Positions 1 to 49,454 of a stretch of 49,454 nucleotides of DNA are shown one piece after another. The number at the start of each line of letters is the position of its first letter. The stretch's first letter is position 1. Origin of the DNA: Thermodesulfovibrionales bacterium (GTDB lineage: Bacteria > Nitrospirota > Thermodesulfovibrionia > Thermodesulfovibrionales > JdFR-86). The position numbers and the translations under genes are program-made. The stretch covers positions 1-49,454 of the forward strand of contig JAUXOF010000084.1 of NCBI GenBank assembly GCA_030682405.1, in the 5' to 3' direction. Below the pieces are notes generated by a model. That model was not told the DNA's origin, did not search any database, and saw nothing but the letters and a program-made list of their open reading frames with translations.

Positions 1-67
1 GATGGTGCTCTTGCCTTTCTCATCAAAGACCTGAAGACAGAGCTTTCCCTGTTCGACATTTTCTATA
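1..67 (-). other. Left flank of the IS5 element; possible partial coding sequence
   Basis: On the minus strand the 67 bases up to the IS5 end are open in one frame, which leaves the window at base 1. The frame hits a stop inside the IS terminal repeat, and a GTG at about 74 could serve as a start. I do not recognise the peptide. The plus strand here does not resemble the helicase remnant on the other side of the element, so the two flanks do not simply rejoin into one gene. Confidence 0.25.
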
Positions 68-1322
68 GGCACCCTCTAAAAATCACTTTTTCTATGTCTG
101 GTTTTGATGTTTCAGCTTCCTGATAGTTCCGCGAAGCCGCAATCGGGTCGAGTTCGAGTTTGATTTGCGATTTTCCTGGGCTTTTTTGCGCCCCGCGATG
201 CATCCATTTCCGGCCTGAGACCATGCTCCGCTACGCCTTCGCCTTCGCCAGCGTCCCGTAGCGGTCAAGGTTATACGCCATGTTCCGAAGTCCGATATTC
301 GCCCGCGCCCTCCATATCCCGATAGTCCTTACAATCAGGCTTCCCGCTCTCTTGGCCTGCACCCCGAACACATGCTCAATCCGAGAGCGAACCCTTGCCC
401 TCTTACGATTGCCCTGCTTCTCCCATTCCGTCAACTCCTTGCCCCGCACACCCTTGCGCTGTATATGCTCCCGATACCCGTCGGCCTCCAAGCTCTCAAT
501 CGCATCCTCCGACCGGTATGCCGCATCCGCCCACACATCACGGCTCATGTTATCCTCGTCCAATAGCTCCACAAATACCCGGCTGTCATGCACCGATGCG
601 TCCGTCACCTCATAGCCCCTTATCAGCTTGTGCTTCGCGTCAACGCAGACGTGGTTTTTGTACCCGAAAAAACTCCTTCCGCCCTTCTTCGTCCACCGGG
701 CGTCCGTATCTTTCTGCCTGAGCTTCTCCTCGCTCCATCCATCGGGCACAAGCCCCTCTTTGATCGCCCCGTTCTCCTGCCGCGTGTTGCGCTGCACGGG
801 GGCCGCCACTATGCTTGCGTCGATTATCTGCCCCTTCCTTGCGCTGAACCCATTGTCACGCAGATGACGGTCAAGCCGCGCAAACAACTTCTCTATAACA
901 CCCGCCTCCCTCAACTCCTCACGAAACAGCCAGACCGTCTTGGCGTCGGGCACGCTGTCGCCTATCGACAGCCCTAAAAACCGCATGAACGACAGCCTGT
1001 CCAGTATCTGAAACTCCACCGCATCGTCAGCGAGATTGTAAAGCGACTGTATCACCAGCACCTTGAACATCAGGACGATATCGTAGGGCTTCCGCCCCGC
1101 GTTGCTCTTGCGCGCCTTCTGCCGGATGCGCTCAAGCTCAGGGCGGAACATCTCCCAGCCGATGACCTCGTTGTGCTTCACCAGAGGGTCGCCGTTACAG
1201 TCTATCTTGCCCATCCGGTTGTCCATCTCGAACATCCCCGCCTGCTTCATCCACCCTCCTTAATGCTCAGAGTCTCTACGTCAGAGCTTATTGTAACGCA
1301 TTGCCTATTTTTAGAGGAACCC
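68..1322 (-). mobile_element. IS5-family insertion sequence, apparently complete
   Basis: About 1.25 kb with one transposase gene. The ends form imperfect inverted repeats: 68-83 (GGCACCCTCTAAAAAT) and the reverse complement of 1307-1322 (GGGTTCCTCTAAAAAT), identical over the inner 11 bases. I see no clear target-site duplication: the flanking bases are TATA on the left and TTAA on the right. That fits the fact that the two flanks are unrelated, and suggests a rearrangement after insertion. Confidence 0.8.
231..1250 (-). CDS. IS5-family transposase (DDE)
   Basis: A 339-residue transposase that would catalyse cut-and-paste movement of the surrounding element. The N-terminal IS5-type domain covers roughly residues 30-125. 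The DDE catalytic core is readable: first Asp in IIDAS (about residue 143), second Asp in WADAAYRS (about 242), and Glu in RSRIEHVFG (about 293), with the family's Y-x2-R-x6-E spacing pattern around the last. The reading frame is intact and the inverted repeats are present, so the copy may still be active. Length is normal for the IS5 subgroup. Confidence 0.93.
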   Translation of the reverse strand: MKQAGMFEMDNRMGKIDCNGDPLVKHNEVIGWEMFRPELERIRQKARKSNAGRKPYDIVLMFKVLVIQSLYNLADDAVEFQILDRLSFMRFLGLSIGDSVPDAKTVWLFREELREAGVIEKLFARLDRHLRDNGFSARKGQIIDASIVAAPVQRNTRQENGAIKEGLVPDGWSEEKLRQKDTDARWTKKGGRSFFGYKNHVCVDAKHKLIRGYEVTDASVHDSRVFVELLDEDNMSRDVWADAAYRSEDAIESLEADGYREHIQRKGVRGKELTEWEKQGNRKRARVRSRIEHVFGVQAKRAGSLIVRTIGIWRARANIGLRNMAYNLDRYGTLAKAKA

Positions 1323-1802
1323 TTAAGACTCTTGAGGAAGGTCGCAATCCGCTTCTTCTAACCGAGCGCACAGAGCATCTTGAGGAGTTTTCCGGGCGGC
1401 TTAAGGGCTTTGCAAAAAACGTCATTGTTTTAAAAGGAGGCATGGGCAAGAAGAAGCTTAAGATGCTGATGGAACAGATGGCTTCTATTCCGGACGGCGA
1501 GGAGCGTGTGATTATCGCCACTGGACGGTATATAGGAGAGGGCTTTGACGACGCCCGTCTGGATACCCTGTTTTTAGCTATGCCCATCTCATGGCGGGGG
1601 CCGCTTCAGCAATATGCCGGTCGCCTCCATCGCTTGCACGATAATAAGAAAGTCGTCCAGATATATGATTATGTGGATGTTCAAGCACCCGATGCTTGCC
1701 CGCATGTATGGCAAAAGGCTCAAGGGATATCAGGCGATAGGGTATTCGGTTCAGGAGGAGGACATTAAGAATATGGATGCCTTTTCTTCTAAAAAATTGT
1801 AA
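1323..1802 (+). pseudogene. C-terminal remnant of a DEAD/DEAH (superfamily II) helicase, frameshifted
   Basis: The remnant begins at the IS5 end, so the whole N-terminal ATPase half is missing. What remains is the helicase C-terminal domain: a PLLLTERTEHLE segment, the GGMGKK region, ATGRYIGEGFDD, and the motif VI stretch QQYAGRLHRLHDNKK. At about 1680 the frame breaks. The first frame runs on to an unrelated end at 1768, while the natural continuation (KHPMLARMYGKRLKGYQAIGY) lies in the next frame to the stop at 1800-1802. The sequence resembles helicases fused to or placed near primase-type domains in TOTE-like elements; that link is from memory of the family. Non-functional. Confidence 0.75.
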
Positions 1803-1833
1803 GATATTCCTATAAGCAAGGAGGTGATTAGTG

Positions 1834-2058
1834 ATGGAGATAGCTCCGGGAATTGTCATCGACGAAAAAGTGCGTTTCGGAAAGCCCGTGATAAAGGGCA
1901 CACGTGTTCCGGTTGACCTGATTTTGGGCAAACTGGCTGGTGGAATGACTTACGAGGAGGTTATGGTCGAATACGACCTTACGAAAGACGATATACTGGC
2001 CGCTCTCAGATATGCCTCGAAGCATCTGGCGGATGAAGAAGTCAGGGCTGTAGGCTAA
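1834..2058 (+). CDS. DUF433 antitoxin-like protein
   Basis: A 74-residue DUF433 protein. The domain is recognisable from GxPVIKGTRVPV near residues 17-28 and the Y-D-L-T-x2-D-I helix that follows, typical of a small winged-helix DNA-binding fold. An AAGGAGGTGA ribosome binding site lies at 1818-1827. The ATG at 1834 is well spaced from it; a GTG at 1831 is the alternative. DUF433 proteins usually form a pair with a DUF5615 PIN-like protein encoded right behind them, and here the partner remnant starts 2 bases after the stop. The antitoxin reading is known from the pairing, not shown by this sequence. Confidence 0.85.
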   Translation: MEIAPGIVIDEKVRFGKPVIKGTRVPVDLILGKLAGGMTYEEVMVEYDLTKDDILAALRYASKHLADEEVRAVG

Positions 2059-2059
2059 A

Positions 2060-2259
2060 ATGCTCAAGTTCCTGATTGACGAGGACATGCCTCGCTCGAC
2101 AGCCATTCGGGTATCGTCATATTACACTTTCCAAACGAAGTGCCCACCGTTGAACTGAACCGTCATATAATCGCCTCTTTTACTAACCTTGCTGAGGACG
2201 ATTTCAAGAGGAATCTTATAATTCTTGAACCGGGAAGAATTCGAGTAAGAAGGCAATAA
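2060..2259 (+). pseudogene. DUF5615 PIN-like toxin remnant with internal deletion
   Basis: The N-terminus is present (MLKFLIDEDMPRSTA, with the acidic LIDEDMP motif of the PIN-like active site), starting 2 bases after the DUF433 stop. Near 2104 the frame changes. From there the C-terminal part of the same family is readable in another frame: SGIVILHFPNEVPT, then FKRNLIILEPGRIRVRRQ and a TAA at 2257-2259. The middle of the protein, roughly half of the usual 110-120 residues with the second acidic patch, is gone. The product should be inactive, leaving an orphan antitoxin-like gene. Confidence 0.75.
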
Positions 2260-2394
2260 AAAAACTCTCAGTTCCCTTGAGAAGCCCTGAAGCAGGTTTT
2301 CGTTGAGGTCAGCAGCTTCTCCCATCTCCATAGAACAATGTGCCCCTTTATGGATTTCCTTATTGAACGAAACCCGCTGATACACATCGGGCAA

Positions 2395-2700
2395 GTATAC
2401 AGGTTTTGTTCTAAAGGGAATCCCTCTACAACTCACATAAAACACGATATAGTCAAAAAACTACCATTATTCAAAGACTTGTCTCGATTTGGTAAAATAG
2501 GACGATTCGGGGCGGGGTTTGTTCAAATAGAAACGGCCTCGCATGATGGCTGGATAGCAGGCATCCGAAGTGTTGAATCTTCTGAAAGCCTTGTGTGCCT
2601 TGGTTTCCATCGGTCGAGGCTGACCGTGATGACTTCGAGTTTTATAATCCCATTCTATTGATGCGTGTAGCCCCGACCATCTAAAAGGAAACTTTCGGGT
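2395..2700. repeat. Dispersed repeat, copy 1 of 2
   Basis: About 300 bases that align along their length with 17650-17960. Shared blocks include CACGATRTAGTCAAAAA, CAGGCATCCGAAG, GACCGTGATGA, TTATAATCCC and the end block CCCCGACCATCTAA, followed by AGGAAACTTTCGG. The copies differ by scattered substitutions and small indels. Neither copy has a conserved long reading frame: on the minus strand the translated similarity runs through stops in this copy. The nature of the element is unknown. Bases 2260-2394 before it hold nothing I recognise. Confidence 0.7.
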
Positions 2701-2745
2701 CAAAAATGTCCTATTTAACCAAAGTAGAAATGTCCTAAGAAAGGG
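2701..2745. other. Possible solo end of an IS21/IS481-type element
   Basis: The segment CAAAAATGTCCTATTTAACC is followed by AAAGTAGAAATGTCCTAAG. It carries the AATGTCCT word twice within 30 bases, a pattern typical of the terminal repeats of IS21/IS481-type elements. No transposase lies beside it. It marks the boundary between the decayed region and the end of the gas vesicle operon. Confidence 0.3.
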
Positions 2746-3433
2746 ATGCTAAAGTGTCGTCTACTGGCGAAATCATGTAGCTGGACAACACTTCAAACTC
2801 TTTGTCTTTCCGGCCGTAAAGGAGCATTTTCTGATAAGCCCTTATCTTTTCCACCTCTTTTATTTCTTTTGCCATGATGTCTTTGTCGAGCAAGGGGATT
2901 ACGTTGTGATACGCCCCGATGAACAAAACCCCGGTTTCCCCCTCTTTCAGGGTTCTATTTATCCTGTCAGCTATAAACCCGTCCCTTTTTACGAGAAGGC
3001 TGTTTTTCCTCATCTTGTATAATATATAGGCGGACATTTTCTGTCTTACCGTAACAGCGTTTTTTAACTTGACGAGGGAGTCCCTCTCTTTGATGACAGC
3101 GGCGAGGTCCTCGGTCTTTTCCAGAATCGCGCCCTGCTCCATGAGCGCCGACAGAACCTCGTAGTTCTTACTGCCGGACTTCACGCCCTCGGAGACTATC
3201 TTCCGTCCGATGTCCCCGCCAACGACCATTCCGTCCTGGTATACCCTGAGGTTGGCGGCCTTAATGCCGTTGAAGTATTTGATTATGGCATCCCAGAAGC
3301 CGGACACCGTCTCCTTATGTCTTGCCCATGTCTCCTCTCCCAACTCTGCAATAGTCCTCTTTGCAACGCTGTCGGCGATAGAGCCGAGGTCTGCCTCCAT
3401 ATGGATGACCGGGACATAGAGCAGGGTTCTCAT
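2735..3433 (-). CDS. Uncharacterised protein, last gene of the gas vesicle operon
   Basis: A 232-residue soluble protein with no signal peptide or membrane segment. I chose the ATG at 3433 because it overlaps the gvpJ stop by 4 bases (ATGA) and opens a clean beta-strand (MRTLLYVPVIHMEADLGS); a longer frame upstream only reads through gvpJ in another frame. The C-terminal half has GVLFIGAYHNVIPLL, which recalls the strand-loop with His of TraB/ChaN-like folds, but I cannot assign a family. The middle is helical and charged. Its place at the end of a tightly overlapping gvp operon suggests a role in gas vesicle formation or its regulation. Confidence 0.75.
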   Translation of the reverse strand: MRTLLYVPVIHMEADLGSIADSVAKRTIAELGEETWARHKETVSGFWDAIIKYFNGIKAANLRVYQDGMVVGGDIGRKIVSEGVKSGSKNYEVLSALMEQGAILEKTEDLAAVIKERDSLVKLKNAVTVRQKMSAYILYKMRKNSLLVKRDGFIADRINRTLKEGETGVLFIGAYHNVIPLLDKDIMAKEIKEVEKIRAYQKMLLYGRKDKEFEVLSSYMISPVDDTLASLS

Positions 3434-3726
3434 TTTCTCTTCGGAGCTTTCTCCATGCGCTCCAGCCTCTTGTTGAGACCCCTGTTTTCTTCCTCTACGG
3501 CGGCCACCTTCGAGGAAAGATAAGGGTCGATCTGCCACCAGTTTATCCCCATCTCAAGGGCCTTGTCCACAGAGGCTATCAGTAGCCGTATCTTAATGTT
3601 CAGGAGTTCGACGCCGACGAGGTCTATCCTGATGTCTCCGGCGATGACGATTCCTTTATCTAAAACCCGCTCTAATATGTCCGCCAAGTTTGTGGCCTGT
3701 GTCGCATGCATCATCTGTTGAGCCAT
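3430..3726 (-). CDS. gvpJ: Gas vesicle protein GvpJ (GvpA-family minor shell protein)
   Basis: A 98-residue GvpA-superfamily protein. The core (residues 12-66) has the family pattern LADILERVLDKGIVIAGDIR, then a hydrophobic strand-helix ending in IASVDKALEMGINWW. The SVDKAxEMGxxWW end is typical of GvpJ/GvpM rather than GvpA. A charged C-terminal coiled-coil tail of about 30 residues follows. Such proteins are minor components thought to help nucleate the gas vesicle tip. The order F-G-L-S-K-J seen here matches Bacillus megaterium. A good AGGAGG lies just before the ATG. The gene overlaps both neighbours. Confidence 0.87.
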   Translation of the reverse strand: MAQQMMHATQATNLADILERVLDKGIVIAGDIRIDLVGVELLNIKIRLLIASVDKALEMGINWWQIDPYLSSKVAAVEEENRGLNKRLERMEKAPKRK

Positions 3727-4004
3727 AGTTCCTCCTGTGCGCCGGAGTCTGACAGACCCGTCTGCCTGACGACCGAGTTTGCCAACGTCCTGTAGACCTC
3801 GGCAACAGTGCGGCAGTCCCTGCAGGTCTCTGCCTCGGAATACTTACCGCATCCGAGAAGCGCCTCTGCTTCCCTTTTTAGCCCCTTTGCGCACTTTGTC
3901 TTTTCTGCCTGCTTTGCCTTTCCGATTTTTTCTGTGAGGCTTTTGAACTCAAGCCTCTGTTTCTGAAATGTGGTGCAGCTTATCTTTGAGCTTGCCGCTT
4001 TCAT
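3711..4004 (-). CDS. Small Cys-containing protein of unknown function in gvp operon
   Basis: A 97-residue, lysine-rich, helical protein. It has five cysteines, two of them in a CRDC pair at about residues 61-64, with others near 10, 38 and 52. The ATG overlaps the stop of the GvpS-GvpK gene by 4 bases, and the 3' end overlaps the gvpJ start by 16 bases, so it is translated as part of this operon. I do not recognise a family. It occupies the slot between gvpK and gvpJ, which is empty in the best-known clusters. Confidence 0.7.
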   Translation of the reverse strand: MKAASSKISCTTFQKQRLEFKSLTEKIGKAKQAEKTKCAKGLKREAEALLGCGKYSEAETCRDCRTVAEVYRTLANSVVRQTGLSDSGAQEELWLNR

Positions 4005-4558
4005 ATCAAATCCCCCAAGGGGCCAAGGTTCAGATTGAGGTCCTCGTCCTTGAGCCCGAATATCTCTTTGAGCTCTTGCATCTTGTCCTCCAGTTTCATA
4101 AATGCAGCCCCGAGCCTTTCGGCCTCTTCATCCGTAACCGACCCTCTGTCTATTCTCCTTAGGGCTTGCTTTTCCATGAGCTGCCTGATGAGCTCCACGA
4201 CGGTCAGCACCAGTTTTGCCAGCCCCTGCTCGACCTTTTCCGGGGCATCGGCGCCCTTCATGTCTTCGGTTCCAGTCAAAGACGCTCTGTTGGGTCGGTC
4301 TTCGTGCTGCTGTGTGCCGGTTTCCGGCAGGCACCTCTTTTCCGAGATGAGCCTGGCGCCCGAGACCGGACTGCCTGTTGCGCCACGCATCTTTTCGGCA
4401 GTATCCACAGAGGCAATCATTACCCTGAGGCCTACGAAGACCAGGTCCACATCTGCTACGGAAAGCATTAAGTCCCCGCTCAGGACCACACCTTTGTCTA
4501 TTACCCTGTCGAGGGTCTCCACGAGGCTGACATTCCTTGAGGGGGAGGCGCCGCTCAC
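4001..4558 (-). CDS. gvpS-gvpK: GvpS-GvpK fusion protein
   Basis: A 185-residue protein with two gas vesicle domains in one frame. Residues 8-57 are a GvpA-superfamily domain of GvpS type (VIDKGVVLSGDLMLSVADVD, then LRVMIASVDTAEKM). A polar linker covers about residues 60-105. Residues 106-185 are a GvpK domain (LAKLVLTVVELIRQLMEKQA, DEEAERLG, FGLKDEDLNLNLGPLG). Separate gvpS and gvpK genes are adjacent in this order in Bacillus megaterium, so a fusion is plausible and no stop or frameshift separates them. The start is GTG at 4558, overlapping the gvpL stop by 4 bases (GTGA). Both parts are minor assembly proteins. Confidence 0.85.
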   Translation of the reverse strand: MSGASPSRNVSLVETLDRVIDKGVVLSGDLMLSVADVDLVFVGLRVMIASVDTAEKMRGATGSPVSGARLISEKRCLPETGTQQHEDRPNRASLTGTEDMKGADAPEKVEQGLAKLVLTVVELIRQLMEKQALRRIDRGSVTDEEAERLGAAFMKLEDKMQELKEIFGLKDEDLNLNLGPLGDLI

Positions 4559-5340
4559 AGCGCCTCCTGTTTTATCGAACAGAAATTATACGGAGGCCAT
4601 GGCCCTGTGCAATTAAGGTCAAGCCATGGTAGTTTCTCTTCCAGCAGGTCCACATCGTCCATGAAGCCCCTGAGTCTGCCCTTGTCTATCAGAAAGGCGG
4701 AGTTGAGAATCATATCCTCCTTCCGCCCGGTCATCTCTTTCGGAATCAGCCCGTTGATGCAGGTCTCGGCGCTCCATCGGCTGAGTGTCTCAAGACATTC
4801 CCCTGCCCACCCGCTGATTTTTTCGGTTGCGATATCCTCTATCAACTGCTGTCTTTTCTTTCTTAAGAGATATGCTTTCCCTGCCGAAACGGAACCGATC
4901 TCCCTGTCTATTTTCAGAATCCGTTTGTCCCGGCAGGCAGTACCGGGTCTTTCTACGCCGAAGTAGACCTTGAGACTCCATTCTTCTTTGCCTTCCAGCC
5001 GGGCGAGGAGACCCTTGAATTCGTCAAGGCGGGCATCAAGCATCGCCTTTAGGCTTTTTTCCGTCCTGAAGAGGGTGGCGAATTTAAAGGGTATGACCGC
5101 TGCATGTTCCATTGTCTTTGCCACCACCTGCGCATGAGCCAGCACATTGGACTCGACCCATCTCATGTCGGCCAAATTCTCCTTAAGGTCTTTGGTAAAT
5201 GCGTCCGCTTTCACCCTGCTTGCCACTGCATGGAGGCCTTTGTTGGAGACGAAGCGGACATTGCCGTCAATGCCTGCGATGACCCTGTCCCCCGGGATTT
5301 TTCCGGTCAGGCAGTACAGATAAATCAACTTTGAAGGCAC
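4555..5340 (-). CDS. gvpL: Gas vesicle protein GvpL/GvpF family
   Basis: A 261-residue GvpF/GvpL protein, normal for the family. The N-terminal strand KLIYLYCLTGK, the HAQVVAKTMEHAAVIPFKF segment, the helical middle and the C-terminal end (LNCTGPWPPYNF near the terminus) are all typical; the GPWPPYNF ending is the family hallmark. I chose GTG 5340 because GGGAGA lies 6-9 bases upstream; the frame extends further but without family similarity. It follows gvpO by 13 bases and overlaps the next gene. GvpF/L proteins are accessory components that bind GvpA and help start shell assembly. Confidence 0.88.
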   Translation of the reverse strand: MPSKLIYLYCLTGKIPGDRVIAGIDGNVRFVSNKGLHAVASRVKADAFTKDLKENLADMRWVESNVLAHAQVVAKTMEHAAVIPFKFATLFRTEKSLKAMLDARLDEFKGLLARLEGKEEWSLKVYFGVERPGTACRDKRILKIDREIGSVSAGKAYLLRKKRQQLIEDIATEKISGWAGECLETLSRWSAETCINGLIPKEMTGRKEDMILNSAFLIDKGRLRGFMDDVDLLEEKLPWLDLNCTGPWPPYNFCSIKQEAL

Positions 5341-5353
5341 TCGGTTCTCCCTT

Positions 5354-5632
5354 TCACAATGAGTTCTCGCGTCTCTGCCACGGTTCATGCCTCTCAAAAG
5401 ACAGGATTTCCATGTCAGCATCCAGGTTGACCGTATATATCTTCCTGTCCTTCACTTTTGCGGGAATCCCAAGGGACTTTATGAACAAACTGTCCTCAAT
5501 GACCTCTACATCCGCATCCCAGCCATCGTTGGCCCTTGCCGTCCTGATAATCCTTATTCTGTCGTCCTCCACCTTAAGCGTCTTTTTTAAGAACTCATTG
5601 ACGACCCTGTCTACCTCTTCAACCTTTGTCAT
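5354..5632 (-). CDS. gvpO: Gas vesicle protein GvpO
   Basis: A 92-residue protein starting at the ATG at 5632 behind AGGAGGTG. It shows the GvpO pattern: NDGWDADVEVIE in the middle, then RKIYTVNLDADMEILSFER, that is a Trp-containing strand, a V-E-V-x-E strand, a Y-x-V-x-L-D strand and a final F-x-R. The N-terminal helix (about residues 1-35) is charged. GvpO is known as an accessory or regulatory gas vesicle protein in haloarchaea and actinobacteria. The gene lies between gvpG and gvpL, a position not used in the classic Bacillus cluster. Confidence 0.72.
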   Translation of the reverse strand: MTKVEEVDRVVNEFLKKTLKVEDDRIRIIRTARANDGWDADVEVIEDSLFIKSLGIPAKVKDRKIYTVNLDADMEILSFERHEPWQRRENSL

Positions 5633-5649
5633 CTCACACCTCCTGTTTT

Positions 5650-5874
5650 TCATTTGGGCTGGACGGCGTCCAGATGCTCCATGAGCTGCCTTTCCTGTCT
5701 TTCGTATTCCTCGGCGCTGATTTCATCCAGCTCGAACATCAAACGCAGCTGCATGAGTTTTTCACGGATGAGGTCGGCATCGGACAACTCCCTGTCGGCC
5801 ATCTCATTGACCTTTCTGAGCACACCCATCAGCCCCTTGAAGGGCAGAAGCAGGAGGTCGTCTATTAAAAACAT
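5650..5874 (-). CDS. gvpG: Gas vesicle protein GvpG
   Basis: A 74-residue GvpG protein. The start at 5874 gives MFLIDDLLLLPFKGLMGVL, the conserved N-terminal amphipathic helix of the family. It is followed by a charged helix with REKLMQLRLMFELDEISAEE and a short tail. Length matches family members of 75-90 residues. It starts 5 bases after the gvpF stop. GvpG is a minor accessory protein required for gas vesicle formation. Confidence 0.9.
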   Translation of the reverse strand: MFLIDDLLLLPFKGLMGVLRKVNEMADRELSDADLIREKLMQLRLMFELDEISAEEYERQERQLMEHLDAVQPK

Positions 5875-5879
5875 TTTCC

Positions 5880-6647
5880 TCAAACCTCCCATTCTTCAGG
5901 GTGGATGGTGATGCTGGAGAAATTATAAGGGGGGATATTGCCGACATACAGGAATTTGACCCTGTCCTCATGCATCTTTCCGAGGTCCTCCATTAAGTTG
6001 TCAAACTCCTTTTCCCTGCCCCTGTTCACCAGAAAAGCGGCGCTCAGAAACATTCTGTCACCGTAAGGCCTGTTAACCCTGTAATCAACCGCCGCCTTTT
6101 TCAGCACAGCCAACACCGCCTCCGCCTCTCTGTCCTTTTTGCTTTCCAGCTCCTGCTCGACCATCCTGCCGAGCGCTATCCTTGCCTCAGTGTTTTTTCT
6201 GCCTGAATCGTTTTGGAGCTTTTCTTTCAGACCCCGGATTTCCCCGCTTTCCTTAAGTATCTCCTCAAAAACGGCGTCCGTATTTTTCCATACGGCCTTC
6301 ACGCTCAGCTCTACCTTATAGTCCATATCTTTCAGCAGACCATTGAACTCCCTCTGTCTTGTGTCCAAGAGGTTCTGTATTTTCCCGGCGCTCGGCGCTA
6401 TGGTGCAGAACCTTACGGGCAGGACCGTAAACTCCTTCATTGCCTCTTCGACCACCCTTTCATGGGCAAGCACATTGTCTCTGCTTACTGCATACCTTGT
6501 TTCAGCGGTATCACTGACAACCATGCTTAAATCACCGCAGCCCACGGTACTGACCTCATCCCCTCTGCCTCCGATGCCGATAGGGCCGAAATTCCTTTCG
6601 AGTGCCGTCTTGGCTATGCAATAAATGTATTTCACCCCTTTTTGCAT
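5880..6647 (-). CDS. gvpF: Gas vesicle protein GvpF/GvpL family
   Basis: A 255-residue GvpF/L protein directly before gvpG, the usual position of gvpF. It begins MQKGVKYIYCIAK, has AHERVVEEAMKEFTVLPVRF (the counterpart of the conserved helix and strand), a charged helical centre, and ends with VGNIPPYNFSSITI, the family ending. ATG 6647 lies 2 bases after the stop of the upstream GvpF-J protein, so translation is coupled. This is the second of three GvpF/L proteins in the operon; each probably has a separate job in shell nucleation. Confidence 0.9.
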   Translation of the reverse strand: MQKGVKYIYCIAKTALERNFGPIGIGGRGDEVSTVGCGDLSMVVSDTAETRYAVSRDNVLAHERVVEEAMKEFTVLPVRFCTIAPSAGKIQNLLDTRQREFNGLLKDMDYKVELSVKAVWKNTDAVFEEILKESGEIRGLKEKLQNDSGRKNTEARIALGRMVEQELESKKDREAEAVLAVLKKAAVDYRVNRPYGDRMFLSAAFLVNRGREKEFDNLMEDLGKMHEDRVKFLYVGNIPPYNFSSITIHPEEWEV

Positions 6648-6649
6648 AG

Positions 6650-7681
6650 CTACCTGCCCATCCTGATAGTGATGAAATCCTGACCCGTTCCTGCAATGCC
6701 GACACTTTGATTGAGAAGGCAACACTCAATCAGCAACTTATATGCCCTGTTTATCTCAGTGAACCGACTCTCTGCATCGGGTCTCCCTTGATTTACATCA
6801 GGATGGTAAAGTGGGGCAAGGCTTCTGTATGCCTTTTTGACACTACCCTCGGTGAGAGCGTCGCTTTTCAGGCACAATATTTTTTTTGCCCGGGCAACAT
6901 CTTCGATACAGACCCTCCTGACATCGGCTGTGTAGAAACTGTATGCAGGCAGAGGCCCGACACACCTGAAATTTATTTTCCCGGCGTAAAGCTCGGCCAG
7001 GGCTTCCAGCCCTCTTTCGAATTCAGACCTTTTGCCCCTCTCTATGAGGAAAGCGTTACTGGTTATCATGCCTTCGTCAACCGGCACATGCCTTCTGAGG
7101 AAGCGTTCAGGTTCGGCTTCCGGCAGTGCCGCCTTAGTTAAGGCAGTCTCTATTTCAGAGGCAAGTCTCTCTCTCTCTTTGTCCCAGAGGTTCTTGATGA
7201 ACCTGCCTATTCTTATCCGTTCTTCAAGAGATGCCCCTTCCGGTCGGGACATCTCTTGCTCCCTTAGTTCTTTGACTTCCGGTCCATTGCCGATTTCCTT
7301 AATAGCCGAGTCCAGATCGCTGCATACAGCCGTCACTTCCATCTCCATCCTGTTGCCGAGCTCCCTGAATGTCCGCTTGAACGCACTGTATCCTCTGAAA
7401 AGAAGTTCTTCTACTTCCTGTGTATTAAGGGCATAAGTGCCCAGTTTTACGGGGATAACGGCGCAGGAATCCATAACCCCCTCCATTACCTGCTGATGCC
7501 TGAGCAGATGTCTTGCCGCAATATCCTTGGTCTGGGTGTTGTAGTCAACTATCTCCGAGTCGCTCACGACCGCGGAAATGTCCTGATAGGGAATCGTATA
7601 AAACTCTCTGCGGATTCCGTTGGAATTAAAGACCTTTTCCTCTGCGGACTCAATAATGCCATAGATATATTTGCCTTCCAT
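6650..7681 (-). CDS. GvpF/L protein fused to a C-terminal DnaJ J-domain
   Basis: A 343-residue protein. Residues 1-250 are a GvpF/L domain: MEGKYIYGIIES at the start, the RHQQVMEGVMDSCAVIPVKL segment, and VGPLPAYSFYTADV as the usual C-terminal strand. A J-domain follows at roughly residues 255-315, with helix II containing KKAYRSLAPLY, the diagnostic HPD loop at about 293-295, and helix III with FTEINRAYKLL. A 30-residue tail ends the protein. J-domains recruit and stimulate Hsp70; here one would be delivered to the gas vesicle assembly site. No frameshift or stop separates the parts. The start overlaps neither neighbour and lies 1 base after the Cdc48-like stop. Confidence 0.9.
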   Translation of the reverse strand: MEGKYIYGIIESAEEKVFNSNGIRREFYTIPYQDISAVVSDSEIVDYNTQTKDIAARHLLRHQQVMEGVMDSCAVIPVKLGTYALNTQEVEELLFRGYSAFKRTFRELGNRMEMEVTAVCSDLDSAIKEIGNGPEVKELREQEMSRPEGASLEERIRIGRFIKNLWDKERERLASEIETALTKAALPEAEPERFLRRHVPVDEGMITSNAFLIERGKRSEFERGLEALAELYAGKINFRCVGPLPAYSFYTADVRRVCIEDVARAKKILCLKSDALTEGSVKKAYRSLAPLYHPDVNQGRPDAESRFTEINRAYKLLIECCLLNQSVGIAGTGQDFITIRMGR

Positions 7682-7682
7682 C

Positions 7683-9815
7683 TTAATACCTCGCTGCCTG
7701 CTCGCGGAGCAGCTTAACTGCATCCTCAAGATGTCTCTTTGAGATTACAAGCGCGCCTGCCCCTTGAGTTATATGTTCCCGTATCGCAAGCATGGATGCC
7801 TTTCGGCAGATAAACCCGATATCAGAGCCGACCATGTTTTCTGTTTGCTCTGCCAGATTGCGTAAATCTATATCTTTGTCCATGGGCTTGCCTTTGGTGT
7901 GGATTTCAAATATCTTGAGCCTGGTCTCCGTATCAGGGACGGGCAGTTCAAGCAGTAGGTCGAACCTGCCGCTTCTAAGCAGCGCCGGCTCTATCAGGTC
8001 TATCCTGTTGGTTGCGGCCAAGACCATTACACCCTTCAGTTCTTCTATGCCGTCCATCTCTGTCAGGAACTGGCTTATGACCCTTTCGGTCACATGGGCA
8101 TCTGTAATGCCCGATTCCCTTCTGGGCACAAGGCTGTCTATCTCGTCGAAAAACAATATCGCCGGTGATGCCTGTTTTGCTTTCCTGAATATCTCCCTGA
8201 TGGCCCTTTCGCTTTCGCCGATGTACTTTGAAATCAGGCTCGGGCCTTTGACCGCAATGAAGTTGACCCCGCTTTCGTTAGCCACTGCCTTGGCTATCAG
8301 GGTCTTTCCCGTGCCGGGGACACCGTAAAGCATTATCCCCTTAGGGGGAGTTGTCCCTACTGTTTTGAACATCTCCGGGTATTTTAAAGGCCACTCAACC
8401 GCCTCTTTCAGTTCCCGTCTTATATCCTCAAGCCCTCCCACATCCGTCCATCTCACATCCGGAACCTCTACGAAGACCTCTCTTATGGCGGAGGGCTCGA
8501 CCTCTTTCATCGCCTCGATGAAGTTGTCCATGGTCACCTGAAGCCCCATGAGCGTCTCGTAGGGTATGTCGGCCATCTCGAAATCTATCTCAGGTATGAT
8601 TTTCCTTAAGGCTGACATCGCCGCCTCTCTGACAAGCGCTGCGAGGTCGGCGCCGACAAAGCCGTGAGTGATCTCGGCCAGTTTGCCTGTGTCAACATCC
8701 TCGGCAAAGGGCATGCTCCGGGTATGGATGTTGAGTATCTCCAGCCGGCCGTTCCTGTCCGGGATGGGAATGGATATCTCCCTGTCGAACCTGCCCGGCC
8801 GCCTCAGGGCAGGGTCTATGACATTAGGGATGTTGGTTGCGGCTATTACTATGACCTCGCCACGGGATTGCAGTCCGTCCATGAGCGCCAAGAGCTGGGC
8901 CACGACCCTGCGCTCGACCTGCTTCTCACTGCCCATCTCCTCCCTCTTCGGAGCGATGGCATCTATCTCGTCAATGAAGATTATGGCCGGGGCGTGTTTT
9001 TCAGCGTCCTCGAACACCGCCCTCAGCCGGGCTTCGCTTTCTCCGTAAAACTTGCCCATTATCTCAGGACCGCTTATGTTGGTGAAGTATGCCTCGGTCT
9101 CGTTGGCAACGGCACGGGCAATAAGGGTCTTGCCTGTGCCCGGCGGGCCGTAGAGAAAGACCCCCTTGGGAGGCTCAACCCCAAGTCTTTCAAAGACCTG
9201 TGGGTACTTAAGGGGCAGTTCTATCATCTCCCTGATTCTCCGGATCTGGCCGCCAAGCCCGCCGATGTCTTCATAAGAGACCCTAACCGTCTTGAACTTG
9301 TCAGTCCCCTTTTCCTCTATTTTTATCAGAGTGCCTGCACTTACGGTGACTACGCCGGAGGGAATTACTCCCGTCACCTTGAAGTCATATGCCCTTGCCC
9401 CGAAAAAACTGACCCTCAACCTGTCGCCCTCGGTCACCGGAAGCCCCTCAATAAGAGAGCCTATGTACCTGACATCCTTTGCCCTCTGCACCGGGTGAAG
9501 ATGGGTTAGAGGAGAGAGCGTAATCTTGTGCGCAGGACTGGCAAGCACTTTCCGTATCTTGACTTTCTCGCCCAGCCCTATCTGGGCGTTTTCCCTTGTT
9601 ATGCCGTCTATCTGAACAATCCCCTTTGCCCTTTCTTCGGGATAGCAGGGCATTACTCTGGCCGACGTCTTTGCCTTGCCGGTTACCTCCACGATATCCC
9701 CTGCCTCGGCCTCGATGCCTTTCATATCCTCAGGGTCTATTCTGGCGATAGCCCTGCCTACATCCTTGGTCAGGGCCTCTTTCGTCTTTAAGGTCAGAGC
9801 GTTTTCTTTCTTCAT
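7683..9815 (-). CDS. Cdc48/VCP-like AAA+ ATPase (two AAA domains)
   Basis: A 710-residue protein of the archaeal VAT / eukaryotic Cdc48 type. The N-terminal double-psi barrel domain (about residues 1-185) begins with [24 protein letters not shown]1 follows with Walker [18 protein letters not shown] and Walker [20 protein letters not shown]2 has Walker [19 protein letters not shown] and Walker [19 protein letters not shown] arginines are present ([17 protein letters not shown]). Such enzymes form hexamers that unfold or extract proteins. Within this operon it probably remodels or dismantles Gvp assemblies; that role is inference. It is somewhat shorter than typical Cdc48 (730-800), with a short C-terminus. 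Confidence 0.93.
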
Positions 9816-9839
9816 CTTAGCCTTCTCTTTCTTCCGGGC

Positions 9840-10781
9840 TCAACCGGCAATGAGCACATCTCCGATGTTTCTCAGCGCATCCGGCCCTTTTATCTCGGAG
9901 GGCTGAAGCAGGACAACCGTTGTGCTTAAATCGCTGAATTGTTCCTGAATCTCCCTGATATATTTGTCCTGCCCCTGTCTCCTTGACCGACAGAACCCGC
10001 ACCCACCCTCAGGGACGACATTGTTGATAATAAGTTGGTTCACATTCACCCTGGAGTGTCTCAGACTGTCTACCAGCCTTCGGGTCTCTTTGACCGCCAT
10101 GTCCTCAGGTATGGTCACGACAATGAACTCGCACCTGTTCCGGTCACTCAGAAGGGCATCGATTTTCCTGACGGTCTTTTTCATGGACACAAGGAAATCG
10201 TCGGCGCTGTCGGGGCTGTACCTGCCGGCGAAACTTGAAACCATATACCTGTATTTCCATCTCATCTTTGCCATGACCTTTATCCAGTCATCCAAAAGCT
10301 CCGGCAGGCCCAGTAGCCTGAGGGCGTGGCCTGTGGGAGCCGTATCCACTATATACTTGTCAAATCCGCCCTCGTCTATCAGGTCCACAATCTTCTTGAA
10401 CCCCATCACCTCGTCTATGCCGGGTATGGGCAGGCCGAGCAAGGATTCTATGTCCTCCGCGTCCAGATAAGTGCTCGTCTCAAAGAGTCTTTTGAGTTCA
10501 TCGTAGTACTGCATTTTGAAATCCTCAAGCGCCTCCTCAGCGCTTATCTCTATAGCGCTTAAATTATCCATACCCTCCAACCGTGTTACCTCATGACCTA
10601 TATCTCTTTGTAAGCTGTCCGACAGGGAATGGGCAGGGTCTGTGGATATAAGCAGTGTGTTTAGGCCGTGCCCTGATAGATAGAGTCCGGCGGCCGAGGC
10701 GCAGGTGGTCTTTCCCACACCCCCTTTTCCGCCGAATAAAATCAGCTTCAGCGACGGTTTTAGTAGCCCGCTTAACGCCAT
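9840..10781 (-). CDS. ArsA/Get3-family ATPase
   Basis: A 313-residue P-loop ATPase of the deviant Walker A class. It has FGGKGGVGKTTCASA (P-loop with the signature lysine), switch I with STDPAHSLSD, and switch II/ArsA signature DTAPTGHALRLLGLPE. A CxxC (CGFC) lies near residue 260, as in Get3-type proteins that bind a shared zinc at the dimer interface. It is the length of a single-domain Get3 rather than the duplicated ArsA, and there are no ars genes nearby. Get3 proteins shield hydrophobic helices in transit; GvpA and relatives are strongly hydrophobic, so a chaperone role is plausible. The Hsp20 stop is immediately before its ATG. Confidence 0.9.
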   Translation of the reverse strand: MALSGLLKPSLKLILFGGKGGVGKTTCASAAGLYLSGHGLNTLLISTDPAHSLSDSLQRDIGHEVTRLEGMDNLSAIEISAEEALEDFKMQYYDELKRLFETSTYLDAEDIESLLGLPIPGIDEVMGFKKIVDLIDEGGFDKYIVDTAPTGHALRLLGLPELLDDWIKVMAKMRWKYRYMVSSFAGRYSPDSADDFLVSMKKTVRKIDALLSDRNRCEFIVVTIPEDMAVKETRRLVDSLRHSRVNVNQLIINNVVPEGGCGFCRSRRQGQDKYIREIQEQFSDLSTTVVLLQPSEIKGPDALRNIGDVLIAG

Positions 10782-11312
10782 TCACTTTTTAACCCTGACC
10801 TTGAGGATTCCATTTTTATAAGAATGAGTAAGCGTTTCTATTTTGACGCTTGCCGGTAGATGGATTTCTTTACGGTACTTTCTGTGTTTGTTCACCGCAG
10901 ATATCTCCAGCACATCCCCTTTTAAATCCACTGATATGCCTTCTTCATTGACCCCTGGGATTTCGGATATGACCACAACCTCGTCCTTTTCATCGAAGAC
11001 ATCCGTCAGTGGCTCTCTCTCCTCGCCGAGGACAGGGCCTTCAGGCGTCTCTCTGATATTGCCGAATGTCTCAACAACAGGCTTTCCTCCCACCGCGGTC
11101 CTGATGGAAAACCCGTAGACGCCCTTCATTCCCTCTTTAATGCGGCTCAGGTCTATTCCGCCCTCTTTCTTAAGCTCCCCGCCGGCCTCCTCTATATGAG
11201 ATGCAAGGTCAACGAGCTTTTCTATCCCTTTGAGCAATCCGCCGAAGCCCAACTTGACCACGCCGAGGTCAATGTCCATGTCTTCTTCTTTCTTTTTCTT
11301 TACTCCAGCCAT
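10782..11312 (-). CDS. Hsp20-family protein (GvpH-like)
   Basis: A 176-residue protein with a 90-residue N-terminal region (hydrophobic patch LGFGGLLKGIEKLVDLA, then charged) and a C-terminal alpha-crystallin domain (about residues 100-176): DVFDEKDEVVVISEIPGVNE, DVLEISAV, and the closing GILKVRVKK. Haloarchaeal gas vesicle clusters carry the Hsp20-like GvpH, and this gene fills the same role by content and position. It probably keeps aggregation-prone Gvp proteins soluble. GAGGTGGGG precedes the ATG at a suitable distance. Confidence 0.87.
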   Translation of the reverse strand: MAGVKKKKEEDMDIDLGVVKLGFGGLLKGIEKLVDLASHIEEAGGELKKEGGIDLSRIKEGMKGVYGFSIRTAVGGKPVVETFGNIRETPEGPVLGEEREPLTDVFDEKDEVVVISEIPGVNEEGISVDLKGDVLEISAVNKHRKYRKEIHLPASVKIETLTHSYKNGILKVRVKK

Positions 11313-11328
11313 ATCCCCACCTCACTGT

Positions 11329-11628
11329 TCAGTAGCATAACTTCATCTTGTTCCATTTTTTTCCTTGAGGTTTTTCGTTTTTCATTCCGCGCCTCATCGG
11401 TCTTCCTGCCGCATGGCGGCCCGCTGCCCCCAGTTCTTTGTTTATCTCGTCCAACCTTTTTTGAATTGCCGCCGCTCGCTTTTGGAGGGAGTCGCCTTCG
11501 TTTTGCAGGCGCTCTTTTTCCTTTTCAAGCATATACATGTTTATATGAGCGGCCCCTGCCGTCTTGGGCATGGAACTCCTGCCTTTCCGGAGACTGCTGA
11601 TATCAGCAGTATTTATTGACAAGCTCAT
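11329..11628 (-). CDS. Short coiled-coil protein in gvp operon
   Basis: A 99-residue basic protein. ATG 11628 lies inside the gvpN 3' end, just behind AGGAGGTG, so the two genes overlap by 26 bases in different frames. A coiled-coil segment covers about residues 33-70 (LEKEKERLQNEGDSL, IQKRLDEINKEL), followed by a Lys/Arg-rich tail. No family is recognised. An inner ATG (MPKTAG) is an alternative start about 19 residues downstream. It could be a structural or linker protein of the vesicle cluster. Confidence 0.7.
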   Translation of the reverse strand: MSLSINTADISSLRKGRSSMPKTAGAAHINMYMLEKEKERLQNEGDSLQKRAAAIQKRLDEINKELGAAGRHAAGRPMRRGMKNEKPQGKKWNKMKLCY

Positions 11629-12514
11629 CCACCACCTCCTTAACCTTGTTCTGGTTCGTCTTTGAGCCGACCCTGCTCGTCTCGGAAGCAAGGATGTCCC
11701 GGCATATCTGGGCAAACGCCCCGTTGGCGCTGGCTGGTGTAAGGTTCAACATCTTGAGGGTCTTTGCAATCATTATTGAGCCCCTGACTGTTGGGGCGAA
11801 CTCGCATTTTCCCGACTCCCTCAGTCCCCTCACGATGTTGACTACCTTTTCGGAGTCCTCTCCTGAGAGGTCGGATTTCGCCTGTGTTATGACGACCTCC
11901 GTATCTTTGTCAAAGTGGTCAAGGTCCATGGTCACCATCCTGTCCCTGAGCGCGTCCTGGCTTCGGTGCACGCCTGCGTACTCCTCGGGGTTGCTCGTAA
12001 AGATGGCGGTGAAGTTCGGATCCACCTTCAGATAGGGTTCCCCCTGCCTGCCGGACGGCAAATCCAGCATCTTTTCACTGAGGATGGAAAGCAGAACATT
12101 GTTGGCCTCCGGCCTTGAACGGGTGAACTCGTCATATATCAGGGTGAAGCCGTGCCTGCATGCTACGGTCAGGCGGTTGTCCACCCACCGCTTGGTCATA
12201 TCCTCTTCAAGTTTGAGCACTCTGGAAACATAACGGTCAACCACTTTTTTAAACCTGTAGCCGTGCTCGCCGCCGACCAGATTGGAGGTGGTAAACTCCT
12301 CATCGCCGTGAACCAGCACCACCGGACGGCCTATCTTGCCTGCCACATGCATAGCCATGGTCGTCTTGCCTGTGCCGGACACACCTCTGAAGTGAACCGG
12401 GAAACCCGCCTTTATATAGGTGAGGGCCCTGTTCGCAATGTCTTCTATATAGGGGGTCTCAACGAAATCATGCATAGCGGTCGGCTCAAGCACGGTGGTT
12501 ATTTCATCTATCAT
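11603..12514 (-). CDS. gvpN: Gas vesicle AAA+ ATPase GvpN
   Basis: A 303-residue MoxR-like AAA+ ATPase. It shows ETPYIEDIANRALTYIKAG, Walker A FRGVSGTGKTTMAMHVAG near residue 45, VLVHGDEEFTTSNLVGG, Walker B TLIYDEFTRSRPEANNVLLS and sensor 1 FTAIFTSNPEEYAG, all in the form typical of GvpN. ATG 12514 follows AGGAGGAGA; a longer frame begins in the preceding zinc-ribbon gene and is less likely. GvpN is required for efficient growth of gas vesicles and is thought to use ATP to add or insert GvpA subunits. Confidence 0.94.
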   Translation of the reverse strand: MIDEITTVLEPTAMHDFVETPYIEDIANRALTYIKAGFPVHFRGVSGTGKTTMAMHVAGKIGRPVVLVHGDEEFTTSNLVGGEHGYRFKKVVDRYVSRVLKLEEDMTKRWVDNRLTVACRHGFTLIYDEFTRSRPEANNVLLSILSEKMLDLPSGRQGEPYLKVDPNFTAIFTSNPEEYAGVHRSQDALRDRMVTMDLDHFDKDTEVVITQAKSDLSGEDSEKVVNIVRGLRESGKCEFAPTVRGSIMIAKTLKMLNLTPASANGAFAQICRDILASETSRVGSKTNQNKVKEVVDELVNKYC

Positions 12515-12525
12515 TCTTTCTCCTC

Positions 12526-12702
12526 CTATCTGAGACTTATCTTTGTTCCGCAATTCGGACAGTACTTATACTCGTAGGTGAAGCGCCAGATTCGGCCGCA
12601 TACAGGGCATACCACAGTGAGGGAATGTCCGCAGTTGGGGCAGTGCTTGAGGTCTCCCCATGTTGTGGCTCCGCAGTCCGGACACTTGAATGTACCGCTC
12701 AT
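12526..12702 (-). CDS. Small double zinc-ribbon protein
   Basis: A 58-residue protein with four CxxC pairs: FKCPDCG near the N-terminus, HCPNCG at about 20-25, VCPVCG at about 30-35 and YCPNCGTK near the end. This is enough for two zinc ribbons of the DZANK type. The start ATG at 12702 is preceded by GAGGGGTGA, and the stop TAG is at 12526-12528, 11 bases before the gvpN start. There is no other sequence feature. It may act as an adaptor or assembly scaffold; it has no named counterpart in standard gvp clusters that I know of. Confidence 0.8.
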   Translation of the reverse strand: MSGTFKCPDCGATTWGDLKHCPNCGHSLTVVCPVCGRIWRFTYEYKYCPNCGTKISLR

Positions 12703-12729
12703 GCCTTCACCCCTCTTTTACCGGCAGGA

Positions 12730-13035
12730 TTATGCCCTGCCACTGACTGCTTTTCTCTTTTCCTGCATTTTGTGGGTCATTTGTTGCCAGGTATTTGCCA
12801 TCTCCCTGAGCTCGGCTCTAAAGCCATGGAGCAGGTCCCCGACCTCTTTTTCCCTTTCCCTCTGTCTTTCCGCTATACCCTTCATGAACTCTTTGAATTC
12901 CTTCAACCTATCGGATTCGGCGCTCGCAAGGCTGTTGGCCGTCTCCTTTTTTAAGTCTGTAACAAATTTTACCCTGTCATTGAACGACGACAGGATGTCT
13001 TCACCCAAACTTTTTATATCAGATGCCATTGTCAT
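12730..13035 (-). CDS. GvpC-like coiled-coil protein, short paralog
   Basis: A 101-residue, fully helical protein. Its N-terminus (SDIKSLGEDILSSFNDRVKF) aligns with that of the next upstream gene. Its second half (EFKEFMKGIAERQREREKEV, then a leucine and ELREM) matches one copy of the 51-residue repeat found there. It therefore looks like a one-repeat paralog of the 211-residue protein. GvpC of cyanobacteria is a helical repeat protein that stiffens the outer shell. The link to GvpC rests on architecture and position after gvpA, not on clear sequence identity. An AAAGGAGG precedes the ATG. Confidence 0.72.
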   Translation of the reverse strand: MTMASDIKSLGEDILSSFNDRVKFVTDLKKETANSLASAESDRLKEFKEFMKGIAERQREREKEVGDLLHGFRAELREMANTWQQMTHKMQEKRKAVSGRA

Positions 13036-13049
13036 TTCATTTCCTCCTT

Positions 13050-13685
13050 TTAATTGGTAAGCTGATTTATCTTCTCCTCAACTGCAATCCCAATCCGTGC
13101 TAATGCCGTTTCACCTCCTTTTTTAGCTTCTATTTTCCCTGCCTGTTCTTTCCGCCTTGTGCGGACGGAGTTCAACAGCCCCTTGAAGTCCTCTATGCGC
13201 GACCCCTGCCTTTTTGCCAGCAGGCTCCGTAAGGAACCCGTCATCTCTTCATGTTCCTTTTGAAAATCCCTCAGCACTCCGGTTATTTCCTCTTCCCTTT
13301 TCCTCTGTCCTGCGTGAATGTCCCTGAGCATTTCTTTAAACTCACCCGCCTTTATCGCCTTTTTTTCTTCCAGTGCCCTCTTGAGTGCCGATGCTCTGTC
13401 CTTCTGTTCCTCCATATAGGTTCTTAACATCTCCTTCACCTGTCTTTGTCTTTCTTCATGTCCGGCAATGATGTCTTTCATCATGATGTCAAAATCCTTT
13501 TTCCTTAAAGATTCTCCGGCGGCGAGGGATTTCTTGAGCCTGCCGCTCATCTCGTTTTTGCTGGTACTGAACTCTTCAAGCATCCGATGGGTATTGTCTA
13601 TGATTTCACCTATCGCCGCGATTCTGTGCTCATATGAAGAAACAATTTCATGTGCGAACTTTTTCATATCATCGGCGATTCCCAT
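13050..13685 (-). CDS. GvpC-like coiled-coil repeat protein
   Basis: A 211-residue helical, highly charged protein. Two consecutive 51-residue units at about residues 50-100 and 101-151 align without gaps; a third partial unit follows from 152. Each unit has the core pattern F-x2-M-(L/M)-x-D-I-x-A-G, then R/E/Q-rich residues and x-L-R. The N-terminal 40 residues are shared with the 101-residue neighbour. Position directly behind gvpA and the repeat architecture make it a candidate outer-shell stiffening protein. The repeat length differs from the 33-residue repeat of cyanobacterial GvpC. AGGAGG is visible before the start. Confidence 0.74.
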   Translation of the reverse strand: MGIADDMKKFAHEIVSSYEHRIAAIGEIIDNTHRMLEEFSTSKNEMSGRLKKSLAAGESLRKKDFDIMMKDIIAGHEERQRQVKEMLRTYMEEQKDRASALKRALEEKKAIKAGEFKEMLRDIHAGQRKREEEITGVLRDFQKEHEEMTGSLRSLLAKRQGSRIEDFKGLLNSVRTRRKEQAGKIEAKKGGETALARIGIAVEEKINQLTN

Positions 13686-13770
13686 AACCTGCTTCCCTCC
13701 TTTAGATAAGGAACACTCCTGGCAGACCGCGCTCTTTCAAGGACGCTTTGGCAGGAGTTTTCCGTGTCCG

Positions 13771-13983
13771 TTAAGCGGCTGATGCTGTTGCCGTGAGGCC
13801 GATTGCCTCAGCATACTTCAGGTATGTCTCAACAGATGCTACAACCACCCTTGCCTCGATAGCCAGAAGCTCGATGCCTACCAGCGAGATTCTCACCCAC
13901 GCATCGATAACCACGCCCTTGTCCAGTATCCGGTCAACGACTTCAGCCAGACTGGATGATGCTATTGCCTTTTCTACTGCCAT
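13771..13983 (-). CDS. gvpA: Major gas vesicle shell protein GvpA
   Basis: A 70-residue GvpA, the expected length. The sequence follows the family closely: [56 protein letters not shown]. GvpA polymerises into ribs that form the gas-filled shell. ATG 13983 is placed behind AGGAGGTGAG; three in-frame codons upstream (from 13992) are within the leader. It is the first gene of the operon and lies 30 nt after the predicted start point of the sigma-54 promoter. There is only one gvpA copy in the window. Confidence 0.97.
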
Positions 13984-14024
13984 TTCCCTCACCTCCTTTC
14001 GTTTTGGATTCTACTGAACATAGA

Positions 14025-14039
14025 GCAATAATTATGCCG
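14025..14039 (-). promoter_or_regulatory. Sigma-54 (-24/-12) promoter of the gas vesicle operon
   Basis: On the minus strand the sequence is CGGCATAATTATTGC. It has the invariant GG (14038-14037) and GC (14026-14025) exactly 10 bases apart, with GGCA and TTGC boxes matching the TGGCAC-N5-TTGC consensus. Expected transcription start is near 14013, giving a leader of about 30 nt to gvpA. The neighbouring upstream gene is a sigma-54 activator. Confidence 0.78.
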
Positions 14040-14147
14040 CCTCTGTCTTTGATAAAGCACTGGATTAACATCCATACACTAATAGGACAATATCAAACAG
14101 AAATTCAGCAGTTGTGAGTTTTATACAAGATGCAGGCAAAGAGCGGA

Positions 14148-14173
14148 AGTCTGTAGAGGGACCTCTACAGACT
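14148..14173. promoter_or_regulatory. Perfect 26-bp palindrome, probable enhancer (UAS) for the sigma-54 activator
   Basis: Two 12-bp arms (AGTCTGTAGAGG and its exact complement) are separated by GA. The site is 109 bp upstream of the -24 element and about 135-160 bp upstream of the expected start of gvpA transcription, where NtrC-type activators usually bind. It also lies 12 bp after the activator gene's stop codon. It could instead be a terminator hairpin, but no T-run follows on either strand. Confidence 0.62.
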
Positions 14174-14185
14174 GTAAGTGTGGTT

Positions 14186-15541
14186 CTATAACTTGAAAGC
14201 CTTCATCTTTGAATACAGCGTCATGCGGTCTATCCGGAGGAGTCTGGCGGCCCGGGTCTTGTTATTGCCTGCATTCTCCAGCGCCATTTTGAGTGCTGAT
14301 TTTTCCACTTCTTCTGCGGCCTTTCTGGCCATATCCCTGAGGGACAGACCCTCATAAAGCCCTTCCATGGGGTTGAACCTTTCGGTCCCGGAGAAATAAG
14401 GGTTAAGATGCACTTCATTGATAAGGTTTGAATTCGCCATGAGCACTGCCTTCCTGACTGTGTTTTTCAGTTCTCTTGCATTGCCGGGCCAATGGTAGCT
14501 CAGGAGGCACTGCAAGGCCGTCCCGGATATGCCTTCTGCCTTTCTGTCCAGTTCAAAATTTGCCTCTTTGATAAAATGTTTGACCAACAGGGGCATGTCG
14601 TCTTTCCGCTCCCTGAGCGGCGGTAAGGTAATGTCAAACTCGTTAAGCCGGTGATAGAGGTCTTCTCTGAAACTGCCCTTTTTGACTTCGTCGGAGAGGA
14701 TTTTGTTTGTGGCGGCAAGCACCCGAACATCTATTGTTATCTCTTTTGTGCTGCCTATACGCTGTAATTTTCGCTCCTGAAGCACACGGAGGAGTTTTGC
14801 CTGAAGGGGCAGGGAGAGGTTGCTTATCTCGTCCAAAAAGATGGTCCCGCTGTTGGCTGCTTCAAACTTCCCCTCCTTTTTGCCGTTGGCCCCTGTAAAG
14901 GCGCCTTTTTCGTAGCCGAAGAGCTCGCTTTCAACCAGATTCTCAGGCAGTGTTCCGCAGTCCACGGTAACGAACGGCTTGTCGCGTCTGGGGCTTTTCT
15001 GGTGTATCAGCCGGGCAACCAGCCCTTTGCCGGTGCCGCTTTCGCCTTGGATGACCACGGTCATATTTGTAGGCGCCACTATTGCGACCTGTTTCATGAC
15101 CTGTTTTATCGCGGGGCTTTCGCCCTTGAAGGGCTGGAGGTCTGTTTTTTCGTCAACCCTCCTTTTTAAATCCCCTACCTCGCTGGCAAGGAGCGCTTTT
15201 TTTATAGTGAGCACCAGCTCCTCGTTATTGAAAGGCTTGGTGATATAGTCGAATGCCCCTAATTTCATGGCCTGCACCGCTTCCTTAGCCCCTCCGTATG
15301 CCGTGAGCATGATAACACCTACGTCCCTGTCTATTTCCTTTATTTCACTCAGGACTTCCATTCCGTCCATCCCCGGCAGCCTGAAGTCCAGCAGAACTAT
15401 GTCGGGCGAATAAGTCCTGAGTTTTTTAAGGGCCTTCCTGCCGTCGTCTATGGCCGCAGCCTCGTAACCTTCCGCCTGAAGAATGGTTGAAAGGCTCCAC
15501 TGTGTGTCCCTGTCGTCGTCCACTATCAGGATTTTCCTCAT
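14186..15541 (-). CDS. NtrC-family sigma-54-dependent response regulator
   Basis: A 451-residue activator in three parts. Receiver (1-120): DDD acid pocket, phospho-acceptor Asp in IVLLDFRLPGMDG, Thr in MLTAYGG, Lys in ITKPF. AAA+ domain (about 143-375): GESGTGKG Walker A, GAFTGA sigma-54 contact loop intact, GTIFLDEI Walker B, R-finger region FREDLYHRLN. C-terminal Fis-type helix-turn-helix (last 45 residues): NNKTRAARLLRIDRMTLYSK. It should open sigma-54 promoters when phosphorylated. Its start overlaps the kinase stop by 4 bases. It sits immediately upstream of the gas vesicle operon with a matching promoter and palindrome between them, so that operon is its likely target. Confidence 0.95.
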   Translation of the reverse strand: MRKILIVDDDRDTQWSLSTILQAEGYEAAAIDDGRKALKKLRTYSPDIVLLDFRLPGMDGMEVLSEIKEIDRDVGVIMLTAYGGAKEAVQAMKLGAFDYITKPFNNEELVLTIKKALLASEVGDLKRRVDEKTDLQPFKGESPAIKQVMKQVAIVAPTNMTVVIQGESGTGKGLVARLIHQKSPRRDKPFVTVDCGTLPENLVESELFGYEKGAFTGANGKKEGKFEAANSGTIFLDEISNLSLPLQAKLLRVLQERKLQRIGSTKEITIDVRVLAATNKILSDEVKKGSFREDLYHRLNEFDITLPPLRERKDDMPLLVKHFIKEANFELDRKAEGISGTALQCLLSYHWPGNARELKNTVRKAVLMANSNLINEVHLNPYFSGTERFNPMEGLYEGLSLRDMARKAAEEVEKSALKMALENAGNNKTRAARLLRIDRMTLYSKMKAFKL

Positions 15542-16329
15542 CGCCCGGTTCTTTTTCCTATATGTATTGGAAGGCTGACCGTCACCTCGGTGCCATAGCC
15601 GGGCTTGCTCTCCACCTGTAGAGTTCCGCTGTGAAGCTCGATGATGTGCTTGGCAAGTGTTAGTCCCAGCCCTGTGCCGTCTTTTTTTGTGGTAAAGAAA
15701 GGGGTGAATATCTTTTTCAGATTGTCATTGGGGATTCCACAGCCCGAATCCACGAAACTTACCACAACCTCTGCGCTTTTAGGGTCGTGATATGCAGTGA
15801 TTGACAGCCTTCCGCGCCGGGGCATGGCGTCTATTGCATTCAGGATAAAATTCAGGAATGCCTCTTCAAGCAAGTCTTCATCTAACAGGACCATGGGCAG
15901 TTTTCTGTGCAGTCTCTTGCTGAGGCGCACCCCCTGCTTCAAGAATATTGGTTTAACCAGATTATACGCCCTATGGACAACGCGGTTTACAGTGCCCGGT
16001 GCAAGGGCTGTCTCATGCGGCCTTGCGAGGTTGAGCAGGACATTAACGGTTCTGTTTGCTTTTTTAGAGTTTTTCACTATGACCTTGAGGCTTTTCCTCA
16101 ACGGTTCGTCAATCTCGTATCTGTCAAGGCAGAACTGCGCCACTGCCTTGATGTTGCTGAGGGAGTTTTTAATGTTATGGGCAGTGCCCGCCGTCAGATG
16201 CCTGATTCCAGCCAACCGCCCTGGGTTCATCAGCCTATTTTGCAATTTCATCAGAGAGGTCGTGCCTTTAATGCATTCTATTGTCTGGATGCTGTCTGCC
16301 ATGGCATCAGGTGTTTTGTGTTTTCCCAT
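15538..16329 (-). CDS. Soluble sensor histidine kinase (NtrB-like)
   Basis: A 263-residue kinase with no membrane segment and no recognisable PAS or GAF domain; only about 45 residues precede the dimerisation helix. H-box: LTAGTAHNIKNSLSNIKA with the phospho-accepting His. N-box: FLNFILNAIDAMP. G1: VDSGCGIP. F-box: FTPFFTTKKDGTGLGLTLAKHI. It should phosphorylate the response regulator encoded next, with which it overlaps by 4 bases. The signal must be cytoplasmic or brought by a partner protein. ATG 16329 is used; another Met lies at residue 10. Confidence 0.92.
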   Translation of the reverse strand: MGKHKTPDAMADSIQTIECIKGTTSLMKLQNRLMNPGRLAGIRHLTAGTAHNIKNSLSNIKAVAQFCLDRYEIDEPLRKSLKVIVKNSKKANRTVNVLLNLARPHETALAPGTVNRVVHRAYNLVKPIFLKQGVRLSKRLHRKLPMVLLDEDLLEEAFLNFILNAIDAMPRRGRLSITAYHDPKSAEVVVSFVDSGCGIPNDNLKKIFTPFFTTKKDGTGLGLTLAKHIIELHSGTLQVESKPGYGTEVTVSLPIHIGKRTGR

Positions 16330-16490
16330 ATGTCACCCTCATTTTTTTAGATGCTATCAGAGACTTTGACTGATTGCAACCATTTTTTGTGGTTCCAATA
16401 AATACAACCTGCGACAGTATCGGTTGGAACTTTTTTAAGATGGGAACCGACCCAAATCCGGCGATAGAGATTTACGTTCTTCACTCTATG

Positions 16491-16543
16491 GCCCGAAGAG
16501 GCGCTTTTTAAACCGGCGCAATCTTTAAAAAGCGCATTCGGGC
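16491..16543. repeat. Long inverted repeat upstream of the kinase gene
   Basis: Outer arms GCCCGAA/TTCGGGC (7 bp) and inner arms GCGCTTTTTAAA/TTTAAAAAGCGC (12 bp) surround an 11-base loop, with a small asymmetric bulge between the arm sets. It is a strong potential stem. No T-run follows on either strand, so it is not a standard terminator. The region 16330-16656 holds no gene; apart from this repeat and a weak possible promoter for the kinase (TTGCAA, 17 bases, TAGCAT on the minus strand) I see nothing in it. The repeat may belong to the end of the IS1380-type remnant. Confidence 0.6.
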
Positions 16544-16656
16544 TTCCTTAGCCCTTGTTTGTCGGAACAGAATGCCGTTTTAAGGCTTAAAAACCACTCT
16601 TAGGACAAGCCTCTCCCTCAAACCCCGTTTCATCTAACCCCGGAGACTACCGCAAT

Positions 16657-16990
16657 TTACCCGAAGGCCATACACCCTCGTCGCATCCGATGATACAGAC
16701 CCAACTTCTCCAGTGTGGTTGCAAGCTTAAGCCAAAGCTGCCCGCTTGTCCTTACCACCTTGCCTGCTATCCCTATCAGCGACCACCTCAGCGTATGTAT
16801 CGTCTTTGTTCTCATTTCATCAGGAAGCAGATGCTCCTTCTGAAGCACGAATGTGTTGTATGTCAAAACACCGAGGGCAAACCATACAGCGTTGGCCCCG
16901 AAGTCCCCAATGGGAAGGCTCTCCATATTAAAGCCGCCCTTAAGCTCCTTTATGATGTTCTCCGCCTGACCCCAAGAACCCGGCTGTATT
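16657..16990 (-). pseudogene. IS1380-type transposase, C-terminal fragment
   Basis: About 110 residues of a transposase C-terminus are readable on the minus strand from about 16990 to the TAA at 16657. AENIIKELKGGF is followed by GANAVWFALGVLTYNTF, then TIHTLRWSLIGIAGKVVRTS and a basic end. The AEN-x2-KELK-x-GF and GAN-x2-W blocks are typical of the end of IS1380-type transposases. The N-terminal three quarters, including two catalytic acidic residues, are missing; the break point abuts the FG-GAP fragment. Confidence 0.72.
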
Positions 16991-17579
16991 GAAAATTCTT
17001 AAATATACTGGCAACGGGTTTGCCGAGATAGCTATGCAAACTGCAGATATAGGTGCAAAATATGGCCTCAATACTGCAGTCGGAGATATTGACGGCGATA
17101 ACATCACAGAGATAATTACTGCTCCCGGCCCCGGGCCGAATGAACCAGCATTAATAAAGGTATGGAAGCTCGAAGGTTCGTCTCTTAAAGAGACTGCCAG
17201 CTTTACGGCATTTGACGGTCTCTATGGTGCAAACATAGCAACCGGAGACATTGACGGTGATGGCAGAAAAGAGATAATAATCGGCACAGGACCCGATCCT
17301 AAGAACGCTGCCGTTGTTAGAGTGTTTAAGGCTGACGGCACGCTTGTCCTTGAGCTAAGGCCATATGATGCTAAATATGGTTATGGAGTCTTCGTGGCGT
17401 CTGCAGACATGGATAATGATGGTAAGGATGAAATAATAACAGGCCTCGGCCCCGGGCCTCAGAATTCTGCATGGGTGAAGGTATTTAAGTCCGATGGCTT
17501 GGAGATTTCAAGCTTCCTTGCTTATCCTGAAGGAACAAAGTATGGAGTGCGGGTGTACTCAGGAAGGCCAGGGGAATAG
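16989..17579 (+). pseudogene. FG-GAP/VCBS repeat protein fragment
   Basis: An open stretch of 196 codons, starting only with a TTG at the junction with the transposase fragment. It holds three repeats of about 55-60 residues, each with a calcium-binding-type DxDxDG loop (GDIDGDNITEI, GDIDGDGRKEI, ADMDNDGKDEI) and a following GxGPGP turn. Such repeats form blades of integrin-like beta-propellers on exported proteins. There is no signal peptide or ribosome binding site, and seven blades would be expected, so this is the tail of a larger surface protein whose 5' part was lost with the insertion and deletion. Confidence 0.75.
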
Positions 17580-17649
17580 TCATGAAACTTCAGATTCGCT
17601 CTGGAAATGCAGTTCCCCCTTTTGAACAACACCAGCTACCATATAGAGT

Positions 17650-17960
17650 CATCAGATACGGGGTTCATTCAAAAAGGAAACCCTTTCAGGTGCCGACAAA
17701 GCACGATGTAGTCAAAAAGAACTATTGTCTTACAAAGACTTATCCCGATTTGGTAGAATAGGATGAATCGGGGTGGGAATTGTTCAAATGGGAACAGCCT
17801 CGCACACGGGCTGAACGGCAGGCATCCGAAGCGGGAATTCGCCGGGAACCTTTGTGCATCGGGGTTTCCAGCCATTCAGGTTGACCGTGATGATAGCGGG
17901 TGTTATAATCCCGCTTGATTGATGGGTGTCGCCCCGACCATCTAAGAGGAAACTTTCGGT
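17650..17960. repeat. Dispersed repeat, copy 2 of 2
   Basis: The sequence aligns with 2395-2700 over about 300 bases (see that entry for shared blocks). In this copy the end block AGGAAACTTTCGG is followed by an exact 10-bp inverted repeat (GAAACTTTCG at 17949-17958 and its complement at 17973-17982, 14-base loop). On the minus strand this copy keeps an open frame that continues from the possible recombinase-like fragment to its right. The short gap 17580-17650 shows nothing recognisable. Confidence 0.7.
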
Positions 17961-17965
17961 GTCTT

Positions 17966-18152
17966 TCCCCGTCGAAAGTTTCTTCATTTCCAGATACTTA
18001 GAACTGAGCTTGATTTCGGCCTTTTTCCCTTTTGGCTGAATCGAGATGGAGTCAACCATAAGGGAAAGAAATTCCTTCTTCTCGCTGAGTGTTGCAACTG
18101 CTAAAGATATGGTTACGAGAGTCCTTCCTACTTCAACGAAAGGAAGGGACAA
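17966..18152 (-). pseudogene. Possible C-terminal remnant of a recombinase-like protein
   Basis: On the minus strand a frame reads VATLSEKKEFLSLMVDSISI, then KAEIKLSSKYLEM and on into the repeat. The pattern recalls the ends of large serine recombinases, but the match is weak and no catalytic domain is present. It has only a TTG start at 18152. It may equally be a chance frame. Bases 18118-18160 resemble a stretch in the leader of the hydrogenase operon (24094-24150). From 18160 to the hypE stop at 18249 I see no feature. Confidence 0.25.
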
Positions 18153-18248
18153 TATCGGCCAAGAGGCATTCCCTGAGGTCCAAAAGCCTTCCGAGAAGTA
18201 TAGTCCACCCCTAAAATGAGACAGTCGGTTAAGGCTTTTGAGCGCTTA

Positions 18249-19244
18249 TTAGCAAATCCGGGGAAGCTGTTCCCCTGAGAGCATTTCAACGAGCCTCCTT
18301 CCGCCTATGGAGGTCTCAAGCACTACGTTCCCCCTGTGTTCGGCCACCGCCTCCCCTATGAGGGCGGAATTTCGGCCGAAGGGGTTTTTCCTCATTGCGG
18401 AAAGAACCCCCTCGGCGTCCTTTTCCGGTACGAAGGCTACAAGTACCCCCTCGTTTGCGACGTAAAGCGGGTCGTAGCCCAGTAGCTCGCACGCCCCCCT
18501 CACCCCTGCCTCTATGGGTATGGCGTCTTCCCTTATGAGTACCCCTACGCCCGAGGAGACCGCAATCTCCTTAAGGGTTGTGCCCAACCCCCCGCGCGTG
18601 GGATCGCGCATGGCGTTGATGTTTTTCGTGACGGACAGCATGTTTTTTGAAAGGAGGTTCAGGGGTCTTGTATCGCTTAAGACCGGAGGGTTGAACTTAA
18701 ACCCCTCCCTCTCTGCAATGACCGCAATCCCGTGGTTTCCTATAGGGCCGCTTAAGATGACCCTATCCCCAGGCCGTGCGTTTGAGCCGGAGATATGTAC
18801 CCCCACTGGGATGACTCCGATGCCTGAGGTGTTTATGAAAATCCTGTCCGCCTTGCCCTTGCCGACTACTTTTGTATCTCCGGCGACTATCCTCACACCG
18901 GCCTTATCCGCGGCATTTCGCATGGAGGAGAGGATTTCCTTAAGGGCGTGGAGTTCAAATCCCTCCTCTATAATAAGCCCCACTGTCATGAAAAGCGGGT
19001 CGGCCCCGACCATTGCAAGGTCGTTTACGGTTCCGTTTACCGCCAAAGAGCCTATGTCTCCGCCGGGGAAGAAGATGGGATCAACTACGTAGGAGTCTGT
19101 GGTGAATGCGAGGCTTTCGGCCTCGACCCTCAGTCTTGCCGAGTCGTCAAAGGTTTTTATGTCCAGAGAGGGCGCAAGTATGTCTTTGATGAGGCTGTGC
19201 ATGAGCCTTCCGCCGCTTCCGTGTCCGAGGAGTATCCTATCCAG
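18249..19244 (-). CDS. hypE: Hydrogenase maturation factor HypE
   Basis: A 331-residue HypE of the PurM/AIR-synthase fold. It converts the carbamoyl group attached by HypF into a thiocyanate on its C-terminal cysteine, the cyanide source for the [NiFe] site. The protein ends PRIC, with the reactive Cys last, as required. I place the start at CTG 19244: it lies 5 bases behind GGAGG, overlaps the hypD stop by 8 bases, and restores the N-terminal ILLGHGSGGRLMH motif. The first ATG (19202) would remove this conserved GHGSGG. Other motifs: DSYVVDPIFFPGGDIG, VAGDTKVV, MRDPTRGGLGTTL. Confidence 0.94.
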   Translation of the reverse strand: MDRILLGHGSGGRLMHSLIKDILAPSLDIKTFDDSARLRVEAESLAFTTDSYVVDPIFFPGGDIGSLAVNGTVNDLAMVGADPLFMTVGLIIEEGFELHALKEILSSMRNAADKAGVRIVAGDTKVVGKGKADRIFINTSGIGVIPVGVHISGSNARPGDRVILSGPIGNHGIAVIAEREGFKFNPPVLSDTRPLNLLSKNMLSVTKNINAMRDPTRGGLGTTLKEIAVSSGVGVLIREDAIPIEAGVRGACELLGYDPLYVANEGVLVAFVPEKDAEGVLSAMRKNPFGRNSALIGEAVAEHRGNVVLETSIGGRRLVEMLSGEQLPRIC

Positions 19245-20328
19245 AAGTGCCTCCGTAATTGTAATAAGCGGAACAACTGCCTTCAGCGCTTACCATGCAT
19301 GCGCCAACGGGATACTCAGGCGTGCAGGAAGAGCCAAAGAGCGGACAGTCGGTGGGGATGCTTATCCCCCGGAGGACCTCCCCGCACAGGCATCCGGAGG
19401 CATCGTCGGAAGGAGAGGAGGAGGGCAGGCTTAGATCGAAATGCCTTTCGGCATCCAACGCGGAAAACTCAGGCCTGAGCTTGAGCCCGCTCTCAGGTAT
19501 CACCCCTATGCCCCTCCATTCAGAGGCCGAGGGGACAAACACCTCGTTTAGCAGAGAGACTGCCTTGGGGTTTCCGCCGGGCCTTACCGCGCTCTTATAC
19601 TGGATTTCCACATCCGGCCTTCCGGCCTTGATTTGCCTAAGAAGCATGCATATGGCCTCAAGGATGTCCACAGGCTCGAAGCCGGAAATGACAGAGGGCG
19701 TGCGGAACTCGGAGGCCAGAAACCCGTAGGGCCTTGAGCCGATTATCGTGCTTACGTGACCGGGGAGGATGAAACCGTCAATCCTGCTTTCAGCGGAACT
19801 AAGGAGCGCCCTCAGGGCAGGGGGAACGAGCTTATGGACAGAGAATACCATGAAGTTTTCGAGCTTAAGCCTCATGGCGCTAATCAGGGTGGCTGAGACA
19901 GACGGCGAGGTGGTCTCAAACCCGGTGGCAAAGAAGACGACTTTTTTCTCAGGGTTTTCTGCGGAAAGCCCGAGGCACTCGGAGGGGGAGTAAACGACCC
20001 GTATGTCCCTGCCTTTGGCCCTCTCCTCGCCGAGACTTGTCCCTGAGCCCGGCACCCTCATCATGTCCCCGAAGGTGGTCAGGATGACGTCCTTTTGGCC
20101 TGCGATTTTTACGGCCCTGTCAACGTCTGCCTTGGCAGTCACACACACGGGGCATCCCGGGCCGCTTAGAAGGGTTATCTCAGGAGGGAGGAGGCTCCGG
20201 AGGCCGCTTTTGAATATGGCCACGGTGTGGGTGCCGCAGACCTCCATAAGGCGGGTTCTTCCCATCACGGAGAGCCTGATATCCTCGGAGAGCCTTTTTG
20301 CTATTTTTGGGTTCCTGAGAAGGTTCAT
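19237..20328 (-). CDS. hypD: Hydrogenase maturation factor HypD
   Basis: A 363-residue [4Fe-4S] scaffold on which, together with HypC, the Fe(CN)2CO group is built. Visible motifs: MEVCGTHT near residue 28 (Cys for Fe ligation), SGPGCPVCVT, ATGFETTSPS, LPGHVSTIIG, and the C-terminal cluster-binding segment SGCLCGEVLRG, CPLFGSSCTPEYPVGACMVS and EGSCSAYYNYG. Its length matches the family. Its start overlaps the hypF stop by 4 bases (ATGA). All conserved cysteines are present. Confidence 0.96.
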   Translation of the reverse strand: MNLLRNPKIAKRLSEDIRLSVMGRTRLMEVCGTHTVAIFKSGLRSLLPPEITLLSGPGCPVCVTAKADVDRAVKIAGQKDVILTTFGDMMRVPGSGTSLGEERAKGRDIRVVYSPSECLGLSAENPEKKVVFFATGFETTSPSVSATLISAMRLKLENFMVFSVHKLVPPALRALLSSAESRIDGFILPGHVSTIIGSRPYGFLASEFRTPSVISGFEPVDILEAICMLLRQIKAGRPDVEIQYKSAVRPGGNPKAVSLLNEVFVPSASEWRGIGVIPESGLKLRPEFSALDAERHFDLSLPSSSPSDDASGCLCGEVLRGISIPTDCPLFGSSCTPEYPVGACMVSAEGSCSAYYNYGGTSG

Positions 20329-22610
20329 ATCTCACCGCTTAGGATTCTATATGAGACGGATGCGGCCTGCCCCAGCGAAATCCCGCCGTCGTTTGTGGGG
20401 ACCTTCTCGTGGCTATAGACCTCAAGCCCCCTTCCATTTAAGGCATCGAGGGCGAGGTCAAGGAGTAGCCTGTTCTGGAAGACCCCTCCGCTTAGGACAA
20501 CCCTTTTCAGCCCTGTAAGGCCTGAGATTCTCTCTACGGTTCTTCCTACCGCCTCGGCCACGGTACTGTGGAACCTCCCTGAGATTATGTCTGTGGGCAG
20601 GCACTTTTTGATATCGTTTATTATGCCGATTACGGTCAGGGAAAAATCAACGACCATCGGGGTGTAGGATGAGATGTTTAAGGGGTAGGAGTTGTCTGCA
20701 CGGTCGTCCCCTGAAGAGGGTTTGTAAACCCCGGAAGGGCGCTGGCAGGCCCCCTCCAGAGCGATTGCGGCCTCGGCCTCGTAGGTTATGCTTTGGCAGA
20801 GGCCCAGCATGGAGGAGACCGCGTCGAAGAGCCTGCCCGCGCTTGAGGTAAGCGGCGAGTTCACCCCCTTTTTAATCATGTTGAGGATGCCCTCCACGTC
20901 CCTTTCCCTGAAGACCCCGAGCCCCTTAATAATGTCAAAGGCGTCATCGCCGAAGGCGTCGTAGATGTAGCTTACGGCCATCCGCCAGGGCTCCTTAACC
21001 GCCATGTCCCCTCCGGGCATGGGGACGCACTTGAAGTGCCCCATTCTCTTAAACCCTCCATAGTCTGCGGTCATGAACTCCCCGCCCCATACAGAGCCGT
21101 CCGGGCCAAGGCCCATGCCGTCCAGGGAGACGCCGATGACCTTTCCGGTAAGGCCGTTCTCAGCCATTGAGGAGGCTATATGGGCGTGGTGGTGCTGGAC
21201 TGGATACGCCTTGAGCCCCGACCTTCCGGCCCATATGGTCGTCATGTAGTCTGGATGGAGGTCATGGGCAACTGCCTTGGGCTCAATCCTGTATATGGCC
21301 TTCAGGTTTCTCAGGCTCTCCTCGAAGAAACCGAGCGCCTCGTCGTTTTCCATGTTCCCTATGTGCTGACTAAGTATTGCGCTTTTGCCTTTAAGAAGCG
21401 TGAAGGTGTTTTTAAGCTCCCCGCCCACTGAGAGCACCTCCCCGGAATCCAGATGAAAGGACACAGGTAGGGGGGCGTACCCCCTCGCACGCCTGACAAG
21501 CCGGGGCCTCCCCCCTGCCACCATGAGCACCGAGTCGTCCGCCCTCATGAATATGTCCCTGTCATGGAGTAAAAAGGCGTCCGCAAGCCCTGAAAGCCTC
21601 TGTAGGGCAGTCCCGTTATCAATCACAATCGGCTCTTCGGAGAGGTTTCCGCTCGTCATGACGAGGGCATTGAACCCCCCTTCCTCAAAAAGAAGAAAAT
21701 GAAGCGGGCTGTAAGGGAGCATCACCCCGAGCCTCATATTGGAAGGTGACACTGACGGCGCGATGGGTGATATAAACCCCTTATCGAGGAGGACTATCGG
21801 CCTCCGGGGAGAAAGCAGGGCCTCCTCCTCAACCTCGTCCATCAGGCAGAACCCGCGTGCGGTCTCAACGTCCGGGCACATGATTGCAAAGGGCTTGTTG
21901 CTTTTTCTTTTCCTCTCCCTGAGTGTTTTTACCGAGTCTTCGTTCAGGGCATCACATGCAAGGTGAAACCCGCCTATGCCCTTTACTGCGACTATCCGGC
22001 CCTCTTTAAGGAGTTTAATCGTCCCGGAAAGGGGGTCTCCGGCGGACACTTCTCCACGGATTAGGAGCTTAAGCGAGGGGCCGCACGACGGACATGCGTT
22101 GGGCTGGGCATGGAACCTCCGGTTGCCGGGGTCGTGATATTCGGCCTCGCAGTCAGGGCACATCCTGAATGCGGACATCGTTGTATTTGCCCTGTCGTAG
22201 GGGATTCCTCTTGCGATTGTGTAACGGGGGCCGCAGTTTGTGCAGTTCGTGAAGGGGTAGCGGTATCTCCGGTCAGAGGGGTCGGAGACCTCTCTCAGGC
22301 AGTCGGGGCATGTGGCTATGTCAGGGGGAATTATCGTGAGGCCGCCGCCGTCCGTGCTCTCTCTTATTGAAAAGTCATGATATCCGAGCGGGGGGAGTGG
22401 CTCGATACCCACCTCTTTGATTTCTGCGAGGGGCGGCGGGGCCGAGGTGAGTCTCTGGACGAACTCCTCGATACTTCCGCCCTCGACCTCTATCGTGAGT
22501 CCACCTGCGGAGTTGAGCACATAGCCTTTAAGCCCCATTAAAGAGGCAAGGTTATAGACATGGGGTCTGAACCCAACGCCCTGAACCACGCCCGTCAGGG
22601 TAACGCGCAT
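20325..22610 (-). CDS. hypF: Carbamoyltransferase HypF
   Basis: A 761-residue protein that activates carbamoyl phosphate and transfers the carbamoyl group to HypE. Domains in order: acylphosphatase-like (1-90, TLTGVVQGVGFRPHVYNL); two zinc-finger pairs (CPDC, CTNCGPRYT, then CPDCEAEY, CPSCGPS; about 108-185); YrdC-like (about 200-380, with KGIGGFHLACDA and TSGNLSEEP); Kae1/TobZ-like C-terminal domain (about 390-761, QHHHAHIASSMAENG, VSLDGMGLGPDGSVWGGEF, VVLSGGVFQNRLL). All sites for catalysis look intact. It follows hypB by 21 bases. Confidence 0.96.
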   Translation of the reverse strand: MRVTLTGVVQGVGFRPHVYNLASLMGLKGYVLNSAGGLTIEVEGGSIEEFVQRLTSAPPPLAEIKEVGIEPLPPLGYHDFSIRESTDGGGLTIIPPDIATCPDCLREVSDPSDRRYRYPFTNCTNCGPRYTIARGIPYDRANTTMSAFRMCPDCEAEYHDPGNRRFHAQPNACPSCGPSLKLLIRGEVSAGDPLSGTIKLLKEGRIVAVKGIGGFHLACDALNEDSVKTLRERKRKSNKPFAIMCPDVETARGFCLMDEVEEEALLSPRRPIVLLDKGFISPIAPSVSPSNMRLGVMLPYSPLHFLLFEEGGFNALVMTSGNLSEEPIVIDNGTALQRLSGLADAFLLHDRDIFMRADDSVLMVAGGRPRLVRRARGYAPLPVSFHLDSGEVLSVGGELKNTFTLLKGKSAILSQHIGNMENDEALGFFEESLRNLKAIYRIEPKAVAHDLHPDYMTTIWAGRSGLKAYPVQHHHAHIASSMAENGLTGKVIGVSLDGMGLGPDGSVWGGEFMTADYGGFKRMGHFKCVPMPGGDMAVKEPWRMAVSYIYDAFGDDAFDIIKGLGVFRERDVEGILNMIKKGVNSPLTSSAGRLFDAVSSMLGLCQSITYEAEAAIALEGACQRPSGVYKPSSGDDRADNSYPLNISSYTPMVVDFSLTVIGIINDIKKCLPTDIISGRFHSTVAEAVGRTVERISGLTGLKRVVLSGGVFQNRLLLDLALDALNGRGLEVYSHEKVPTNDGGISLGQAASVSYRILSGEI

Positions 22611-22631
22611 CCTCTGGACAGGGCCTTCCAG

Positions 22632-23276
22632 TTACTTCCCCTTTTGGTTAAGCCACTCAAACCATGGCTGAAGCCCGCTTCCGGTCTTGGCCGAGGCCTC
22701 GAATATCCTCATGCCGGGGTTGAGCCTAAGGGAGTCCTCCCGTATCTTCTGGACGGATGCGTCCACGAAAGGCAGGAGGTCAATCTTGTTTATGACGAGG
22801 GCCGAGGCCCGCTCGAACATGAGGGGATACTTCAGGGGCTTGTCGTCCCCCTCTGTGACGCTGAGTATCATCACCTTTTCGTTCTCCCCGATGTCGAACT
22901 CGGCCGGGCATACGAGATTCCCCACGTTTTCTATGAAGAGAAGCTCCATGTCTTTGAGCGGAAGTCCTGAGAGGGCCTCCCTTATCATGTTGGCATCGAG
23001 GTGGCAGGCCCCGCCGGTGTTTATCTGGACGACCGGGACGCCGAGGGCCGCGATCCTTTGCGCGTCACTGTCAGTGGCGATGTCGCCCTCTATCACGCCG
23101 ATTTTTTTCTTCCCCGAAAGGCCCGATACTGTCCGCTCAAGGAGCGTGGTCTTCCCTGCGCCCGGCGCGCTCATGAGGTTTATCACATAGACATTGCTGT
23201 CGCGGAAGATTTTCCTGTTATCTTCGGCAAGCCTGTCGTTTGCCTCAAGTATCCGGCTCACCACCTTTATGTTCAT
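22632..23276 (-). CDS. hypB: Hydrogenase nickel incorporation GTPase HypB
   Basis: A 214-residue SIMIBI-class GTPase that drives nickel delivery with HypA. P-loop SAPGAGKTTLLE (about residue 36), switch region EGDIATDSDAQRI, the metal-site Cys-His of TGGACHLDANM, CPAEFDIGE, guanine motif NKIDLLP and EASAKTGSG. The N-terminal His-rich or CxxCGC nickel-storage extension found in some HypB proteins is absent. The hypA stop and hypB start share one base (TGATG). Confidence 0.96.
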   Translation of the reverse strand: MNIKVVSRILEANDRLAEDNRKIFRDSNVYVINLMSAPGAGKTTLLERTVSGLSGKKKIGVIEGDIATDSDAQRIAALGVPVVQINTGGACHLDANMIREALSGLPLKDMELLFIENVGNLVCPAEFDIGENEKVMILSVTEGDDKPLKYPLMFERASALVINKIDLLPFVDASVQKIREDSLRLNPGMRIFEASAKTGSGLQPWFEWLNQKGK

Positions 23277-23620
23277 CAGGCGACCTCCATCTCGGTCATC
23301 TCAAGCTCCCTTCCCCTTGTCACGCTGAACTCTGCCCCCCCGCAAAGCGGGCATTCGGATATGTAAGGGCCATCGAAAGAAAACTCCTTCTCACAGCCCT
23401 TGCACATGCCGCCCTGAGGGATCACATCTATTAAAAGGGTTGCCCCCTCAAGAGGGGTGCCTCCCTTAAGTGCCTCGAAGGCAAACAAGAGGGCGTCCGG
23501 CATGACCCCGCTTAACCTGCCGATTCTCACCGTAACGGAGCTGACCGCGGAATGGTTGCCCTCCCGCAGATGCTTTTCGGCAAGCTCTATGAGGCTTTCC
23601 GCTATCGAGGCCTCATGCAT
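23276..23620 (-). CDS. hypA: Hydrogenase nickel chaperone HypA
   Basis: A 114-residue HypA. The N-terminal MHEASIAESL motif provides the Met-His-Glu nickel site (His2), and the structural zinc site uses MCKGCEKEF and CPLCGG in the C-terminal third. It passes nickel to the large subunit together with HypB. It starts 5 bases after the hypC stop. Confidence 0.96.
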   Translation of the reverse strand: MHEASIAESLIELAEKHLREGNHSAVSSVTVRIGRLSGVMPDALLFAFEALKGGTPLEGATLLIDVIPQGGMCKGCEKEFSFDGPYISECPLCGGAEFSVTRGRELEMTEMEVA

Positions 23621-23625
23621 GAGTG

Positions 23626-23865
23626 TTAGGTGCCCTCCTCGGCCATCGAGAGCAGGAGTTCCGTAAGAAACCTGTGGGACTCCTCGGCACTCTCGCTATC
23701 AATGGTCTGGATGGCAAAGCCGGCATGAACGAGCACATAGTCCCCTACGGACGGCTCATCCGGAAGGAGCATGAGGCTTATCTCCTTCTGCGCCCCCCCG
23801 TAGGCCTCGACCATGGCCATGAGGCTATTTATCTTTAGGATTTTGGACGGGATTGCCAGACACAT
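23626..23865 (-). CDS. hypC: Hydrogenase assembly chaperone HypC
   Basis: A 79-residue HypC/HupF protein. ATG 23865 gives the required MCLAIPSKI N-terminus, where Cys2 carries the iron ligand complex and binds HypD. The middle (EISLMLLPDEPSVGDYVLVH, AGFAIQTID) is typical. No strong Shine-Dalgarno lies before this ATG, but the longer frame upstream would bury the essential Cys2. It is the first gene of hypCABFDE and has a good sigma-70-type promoter about 100 nt upstream of it. Confidence 0.95.
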   Translation of the reverse strand: MCLAIPSKILKINSLMAMVEAYGGAQKEISLMLLPDEPSVGDYVLVHAGFAIQTIDSESAEESHRFLTELLLSMAEEGT

Positions 23866-23970
23866 TTTATTGGCCGGACCCCCAATCATCGAGCTTATTT
23901 AATATAGCATTTCACTACTGTCCGCTTAAAGTAGGCGTCTCTATAAGTTAGGCTCTACTGCCTTGGAGAT

Positions 23971-23999
23971 ATTATAGTGATTGCATGAGAGCAGGTCAA
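23971..23999 (-). promoter_or_regulatory. Sigma-70-type promoter for hypCABFDE
   Basis: Minus strand: TTGACC (23999-23994), a 17-base spacer, then TATAAT (23976-23971). The -10 box matches the consensus exactly. Transcription would begin near 23964, with a leader of roughly 100 nt before hypC. Confidence 0.65.
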
Positions 24000-24000
24000 T

Positions 24001-24032
24001 AAGGTTATCCTTCACATAAAGGTTATCCTTCA
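24001..24032. repeat. 14-bp direct repeat between divergent promoters
   Basis: AAGGTTATCCTTCA occurs exactly at 24001-24014 and again at 24019-24032, 18 bases from start to start. Each copy contains the small symmetrical core AAGGTTATCCTT. The pair lies between the -35 boxes of the hyp and hydrogenase promoters, where one regulator could act on both operons. Confidence 0.6.
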
Positions 24033-24055
24033 TCCTGCTGTCAAACAGAAAAATC

Positions 24056-24084
24056 TTGACAGGAAGGAAGCGGCTGCTTAAAAT
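24056..24084 (+). promoter_or_regulatory. Sigma-70-type promoter for the hydrogenase operon
   Basis: TTGACA (24056-24061), a 17-base spacer and TAAAAT (24079-24084). Transcription would begin near 24091, giving a leader of about 95 nt before the small-subunit gene. The leader contains GTCCTT (24095-24100) and AAGGAC (24139-24144), which could pair. Confidence 0.68.
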
Positions 24085-24185
24085 AATGCAATTGGAGTCC
24101 TTCCTACTTCTTTACGAGCCATAGGCAACGAAAGGACGGGACAACATCGTAGGCGGTATATTCGGGAAAATAAGGATTTGAGTTT

Positions 24186-25175
24186 ATGGCGAAAAAGCCT
24201 AAGATAGGCATGTATTGGGCATCCTCATGCGGAGGCTGTGAGATTGCGCTCGTTAACCTCCATGAAAGGATTCTTGATATAGATGCTAATTTTGATTTCG
24301 CATTCTGTCCATGCCTTCTCGACACCAAAAAGAAAGACATAGATGCGATGCCGGACGGAGATATCGCAATCACATTCTTTAACGGCGCGATACGGAACGA
24401 GGAGAACAAGGAGATGGCACAACTGCTAAGGAAAAAATCCGGGGTGCTTATCGCCTTCGGTTCCTGCTCCTCAGAGGGTTGCATCCCTGCACTTTCTAAC
24501 CTGCATTCAATGGAAGAGACCCTGAAAACCGTCTATCTCGAAAACCCCACTATAGACAACCCGGCCTGCATAATCCCCAGGCCGGAGACGGATATGCCCG
24601 AGGGAAAACTTCATATCCCGGCCTTTTTCGACAGGGTCAAGACGCTCAGGGATGTGGTGGATGTGGATTACTCCATCCCCGGCTGTCCGCCGGAGCCGCA
24701 CCAGATATGGAATGTCGTAGACCTTGTGATTCAGGGGGGACCGCTTCCGCCCAAAGGGAGCGTCATCGGAGCCGGCAGTTCCGCCGTATGCGATGAGTGC
24801 GAAAGGAAGAAAGAGGACAAGAAGATAAAAAGATTCTACAGGACCTACGAGATAGTGCCGGACAGTGAAAAGTGTCTGCTTGAGCAGGGAATCGTCTGCA
24901 TGGGGATAGCTACGAGGGACGGTTGCGGGGCCCTATGCCCAAAGGTCAATATGCCATGCACGGGCTGTTACGGAACACCCGAGGGGGTCTTCGATCAGGG
25001 CGCAAAGATGGTCGCCGCCCTTGGCTCTGTCCTCGACTTAGGGAACACGAAAAGCCTGTCGGAGGACGAGATTGAAAGGCGCATTGATAAGCTCATTGGT
25101 TCTGTGCCGGATTACGCCGGGGTGTTTTATAAATACAGCCTTGCCGCTTCAATTCTTAAAGGACGGTCTCGTTGA
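24186..25175 (+). CDS. mvhG: Group 3c [NiFe] hydrogenase small subunit (MvhG-like)
   Basis: A 329-residue small subunit that carries iron-sulfur clusters from the active site to the electron acceptor. The proximal cluster motif is YWASSCGGCEIAL at residues 10-22, with SCSSEGC and SIPGCPPEPHQIW further on. The C-terminal part has CDECERKK and a cysteine-rich block (CLLEQGIVCMG, CGALCPKVNMPCTGCYG) for further clusters. There is no Tat signal, so the enzyme is cytoplasmic, as expected for methyl-viologen-reducing (Mvh) types. It overlaps the large-subunit start by 4 bases. Confidence 0.93.
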   Translation: MAKKPKIGMYWASSCGGCEIALVNLHERILDIDANFDFAFCPCLLDTKKKDIDAMPDGDIAITFFNGAIRNEENKEMAQLLRKKSGVLIAFGSCSSEGCIPALSNLHSMEETLKTVYLENPTIDNPACIIPRPETDMPEGKLHIPAFFDRVKTLRDVVDVDYSIPGCPPEPHQIWNVVDLVIQGGPLPPKGSVIGAGSSAVCDECERKKEDKKIKRFYRTYEIVPDSEKCLLEQGIVCMGIATRDGCGALCPKVNMPCTGCYGTPEGVFDQGAKMVAALGSVLDLGNTKSLSEDEIERRIDKLIGSVPDYAGVFYKYSLAASILKGRSR

Positions 25176-26656
25176 AGCGAATAACCATAGACCCTATAAC
25201 AAGGCTCGAAGGCCACGGCAAGATTGAGATATTCCTCAATGATGAGGGCGATGTGGCGAACGCCTACTTCCAAGTGCCGGAACTGAGGGGGTTTGAACAG
25301 TTCTGCGTGGGAAGGCAGGCAGAGGACATGCCCTTAATCACAAGCAGGATATGCGGAGTGTGCCCTGAGGCCCATCTGCTTGCCTCGGCCAAGGCCATTG
25401 ACGACATCTTCGATGCGGAGCCGCCTTCTGCGGCCAAGAAGATAAGGGAACTCTTATACTCTGCTTTCTTTGTCACCGACCACACAACCCACTTCTATGC
25501 CCTCGGCGGCCCGGACTTCATAGTAGGACCCGATGCCCCGCCCTCGGAAAGGAACATCTTAGGTGTAATTAGAAAAGTGGGGCTTGAGGCAGGGAAAGAG
25601 GTCATCAATTGCAGGTCCCGGAACCATCATGTAATAAAAATGCTCGGCGGAAGGGGCATACACCCTGTGGCGGCATTGCCCGGCGGCTGGAGCAAGAGTG
25701 TATCCGAGACCGAAAGAAAAGAGATAGAGGAAATCGCACGGAAGAACATAGACTTCGCCCTATTCAGCCTGAAGGCGTTTGACGATATAGTTCTAAAAAA
25801 CCCCACATACCTTGAACTCGTAACATCAGACATCTATCTTCACAAGACATACTATATGGGCACTGTAGATGAAAAAAACAGGGTGAACTTTTATGACGGA
25901 ATGATTAGGGTTGTCGGCCCGGAAGGCAAGGAATTCATTAAATACCACCCGCGCGATTACGCCACCCACATCGCAGAGCGTGTGGAGCCGTGGACATACC
26001 TCAAGTTCCCCTACCTGAAAAAAATAGGTTGGAAGGGACTTACGGACGGCCCTGATAGCGGCGTATACTGCGCAACTCCGCTTTCGAGGCTCAATGTCTC
26101 GGACGGCATGGCTACCCCGAGGGCACAGGAGCACTTTGAAAAGATGTACGAGACATTCGGCTGCAAAAAAATAAAGGGCAGGTATCAGCCGCTTCACCAC
26201 AGGCTTGCAACCCATTGGGCAAGGCTCATTGAACTCCTGTATGCGGCCGAGCGCATGCTTGAGCTTTCAATAGACCCGGAGATAACATCCCCTGATGTGA
26301 GGAAAATCCCTGAACGGATAAAGGGTGAGGGAATAGGCTCCGTGGAGGCGCCCAGAGGAACGCTTACGCACCACTATGTCACGGACGAGAGGGGTGTCCT
26401 GAGGAAGGTTAACCTCATTGTCGGAACAACGAATAATCACGCCCCCATAGCGATGTCGATAAAAAGGGCGGCGGAGAAGATGATAACAAAGGGGACTGTT
26501 ATTACCGAGGGGCTTCTTAACAGGATAGAGATGGCCTTCCGGCTTTATGACCCCTGTTTTTCCTGCGCCACGCATTCCCTGCCCGGGGGGATGCCCCTTA
26601 CCGTAAACATAAGGAACCGCGGGGGAGAAATCATAAAAACTTTGAGCAGGTATTAA
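25172..26656 (+). CDS. mvhA: Group 3c [NiFe] hydrogenase large subunit (MvhA-like)
   Basis: A 494-residue catalytic subunit. Ni-Fe ligands are complete: L1 SRICGVCPEAH (about residue 60) and L2 DPCFSCATH near the C-terminus. About 26 residues follow the L2 His (from SLPGGMPLTV), so a processable C-terminus is present for the endopeptidase encoded next. The N-terminal ITIDPITRLEGHGKIE is typical. The start is TTG at 25172, overlapping the small-subunit stop (TTGA). It oxidises H2 and passes electrons through the small subunit to MvhD/HdrA. Confidence 0.94.
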   Translation: MKRITIDPITRLEGHGKIEIFLNDEGDVANAYFQVPELRGFEQFCVGRQAEDMPLITSRICGVCPEAHLLASAKAIDDIFDAEPPSAAKKIRELLYSAFFVTDHTTHFYALGGPDFIVGPDAPPSERNILGVIRKVGLEAGKEVINCRSRNHHVIKMLGGRGIHPVAALPGGWSKSVSETERKEIEEIARKNIDFALFSLKAFDDIVLKNPTYLELVTSDIYLHKTYYMGTVDEKNRVNFYDGMIRVVGPEGKEFIKYHPRDYATHIAERVEPWTYLKFPYLKKIGWKGLTDGPDSGVYCATPLSRLNVSDGMATPRAQEHFEKMYETFGCKKIKGRYQPLHHRLATHWARLIELLYAAERMLELSIDPEITSPDVRKIPERIKGEGIGSVEAPRGTLTHHYVTDERGVLRKVNLIVGTTNNHAPIAMSIKRAAEKMITKGTVITEGLLNRIEMAFRLYDPCFSCATHSLPGGMPLTVNIRNRGGEIIKTLSRY

Positions 26657-26657
26657 G

Positions 26658-27134
26658 GTGAAGACCGTAATCATAGGGCTTGGGAACCCCGTCCTTGGGG
26701 ACGACAGGGTCGGCATCGAGGTCGCAAGGCTTCTCCGGGAGAGGCTTGGGGACGATGAGAATGTGACTGTCAAAGAGCAATACGCAGGGGGAATAAGGCT
26801 GCTCGATGAGCTTGCGGGCTTCGAACGTGCGATAATCGTAGACTCGATAGTAACGGGAGGAAAGGCGGGAACGGTCTATCGCCTTGGGGTCTCAGACCTC
26901 CCCGGCACGAGGAATACCATATCAACACATGACACCAATTTCCGTGATGCACTTAGCTTGGGCGAAATGATCGGGCTTGCCTTGCCGGGGTTTGTCACGG
27001 TCTTCGGCATAGAGGCAGGCAATGTAGAGACCTTCAGCGAAGACCTTACCCCTGAAGTAAAGGAAGCCGTCCCCGGAGCAGTCGAACTCGTGCTCAAGGA
27101 GCTTAGGGACTGTAAGGAGCGGCAATGCGCATAG
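26658..27134 (+). CDS. Hydrogenase maturation protease (M52 family)
   Basis: A 158-residue endopeptidase that removes the C-terminal peptide of the large subunit after nickel insertion. It has the motifs IIGLGNPVLGDDRVGIEVA (nickel-binding Glu/Asp in the first third), IIVDSIVTGGKAG and STHDTNF with the conserved His. It starts with GTG one base after the large-subunit stop and overlaps hdrA by 10 bases, so it is dedicated to this hydrogenase. Confidence 0.93.
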   Translation: MKTVIIGLGNPVLGDDRVGIEVARLLRERLGDDENVTVKEQYAGGIRLLDELAGFERAIIVDSIVTGGKAGTVYRLGVSDLPGTRNTISTHDTNFRDALSLGEMIGLALPGFVTVFGIEAGNVETFSEDLTPEVKEAVPGAVELVLKELRDCKERQCA

Positions 27135-29086
27135 GCGTTTATCTCTGCAACTGCGGAGGCAACATAAAGGACAAGATAGATGCTGAAAAAGTCAGGGCAG
27201 GAGTTCTCGGGCTGCCCGGGGTCGGTTACTTCAAGGCTGTTGATTTTCTGTGCTCTGAGGGCGGAAAGGACTTCCTCGCTGGAGACCTCAAGACTGAAAG
27301 ACCCGATAGGGTCGTAATAGCCGCCTGCACCCCGAGAGAGCACGAAAACACCTTTATGAAGATACTCGCAAGTTCGGGCATAAACCCCTACCTCATGCAA
27401 ATGGTAAATGTCAGGGAGCAGATTGCCTGGGTAACCGAAGATAAAGCCATGGCCACGGAGAAAGCTGCAAGACTCATATCTGCCGCCCTGAGGAGGGTTT
27501 CCCTTCATGAGCCGCTCAGCAAAAGGGAGATAGATGTATGCCCCGATGTTCTCGTCATAGGGGCGGGCCCGGCAGGCCTCAAGGCGGCCCTTTCTATGGC
27601 CGAATCCGGAAGGCGGGTCAGTATCGTCGAGAAGTCTCCGGTCATAGGCGGGATGCCGGTAAGATACGAAGAGTTGTTCCCCTCTATGGAGTGCGGCCCC
27701 TGCATGCTTGAGCCTGTCCTGAGTGAGGTGCTTCACGGCGAGCACTCTGAAAATATTGAGCTATTGACCCTTTCTGAAGCGGTGGGCGTTATAGGCTCAT
27801 ATGGGAATTTTACCGTGAAGATAAAAAAGCGACCGAGATATATTGATGCAGAGAAGTGCATCGGCTGTGCCGAGTGCATCGGGGTTTGCCCTGCTTCCGC
27901 CGAAAACGAATTCAACTACGGAATGAACGAAAGAAAGGCTATATATGTGCCTTTTGCCGGCGCACTGCCGAACATCCCCTCTATAGACGAGACCGTGTGC
28001 CTCAGGCTTAAGGGAAAAGAATGCAGTCTATGTCTTGATGCCTGCCCTGTTGAGGGGGCAATCAGGTTTGACGAAAAAGAGCAGACGATAGAGAGGAACG
28101 CAGGGGCCGTTATCGTTGCTACCGGCAGCGGCCTCTATGACTGTAAAAAAATCCCCAACCTCGGTTATGGAAGGCTATCCGATGTGTATACCGGGGCGGA
28201 ATTCGAGAGAATGCTTTCCTCAAACGGGCCGACCGAAGGAAATATTAAGACATCCAAGGGGAAAAGCCCCAAGTCAGTTGCCATAATGCACTGCGTGGGG
28301 AGCCTCGACAAAAACCACATTGAATACTGTTCCGGGATATGCTGCCAGTATGCCTTCAAATTCAATCATCTCCTCGGTAAGAAACTCCCCGGGGTCAGGA
28401 TTTTCCATTTCTACAAGGAGCTTGCCGTGCCCGGCAAGGAGGAATTCGAGCTTTACGCCCATGCAAAGGGCGACCCGAATACCACATTTATCAGGTATGC
28501 CGATATAACCGACCTCAAGGTGGGTTCAAAGGGCGGGAAAAAGGCCATCCTCTTTAAAAAAAGCGCAAAGAAAAGCGACAGCGTCTCTGTCGATATGGTA
28601 GTTCTGTGCCCGGCCGTGGTGCCGCTTCCGGATTCTGCCAAGCTCGGTGGAATCTTAGGGTCCCCGGCCGACAGGTTCGGCTTTTTCGAGGAGCTTCACG
28701 GAAGGCTGGATGCCTCACAGAGCAAGATTAAAGGCATTTATCTTGCCGGCGCCTGTCAGTCGCCGATGGATATACAGAGTGCGATGACACAGGGCATGGC
28801 AGTCTCCGGGTATGTGCTTTCGGGCCTTGTTCATGGCAGAAAGTTAGAGATAAGCCCGGTATGCGCCGTCGTTGACCCGGAGAAGTGTTCCGGGTGCAGG
28901 GTTTGCGTTTCGGTATGCCCTTATAAGGCGATATCCTATGACCCTGAAAAGGAGACGGCGGCAGTTAACGATGTACTCTGCCAGGGTTGCGGAACGTGCG
29001 TGGCGGCATGCCCCTCCGGGGCAATAAAGGGCAACCATTTTACCACCGAGGAGATAATGGCAGAGATAGAAGGCATTTTAAGATGA
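27125..29086 (+). CDS. hdrA: HdrA-like flavin/iron-sulfur subunit
   Basis: A 653-residue heterodisulfide reductase A-type protein. N-terminal part: MRIGVYLCNCGGNI, AACTPREHENTF. FAD-binding Rossmann motif VIGAGPAGLKAALSMAESG near residue 145. Iron-sulfur motifs: CIGCAECIGVCP and CSLCLDACP inserted mid-protein, CxxC region HCVGSLDKNHIEYCSGICC, and a C-terminal two-cluster ferredoxin (CSGCRVCVSVCPYKA, CQGCGTCVAACPSGA). HdrA is the electron-bifurcating hub of Hdr-Mvh complexes, splitting H2 electrons between ferredoxin and a higher-potential acceptor. No hdrB or hdrC lies in the window, so the high-potential partner must be elsewhere. Confidence 0.93.
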   Translation: MRIGVYLCNCGGNIKDKIDAEKVRAGVLGLPGVGYFKAVDFLCSEGGKDFLAGDLKTERPDRVVIAACTPREHENTFMKILASSGINPYLMQMVNVREQIAWVTEDKAMATEKAARLISAALRRVSLHEPLSKREIDVCPDVLVIGAGPAGLKAALSMAESGRRVSIVEKSPVIGGMPVRYEELFPSMECGPCMLEPVLSEVLHGEHSENIELLTLSEAVGVIGSYGNFTVKIKKRPRYIDAEKCIGCAECIGVCPASAENEFNYGMNERKAIYVPFAGALPNIPSIDETVCLRLKGKECSLCLDACPVEGAIRFDEKEQTIERNAGAVIVATGSGLYDCKKIPNLGYGRLSDVYTGAEFERMLSSNGPTEGNIKTSKGKSPKSVAIMHCVGSLDKNHIEYCSGICCQYAFKFNHLLGKKLPGVRIFHFYKELAVPGKEEFELYAHAKGDPNTTFIRYADITDLKVGSKGGKKAILFKKSAKKSDSVSVDMVVLCPAVVPLPDSAKLGGILGSPADRFGFFEELHGRLDASQSKIKGIYLAGACQSPMDIQSAMTQGMAVSGYVLSGLVHGRKLEISPVCAVVDPEKCSGCRVCVSVCPYKAISYDPEKETAAVNDVLCQGCGTCVAACPSGAIKGNHFTTEEIMAEIEGILR

Positions 29087-29511
29087 GCGGAGAATTTGAA
29101 CCCAAGATAGTGGGCTTTCTCTGCAACTGGTGCTCTTACGCCGGGGCGGACAAGGCAGGGACTGCCCAGAGCCCCTATCCCCCAAATGTGAGTATAGTGA
29201 AGGTCATGTGCAGTGGGAGGGTGGACCCTCAGTTTGTCATGGCCGCTTTTGATAAGGGGGCTGATGGTGTTATAATGCTTGCGTGCCATCCCGGGGACTG
29301 CCACTACACGGAGGGCAACCTGAGGGCCCTCGGGCGACACAGAATGCTCCTCAGGCTACTCGAACAGCTTGGCATAGAGAAGGAGAGATGCGTGATGGAT
29401 TATGTCTCGGCAGGCGAGAGCGAAAAGTTCGTTAAGGTCATAAACGATACAGTCCGGGCTGTAAGAGAGTTGGGGCCATTCAGGCCCTTTAGCTCCCACA
29501 GCGGAAAATAA
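29083..29511 (+). CDS. mvhD: MvhD-type [2Fe-2S] subunit
   Basis: A 142-residue protein linking the hydrogenase to HdrA. Cysteine motifs: VGFLCNWCSYAGADKAG at residues 10-26, VMCSGRVDP at about 44, and ACHPGDCHYTEGN at about 67-79, as in MvhD. The ATG overlaps the hdrA stop by 4 bases. Its presence beside hdrA and mvhGA supports electron flow from Mvh through MvhD to HdrA. Confidence 0.94.
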   Translation: MSGEFEPKIVGFLCNWCSYAGADKAGTAQSPYPPNVSIVKVMCSGRVDPQFVMAAFDKGADGVIMLACHPGDCHYTEGNLRALGRHRMLLRLLEQLGIEKERCVMDYVSAGESEKFVKVINDTVRAVRELGPFRPFSSHSGK

Positions 29512-29529
29512 CTTTAGTGGAGGTGTCAA

Positions 29530-29754
29530 ATGGCTGTTCATAAACTTGATGCACTGGGGTTGAAATGTCCCCAACCTACTTTAAAGGTAACGGTTCTGGC
29601 TACGAAAGTCAGCCAGGGAGATGTTATTGAAGTCATTGCAGACTGCCCTTCTTTTGAGAAAGATGTGAGGGACTGGTGCATCCGCTCAAAGAAGGTACTC
29701 CTCTGGATAAGGGACGAAGGCGGCGGCAATAAACATTGCCAGATACAGTTCTGA
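29530..29754 (+). CDS. TusA-like sulfurtransferase family protein
   Basis: A 74-residue SirA/TusA-fold protein. The N-terminal LDALGLKCPQPTLKV motif contains the active Cys (residue 13) in the C-P-x-P setting that carries a persulfide. A second Cys lies in ADCPSFEKDV. TusA-like genes often lie near Hdr-type or sulfur-metabolism genes, so it may deliver sulfur or modulate the Hdr module; this is inference. GGAGGTG is well placed before the ATG. It is the last gene before the signalling operon, 22 nt away. Confidence 0.88.
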   Translation: MAVHKLDALGLKCPQPTLKVTVLATKVSQGDVIEVIADCPSFEKDVRDWCIRSKKVLLWIRDEGGGNKHCQIQF

Positions 29755-29776
29755 TTTCCGGAAGGGGGGTAGCGCT

Positions 29777-30145
29777 ATAAAAAAGAAAATCATCATAGCT
29801 GACGATTCCGAGCTTACACACGACATCTACAAGGTCTTCCTTTCCAAGTACAACGGCCTTGAGGTAAAAAGTTGCTTAAACGGCAGCGAGGCATTGGAAG
29901 CGCTTAAGGGCGGTGAACGGGCGAGTCTTGTGTTGCTTGACCTTGAGATGCCTGTCATGGACGGCTTCCAATTCCTCGATAAGAAGAACTCCGACGGCAG
30001 GTTCAGAGGCATACCCGTGGTAGTCATAAGCTGGAAAGACAGTCCGGAGAACATCAGGCGGGCCAAGGAACTGGGGGTCTTAGGGTTCGTAAACAAGTCA
30101 GATGTTGAGGAGATTGGCAAGTATCTGGAGATGCTTGTTGGCTGA
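29777..30145 (+). CDS. CheY-like single-domain response regulator, non-ATG start
   Basis: A 122-residue receiver domain with all key sites: acidic pair in IIIADDSELT, phospho-acceptor Asp in LVLLDLEMPVMDGFQFL, Ser in VVVISWKDS, and Lys in GFVNKSDVEE. No ATG, GTG or TTG precedes the IIIADDSE strand in frame; the first one (29894) would delete the acidic pocket. A GGGGGG tract lies 7 bases before ATA 29777, so ATA is the best start I can offer, or else the base at 29779 is a sequencing error for G. It stands at the head of the chemotaxis operon and is probably the phosphorylation target of CheA. Confidence 0.82.
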   Translation: MKKKIIIADDSELTHDIYKVFLSKYNGLEVKSCLNGSEALEALKGGERASLVLLDLEMPVMDGFQFLDKKNSDGRFRGIPVVVISWKDSPENIRRAKELGVLGFVNKSDVEEIGKYLEMLVG

Positions 30146-30155
30146 GAGGAAGGGG

Positions 30156-30662
30156 ATGAGTACTGTAAATAAAAGCGACCTGATACTTGATGAACTTAAG
30201 AGGCGCAGGCAGAGGGAAGTAGTTGATGTAGAGGAGGAGAAGGTGAAGATTGTGATATTCTCCCTCCTTGACGATTGTTTCGCGTTCTATGGAAGCGATA
30301 TCAAAGAGATACTGCCGCCTCAGACAATCTATTTTGTCCCGGGCGCCCCGGATTTCATCATGGGTGTGATAAACAACAGGGGGGATGTGGAATCCGTAAT
30401 CAACATAAACAGGTTTCTGGGCTTCCCCGACCCTGAAATGGGCCCGCAGAGCCGCATCGCCCTGGCATACGGCGCAGGCATAAGGTCCGGCATACTGGTT
30501 GATTCCATTCTGGATGTCATGGACGTCCCTATAAGTTTAATCAGCCCCCCCCTCTCTACCCTCGACGAAGGCAAAAGGGAATTCGTCACAGGTGAGATGG
30601 CATACGGGAATAAAAATGTAACAGTCCTAAGCGTTGGCAAGATATTCGAGAAGGTGAAATGA
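30156..30662 (+). CDS. cheW: CheW-like coupling protein
   Basis: A 168-residue CheW-domain protein. I use ATG 30156 behind GAAGGGG. A charged 30-residue N-terminal extension precedes the domain (VKIVIFSLLDDCFAFYGSDI, then VPGAPDFIMGVINNRGDVES and ILVDSILDVMDVP). The GVINNRG turn is the family hallmark. It links receptors with CheA in the signalling array. The next CheW-like gene overlaps its stop by 4 bases. Confidence 0.92.
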   Translation: MSTVNKSDLILDELKRRRQREVVDVEEEKVKIVIFSLLDDCFAFYGSDIKEILPPQTIYFVPGAPDFIMGVINNRGDVESVININRFLGFPDPEMGPQSRIALAYGAGIRSGILVDSILDVMDVPISLISPPLSTLDEGKREFVTGEMAYGNKNVTVLSVGKIFEKVK

Positions 30663-31081
30663 GCGCGTATGCCGTAAATAAGTCGGCCTCTATGGAAGAG
30701 ATAAACCTCCTTTTTTTTAAGGCAGGCGGCCTCAGAATGGCGGTGGAGGCATCGCAGGTAAGTGAAATGATGGACGCAGAGGGTGCGGCAAACAGCGGGT
30801 TGCCTCTTGTGAGGCTCGATGAGATGCTCCCCCTGCCCGAAGGGCAAACGACTCAGGGAAAAACGTTCTTAATAGGGGGTAATAAGCCTTACGGAGTGGT
30901 CGTGGATAGCATTGATGAGATAGCAGCAGTGGGAATAGACAGCCTGAGGCCCATGCCTCCTTTGGCCGCAAGCGGCTCAGTGGCCATATGGGGGGTCTGT
31001 CTCAGAGGGGATGATATTCTTCTGCTTGTGGATTTCCAAAGGCTCGCCGGGCCTGTGCAAGCCGAAGAGAAGGAAAGATAA
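30659..31081 (+). CDS. Second, divergent CheW-like protein
   Basis: A 140-residue protein with the outline of a CheW domain: LLFFKAGGLRMAVEASQVSE, GNKPYGVVVDSIDEIAAVGI, and a last strand GDDILLLVDFQRLAG. The conserved N-R-G turn is replaced by a short segment around VRLDEMLPLPEG, so the fold is shortened. It may form alternative contacts in the array or act as an adaptor. It overlaps the preceding cheW by 4 bases. Confidence 0.78.
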   Translation: MSAYAVNKSASMEEINLLFFKAGGLRMAVEASQVSEMMDAEGAANSGLPLVRLDEMLPLPEGQTTQGKTFLIGGNKPYGVVVDSIDEIAAVGIDSLRPMPPLAASGSVAIWGVCLRGDDILLLVDFQRLAGPVQAEEKER

Positions 31082-31117
31082 AGACAGAATAAATTTTAAA
31101 GTTTAAAGGAGGAAATT

Positions 31118-32275
31118 ATGGGAAAAGAGAACAGGTTTGGTGTAATTGCGGCTCTTATTGCAGGGCTTTTAGTCTTTGTTGTCTCCGGCTTGGTTTGGGC
31201 GGAAACGGGTGTGAAGGATGACGAGATAATATTAGGCATGTCAAACCCCCTTACGGGACCTGCCTCTGCCCTCGGAACCGGGCTCAAGGCCGGGGCAATG
31301 GTCTATTTCGACAAGGTTAACGCTCAGGGCGGCGTCCACGGAAGAAAAATTAAGGTTATAAGCTATGACGACGGATATGAGCCGACAGAGACCGTCAAAA
31401 ACACCAATAAGCTGATAAACGAAGACAAGGTGTTTGCGCTTTTCGGCTATGTGGGAACGCCAACTTCAAAGGCCATCATGCCCATAATAGACAAGGAGAA
31501 GATAATCTTTTTCGGGCCCTTCACAGGCGCCGAGTTTCTCAGAAACCCGGTAAACAGATATATTTTCAATGTCAGAAGCAGCTATTTCAACGAGGCGGAG
31601 GCGCAGGTCGAGTACTTGACATCAAAGCTCGGCCTTAAGAAGATAGGCGTTTTTATGCAGGATGACGCTTACGGCCTTGCCGTAAAGGGCGGTGTGGTAA
31701 GGGCCCTTGAGAAGCGCAAGCTCCCCCTCGCTGGCGAGGGCAAGTATAAGCGCAATACCGAGGATGTGGACGAGGCGTTAAGCGCTCTTAAGGCCGCAAA
31801 TCCTGAGGCTGTGTCCATGGTGGGCACTTACTCGGCAATGGCCGCATTCATAAAGAAGGCCCGTGCCGGGGGTTTCAACCCCGTGTTCCTTAATGTCTCT
31901 TTCGTGGGCACGGAGGCACTGGTAGAGGAGCTTGGCGGAAAGGGTGACGGAACGATAATCACTGAGGTTGTCCCCTCTCCGACGGACGCCTCATTGCCTA
32001 TTGTAAAACAGTACCAGACGGACATGAAGGCAGCAGGGCAAAACGAATTCGGCTATGTGAGCCTTGAGGGCTATGTAGACGCCCTCGTGCTTGTCGAGAT
32101 ACTGAAGAAGGCCGGGAGGAACCTCACGCGGGATTCTTTCATATCCTCCGCCGAGGGCCTCTCTTTCAGCTCAGGCGGGATGAAGTTCAGCTTCAGCCCC
32201 GCAAAGCACGAGGCGCTCGATAAAATTTACATGACCAAGGTTTCAGGCAGCAAGACCGTACCGGTGCCTAAATGA
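31118..32275 (+). CDS. Periplasmic substrate-binding protein (LivK/type 1 family)
   Basis: A 385-residue exported protein. Signal peptide: basic start, hydrophobic core VIAALIAGLLVFVVSGLV and cleavage after VWA near residue 27. The mature part is a type 1 periplasmic binding fold: EIILGMSNPLTGPASALGTG, YFDKVNAQGGVHGRKI, DDGYEP, DDAYGLAVKGG. The ligand is probably an amino acid or similar small molecule. No permease or ATPase genes accompany it; the next gene is a transmembrane chemoreceptor, so it more likely presents a ligand to that receptor. AAAGGAGG precedes the ATG. Confidence 0.9.
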   Translation: MGKENRFGVIAALIAGLLVFVVSGLVWAETGVKDDEIILGMSNPLTGPASALGTGLKAGAMVYFDKVNAQGGVHGRKIKVISYDDGYEPTETVKNTNKLINEDKVFALFGYVGTPTSKAIMPIIDKEKIIFFGPFTGAEFLRNPVNRYIFNVRSSYFNEAEAQVEYLTSKLGLKKIGVFMQDDAYGLAVKGGVVRALEKRKLPLAGEGKYKRNTEDVDEALSALKAANPEAVSMVGTYSAMAAFIKKARAGGFNPVFLNVSFVGTEALVEELGGKGDGTIITEVVPSPTDASLPIVKQYQTDMKAAGQNEFGYVSLEGYVDALVLVEILKKAGRNLTRDSFISSAEGLSFSSGGMKFSFSPAKHEALDKIYMTKVSGSKTVPVPK

Positions 32276-32291
32276 TGATAAGGGGTGGAAA

Positions 32292-33821
32292 ATGAAGGTA
32301 GGGGATTTAATGAAACTGAACACCATCGAAAGGAAGTTTCTTTTTCCGGCCATACTTGTCGCCGTCGTCTCTTTGGCCTTCGTTGCCTTTGTGAGCGTTC
32401 AGACAAACACATCCCTGATAAAGGCGCGGATGGATTCCCGGGGAAACGCAATGGCCGACTACATGGCCAAGACCAGTGTCTTTTACTATTACAACTACGA
32501 CCTCGGAGCCCTTGACGGCTTCATCAAAGAGGTCATAAAGGACCCGGAGGTGGACCATGCGGTCTTTTATGACAAGGACCGCCAGCCGGTCACAGTCTCC
32601 TCCAAAGAGCCGGCGGATAAGGCCGGACTTTTAATCTATGAGCGAGAGATAAAAGGCGATGACGGAAATCTCTTCGGCTACCTCTCCATAGGCTATACCA
32701 CAAAGGAGCTTGCAAAGGGCATGAGGAAGCTGATTTTCGTAATGGGCGTCTGCACCCTCGTGGTGCTTTCCGTCATCTCGCTCGGCATAAGCCTCGGCGT
32801 AAGGAAGATTGTATCCCGGCCTCTCAAGGATGCGGTTTCAGTAGCAAACAGACTTGCCGAGGGGGACCTGACTCATAAGGTAAAGAAAAGGACGGGTGAT
32901 GAGATAGGCCATTTGCTTGAGGCTATGGACCACATGGTGGTTAATCTTGGGAAGATTATCGGAAAATTGTCCGGTTCCACGGAGGGCATAAACACCCATG
33001 CCAGCAAGCTGGCGGTGGCTGTTTCCGAGCAGGCCGCAATAGCGACACAGCAGTCTGCCTCCGCGGCCGAGATATCCACTACGGTCGAGGAATTCTCGGC
33101 CTCGGCCTCGCAAATAGCCGAACACTCAAAATCCGTCTCGGACATAGCCGACAGGACATGGGAGAACACGAGGAAAGGGGCTCAGGCAATTGAAACGGTC
33201 ATCATGAAGACTACCGAGATACATAACGACAACCAGTCGAGCATAAAAGAGATAATGGATCTCGGCAGGAAGTCCAAAGAGATAACCAAGGTCATGGAGA
33301 TAATCAACACCATCGCCGACCAGACAAAGCTCATAGCTTTCAATGCCGCGCTCGAGGCCTCAAGCGCGGGAGAGGCGGGCAAGAGGTTCGGTGTTGTTGC
33401 GGCCGAGATACGGAGGCTCGCAGACAATGTGATGGAGTCCACCGGGGAGATAGAGACTAAGATAAACGAGATACAGGAGGCGATAAACCGGCTGGTGATA
33501 TCCTCCGAAAAAGGCTCAAAGGGGGTTCAGGAGGGTCTTGAGCTTTCAACCGAGACCGCCTCGATTCTCTCGGAAATCGTAAACAACGCCGAATCCACGG
33601 CAAGCGCGGCAAAGCAGATATCCCTCTCCACCCAGCAGCAGAAGTCGGCAAGCGGACAGTTGCTTACGGCCATCAAGGAAATAATGGGGGGGGCAGAAAA
33701 CACCTCTCTGAGCATGAGCCAGATTGATTCTATCAGCAAGGAACTGGCAGGGCTTTCAACTGAGCTTAAGGGGATTGCGGCCAGTTTCAAGCTCACCGAC
33801 GGCGCAGGTCAGGTAAGGTAG
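32292..33821 (+). CDS. Methyl-accepting chemotaxis protein
   Basis: A 509-residue receptor. First membrane helix about residues 17-38, a short periplasmic sensor of about 105 residues, second helix about 146-172, HAMP domain about 172-225 (SRPLKDAVSVANRLAEGDLT), then the signalling coiled coil. Its hairpin tip reads IADQTKLIAFNAALEASSAG, close to the standard. The sensor is small and single-domain, which suits interaction with a binding protein such as the one encoded just before. A second Met at residue 7 is an alternative start. No CheR-docking pentapeptide is visible at the C-terminus. Confidence 0.93.
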   Translation: MKVGDLMKLNTIERKFLFPAILVAVVSLAFVAFVSVQTNTSLIKARMDSRGNAMADYMAKTSVFYYYNYDLGALDGFIKEVIKDPEVDHAVFYDKDRQPVTVSSKEPADKAGLLIYEREIKGDDGNLFGYLSIGYTTKELAKGMRKLIFVMGVCTLVVLSVISLGISLGVRKIVSRPLKDAVSVANRLAEGDLTHKVKKRTGDEIGHLLEAMDHMVVNLGKIIGKLSGSTEGINTHASKLAVAVSEQAAIATQQSASAAEISTTVEEFSASASQIAEHSKSVSDIADRTWENTRKGAQAIETVIMKTTEIHNDNQSSIKEIMDLGRKSKEITKVMEIINTIADQTKLIAFNAALEASSAGEAGKRFGVVAAEIRRLADNVMESTGEIETKINEIQEAINRLVISSEKGSKGVQEGLELSTETASILSEIVNNAESTASAAKQISLSTQQQKSASGQLLTAIKEIMGGAENTSLSMSQIDSISKELAGLSTELKGIAASFKLTDGAGQVR

Positions 33822-33825
33822 CGGT

Positions 33826-34878
33826 ATGCAAAAGACAAGGGTTCTAATCGTAGATGACAGCCTGCTTGTAAGGGACTTGATAAAGGCAATCCTTTCTACG
33901 GACGATGAACTGGCCGTGGTTGGTGAGGCTGGTAACGGGCGCGAAGCTGTCGAGAAAAACATGGAACTCAAGCCCGACATCATCACCATGGACATAGAGA
34001 TGCCCGTTATGAACGGTCTTGACGCGATAGAGAAGATAATGGCCATAAGGGCCGTGCCGATTCTCGTCGTAACCACTTATGGGGACGCCAAGGTAGCCTT
34101 TGCCGCCATATCGAAGGGCGCCTTGGACCTCGTTGTAAAGCCCGATGTGAACATAGAGGCCGCAGGGGAGTTCATAAAAAAGATAAAGATGCTTTCAAAG
34201 GTCAGGGTCTTTACCCACATAGCAGGGAAATTCGGTACGGCGCAGAAACCGCCGGAATCTCCGCCGTCCGGTATAGGGAGTGAGGTCTTAGCAGGCAGGG
34301 TCGTCGCAATCGCCTCTTCCACCGGAGGGCCGGATGCGCTCTCGGTGATATTGTCCATGCTTCCGGAGAAATACCCCTGCCCTTTGCTTATTGCCCAGCA
34401 CATCTCCGAGGGGTTTGCCAAAGGCATGGTCGAGTGGCTCGGCCCCCTGACAAAAATGAAAGTTAAAGTGGCGGAGGAAGGCGAGATGCTGGTCGCAGGA
34501 ACGGCATATGTCTCTCCATCAGAGAGGCACATGGTGGTGAGGGGGTCCAAGAGGATTTCCTTTATAGACAGACGGCCTGCGGATATATATCGCCCTTCAT
34601 GCGACATCCTGCTTTCTTCCGTTGCCGATGCCTTCGGAAACAAGTCTGTGGGCATCATACTCACTGGAATGGGAAACGACGGGGTCATGGGCATTAAGAG
34701 GATAAAGGAGGCCGGCGGGCTGACCATCGCACAGGACGAGAAAACCTCCGTGATATTCGGCATGCCAAAGGTGGCAATCGAGAGCGGCTTTGTAGACAAA
34801 GTGCTTTCCATAGAGAACATCTGCAGGGAGTTGGCAAAGATTACAGGGGTACAAAGAAATGCGGCATCTGCAAGCTGA
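33826..34878 (+). CDS. cheB: Chemotaxis protein-glutamate methylesterase CheB
   Basis: A 350-residue CheB. Receiver domain (1-125): VLIVDDSLLVRD, phospho-acceptor IITMDIEMPVMNG, TTYGD, Lys in LVVKPD. Methylesterase domain (about 155-345): SSTGGPDAL with the nucleophilic Ser, IAQHIS with the His, and LTGMGNDGVMG with the Asp. It removes methyl groups from the receptor for adaptation and is activated by CheA. It overlaps cheR by 20 bases. Confidence 0.95.
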   Translation: MQKTRVLIVDDSLLVRDLIKAILSTDDELAVVGEAGNGREAVEKNMELKPDIITMDIEMPVMNGLDAIEKIMAIRAVPILVVTTYGDAKVAFAAISKGALDLVVKPDVNIEAAGEFIKKIKMLSKVRVFTHIAGKFGTAQKPPESPPSGIGSEVLAGRVVAIASSTGGPDALSVILSMLPEKYPCPLLIAQHISEGFAKGMVEWLGPLTKMKVKVAEEGEMLVAGTAYVSPSERHMVVRGSKRISFIDRRPADIYRPSCDILLSSVADAFGNKSVGIILTGMGNDGVMGIKRIKEAGGLTIAQDEKTSVIFGMPKVAIESGFVDKVLSIENICRELAKITGVQRNAASAS

Positions 34879-36343
34879 GGGCATAGACCTTTCCCCGTTC
34901 AAGACGCTCATCAAAGAAAGGTGCGGCCTGTTCTTTGACGAGACGAGGGAGGCGTCCCTCGCCGAAGGCTTGAGGGCAAGGATGTCCGAGAAGGGCATAA
35001 AATCTTACCTCGGTTATCTCGAAAGGTTGAAAGCGGAAAGAGAGGAATTCAGCCTGCTCATAAACCTCATAACGGTGAATGAGACCTATTTTTTCCGCGA
35101 GCCTGCACACTTGAGATTGCTCGCAGAAAAGCTTGTCCCTGAGCTACTGAGCAGCAAGAAGACCGGAGAGAAGGTAAAAATAATAAGCGCGGGATGTTCC
35201 ACGGGCGAGGAGCCGTATTCGCTTGTGATTGCGCTCATGGAAAAATACGGCCCCGGCATCAAGGGGCAACTTTCGGTCATGGGTTTCGACATAGACGACA
35301 ATGCCCTCAGAATGGCCGAAAATGGCGATTTCACCATCCATTCCTTCCGCGATTTTCCGGGGCATCTGAGGGACAAATACTTTGAGGCAAAAGGCATAAA
35401 CTCTTATCGGATAAGGGACTTCATAAGAGAGTCTGTCCGCTTCGAGAGGGTCAATTTATTTGACGCCGAGTACCAACACTGCCACGGCAGGGCCGATATA
35501 ATCTTTTACAGAAACGTCTCAATCTATTTCGAGCCTGAGACGCAAAAGAAGGTCTTCAAGAAGCTGGCCGAACTTCTCAACGAAAATGGATATCTCTTTT
35601 TAAGCAGCACCGAGACCTATTTTCACAATATAGGCGTCCTGTCCCTGCTTGAACTTGAGGGTTCTTTCCTTTACAAAAAGAACCCCAAGCCCACGGTTAA
35701 GGAAGGGGCGGAAAGGCCTGCGGTGAGACAGGGAATGCCCCTTCGACCCCCCCTTGCCAAAAAAACAGAGGCAAAAGAAACAATAAGACCCGCCGTTATG
35801 AATATCGGCAAAACGAAAAGCCCTGATAGAAGGGGGGATGAGCTTTTTGAACGGGCGCTTTCCCTTGCACAGGAGAAAAAATACAGTGAGGCATTGGGGC
35901 ATATCGAAATTCTTCTTGATAAAGCCCCCACCTTCATGAAGGCCCATATGCTGAAGGCCGGGATACTGATTAATTCCGGAAGGCTTGAGGATGCGGAAAA
36001 AGCCTGCCTTAAGGGACTGGAAATTGACAGATGGTGCCTTGAGGGGCATCTGTTGCACGGCATCATAGCCAAGACGATGGATGACACGGAGAATGCGCTC
36101 AGGAAGTTTAAAGAGGCAGTATATATCGAGTCGTCATGCTGGCTTGCGCATTTTTACATAGCCGATATATACCGCGGCATGGCAGACAGGAAAAAGGCCT
36201 GCCGGGAATACGAAATAGTCATAAATCTACTTTCAAACGGCAGATCCCCGGACCACGGACTTACTTTTTTCCCCCTCTCCTTCACAGTCGAACAGGTCAT
36301 ACATCTGTGCAGACATAGCCTTTCAGCCCTCAAGGAGAAATAA
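34859..36343 (+). CDS. cheR: Chemotaxis methyltransferase CheR with TPR repeats
   Basis: A 494-residue protein. CheR N-terminal helical domain (1-70) and SAM-dependent methyltransferase domain (about 75-265; SAGCSTGEEPYSLVIAL for SAM binding, VNETYFFREP). The usual NVLIYF is NVSIYFEPET here, a mild change. After a Pro/Lys-rich linker (about 275-315) a TPR region (about 320-480) follows, with units such as EDAEKACLKGLEID and ENALRKFKEAVYIE. The TPR part probably docks the enzyme on partners, which would explain why the receptor lacks a docking pentapeptide. Confidence 0.93.
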   Translation: MRHLQAEGIDLSPFKTLIKERCGLFFDETREASLAEGLRARMSEKGIKSYLGYLERLKAEREEFSLLINLITVNETYFFREPAHLRLLAEKLVPELLSSKKTGEKVKIISAGCSTGEEPYSLVIALMEKYGPGIKGQLSVMGFDIDDNALRMAENGDFTIHSFRDFPGHLRDKYFEAKGINSYRIRDFIRESVRFERVNLFDAEYQHCHGRADIIFYRNVSIYFEPETQKKVFKKLAELLNENGYLFLSSTETYFHNIGVLSLLELEGSFLYKKNPKPTVKEGAERPAVRQGMPLRPPLAKKTEAKETIRPAVMNIGKTKSPDRRGDELFERALSLAQEKKYSEALGHIEILLDKAPTFMKAHMLKAGILINSGRLEDAEKACLKGLEIDRWCLEGHLLHGIIAKTMDDTENALRKFKEAVYIESSCWLAHFYIADIYRGMADRKKACREYEIVINLLSNGRSPDHGLTFFPLSFTVEQVIHLCRHSLSALKEK

Positions 36344-36368
36344 TGGCAAGGAATACAAGAGGCGACCT

Positions 36369-38525
36369 ATGGCCATAGACCTCTCAAAGTTCATAGCAAG
36401 ATTTGTTGAAGAGGCCCGGGAGCATGTGGAAAAGCTCAACAATGGGCTGGTAAGCCTCGAAAAAAACCCTGAAGATTCCGAGACAGTAAACACCGTCTTT
36501 CGCTCGGCACACACGATAAAGGGCTCTTCACGAATGATGAAACTCGCTGCCATAACCGAGGTGGCCCATAGTATGGAGGATGCCCTCGGGGCGCTCAGGG
36601 AAAAAAGGATAAGCCACTCGCGGGAGCTTGCCGACCTGCTTTTTAAGGGCATAGACGTCATATCGGCGATGATAGAAAAGGTTGCGGCAGGCGAAGAAAT
36701 AGCTATGGATACTTCTGCCCTCTGCGAAAAACTCCAGGGGGCCTCCGAAGGCCAGTTCTCTAAGGAAGACCCTTTGCCGGGAATTGCGGTCAAGGAGCCG
36801 CTTACTGAGGAGAAGACCCTTTCTGAACCGGCCCCGGAGACAAAGGTTGAGTTGAAGACAAAAACCGGCGAGACGGTCAGGATAAAGGCCTGGAAGCTTG
36901 ATGAGCTTATAAAGCTGCTCGGGGAGGTGGTATCGAATCAAAACAGGCTCAAACAGAGGCTGCTCGATATCAGAGAACTCGAAAAGACCGCCGGAAGGAA
37001 TGCCGAGCTTGCCGGCGAAGTCCCCCCGGAGATGGCCAATGACCTGTTTGCCAAGGCCAAACAGCTTACATCGGCATTCAGGGAGGACACGACCATTAAC
37101 GAGATGCTCGTGACAGACCTTCAAGAGAAGGCCCTGACCATGAGGATGATCCCTTTTTCAACCATATTCGACTCTTTTCATAGACTTGTGCGGGACATAT
37201 CCGCTTCCCTTGGGAAAGATGTGGATTTTATCGTGGAAGGCGGGAATATAGAGCTTGACAGGAAGATGATGGAGCAGTTAGGAGACCCCCTCATCCACAT
37301 GGTAAGAAACTCCATAGACCACGGTATAGAAAGCCCTGAGGAAAGGCGCACCGCGGGGAAGGACCCCAGAGGCAAGCTCAGGCTTATTGCCTGTTATGAC
37401 GCAGGAAGCGTCATTATAGAGTTAAGCGACGACGGAAGGGGCGTCTCTCTCGCGAAGATAAAAGAGAGGGCTCTCAAGAGAAAGATGTTCAACGAAGAAG
37501 CCCTAAACGAGATGTCCGAATCCGCCCTTATAGATTTAATCTACCATCCCGGCTTCAGCACAAGCGCCATTGTCACGGACATATCCGGCAGGGGAGTGGG
37601 GATGGATGTAGTGAGGAAAAACATCATCGAGAACCTCAGGGGGACGGTAAGAGTCGAGACGGAAGAGGCGAAGGGGACGACCTTTTATATAAGATTGCCC
37701 CTTACCCTTGCCATCATGCGCATACTGCTTTTCAGGGCGGCTGGTACGGCATTTGGCATCACCTCCCATTATGTGACCGAGATGCTGAGGGCCTTGCGGT
37801 CGGACCTGATAAGCGTGGTCGACAAGAAGGCAATCAGGCTTCGCGAGGAATTCATCCCAGTTGTCGGGCTCCGAAGTCTTCTTGCCCTGCGGGGAAACGG
37901 AGGTGTGGAAAAAGAAGATGTCTTGATAGTCATTGTCCAGATAGGGAGCGAAAAGCTCGGCCTCATCGTGGATGAACTGCTCGACGAGGAAAATATGGTG
38001 ATTAAATCCCTGCCCGAGCATATGAAAAGCATAATCCTTGTCTCCGGCGTCACAATATCCGGCAGAAACGAGCTAATAAACATCCTTCATGTCCCCGCGA
38101 TGATAGAGGCATCCAAAAAAGCAAGTGAGGCAAAGCTCCGGAGGGAGAAGGAGAAGGAGGGTGTAAACATTCTCGTTGTAGATGATTCGGTCAATACGAG
38201 GGAGATAGAAAAGAGCATCCTCGAGGCCCACGGTTACTTTGTTGCCATCGCCGAAGACGGCATGGACGCCCTCGAAAAGACAAAGGGCTTCAAATACGAC
38301 CTCATCATCACAGACGTGGAGATGCCCAACCTTGACGGTTTCTCCCTGACCGAAAGGCTGAGGGCAGACGAAAATTACAGGGATACCCCGATAATCATCG
38401 TCACATCGAGGCAGAAGGAAGAGGACAAAAGAAGGGGCATTGAGGTGGGAGCCGATGCATATATCATCAAGGGGGCATTCGACCAGACTAATCTGCTTGA
38501 TGCTATCAAGAACCTAATAGGTTAA
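36369..38525 (+). CDS. cheA: CheA histidine kinase with C-terminal receiver
   Basis: A 718-residue hybrid CheA. P1 Hpt domain (1-110): FRSAHTIKGSSRMM with phospho-His. Linker of about 45 residues with no obvious P2. P3 dimerisation (about 165-270). P4 ATPase: HMVRNSIDHGIESPEER (N-box), LSDDGRGVSLAKI (G1), SGRGVGMDVVRKNI (G2). P5 CheW-like domain (about 455-585). Receiver (about 598-718): ILVVDDSVN, LIITDVEMPNLDG, IVTSRQKEED, IIKGAF. The attached receiver may act as a phosphate sink or feedback element, as in FrzE-type kinases. Confidence 0.95.
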   Translation: MAIDLSKFIARFVEEAREHVEKLNNGLVSLEKNPEDSETVNTVFRSAHTIKGSSRMMKLAAITEVAHSMEDALGALREKRISHSRELADLLFKGIDVISAMIEKVAAGEEIAMDTSALCEKLQGASEGQFSKEDPLPGIAVKEPLTEEKTLSEPAPETKVELKTKTGETVRIKAWKLDELIKLLGEVVSNQNRLKQRLLDIRELEKTAGRNAELAGEVPPEMANDLFAKAKQLTSAFREDTTINEMLVTDLQEKALTMRMIPFSTIFDSFHRLVRDISASLGKDVDFIVEGGNIELDRKMMEQLGDPLIHMVRNSIDHGIESPEERRTAGKDPRGKLRLIACYDAGSVIIELSDDGRGVSLAKIKERALKRKMFNEEALNEMSESALIDLIYHPGFSTSAIVTDISGRGVGMDVVRKNIIENLRGTVRVETEEAKGTTFYIRLPLTLAIMRILLFRAAGTAFGITSHYVTEMLRALRSDLISVVDKKAIRLREEFIPVVGLRSLLALRGNGGVEKEDVLIVIVQIGSEKLGLIVDELLDEENMVIKSLPEHMKSIILVSGVTISGRNELINILHVPAMIEASKKASEAKLRREKEKEGVNILVVDDSVNTREIEKSILEAHGYFVAIAEDGMDALEKTKGFKYDLIITDVEMPNLDGFSLTERLRADENYRDTPIIIVTSRQKEEDKRRGIEVGADAYIIKGAFDQTNLLDAIKNLIG

Positions 38526-38533
38526 AAGGGGTG

Positions 38534-39691
38534 ATGGCTGTGAGTGAAGGGAAACTAAAACTTCTTGTGGCTGACGACGACCCGTTTGTAAGGGACATGC
38601 TTGCCGTGATACTGGAGGCAAGCGGCTATTCGGTCGCGGTTGCCGAGGACGGCAAGGAGGCCTTTGACAAGTTCAGTGCAGACCCAGGCACTGACCTTAT
38701 AATCTCCGATATGAATATGCCGGGCATGGACGGCCTTGAGCTTCTTAAGAAAGTAAGGGAATCGGGCTTCGATGTGCCTGTAATCATCCTTACCGGCAAC
38801 AATGAGATATCCGTGGCCATCGATTCCCTGAAAAGCGGGGTCAGCGACTACCTCCTCAAGGATGAAAACATCCAAGAAGTCATAGCCATCTCCGTAGAAA
38901 AGGTAATGGAAAAATATAATCTCAAAAAGCAGAACATCCAACTTATGAATGACCTTGCCCAAAATAACAAGAGGCTCGAAAAGGAAAAGGCCCTCGCTCA
39001 GAATGTCCAGAACAATATCCTGCCCAGGCATCTTAAATTCGACGGCTTCGAGATAGGCACTTTCTACAGACCCTCGGACATGATAGGCGGCGACTTTTTT
39101 GACGCATGGCAGACGCAGAACGGCCTTCACTTTCTCATAGGGGACGTATCGGGCCACAGCACTTCTTCCGCCCTTATCATGGCCGTAAGCAAGGGCATAA
39201 TGCAGTCCCTCGGCCATACTATGGGAAGCCCCTCCGAGGTAGTCGAAAAAGCCAACCGGATGCTCTGCGATATCGTGACCGACAGCGGGATGTTCCTTTC
39301 CGTAGTCTACGGAATCTTCAGCCGGGAAAGCGGTTCACTGAGCATTGTATCGGCGGGTCATAACCCGGTTTTCCTCATCGAAGGCGGCACGGTCAGAACG
39401 ATAGAATCTACAGGCCCGGTCATTGGCTGGGACCCGGGCGATTGTTGGCAGACGCACAGTCTCGGGTTCGACAAGGGCACAGGTCTTTTTCTTTATACAG
39501 ACGGCCTTACCGAGGCTAAAAACGGCTTCGGAGAGGATTTCGGCGAAGAGCGACTAAAGGGCCTGCTGTCCGGCGGGACCCCACCGGAGGTCATTGATAG
39601 GGTCTTCCGGGCGGTGGCGGATTATTGTGCCGGAGAGTTCCCTGACGACCTCACAATGTTCTTGATAAAAAGGAACGGGAATGGTGGCTGA
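38534..39691 (+). CDS. Receiver-SpoIIE (PP2C) phosphatase, RsbU-like
   Basis: A 385-residue protein. Receiver (about 8-130): VADDDPFVRDML, LIISDMNMPGMDGLELL, ILTGNN, LLKDEN. A coiled-coil linker follows (about 135-170). PP2C/SpoIIE phosphatase domain (about 175-385): ARP region FYRPSDMIGGDFFDAW, metal-binding GDVSGHSTSSALIMA, TDGLTEAKNGFGEDFG and LPDDLT-like DDLTMF. It should dephosphorylate an anti-sigma-factor antagonist when activated by phosphorylation. A GTG at 38531 and a GTG at 38540 are alternative starts. It begins the partner-switch trio and overlaps the next gene by 11 bases. Confidence 0.92.
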   Translation: MAVSEGKLKLLVADDDPFVRDMLAVILEASGYSVAVAEDGKEAFDKFSADPGTDLIISDMNMPGMDGLELLKKVRESGFDVPVIILTGNNEISVAIDSLKSGVSDYLLKDENIQEVIAISVEKVMEKYNLKKQNIQLMNDLAQNNKRLEKEKALAQNVQNNILPRHLKFDGFEIGTFYRPSDMIGGDFFDAWQTQNGLHFLIGDVSGHSTSSALIMAVSKGIMQSLGHTMGSPSEVVEKANRMLCDIVTDSGMFLSVVYGIFSRESGSLSIVSAGHNPVFLIEGGTVRTIESTGPVIGWDPGDCWQTHSLGFDKGTGLFLYTDGLTEAKNGFGEDFGEERLKGLLSGGTPPEVIDRVFRAVADYCAGEFPDDLTMFLIKRNGNGG

Positions 39692-40097
39692 AAAGAGGCT
39701 GTCCCTGAGCTTCCCTCCGGACTTCAGGAACATAGACGAGGCAAGGACAAAGCTCGAAGGGTTCTGTCGAGATATCTATAATGAGCCGTTTTCCGAATCT
39801 AAGATGAGCGAGTTTTTAATCGCCGCCACTGAAATGATGAACAACGCGGCGGAGCATTCAAACGCAGGGACCATCGGCATAGAGCTCAGAGCCGGGGAAA
39901 AGGAAGTAATCTTCCGCGTAACTACCGAGGGCGAAAGGTTCGATCCTACGGAGAAAGACATATCCATGCCGAACCTCGATGGGGAACTTCCCGAAGGAGG
40001 CTTCGGCCTCGCCCTAATAAAGGAGCTTACGGACGGCATGTGGTATGAATATTCAGACGGGAAAAACATACTTACGATAAAAAAAATAATCAACTGA
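39681..40097 (+). CDS. RsbW-like serine kinase / anti-sigma factor
   Basis: A 138-residue GHKL ATPase. N-box AATEMMNNAAEHSNAG, and a G2-type GGFGLALIKELTDGMWYE near the C-terminus. There is no dimerisation His, so it is a protein serine kinase of the RsbW/SpoIIAB kind rather than a sensor kinase. It should phosphorylate the STAS protein encoded next. No sigma factor gene lies nearby, so its output target may be CheA, the ATPase or a diguanylate cyclase; this is inference. Confidence 0.9.
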   Translation: MVAEKRLSLSFPPDFRNIDEARTKLEGFCRDIYNEPFSESKMSEFLIAATEMMNNAAEHSNAGTIGIELRAGEKEVIFRVTTEGERFDPTEKDISMPNLDGELPEGGFGLALIKELTDGMWYEYSDGKNILTIKKIIN

Positions 40098-40110
40098 AAC
40101 TGGAGGAGAT

Positions 40111-40473
40111 ATGGAAATCAACGTTGGGATGGACGGAGAGGTTGTCGTGCTTGACATGACGGGTGACCTTGTTGCAAGCACTGCCGAGGAATTAAAGGGC
40201 CAGGTGTCCAAGCTCATAGAGAAGAATTTCAACTATGTGCTGCTTGACATGAGCAAGGTGAACTTCATGGACAGCTCGGGCCTCGGCGCCTGCATAGCCG
40301 TGCATAAGACGCTTAATGAGAGCAACGGGATGTTCGTCTGCGCAAAGCCGAGCGAGACGGTGAGCAAGGTCTTTCGCGTGACAAGGGCAGACAGCAAGAT
40401 CAGCATCGCACCGACGAGGAACGACGGGGTGAGACTGCTTCATGAAAAGATACTCGAAAGGCGGAAGAAATGA
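40111..40473 (+). CDS. STAS-domain anti-sigma factor antagonist
   Basis: A 120-residue SpoIIAA/RsbV-like protein. NFMDSSGLGACIAVHKTL carries the phosphorylatable Ser. The rest of the STAS strand-helix pattern (VVVLDMTGDLVASTAEELKG, YVLLDMSKV) is present. It is the switch component between the kinase before it and the SpoIIE phosphatase two genes before. GGAGGAGAT precedes the ATG, and the stop overlaps the next start by 4 bases. Confidence 0.93.
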   Translation: MEINVGMDGEVVVLDMTGDLVASTAEELKGQVSKLIEKNFNYVLLDMSKVNFMDSSGLGACIAVHKTLNESNGMFVCAKPSETVSKVFRVTRADSKISIAPTRNDGVRLLHEKILERRKK

Positions 40474-42215
40474 AAAGCGGCATAAAGTTCGGCGAATACC
40501 TTATAGAGAAAAAGATTATCACGACCTCCCAACTCGAGGAAGCACTTAAGAAGTCTAAGGAGCTTTCGCTCCCCCTCGGCGAGACATTGATAAGACTGAA
40601 GCATGTAAGCGAGCACCTCATGCTCGAAACCTTGAGCAAACTGCTCGGTATCGACTTCGTAAACATCGCCGAAAACAACTATCAGGCGATAGATAAATCT
40701 CTTTCGAAGGCCTTGCCGCTTGAGGTATGCCAGCAACATAAGGTCATCCCGGTGTTCATGATAAAGGACGAAGACACAAAGGAGCTCACCCTGGCCATGG
40801 CGGACCCTTTCGATGAGGAAGCCCTAAGGCAGGTTGAAGACATAACCGAATGCCATGTTACGCCTGTCCTTTCCACCCGGGCATCAATAGAGACCGGCAT
40901 TGGAAAGATGTACTCGGTAAAGATGGATGTAAAGGTTGACCGGGTTGCAATCGAAAAGGGCGATGCCATTGCCATAGCTAACAATATCCTTCAGAAGGCT
41001 GTGGGGCTCGGGGCAAGCGACATCCACATCGAGCCCCACGCAAAGGAAGTCCATGTGAGGATGAGGATTGACGGGGTGCTCGAAATTGCTGCGATTTACC
41101 CCTCAAACCTCCATTCATCCATAGTGTCGAGAATAAAGATCATGGCAAGCGAACAGAGCTCCCTGATGAAGATAGAGGAGAGGAGGCTTCCTCAGGACGG
41201 CTCATTCACGAGGCAGATTTCGGGCCACAGGGTGGACTGCAGGGTCTCCACTCTTCCAGCCATCTTCGGCGAAAAGGTCGTGATGAGGTTATTCGACAAG
41301 GACAAGGCGACATTTGTCGGCAGGATAAAAGACCTCAAGATGTCGCCCCGGATGGAGCTTCAGTTCAGAAGGTGCGTGAGGGTGCCAAGCGGCATAAACG
41401 TAGTAACCGGGCCCACCGGAAGCGGTAAGACCACTACGCTCCATGCGGTAGTAAACGAGATAAACACTCCGGGGATAAACATCATGACAGTGGAAGACCC
41501 TGTTGAATATCAGGCCCCTGATTATATAAACCAGAGTTCCGTTATGCCACAGGCCGGCTACACTTACGGCCGCGCGCTCCGTGCGATTATGAGACAGGAC
41601 CCGGATATAATCCTTATAGGCGAGGTCAGGGACCTCGAAACCGCCGAGATAGCCGTTCAGGCCGCACTGACAGGCCACAGGGTCTTTACCACCCTTCATA
41701 CGGAGGACGCCGCCGGCTCCATTGCCCGTCTGGTCGATATCGGGGTGGAAAACTTCCTCGTCTCCGCCACCGTTACTTCAACAATAAACCAGCGTCTCAT
41801 CAGAAAGGTATGCCAGAACTGCGTGGAAGAATACGTGCCCACCCTTGTGGAAATGAAGGACATAGGCATGGATAATGACATCGCCGAGGAGATACAGAGA
41901 GACTATCAGAAATACAATCTCAGGTCGGGCCCTGGATGCCAGCACTGCAGGCAGACCGGTTACCGCGGGCGGCAGGCCGTTTTCGAACTGATTACCATGA
42001 CCCCTGAAATAAGGGAGATAATCCATCAGAAAAAGGGATCTGTGGAGATAATGAACGCCGCAAGGGAAAAAGGCAAGGTCAACCTAATATTCGAAGAAGG
42101 CATCAGGCTCTTCCTCTCGGGAGTGACATCCCTCGGAGAGCTCCAGCACCTCCCGAGGGGAGACTATAAGGTAAAATCGGCGGTGGATATCTTCAAGGAT
42201 TCACAGATACAGTAA
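40470..42215 (+). CDS. GspE/PilB-type secretion or pilus assembly ATPase
   Basis: A 581-residue traffic ATPase. N-terminal MshEN-like/GspE_N domain (about 1-155), ligand-binding region (about 165-300, LGASDIHIEPHAKEVHVRMR), Walker A TGPTGSGKTTTLHAV (about 315), Asp box VEDPVEY, Walker B IILIGEVRDLETAEIAV, His box VFTTLHTEDAAGS, and the tetracysteine zinc motif CQNC ... CQHC. It would power type IV pilus extension or type II secretion. No other pil/gsp gene is adjacent, so it is an orphan here. MshEN domains can bind c-di-GMP; the next gene makes it. Confidence 0.93.
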   Translation: MKSGIKFGEYLIEKKIITTSQLEEALKKSKELSLPLGETLIRLKHVSEHLMLETLSKLLGIDFVNIAENNYQAIDKSLSKALPLEVCQQHKVIPVFMIKDEDTKELTLAMADPFDEEALRQVEDITECHVTPVLSTRASIETGIGKMYSVKMDVKVDRVAIEKGDAIAIANNILQKAVGLGASDIHIEPHAKEVHVRMRIDGVLEIAAIYPSNLHSSIVSRIKIMASEQSSLMKIEERRLPQDGSFTRQISGHRVDCRVSTLPAIFGEKVVMRLFDKDKATFVGRIKDLKMSPRMELQFRRCVRVPSGINVVTGPTGSGKTTTLHAVVNEINTPGINIMTVEDPVEYQAPDYINQSSVMPQAGYTYGRALRAIMRQDPDIILIGEVRDLETAEIAVQAALTGHRVFTTLHTEDAAGSIARLVDIGVENFLVSATVTSTINQRLIRKVCQNCVEEYVPTLVEMKDIGMDNDIAEEIQRDYQKYNLRSGPGCQHCRQTGYRGRQAVFELITMTPEIREIIHQKKGSVEIMNAAREKGKVNLIFEEGIRLFLSGVTSLGELQHLPRGDYKVKSAVDIFKDSQIQ

Positions 42216-42247
42216 TAACTCAATATGGCATTCAGGGGAGTTAAAGA

Positions 42248-43921
42248 TTGGACGACACCGAGAGCGTAAAAGAGAGTCTCAGGCTGCTCAGGGAGAAGTA
42301 CGCCCGTGAGCTGCCGGAAAAGATAAGCCGGATAGAGAAGGCGGCTGATTATTTACTCGGCGGACGCCTCGGCAAAGATGACTTTGACGGGTTGGCACGA
42401 ATGGTTCATACACTTAGCGGTTCAGCATCGTCCTTTGGATATACGGCTTTGGGGAGTGCCGCTAAGATGCTTGAGCATTTGCTTAAAAATATCGGAAGGG
42501 ACGACACCGACATCTCGGGTGAAACGAGGGATAAATGCAGATTATATCTTGATGAGATGAAACGGGAATCTTTAGACCTCGCCGGCGTTAGCACTGATGA
42601 ATTATCTTTTAATAAATCGTCGTCCTTCGTTACTGTCCAGAGCGAGGAAGGAAAGCTTCTTTACCTATGCGACGATGACGAATTTCTCATCGAGAACCTT
42701 TCCCTTCAGATAAGCCATTTCGGTTATGAGGTGAAGGGCTTTAACAGGGCTTCCGAATTAAGGTCTGCCGTGCGTAAGGCAGTCCCCTCAGCAATCGTTA
42801 TGGATATAACATTCCCCGAAGGGGAAATGGAGGGCATTGATTCGGTAAGGGAAATAAAGAAAGGATGCCCTCATGTGCCGGTGGTGTTCATGTCCAACCG
42901 TAACGATTTGAACACACGCATAAGGGCCGTTCAGTCTGGCGGGAATGCTTATGTTCTTAAGCCGCTGAATGTAGCCGGGCTGATAGACATGCTCGATGCC
43001 CTGACAAAGGATGCCCACACCTCTGCCCCATATCGTGTTCTCATAATAGACGATGACCCCGACCTCGCCTCCTATTATTCCATGGTTTTAAAACAGGCTT
43101 CTATTGATGCGAGGGTTGTCACAGACCCTTTCGGCGTAATGGCCCATCTTATCGAATTCAATCCCGACCTTATCCTTATGGATATGTATATGCCCGGCTG
43201 CGATGGTTTTGAGCTTTCAAAAGTAATTCGTCAGATAGAGTCCTTTGTAAGCATCCCGATTGTGTTTCTATCTTCCGAGACCGATATCGAAAAACAGCTA
43301 ACGGCGATGAGCATGGGAGGAGACGACTTCCTCACGAAGCCGATCGAGCCGGAGCATTTGGTTTCATCGGTTCGCTCAAGGGCCGAGAGGATGCGCATAA
43401 TACGTTCCTTTATGGACAGGGACAGCCTGACGGGACTCCTTAACCACACTAAGACTAAGGAGCACCTGGACATTATGACAGAGCGAGCCTCAAGGCAGAA
43501 CGTCCCTCTTGCCTTTGCCATGATTGACATAGACAGGTTCAAATCCGTTAACGACACATACGGACACCCAACCGGCGACAGGGTGATATCAAGTATTTCG
43601 AGACTGCTTCAGCAGCGCCTTCGTAAAACGGACGTCATAGGCCGGTACGGCGGCGAGGAGTTTGCGGTTATCTTTGCGGATACCGATATCCAGCACGCCC
43701 GAAGGATACTCGATGAAATCAGAGAGAGTTTTGCGAAGGTCAGGCATCATTCGGATAAGGGCGAATTTTCCGTCACATTTAGCTGCGGCATTGCGTCATT
43801 CCCTCATTTCGGAAATGCAAAAGCCGTTACCATTGCCGCTGACAATGCCCTATATGAGGCAAAGCGTAGCGGCAGAAACAAGGTAGTGTCCGCTTCAGAA
43901 GGCGGGACAGTCAATCTATAG
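42248..43921 (+). CDS. Hpt-REC-REC-GGDEF diguanylate cyclase
   Basis: A 557-residue protein starting at TTG 42248 behind GGGAG. Hpt domain (about 10-105): ARMVHTLSGSASSFGY with the phosphorylatable His. Receiver 1 (about 137-255): YLCDDDEFLIENL, SAIVMDITFPEGEMEG. Receiver 2 (about 265-385): VLIIDDDPDLASYY, LILMDMYMPGCDGFEL, LSSETD, LTKPIE. GGDEF domain (about 400-557): DSLTGLLNH, FAMIDIDRFKSVNDTYGH, active site RYGGEEFAVIFAD, and an intact RKTD inhibitory site five residues before it. It joins CheA-type phosphotransfer to c-di-GMP synthesis. Confidence 0.93.
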   Translation: MDDTESVKESLRLLREKYARELPEKISRIEKAADYLLGGRLGKDDFDGLARMVHTLSGSASSFGYTALGSAAKMLEHLLKNIGRDDTDISGETRDKCRLYLDEMKRESLDLAGVSTDELSFNKSSSFVTVQSEEGKLLYLCDDDEFLIENLSLQISHFGYEVKGFNRASELRSAVRKAVPSAIVMDITFPEGEMEGIDSVREIKKGCPHVPVVFMSNRNDLNTRIRAVQSGGNAYVLKPLNVAGLIDMLDALTKDAHTSAPYRVLIIDDDPDLASYYSMVLKQASIDARVVTDPFGVMAHLIEFNPDLILMDMYMPGCDGFELSKVIRQIESFVSIPIVFLSSETDIEKQLTAMSMGGDDFLTKPIEPEHLVSSVRSRAERMRIIRSFMDRDSLTGLLNHTKTKEHLDIMTERASRQNVPLAFAMIDIDRFKSVNDTYGHPTGDRVISSISRLLQQRLRKTDVIGRYGGEEFAVIFADTDIQHARRILDEIRESFAKVRHHSDKGEFSVTFSCGIASFPHFGNAKAVTIAADNALYEAKRSGRNKVVSASEGGTVNL

Positions 43922-44018
43922 GTTTTCCTCAAGCCGGATAGAGACCATGTAATATTCTGTGTGTGGTTAACACCTAAATACCTGTGCCAGTTTTTGAACT
44001 TCTGAAATTGATACATCC

Positions 44019-44450
44019 TCATATATCCTTATGCCCTGCAAGATACAGCCAGCCCTCATCTGTCGGTATATAGGTGATGTCCGAGACCCACACCTTATTG
44101 GGCGCAGCCGCCTCGAATTTCTGCTCAAGAAGATTCTCCGCCACCGGCAGATTATGCTTGGAATCCGTCGTCGCCTTGAATCTCTTCTTCTGTTTGCACT
44201 TAATGCCTAACTTCTTGCGAATCCTCCTGATACGGCTGACCCCTACCTTTACCCCATGATCCGCAAGGTTCTCTTGCAGATGCTTAGGCCCGCAGGTCTC
44301 CCGCGTCCGCTTGTGCGCCGCTTGTATCTCGACTTCCAGACGGGCATCCTCCCGTGCACGCATAGAGGGCCTCCTGTTAAGCCATGCGTAATATCCGCTT
44401 ATGGATACATTCAACATCCGGCAAGGAAACAGCGTTATCTTCCGAGCCGC
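44019..44450 (-). pseudogene. IS3-family transposase OrfB, N-terminal fragment
   Basis: About 140 residues of an IS3-type OrfB are readable. ISGYYAWLNRRPS, CGPKHLQENLADHGVKVG, IRRIRKKLGIKCKQKKRF, then the first part of the integrase core (NKVWVSDITYIPTDEGWLYL) with the first catalytic Asp. The frame ends in a stop just after AGHKD, so the rest of the DDE core is missing, and OrfA is also absent. The gaps 43922-44018 and 44451-44609 show nothing else that I recognise. Confidence 0.8.
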
Positions 44451-44609
44451 CTATAAATGAGAAGGCCGCCGGATGAGAACCATCGGAAAATGTGCGAAAG
44501 ATTCTTGACAGTACCCGTACAATATGGAGACTTTTCCATTATAGCAGATGGCAACTGGATAGTCGCTACGGTTTTGAGCCGGGATGATGATCAAGTCAAG
44601 TAGTTGATA

Positions 44610-45740
44610 TTAGGCAGTCTTCGTGTCGCGTTCAGGTATCGGATTATTCTTAATGTCATTTATAGCTTCAAGAAGCTTTATTGTTGCATTACCGTCTAAG
44701 GTCTCACTATTATACCTTACTGTATAGAGTCCTTGAAGATTTGATGGAAGCTGAACGCCTTCGCGGACAAGAAGGATAAAGCGTCTTCCGTAAAGGGCCA
44801 TTGCAGCACCAATTTCGATAAGAACATTGGGATTAATAATGTTCTGTTCATTTGCCTCTTTGTCAATTAGCTTTTGCTCGGCATCAACATGAATAATCGC
44901 CGCCCCACAGCTCCGCATATCATCCATAACTTTATCTGGCACTGGCTTTGCAACAGCCTGTTTTTCAACAGAAACAACTGGAATCATTTCTCCGAATCCG
45001 AGAAGTTTTTTAATTGGCTCAATTAAATCTTTATTTTTCCCATGTGTAATGAATACTCTCCTATTGGTCTGACTCGAAGTGGCTTGCGCTTCATGGGGGA
45101 AAAGCGCTTTTTTTGCGGGGCTTTCCTCGGCACTGTTCTCTTCTTTTTTCTCCTCGACTTTCTCTTCAGCTACTGGAACACCTGAAAGGTCGATATATCG
45201 TTTACCCTTGATTTCCTGTATGAAATTAACGGCTTGCGCACCGTCGAGTATTAAAGTGTAAACAGACTCAGCTTTCTCGCGGGGCACGCCCATTTCTTCA
45301 AGGACATTGAGTGCTATGTTATGTTGTGGCAGTGGGTATCCAGAATATTTATTGAGGAATTCGCCAAGAACCCGTGGTTTAAGAATTGCTTCTCGCTTTG
45401 CTACTAAATCATCACCTTCTTCGGGTTGGACTATTCTTTTACCTAATGGTGTAACTGTAATCTTGGGCGCACTGTAGCCACCATCCGTCAACTCATATGC
45501 GATAGCAGCGCCACAAAGCATCCTGAAAGAGCTATAACTAGGTGACATATTAAGTGCCTTAGCCACATGAAGTGGCGTTGTAGGTTGCGATGCATAATTT
45601 TCCACGATTGTTTTCGGAATTCGAAGTGCCTCATCAAGCGGATAACTTGGGATATCTGACTGCGAAATATACTTCCTTTGTTGTGAAGGTGTGAAGTTTT
45701 CTTTCTTATCCAAAGATTTCTTTTTAGGTGGTCTCTTCAT
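44610..45740 (-). CDS. TIR-like nucleotide-binding protein (PF10137-type), candidate defence effector
   Basis: A 376-residue protein. The N-terminal half (about 20-195) looks like a winged-helix or sensor region (PLHVAKALNMSPSYSSFRML, VTPLGKRIV). A Glu/Lys-rich linker follows (about 200-225). The C-terminal domain (about 235-355) matches TIR-like domains of predicted nucleotide-binding proteins: RRVFITHGKNKDLIEPIK, GAAIIHVDAEQK, NVLIEIGAAMALYGRRFILL. In PF10137-type proteins the domain can degrade NAD+ as an antiphage response; that role is inferred here. The codons are more AT-rich than in the flanks. AAGGAGG precedes the ATG, 31 nt from the tRNA 3' end. Confidence 0.82.
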   Translation of the reverse strand: MKRPPKKKSLDKKENFTPSQQRKYISQSDIPSYPLDEALRIPKTIVENYASQPTTPLHVAKALNMSPSYSSFRMLCGAAIAYELTDGGYSAPKITVTPLGKRIVQPEEGDDLVAKREAILKPRVLGEFLNKYSGYPLPQHNIALNVLEEMGVPREKAESVYTLILDGAQAVNFIQEIKGKRYIDLSGVPVAEEKVEEKKEENSAEESPAKKALFPHEAQATSSQTNRRVFITHGKNKDLIEPIKKLLGFGEMIPVVSVEKQAVAKPVPDKVMDDMRSCGAAIIHVDAEQKLIDKEANEQNIINPNVLIEIGAAMALYGRRFILLVREGVQLPSNLQGLYTVRYNSETLDGNATIKLLEAINDIKNNPIPERDTKTA

Positions 45741-45771
45741 TGTGTCCTCCTTAATCTACATTTAAGAAAAG

Positions 45772-45844
45772 CTCCTGGGGAGGGATTCGAACCCCCGACC
45801 AAGTGGTTAACAGCCACCCGCTCTGCCAGCTGAGCTACCCAGGA
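45772..45844 (-). tRNA. tRNA-Asn (GTT)
   Basis: A 73-nt cloverleaf on the minus strand. Acceptor arms TCCTGGG/CCCAGGA pair fully, with discriminator G. The D-arm is AGCTCAGCTGGCAGAGC, the anticodon arm GGTGGCTGTTAACCACTT with anticodon GTT, and the T-arm GGGGGTTCGAATCCCTCC. CCA is not encoded. It is single, with no adjacent tRNA. Confidence 0.97.
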
Positions 45845-45899
45845 ATATCCTGATTGTATATCAAAAAAAACGATGTTTTGTCAATTTCGGCAACAGAAA

Positions 45900-45928
45900 G
45901 CGGGGGCGTAAAAGGTTTACGTCCCCGC
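45900..45928 (-). terminator. Hairpin terminator after the small exported protein gene
   Basis: A 13-bp stem (GCGGGGGCGTAAA with its partner at 45916-45928, one G-U pair) and a 3-base loop. On the minus strand it is followed by a T-rich stretch (GCTTTCTGTT). It lies 24-52 bases after the stop of the gene at 45952. Confidence 0.6.
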
Positions 45929-45951
45929 CTAAAAACGGATTTATAACCGGG

Positions 45952-46338
45952 CTATTCCTTCAGCATCTGAAGGGAATCCTTCGCGTCCTTTGCAAGGGCG
46001 CTTGAGGGGTATTTCTTCAGAAAATCCTCGAACCTCTTACGGGCCTCCATCTTCTCGCCCTTTGAGGCATAATCCAGCGCTATGCTGAAGTTGTCAAGCT
46101 CCTCTCTTGTGACCTCTATCGTGGTATCCTTCCCTTTCCAATAGAGGGTCTCACCCCCGTCCTTCGCGCCCCTCAGGCCGCCTACGGCAGTGGTGGTCGT
46201 AACGGTCTTTGTGGGGGTCATCGTGCTGACCTTGTTTTTAAGGGTTGTCCACAAGTTTTCTTTCTCGGCTGCAAACGATAAGGATGCCGCAAACACCAAC
46301 AATGATAAGACTGATAAGACTGCCAGTGCCCTTTTCAT
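45952..46338 (-). CDS. Small exported protein with TPR-like C-terminus
   Basis: A 128-residue protein with a clear signal peptide (MKRALAVLSVLSLLVFAASL, cleavage after SFA near residue 23). A Thr-rich middle (about 35-52) is followed by a helical region: ELDNFSIALDYASKGEKMEA, RKRFEDFLKKYP and ALAKDAKDSL. This helix pair resembles one to one-and-a-half TPR units of the YbgF/BamD kind. It is presumably periplasmic. I do not recognise a named family. Confidence 0.8.
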   Translation of the reverse strand: MKRALAVLSVLSLLVFAASLSFAAEKENLWTTLKNKVSTMTPTKTVTTTTAVGGLRGAKDGGETLYWKGKDTTIEVTREELDNFSIALDYASKGEKMEARKRFEDFLKKYPSSALAKDAKDSLQMLKE

Positions 46339-46351
46339 ACGCCCCTCCTCA

Positions 46352-46401
46352 ATCTAAGATGTTTCTTAGATAAGTATAGCACTTTTTATGCCCTGTTTCC
46401 A
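46352..46401 (-). promoter_or_regulatory. Possible promoter with palindromic operator for the small exported protein
   Basis: Minus strand: TGGAAA (46401-46396), 17 bases, TATACT (46378-46373). Immediately after the -10 box lies the exact palindrome ATCTAAG-N6-CTTAGAT (46352-46371), where a repressor could block transcription. The match to the -35 consensus is weak. Confidence 0.35.
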
Positions 46402-46405
46402 TATT

Positions 46406-47239
46406 TTATTCATGCGTCTTGGGAGCCCTTCTGTAAACCACGTAATAGACGAGCGCCACAAGCACGCTGCCTCCGATTATATTGCCCAGCGTCACGGGTA
46501 TGAGATTATGCGCGAACCCATAGAGGTTCAGGCCGTCGGTGTTTTGCAGGCCGCTTCCTATCCCCATCTTATGGAGCATGATACCGAGCGGGATGAAGTA
46601 CATGTTTGCGATGCTGTGCTCAAAGCCCGCGGCCACAAAAGCGGAAATCGGGAAGATTATGGCGGCGATTTTGTCCATGACGCTCCTGCCGGCAAGGGTA
46701 AGCCACACGGCAAGGCAAACGAGCAGGTTGCAGAGCACTCCTTTAAAAAACGCCTCCCAGAAAGGAATCGAAGTCTTAAAAGCCGCAATGTCCACGGCCA
46801 GCCTCCCGACCGCTGTCCCTCCCATGCTCCAGTGGTTTGACAGCAGGACAAGCAGCGCTATGCCGAATGCACCGACAAAATTAGCCGCATACACGATGAG
46901 CCAGTTTTTAAGGAGTTCCTTTGTGGATATGCGCTTGCTCACCCATGCCATGACCAGAAGGTTGTTGCCTGTAAAAAGCTCCGCACCCGCAACCACCACA
47001 AGCACCAGACCCAAAGAAAATGTAAGACCGCCTAAAAGGCGGCTCAGGCCGAAGCTCAGCGCCTTGTCGCATGTCACAAGGGTGAAGTACATTGCGCCAA
47101 GCGCTATGAATGCGCCCGCCAGAACGCCAAGCATGGCAACGGACATAAACGGAAGCTGCGCCTTCGTAACTCCGACGTTTTCCACCTTCTCGGCTATCTC
47201 CTTGGGAGAATAGGCATCAAACCCGAATATTTCGGCCAT
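46406..47239 (-). CDS. Formate/nitrite channel (FNT family, FocA/NirC)
   Basis: A 277-residue inner-membrane channel with six hydrophobic helices. FNT signatures are visible: GAFIALGAMYFTLV, LGLVLVVVAGAELFTGNNL with the family GAELFTGN motif, GVLCNLLVCLAVWLTLAG, and the second half FVAAGFEHSIANMYFIPLG with the central His of the pore (GFEHSIANM). It probably moves formate, nitrite or a similar monovalent anion. GGAGGGA lies before the ATG. It follows the glycosyltransferase gene by 16 bases. Confidence 0.94.
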   Translation of the reverse strand: MAEIFGFDAYSPKEIAEKVENVGVTKAQLPFMSVAMLGVLAGAFIALGAMYFTLVTCDKALSFGLSRLLGGLTFSLGLVLVVVAGAELFTGNNLLVMAWVSKRISTKELLKNWLIVYAANFVGAFGIALLVLLSNHWSMGGTAVGRLAVDIAAFKTSIPFWEAFFKGVLCNLLVCLAVWLTLAGRSVMDKIAAIIFPISAFVAAGFEHSIANMYFIPLGIMLHKMGIGSGLQNTDGLNLYGFAHNLIPVTLGNIIGGSVLVALVYYVVYRRAPKTHE

Positions 47240-47255
47240 AAGTCCCTCCTTTCAC

Positions 47256-48854
47256 TCACATGTTCTTATCGGTCTTAAAGATATAAACACCGCTGATAAT
47301 CTTACCTGCCGCCCAGTAGTGCGGGTATTGCTCGTCTATCGCAGAGGATAGGCTGCATTTGAGGTTAATGTATCTCATAATCTCCGTATCATAAGCAGGG
47401 CCGCAGGATTTGGAGGCAATAGTCCTAAACCCCTCGTCCATGATTATATAATCAACCCCCTGCCTTTTGACCTCATCCTCAAAACCCGGGCAATTGGCCG
47501 ACGGCCTCTCCAATTTAAACCACACCCCTACGAAGTCCGCATGCTTAAGCGCAGGGAGGTAGAAATCGCGGGCAACGACCTTAGAGCCTGACGGTACGGC
47601 TGCGGACACTTTACCCAGAAGCCTTGTATAACTATACTTCCTCATCCGTATCCGGCCCATTGCAATGTCCGCAATGCCTGCGGCTGAAAAGACCGCAATG
47701 AAAAGCCATACGAATACGGTTGAGGCACGCCGACCGAGGGGCAGTGCCCCTTCCCGAGGGGTTCGCAACCCTTCCCGGGGGGTTCGCAACCCTTCTATGC
47801 CCTTAAGCCCTGCTGCAAGGGCAACTGCAAAGAACGGGTAGAATTCCACCACATGCCAATAGCCGAACTGCTCGGTTATAAAATAATTGAAAAACGCCGT
47901 GAGCGCGGGAAACCCAGCAAGGAGCAGGACGTTCCGTCTCTGCCTTGTAAAAAGGGCTGTCAGATATACGAGGCCGGCAGAGACTGCGAAGAAATAAGCG
48001 CTTATGTTGTTCGGGAAAAAATCGTTAAAAAGCCGGAGGTACTGGAATATATAATCCTTAGGGAAGCTGATGACGCTCTCTTTGAAAAGGGCGAACAGGT
48101 TTTTATTCATAAATGGGAATGGGTATGACCTCAGGATGCCTGAGGCGGCCTGCGCTGCTGATTGGGCCTGCACGGAAGACGCCTGAGAAGGCGCATATGA
48201 GAAGACCATCCATGCTAAAATCCCCGCACCAAGCCCTGAAAGAAATAACAGGGTTGCCTTAGAGAAAACCTTTTTCCTCGCCAGAATGACATATGCCGCC
48301 ACAAAACCCGGAACGTACTGGAGGTTATTGGGATGGATGTTTATGGAAAGCGCTGACAGAATCCCTGAATAAAGCAGCAACCGCATGTTCTCTCTGAGTC
48401 CCACAAGCAGGAGGTAAAACGCAAAGACGATTATCAGGGAGGTCATAATCTCGGGCCGCGCTATATTGGAATGCCACTGAAAGGCAAAGGTGCTTCCGAG
48501 GACTATGGAGGAGACAAGCCCCGCCTTCTCATCCAAAATCTCCTTTCCGAGGACATAAGTCAGGTAAAGCAGGATGGAGCCTGCAATGAGGGAAAAAAGC
48601 CTTGCCACAAAAACCCCTCCGCCTGTAAGTGAGAGGAACAGCCCCAGAGATGCAAAATAAAGCCTTGGTATTGCGTAACCTATAGGCGGGTTGTCAAAGA
48701 AGTTCAGGCTGCCCTCAACAGCCCATATCTCATCGCCGAGGTTGTAGTTTATAGGGGGATAGGTCCTCAGGGTCAATGCCCCCCAGATGAAAAAAACAAA
48801 GACCCAGAGGAGGACTACTGACCTGTAGCTGATTTTATATCCGCCTATGCCCAC
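47256..48854 (-). CDS. GT39-type (ArnT/PMT-like) membrane glycosyltransferase
   Basis: A 532-residue protein with about 11 predicted membrane helices. Family features: an acidic motif in the first periplasmic loop (NYNLGDEIWAVEGSLNF, with Asp-Glu), ARLFSLIAGSILLYLTYVLG, and NIARPEIMTSLI. Such enzymes transfer sugars from polyprenyl-phosphate donors to lipids or proteins on the outer face of the inner membrane. A cytoplasmic or loop segment near residues 355-370 consists of a duplicated 7-residue unit (GLRTPRE, twice), encoded by a 21-bp DNA repeat that also occurs upstream of the gene. Confidence 0.85.
   Translation of the reverse strand: MGIGGYKISYRSVVLLWVFVFFIWGALTLRTYPPINYNLGDEIWAVEGSLNFFDNPPIGYAIPRLYFASLGLFLSLTGGGVFVARLFSLIAGSILLYLTYVLGKEILDEKAGLVSSIVLGSTFAFQWHSNIARPEIMTSLIIVFAFYLLLVGLRENMRLLLYSGILSALSINIHPNNLQYVPGFVAAYVILARKKVFSKATLLFLSGLGAGILAWMVFSYAPSQASSVQAQSAAQAASGILRSYPFPFMNKNLFALFKESVISFPKDYIFQYLRLFNDFFPNNISAYFFAVSAGLVYLTALFTRQRRNVLLLAGFPALTAFFNYFITEQFGYWHVVEFYPFFAVALAAGLKGIEGLRTPREGLRTPREGALPLGRRASTVFVWLFIAVFSAAGIADIAMGRIRMRKYSYTRLLGKVSAAVPSGSKVVARDFYLPALKHADFVGVWFKLERPSANCPGFEDEVKRQGVDYIIMDEGFRTIASKSCGPAYDTEIMRYINLKCSLSSAIDEQYPHYWAAGKIISGVYIFKTDKNM
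47750..47791. repeat. 21-bp palindromic tandem repeat inside the GT39 gene
   Basis: Two head-to-tail copies of CTTCCCGAGGGGTTCGCAACC (the second with G for A at position 8), in frame with the gene. Each unit has a GGGTTCGCAACCC palindrome. A related unit with a GGGGCAGTGCCCC core lies just before (47738-47750). The same 21-bp unit occurs twice at 48878-48919. Confidence 0.8.
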
Positions 48855-48877
48855 CTTACTAAAATACCACAGAAGTG

Positions 48878-48919
48878 AAGGGTTGCGAACCCCTCGGTAA
48901 GGGTTGCGAACCCATCGGG
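48878..48919. repeat. 21-bp palindromic tandem repeat upstream of the GT39 gene
   Basis: Two copies of the same unit as in the GT39 coding region, here read as AAGGGTTGCGAACCCCTCGGT and AAGGGTTGCGAACCCATCGGG. They lie in the gap (48855-48985) between the GT39 start and the end of the terminase-like gene, in the opposite direction to those inside the gene. I see no other feature in this gap. Confidence 0.8.
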
Positions 48920-48985
48920 AAGCCTGGAGTCTGCGTCAGATTTGCGGGGTTTACTGTTTCCTCTATGACGCACACCCACGCTGAA

Positions 48986-49396
48986 TTACCCGCGCTTTAT
49001 CCCGTATTCTCTCTCAAGTATCTCCTCTGCCACGCGCTTCATCTCCGCCGGGTCAGCCCTATGCGGGTATTTTCCCGAAAGCGTAACAGCCGTCTTCACC
49101 ATGTTTATATACGCGTATGCGGCCTGCGCATCCGGTCTTTGGGAGTTTTCCATATCCCTCTCGTATTTCTTGATAAGCCTTATCAGCCCCCGCATGATGT
49201 AATGCTCAAGGCAGGCGTCGGCCTTTGCCTGCCAGTTTCCCCCGGCCCGCCACGCATAAAGCGTTTGCGCCGATATCTTAAGGCCGTGCTCTGTATCAAG
49301 CCTTTCGAGTATGCGGTAGATGTTCCTGCCCTCTTCCTCAAGATAAACCTTCTTTGCCGTCTCCATGTTCTCTTTGCTGCCTATGCCTTTTTTCAT
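48986..49396 (-). CDS. DUF1804/Mu-like small terminase-type protein
   Basis: A 136-residue protein with an N-terminal helix-turn-helix region (KVYLEEEGRNIYRILERLDT, SAQTLYAWRAGGNWQAKADA) followed by a long helix pair. This arrangement, with ETAKKVYLEEE at the start and W-x2-K-A-D, matches DUF1804-type small terminase-like proteins of Mu-related prophages. No other phage gene is visible, so it may be the edge of a prophage that continues past the window. AAAGGAGG lies before the ATG. Confidence 0.6.
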   Translation of the reverse strand: MKKGIGSKENMETAKKVYLEEEGRNIYRILERLDTEHGLKISAQTLYAWRAGGNWQAKADACLEHYIMRGLIRLIKKYERDMENSQRPDAQAAYAYINMVKTAVTLSGKYPHRADPAEMKRVAEEILEREYGIKRG

Positions 49397-49420
49397 CTTT
49401 CCTCCTTTTAACTCGGCATG

Positions 49421-49454
49421 TCACTGCCTGAGATTTTCTCTTTCGTCATTCTCC
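49421..49454 (-). other. Possible partial gene at the window edge
   Basis: On the minus strand one frame enters from the window end and stops with TGA at 49421-49423 (ending ENLRQ), 24 bases before the terminase-like start. The frame is too short to identify. A 13-codon reading frame in another frame overlaps it. Confidence 0.25.

Follow-up and report, generated by a model that had tools for sequence, protein, structure and literature searches.

How is the gas vesicle operon of a bacterium of the order Thermodesulfovibrionales switched on, and to what signal does it answer? The window, by which we mean the whole stretch of 49,454 nucleotides analyzed here, carries a gvp cluster with genes for an NtrC-family activator and a histidine kinase upstream of gvpA (Table 1). 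An earlier note on this DNA proposed a complete sigma-54 two-component circuit that would tie buoyancy to an internal signal. To our knowledge, genetic work on how bacteria control their gas vesicles has been confined to very few organisms. We examined the promoter, the regulators, and the putative operator of this locus and compared them with those of its relatives.

Table 1. Positions of the gas vesicle genes, their regulators, and predicted control sites in the window
Feature	Positions	Strand	Remarks
gvp cluster beyond gvpA: coiled-coil proteins, gvpN, Hsp20, ArsA-like, CDC48, three gvpF/L, gvpG, gvpO, gvpJ/K	3430-13685	-	
gvpA, at the head of the gas vesicle operon	13771-13983	-	
Predicted sigma-54 -24/-12 promoter, CGGCATAATTATTGCT (GG-N10-GC)	14024-14039	-	Predicted start ~14013
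Perfect 26-bp palindrome	14148-14173		Predicted promoter-proximal dimer site (14152-14169) with 4 bp of flank per side
Operator (predicted UAS), 39 bp, TATAGAA-CCAC-ACTTACA-GTC-TGTAGAG-GTCC-CTCTACA	14152-14190	-	From alignment of relatives
NtrC-family activator: receiver, AAA+ with GAFTGA, Fis-type HTH, recognition helix IDRMTLYSKMK	14186-15541	-	
Soluble histidine kinase, short, with H-box HNIKNS and no PAS sensor	15538-16329	-	Overlaps activator start by 4 nt
Possible sigma-70 promoter for the kinase and activator genes, TTGCAA-N17-TAGCAT	16351-16379	-	Weak, 8/12 consensus letters; spacing equal in G002

A predicted sigma-54 promoter upstream of gvpA

The element upstream of gvpA is a near-perfect match to the sigma-54 promoter consensus. 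Its GG-N10-GC core occupies 14038-14025, with the exact spacing that the earlier note described. The distance of 30 nt to gvpA given there is right for the predicted transcription start, which is 30 nt above the ATG, but not for the element itself, the 3' end of which is 40 nt above the ATG. CGGCATAATTATTGCT fits GGCAYRNNNNTTGCW with zero mismatches, and it agrees with the TGGCAYRNNNNTTGCW context at 15 of 16 positions (the first T is a C), again with exact spacing. The GGCAYRNNNNTTGCW pattern has 13 matches in the 2.03-Mb genome, versus 2 for a reversed control, and the genome encodes RpoN (PF04552, E 4.8e-58, on contig C31). A second sigma-54 match in the window, at 6746-6732, was set aside. 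It falls inside conserved DnaJ codons (NRAYKLL), also in the sister genus, and probably reflects coding constraint.

We aligned the promoter region of the window genome (G000) with those of its sister genus (G002) and of two further genomes (G015 and G056). GGCATAATTNTTGCT is invariant in all four, whereas the flanks are not. G002 has kept the activator, the kinase, the promoter, and the gvp cluster. In G015, the element precedes a stand-alone receiver gene, which is followed by gvpA, and in G056 it stands before gvpA on a contig from which the activator is absent. In G416, it lies between an activator fragment and gvpA. Similar -24/-12 elements were found 3' of the activator in G311, G084, G092, two Omnitrophota loci, and Syntrophaceae, and a weaker one in one Coprothermobacterota locus. 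The gvp loci of G031, G268, G216, and G091, which belong to the same phylum, had no clear sigma-54 site near gvpA.

We also took a broader approach by searching 71 gvpA loci from GTDB that have enough upstream sequence with a relaxed sigma-54 motif. Of the 53 non-cyanobacterial loci, 18 had the motif upstream of gvpA, and none of the 18 cyanobacterial loci did (Fisher P 0.0035, uncorrected for relatedness). Cyanobacteria are not known to have sigma-54. When the spacing of the motif was altered by -3, -2, -1, +1, or +2, no locus in the same survey matched. There was an excess at +3, but the matches inspected were mostly in activator HTH codons of Bacteroidota, and it was discounted.

The gas vesicle cluster and its surroundings

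We assumed that the remainder of the gvp cluster is driven from the sigma-54 promoter. One protein (4001-4558, minus strand) has both a Gas_vesicle (GvpA/J-type) and a GvpK domain, apparently as a fusion, and G002 has a similar long open reading frame (L036, 1875-2498). A GvpF/L protein (6650-7729, minus strand) has a C-terminal DnaJ domain, and it too has a similar open reading frame in G002 (L036, 4514-5584). Two ATPases, one a CDC48-type AAA+ protein and the other ArsA/GET3-like, and an Hsp20 of archaeal type are encoded at 7683-9815, 9840-10781, and 10782-11312, respectively (minus strand), and these three proteins may be chaperones that serve gas vesicle assembly. The block of gvp and regulator genes is flanked by an IS5-family transposase gene (231-1250, minus strand) and an IS1380 transposase fragment (16657-16926, minus strand), and the block may once have been mobile.

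An NtrC-type activator that accompanies gvpA

The activator adjoining the palindrome has the domains PF00072, PF00158, and PF02954, and its GAFTGA loop is intact, in agreement with the earlier note. Its best NCBIfam matches were AtoC, PEP_resp_reg, and NtrC, all below the cut-offs. The recognition helix IDRMTLYSK is shared by G000, G002, G015, and G056 and, as read from the DNA, by G416 and G305. Among the 176 genomes of the order, 10 have gvpA and 6 have close orthologues of the activator. Four of those 6 bear gvpA (hypergeometric P 7.7e-5). In a tree of 53 activators, the window protein grouped with those of G002, G056, G015, Omnitrophota, and Theseobacter (100/99), and the gvp activators of Bacteroidota and Ignavibacteria formed another clade. 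The GTDB sequences in this tree were picked for their proximity to gvpA, and the tree alone is no proof of exclusivity.

The kinase and activator genes are probably transcribed from their own weak promoter (Table 1). Further receiver domains, weakly similar to that of the activator, are encoded in an unrelated part of the window (38169-43375, plus strand). In L038 (4755-5231), L075 (10477-10121), L080 (6710-7114), and L070 (258-632), gvpA is separated from the sigma-54 promoter by a stand-alone receiver gene, as if the first product of these operons were a phosphate sink or a second regulator.

A kinase that has lost its sensor

The soluble kinase beside the activator was correctly recognized in the earlier note, and it consists of HisKA and HATPase_c domains only, with no sensor domain. 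However, the description of the circuit as complete is not supported, because this kinase is without the two PAS domains seen in orthologues and its H-box is changed. The orthologues of G015 and of an Omnitrophota locus (L080, Omn080) have two PAS domains and the H-box HEIRNP. The kinase of G254, which is cut by a contig end, has one PAS-like region with a Cys motif and also HEIRNP. Both PAS domains are missing from the kinases of G000 and G002, and no PAS remnants were found upstream of the short kinase. The H-box is HDIKNP in G002 versus HNIKNS in the window. The latter departs from the H(D/E)I(K/R)NP of the Nitrospirota and Omnitrophota orthologues. Asn replaces the acidic residue after the phospho-His. 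The loss of the PAS domains and the HNIKNS change make the signalling competence of the kinase doubtful.

These changes are what would be expected if the adjacent kinase were a decaying or phosphatase-only remnant and not the input. Activator binding and sigma-54 control would still hold, but gvp expression would follow the level of the activator or another kinase. We take this reading seriously, although we lean slightly against it. The reading frame and the ATP-binding motifs are intact, and the kinase has been retained in two genera. Between G000 and G002, its dN/dS is 0.39 and that of the activator is 0.40, which suggests that the two are under similar constraint. Also, a Syntrophaceae homologue has Gln at the position of the Asn (HQIRNP), and therefore the change need not be fatal.

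The earlier note suggested nitrogen, redox, or energy state as the signal, but nothing in the window identifies one. The PAS domains of the orthologous kinases carry a C-x(11-13)-C-x2-C-P motif, which by its sequence could suit redox or metal sensing. In G254 (contig C75, L193), the activator and the PAS kinase are kept, and genes for a PIN-like protein and a small protein then follow.

A predicted paired operator at the end of the activator gene

The palindrome reported in the earlier note is perfect and begins 110 nt and ends 135 nt above the GG of the promoter, as had been stated. It is the sole inverted repeat in the window with arms of at least 11 and a loop of at most 8, and there were none in five mononucleotide shuffles. 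A genome-wide search for the same palindrome found no second copy, even at 3 mismatches.

Alignment of relatives places the palindrome within a larger predicted operator. This consists of two tandem 18-bp inverted repeats with centers 21 bp apart, in the arrangement 7-N4-7-N3-7-N4-7, with the half-site TGTARAG. Its first half-site overlaps the activator stop codon (14188-14186), and in most of the six operator-bearing genomes the stop codon is within that half-site. Since the operator takes in the end of the activator gene, the two have remained linked in most relatives.

The operator was found in six related genomes, at 86 to 122 nt from the GG of the promoter. The versions in G015 (TGTAAGC-CCAT-CTCTACA-GAA-TGTAGAG-CTCT-CTCGACA) and G056 (TGTAAGG-CTGT-CTTTACA-GAG-TGTAAAT-TCTC-CTCGACA) follow the 7-N4-7-N3-7-N4-7 arrangement, and in the G056 assembly the operator is above gvpA with no activator gene adjoining. 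The closest relative, G002, has a decayed promoter-proximal site (TGTAGAT...TTCATCA), which means that strong binding is not conserved there. Two more operators were found after the motif was fixed. That of G416 (TGTAAGA-CCAT-TTCTACA-AAC-TGTAGAG-CTCT-CTCATCA) is between the C-terminal end of the activator and the sigma-54 element before gvpA, and that of G305 (TGTAAGG-CTAT-CTCTACA-GAG-TGTAAAA-TCTC-ATTCACA) is directly 3' of its activator. None of 256,530 background positions scored as high as these two sites. Over the 24 half-sites of the six operators, the consensus letters T, G, T, A, R, A, and G occur 24, 22, 22, 19, 24, 18, and 13 times, respectively.

A matrix made from G015 and G056 alone ranked the window site first of ~98,900 positions and the G002 site first in its locus. 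In the 176 genomes of the order, the central 27-bp motif had exact matches only at its three source loci, and allowing up to one mismatch added one other place. The operator pattern with one extra base, used as a chance control, gave background matches only and missed its own site. G305 has the activator and the operator, but gvpA was not found in that assembly (89% complete; the contig ends). gvpA was also not found in G254, which has an orthologous activator and only the half-site at its stop codon left.

In loci with other recognition helices, the TGTARAG operator was absent (G311, G084, G092, Omn080, Theseobacter, and Bacteroidota), and Omn081 had a marginal matrix score (p 0.02). A Syntrophaceae locus (L086), the activator of which has a different recognition helix, has the 7-4-7-3-7-4-7 geometry in other letters (TATGGAA-AGCG-TTCCATA-GAT-TATGGAA-ATCC-GGCCACA). 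None of 300 shuffles was as good, and the spacing was the best of 81, but the geometry was noticed partly from this locus itself, which makes the result supportive and not fully blind. There were no IHF consensus sites between the operator and the promoter in the window.

The palindrome begins 12 nt past the activator stop codon and could form an 11-bp RNA hairpin (-17.9 kcal/mol, z -2.9), which raises the question of whether it is a terminator or attenuator of the kinase-activator pair, unrelated to activator binding. We consider this very unlikely. An intrinsic terminator was rejected because there is no U tract and the hairpin is not conserved: it is strong in the window alone, and in G002 and G056 it is lost or altered. 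The palindrome was also not listed by a terminator scan. Conservation sits in the half-site letters and not in the stem, the motif of G056 has no activator gene beside it, and G254 retains only the one half-site.

Inverted-repeat operators also occur in other families, and a different, unlinked regulator, such as a repressor, might bind the palindrome while the NtrC-type activator works elsewhere. This seems just as improbable to us. The motif, the IDRMTLYSK helix, and gvpA travel together, and the position and the two-dimer spacing suit an NtrC-family activator. Furthermore, in Syntrophaceae a different helix goes with a different motif while the geometry is unchanged.

Proposed mechanism

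The promoter, the operator, the activator domains, and their linkage are features of the sequence and its conservation. From these we infer, with considerable confidence, that the sigma-54 promoter of gvpA is opened by the neighboring activator bound at the 39-bp operator. Sigma-54 RNA polymerase would transcribe gvpA from 14039-14024, and the activator would bind 14152-14190 as two dimers at sites two DNA turns apart. The bound activator, presumably after forming a hexamer, would then contact the polymerase by looping over ~110 bp and open it. The input may be the level of the activator, a different kinase, or whatever kinase or phosphatase activity the neighboring kinase retains. Conservation in six genomes lends good support to the central proposal of the earlier note, that an adjacent NtrC-type activator controls sigma-54 transcription of gvpA from an upstream site.

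We give hardly any weight to the idea that the -24/-12 match is incidental and that a sigma-70 promoter, or transcription continuing out of the activator genes, mainly accounts for gvpA expression: the activator gene and gvpA are on the same strand with no good terminator between them, but no sigma-70-like site was found in 13300-15000, and the -24/-12 element is conserved and is absent from cyanobacterial gvpA loci.

A wider reading of sigma-54 activation by the neighboring regulator is more speculative. A module dedicated to gas vesicles (PAS kinase bearing a C-x(11-13)-CxxCP motif, IDRMTLYSK-type activator, and paired-dimer operator in the end of the activator gene) might have stayed with gvpA throughout Nitrospirota, Omnitrophota, and Theseobacter, and other sigma-54 activators might have been recruited independently in Bacteroidota, Ignavibacteria, and possibly Chlorobi. 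The sensor would have been shed in the window lineage, uncoupling buoyancy from its original signal. We offer this tentatively and incline toward doubting it as a whole. If it is true, gas vesicle genes outside cyanobacteria are commonly under the control of sigma-54.

We found no paper on sigma-54 control of gas vesicles in Nitrospirota in a search that covered few subscription journals. The analysis provides a precise predicted promoter and operator, with coordinates, half-site, and spacing, and it suggests that sigma-54 activation of gvpA occurs across several phyla and is absent from cyanobacteria. The activator and operator are a predicted matched pair for driving gvp clusters, and the window kinase is a natural case of sensor loss.

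Comparison with known systems

The gvp loci of Bacteroidota, Chlorobiaceae, and Ignavibacteria resemble the window in having a sigma-54 element before gvpA, and most of those in Bacteroidota also have a kinase and an NtrC-type activator upstream. However, their activators are in a separate clade, have a different HTH, and go with no recognizable TGTARAG operator. Strong sigma-54 elements were seen 78 to 123 bp above gvpA in Chlorobiaceae (L098, L122, L125, and L133), Bacteroidota (L110, L135, and L150), Ignavibacteria (L094 and L097), and Lentisphaerae (L091 and L128). The listed Bacteroidota and Ignavibacteria loci have an upstream kinase and an NtrC-type activator of the other clade.

The window activator shares the receiver-AAA+(GAFTGA)-Fis HTH architecture of NtrC/AtoC/ZraR-type regulators, and its predicted paired dimer sites are ~110 bp above a -24/-12 promoter. 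The TGTARAG half-site, the 21-bp dimer spacing, and the gas vesicle operon as target are its own.

Control of gas vesicles by sigma-54 and an NtrC-type activator is already known from Serratia sp. ATCC 39006. There, 5' RACE placed the transcription start of gvpA1 at a sigma-54-type promoter, and the NtrC-like GvrA is required for gvpA1 to be expressed (PMC4982088). Insertion into rpoN is reported to leave the cells with no gas vesicles and to reduce transcription of gvpA1-gvpY (PMC11778176, citing Hill 2021). The two systems are alike in having a -24/-12 element before the first gvpA and an NtrC-family activator in the gvp locus (PMC4982088), and in both the structural operon is separate from the regulator genes. 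However, the Serratia gvrA heads a second operon with gvpH, gvpZ, gvpF2, gvpF3, gvrB, and gvrC, and the quorum-sensing repressor SmaR acts on gvpA1. The window differs in gene order, in its cognate kinase, and in its defined, though predicted, operator: here, the kinase and activator genes immediately precede gvpA, and the activator stop codon falls within the operator.
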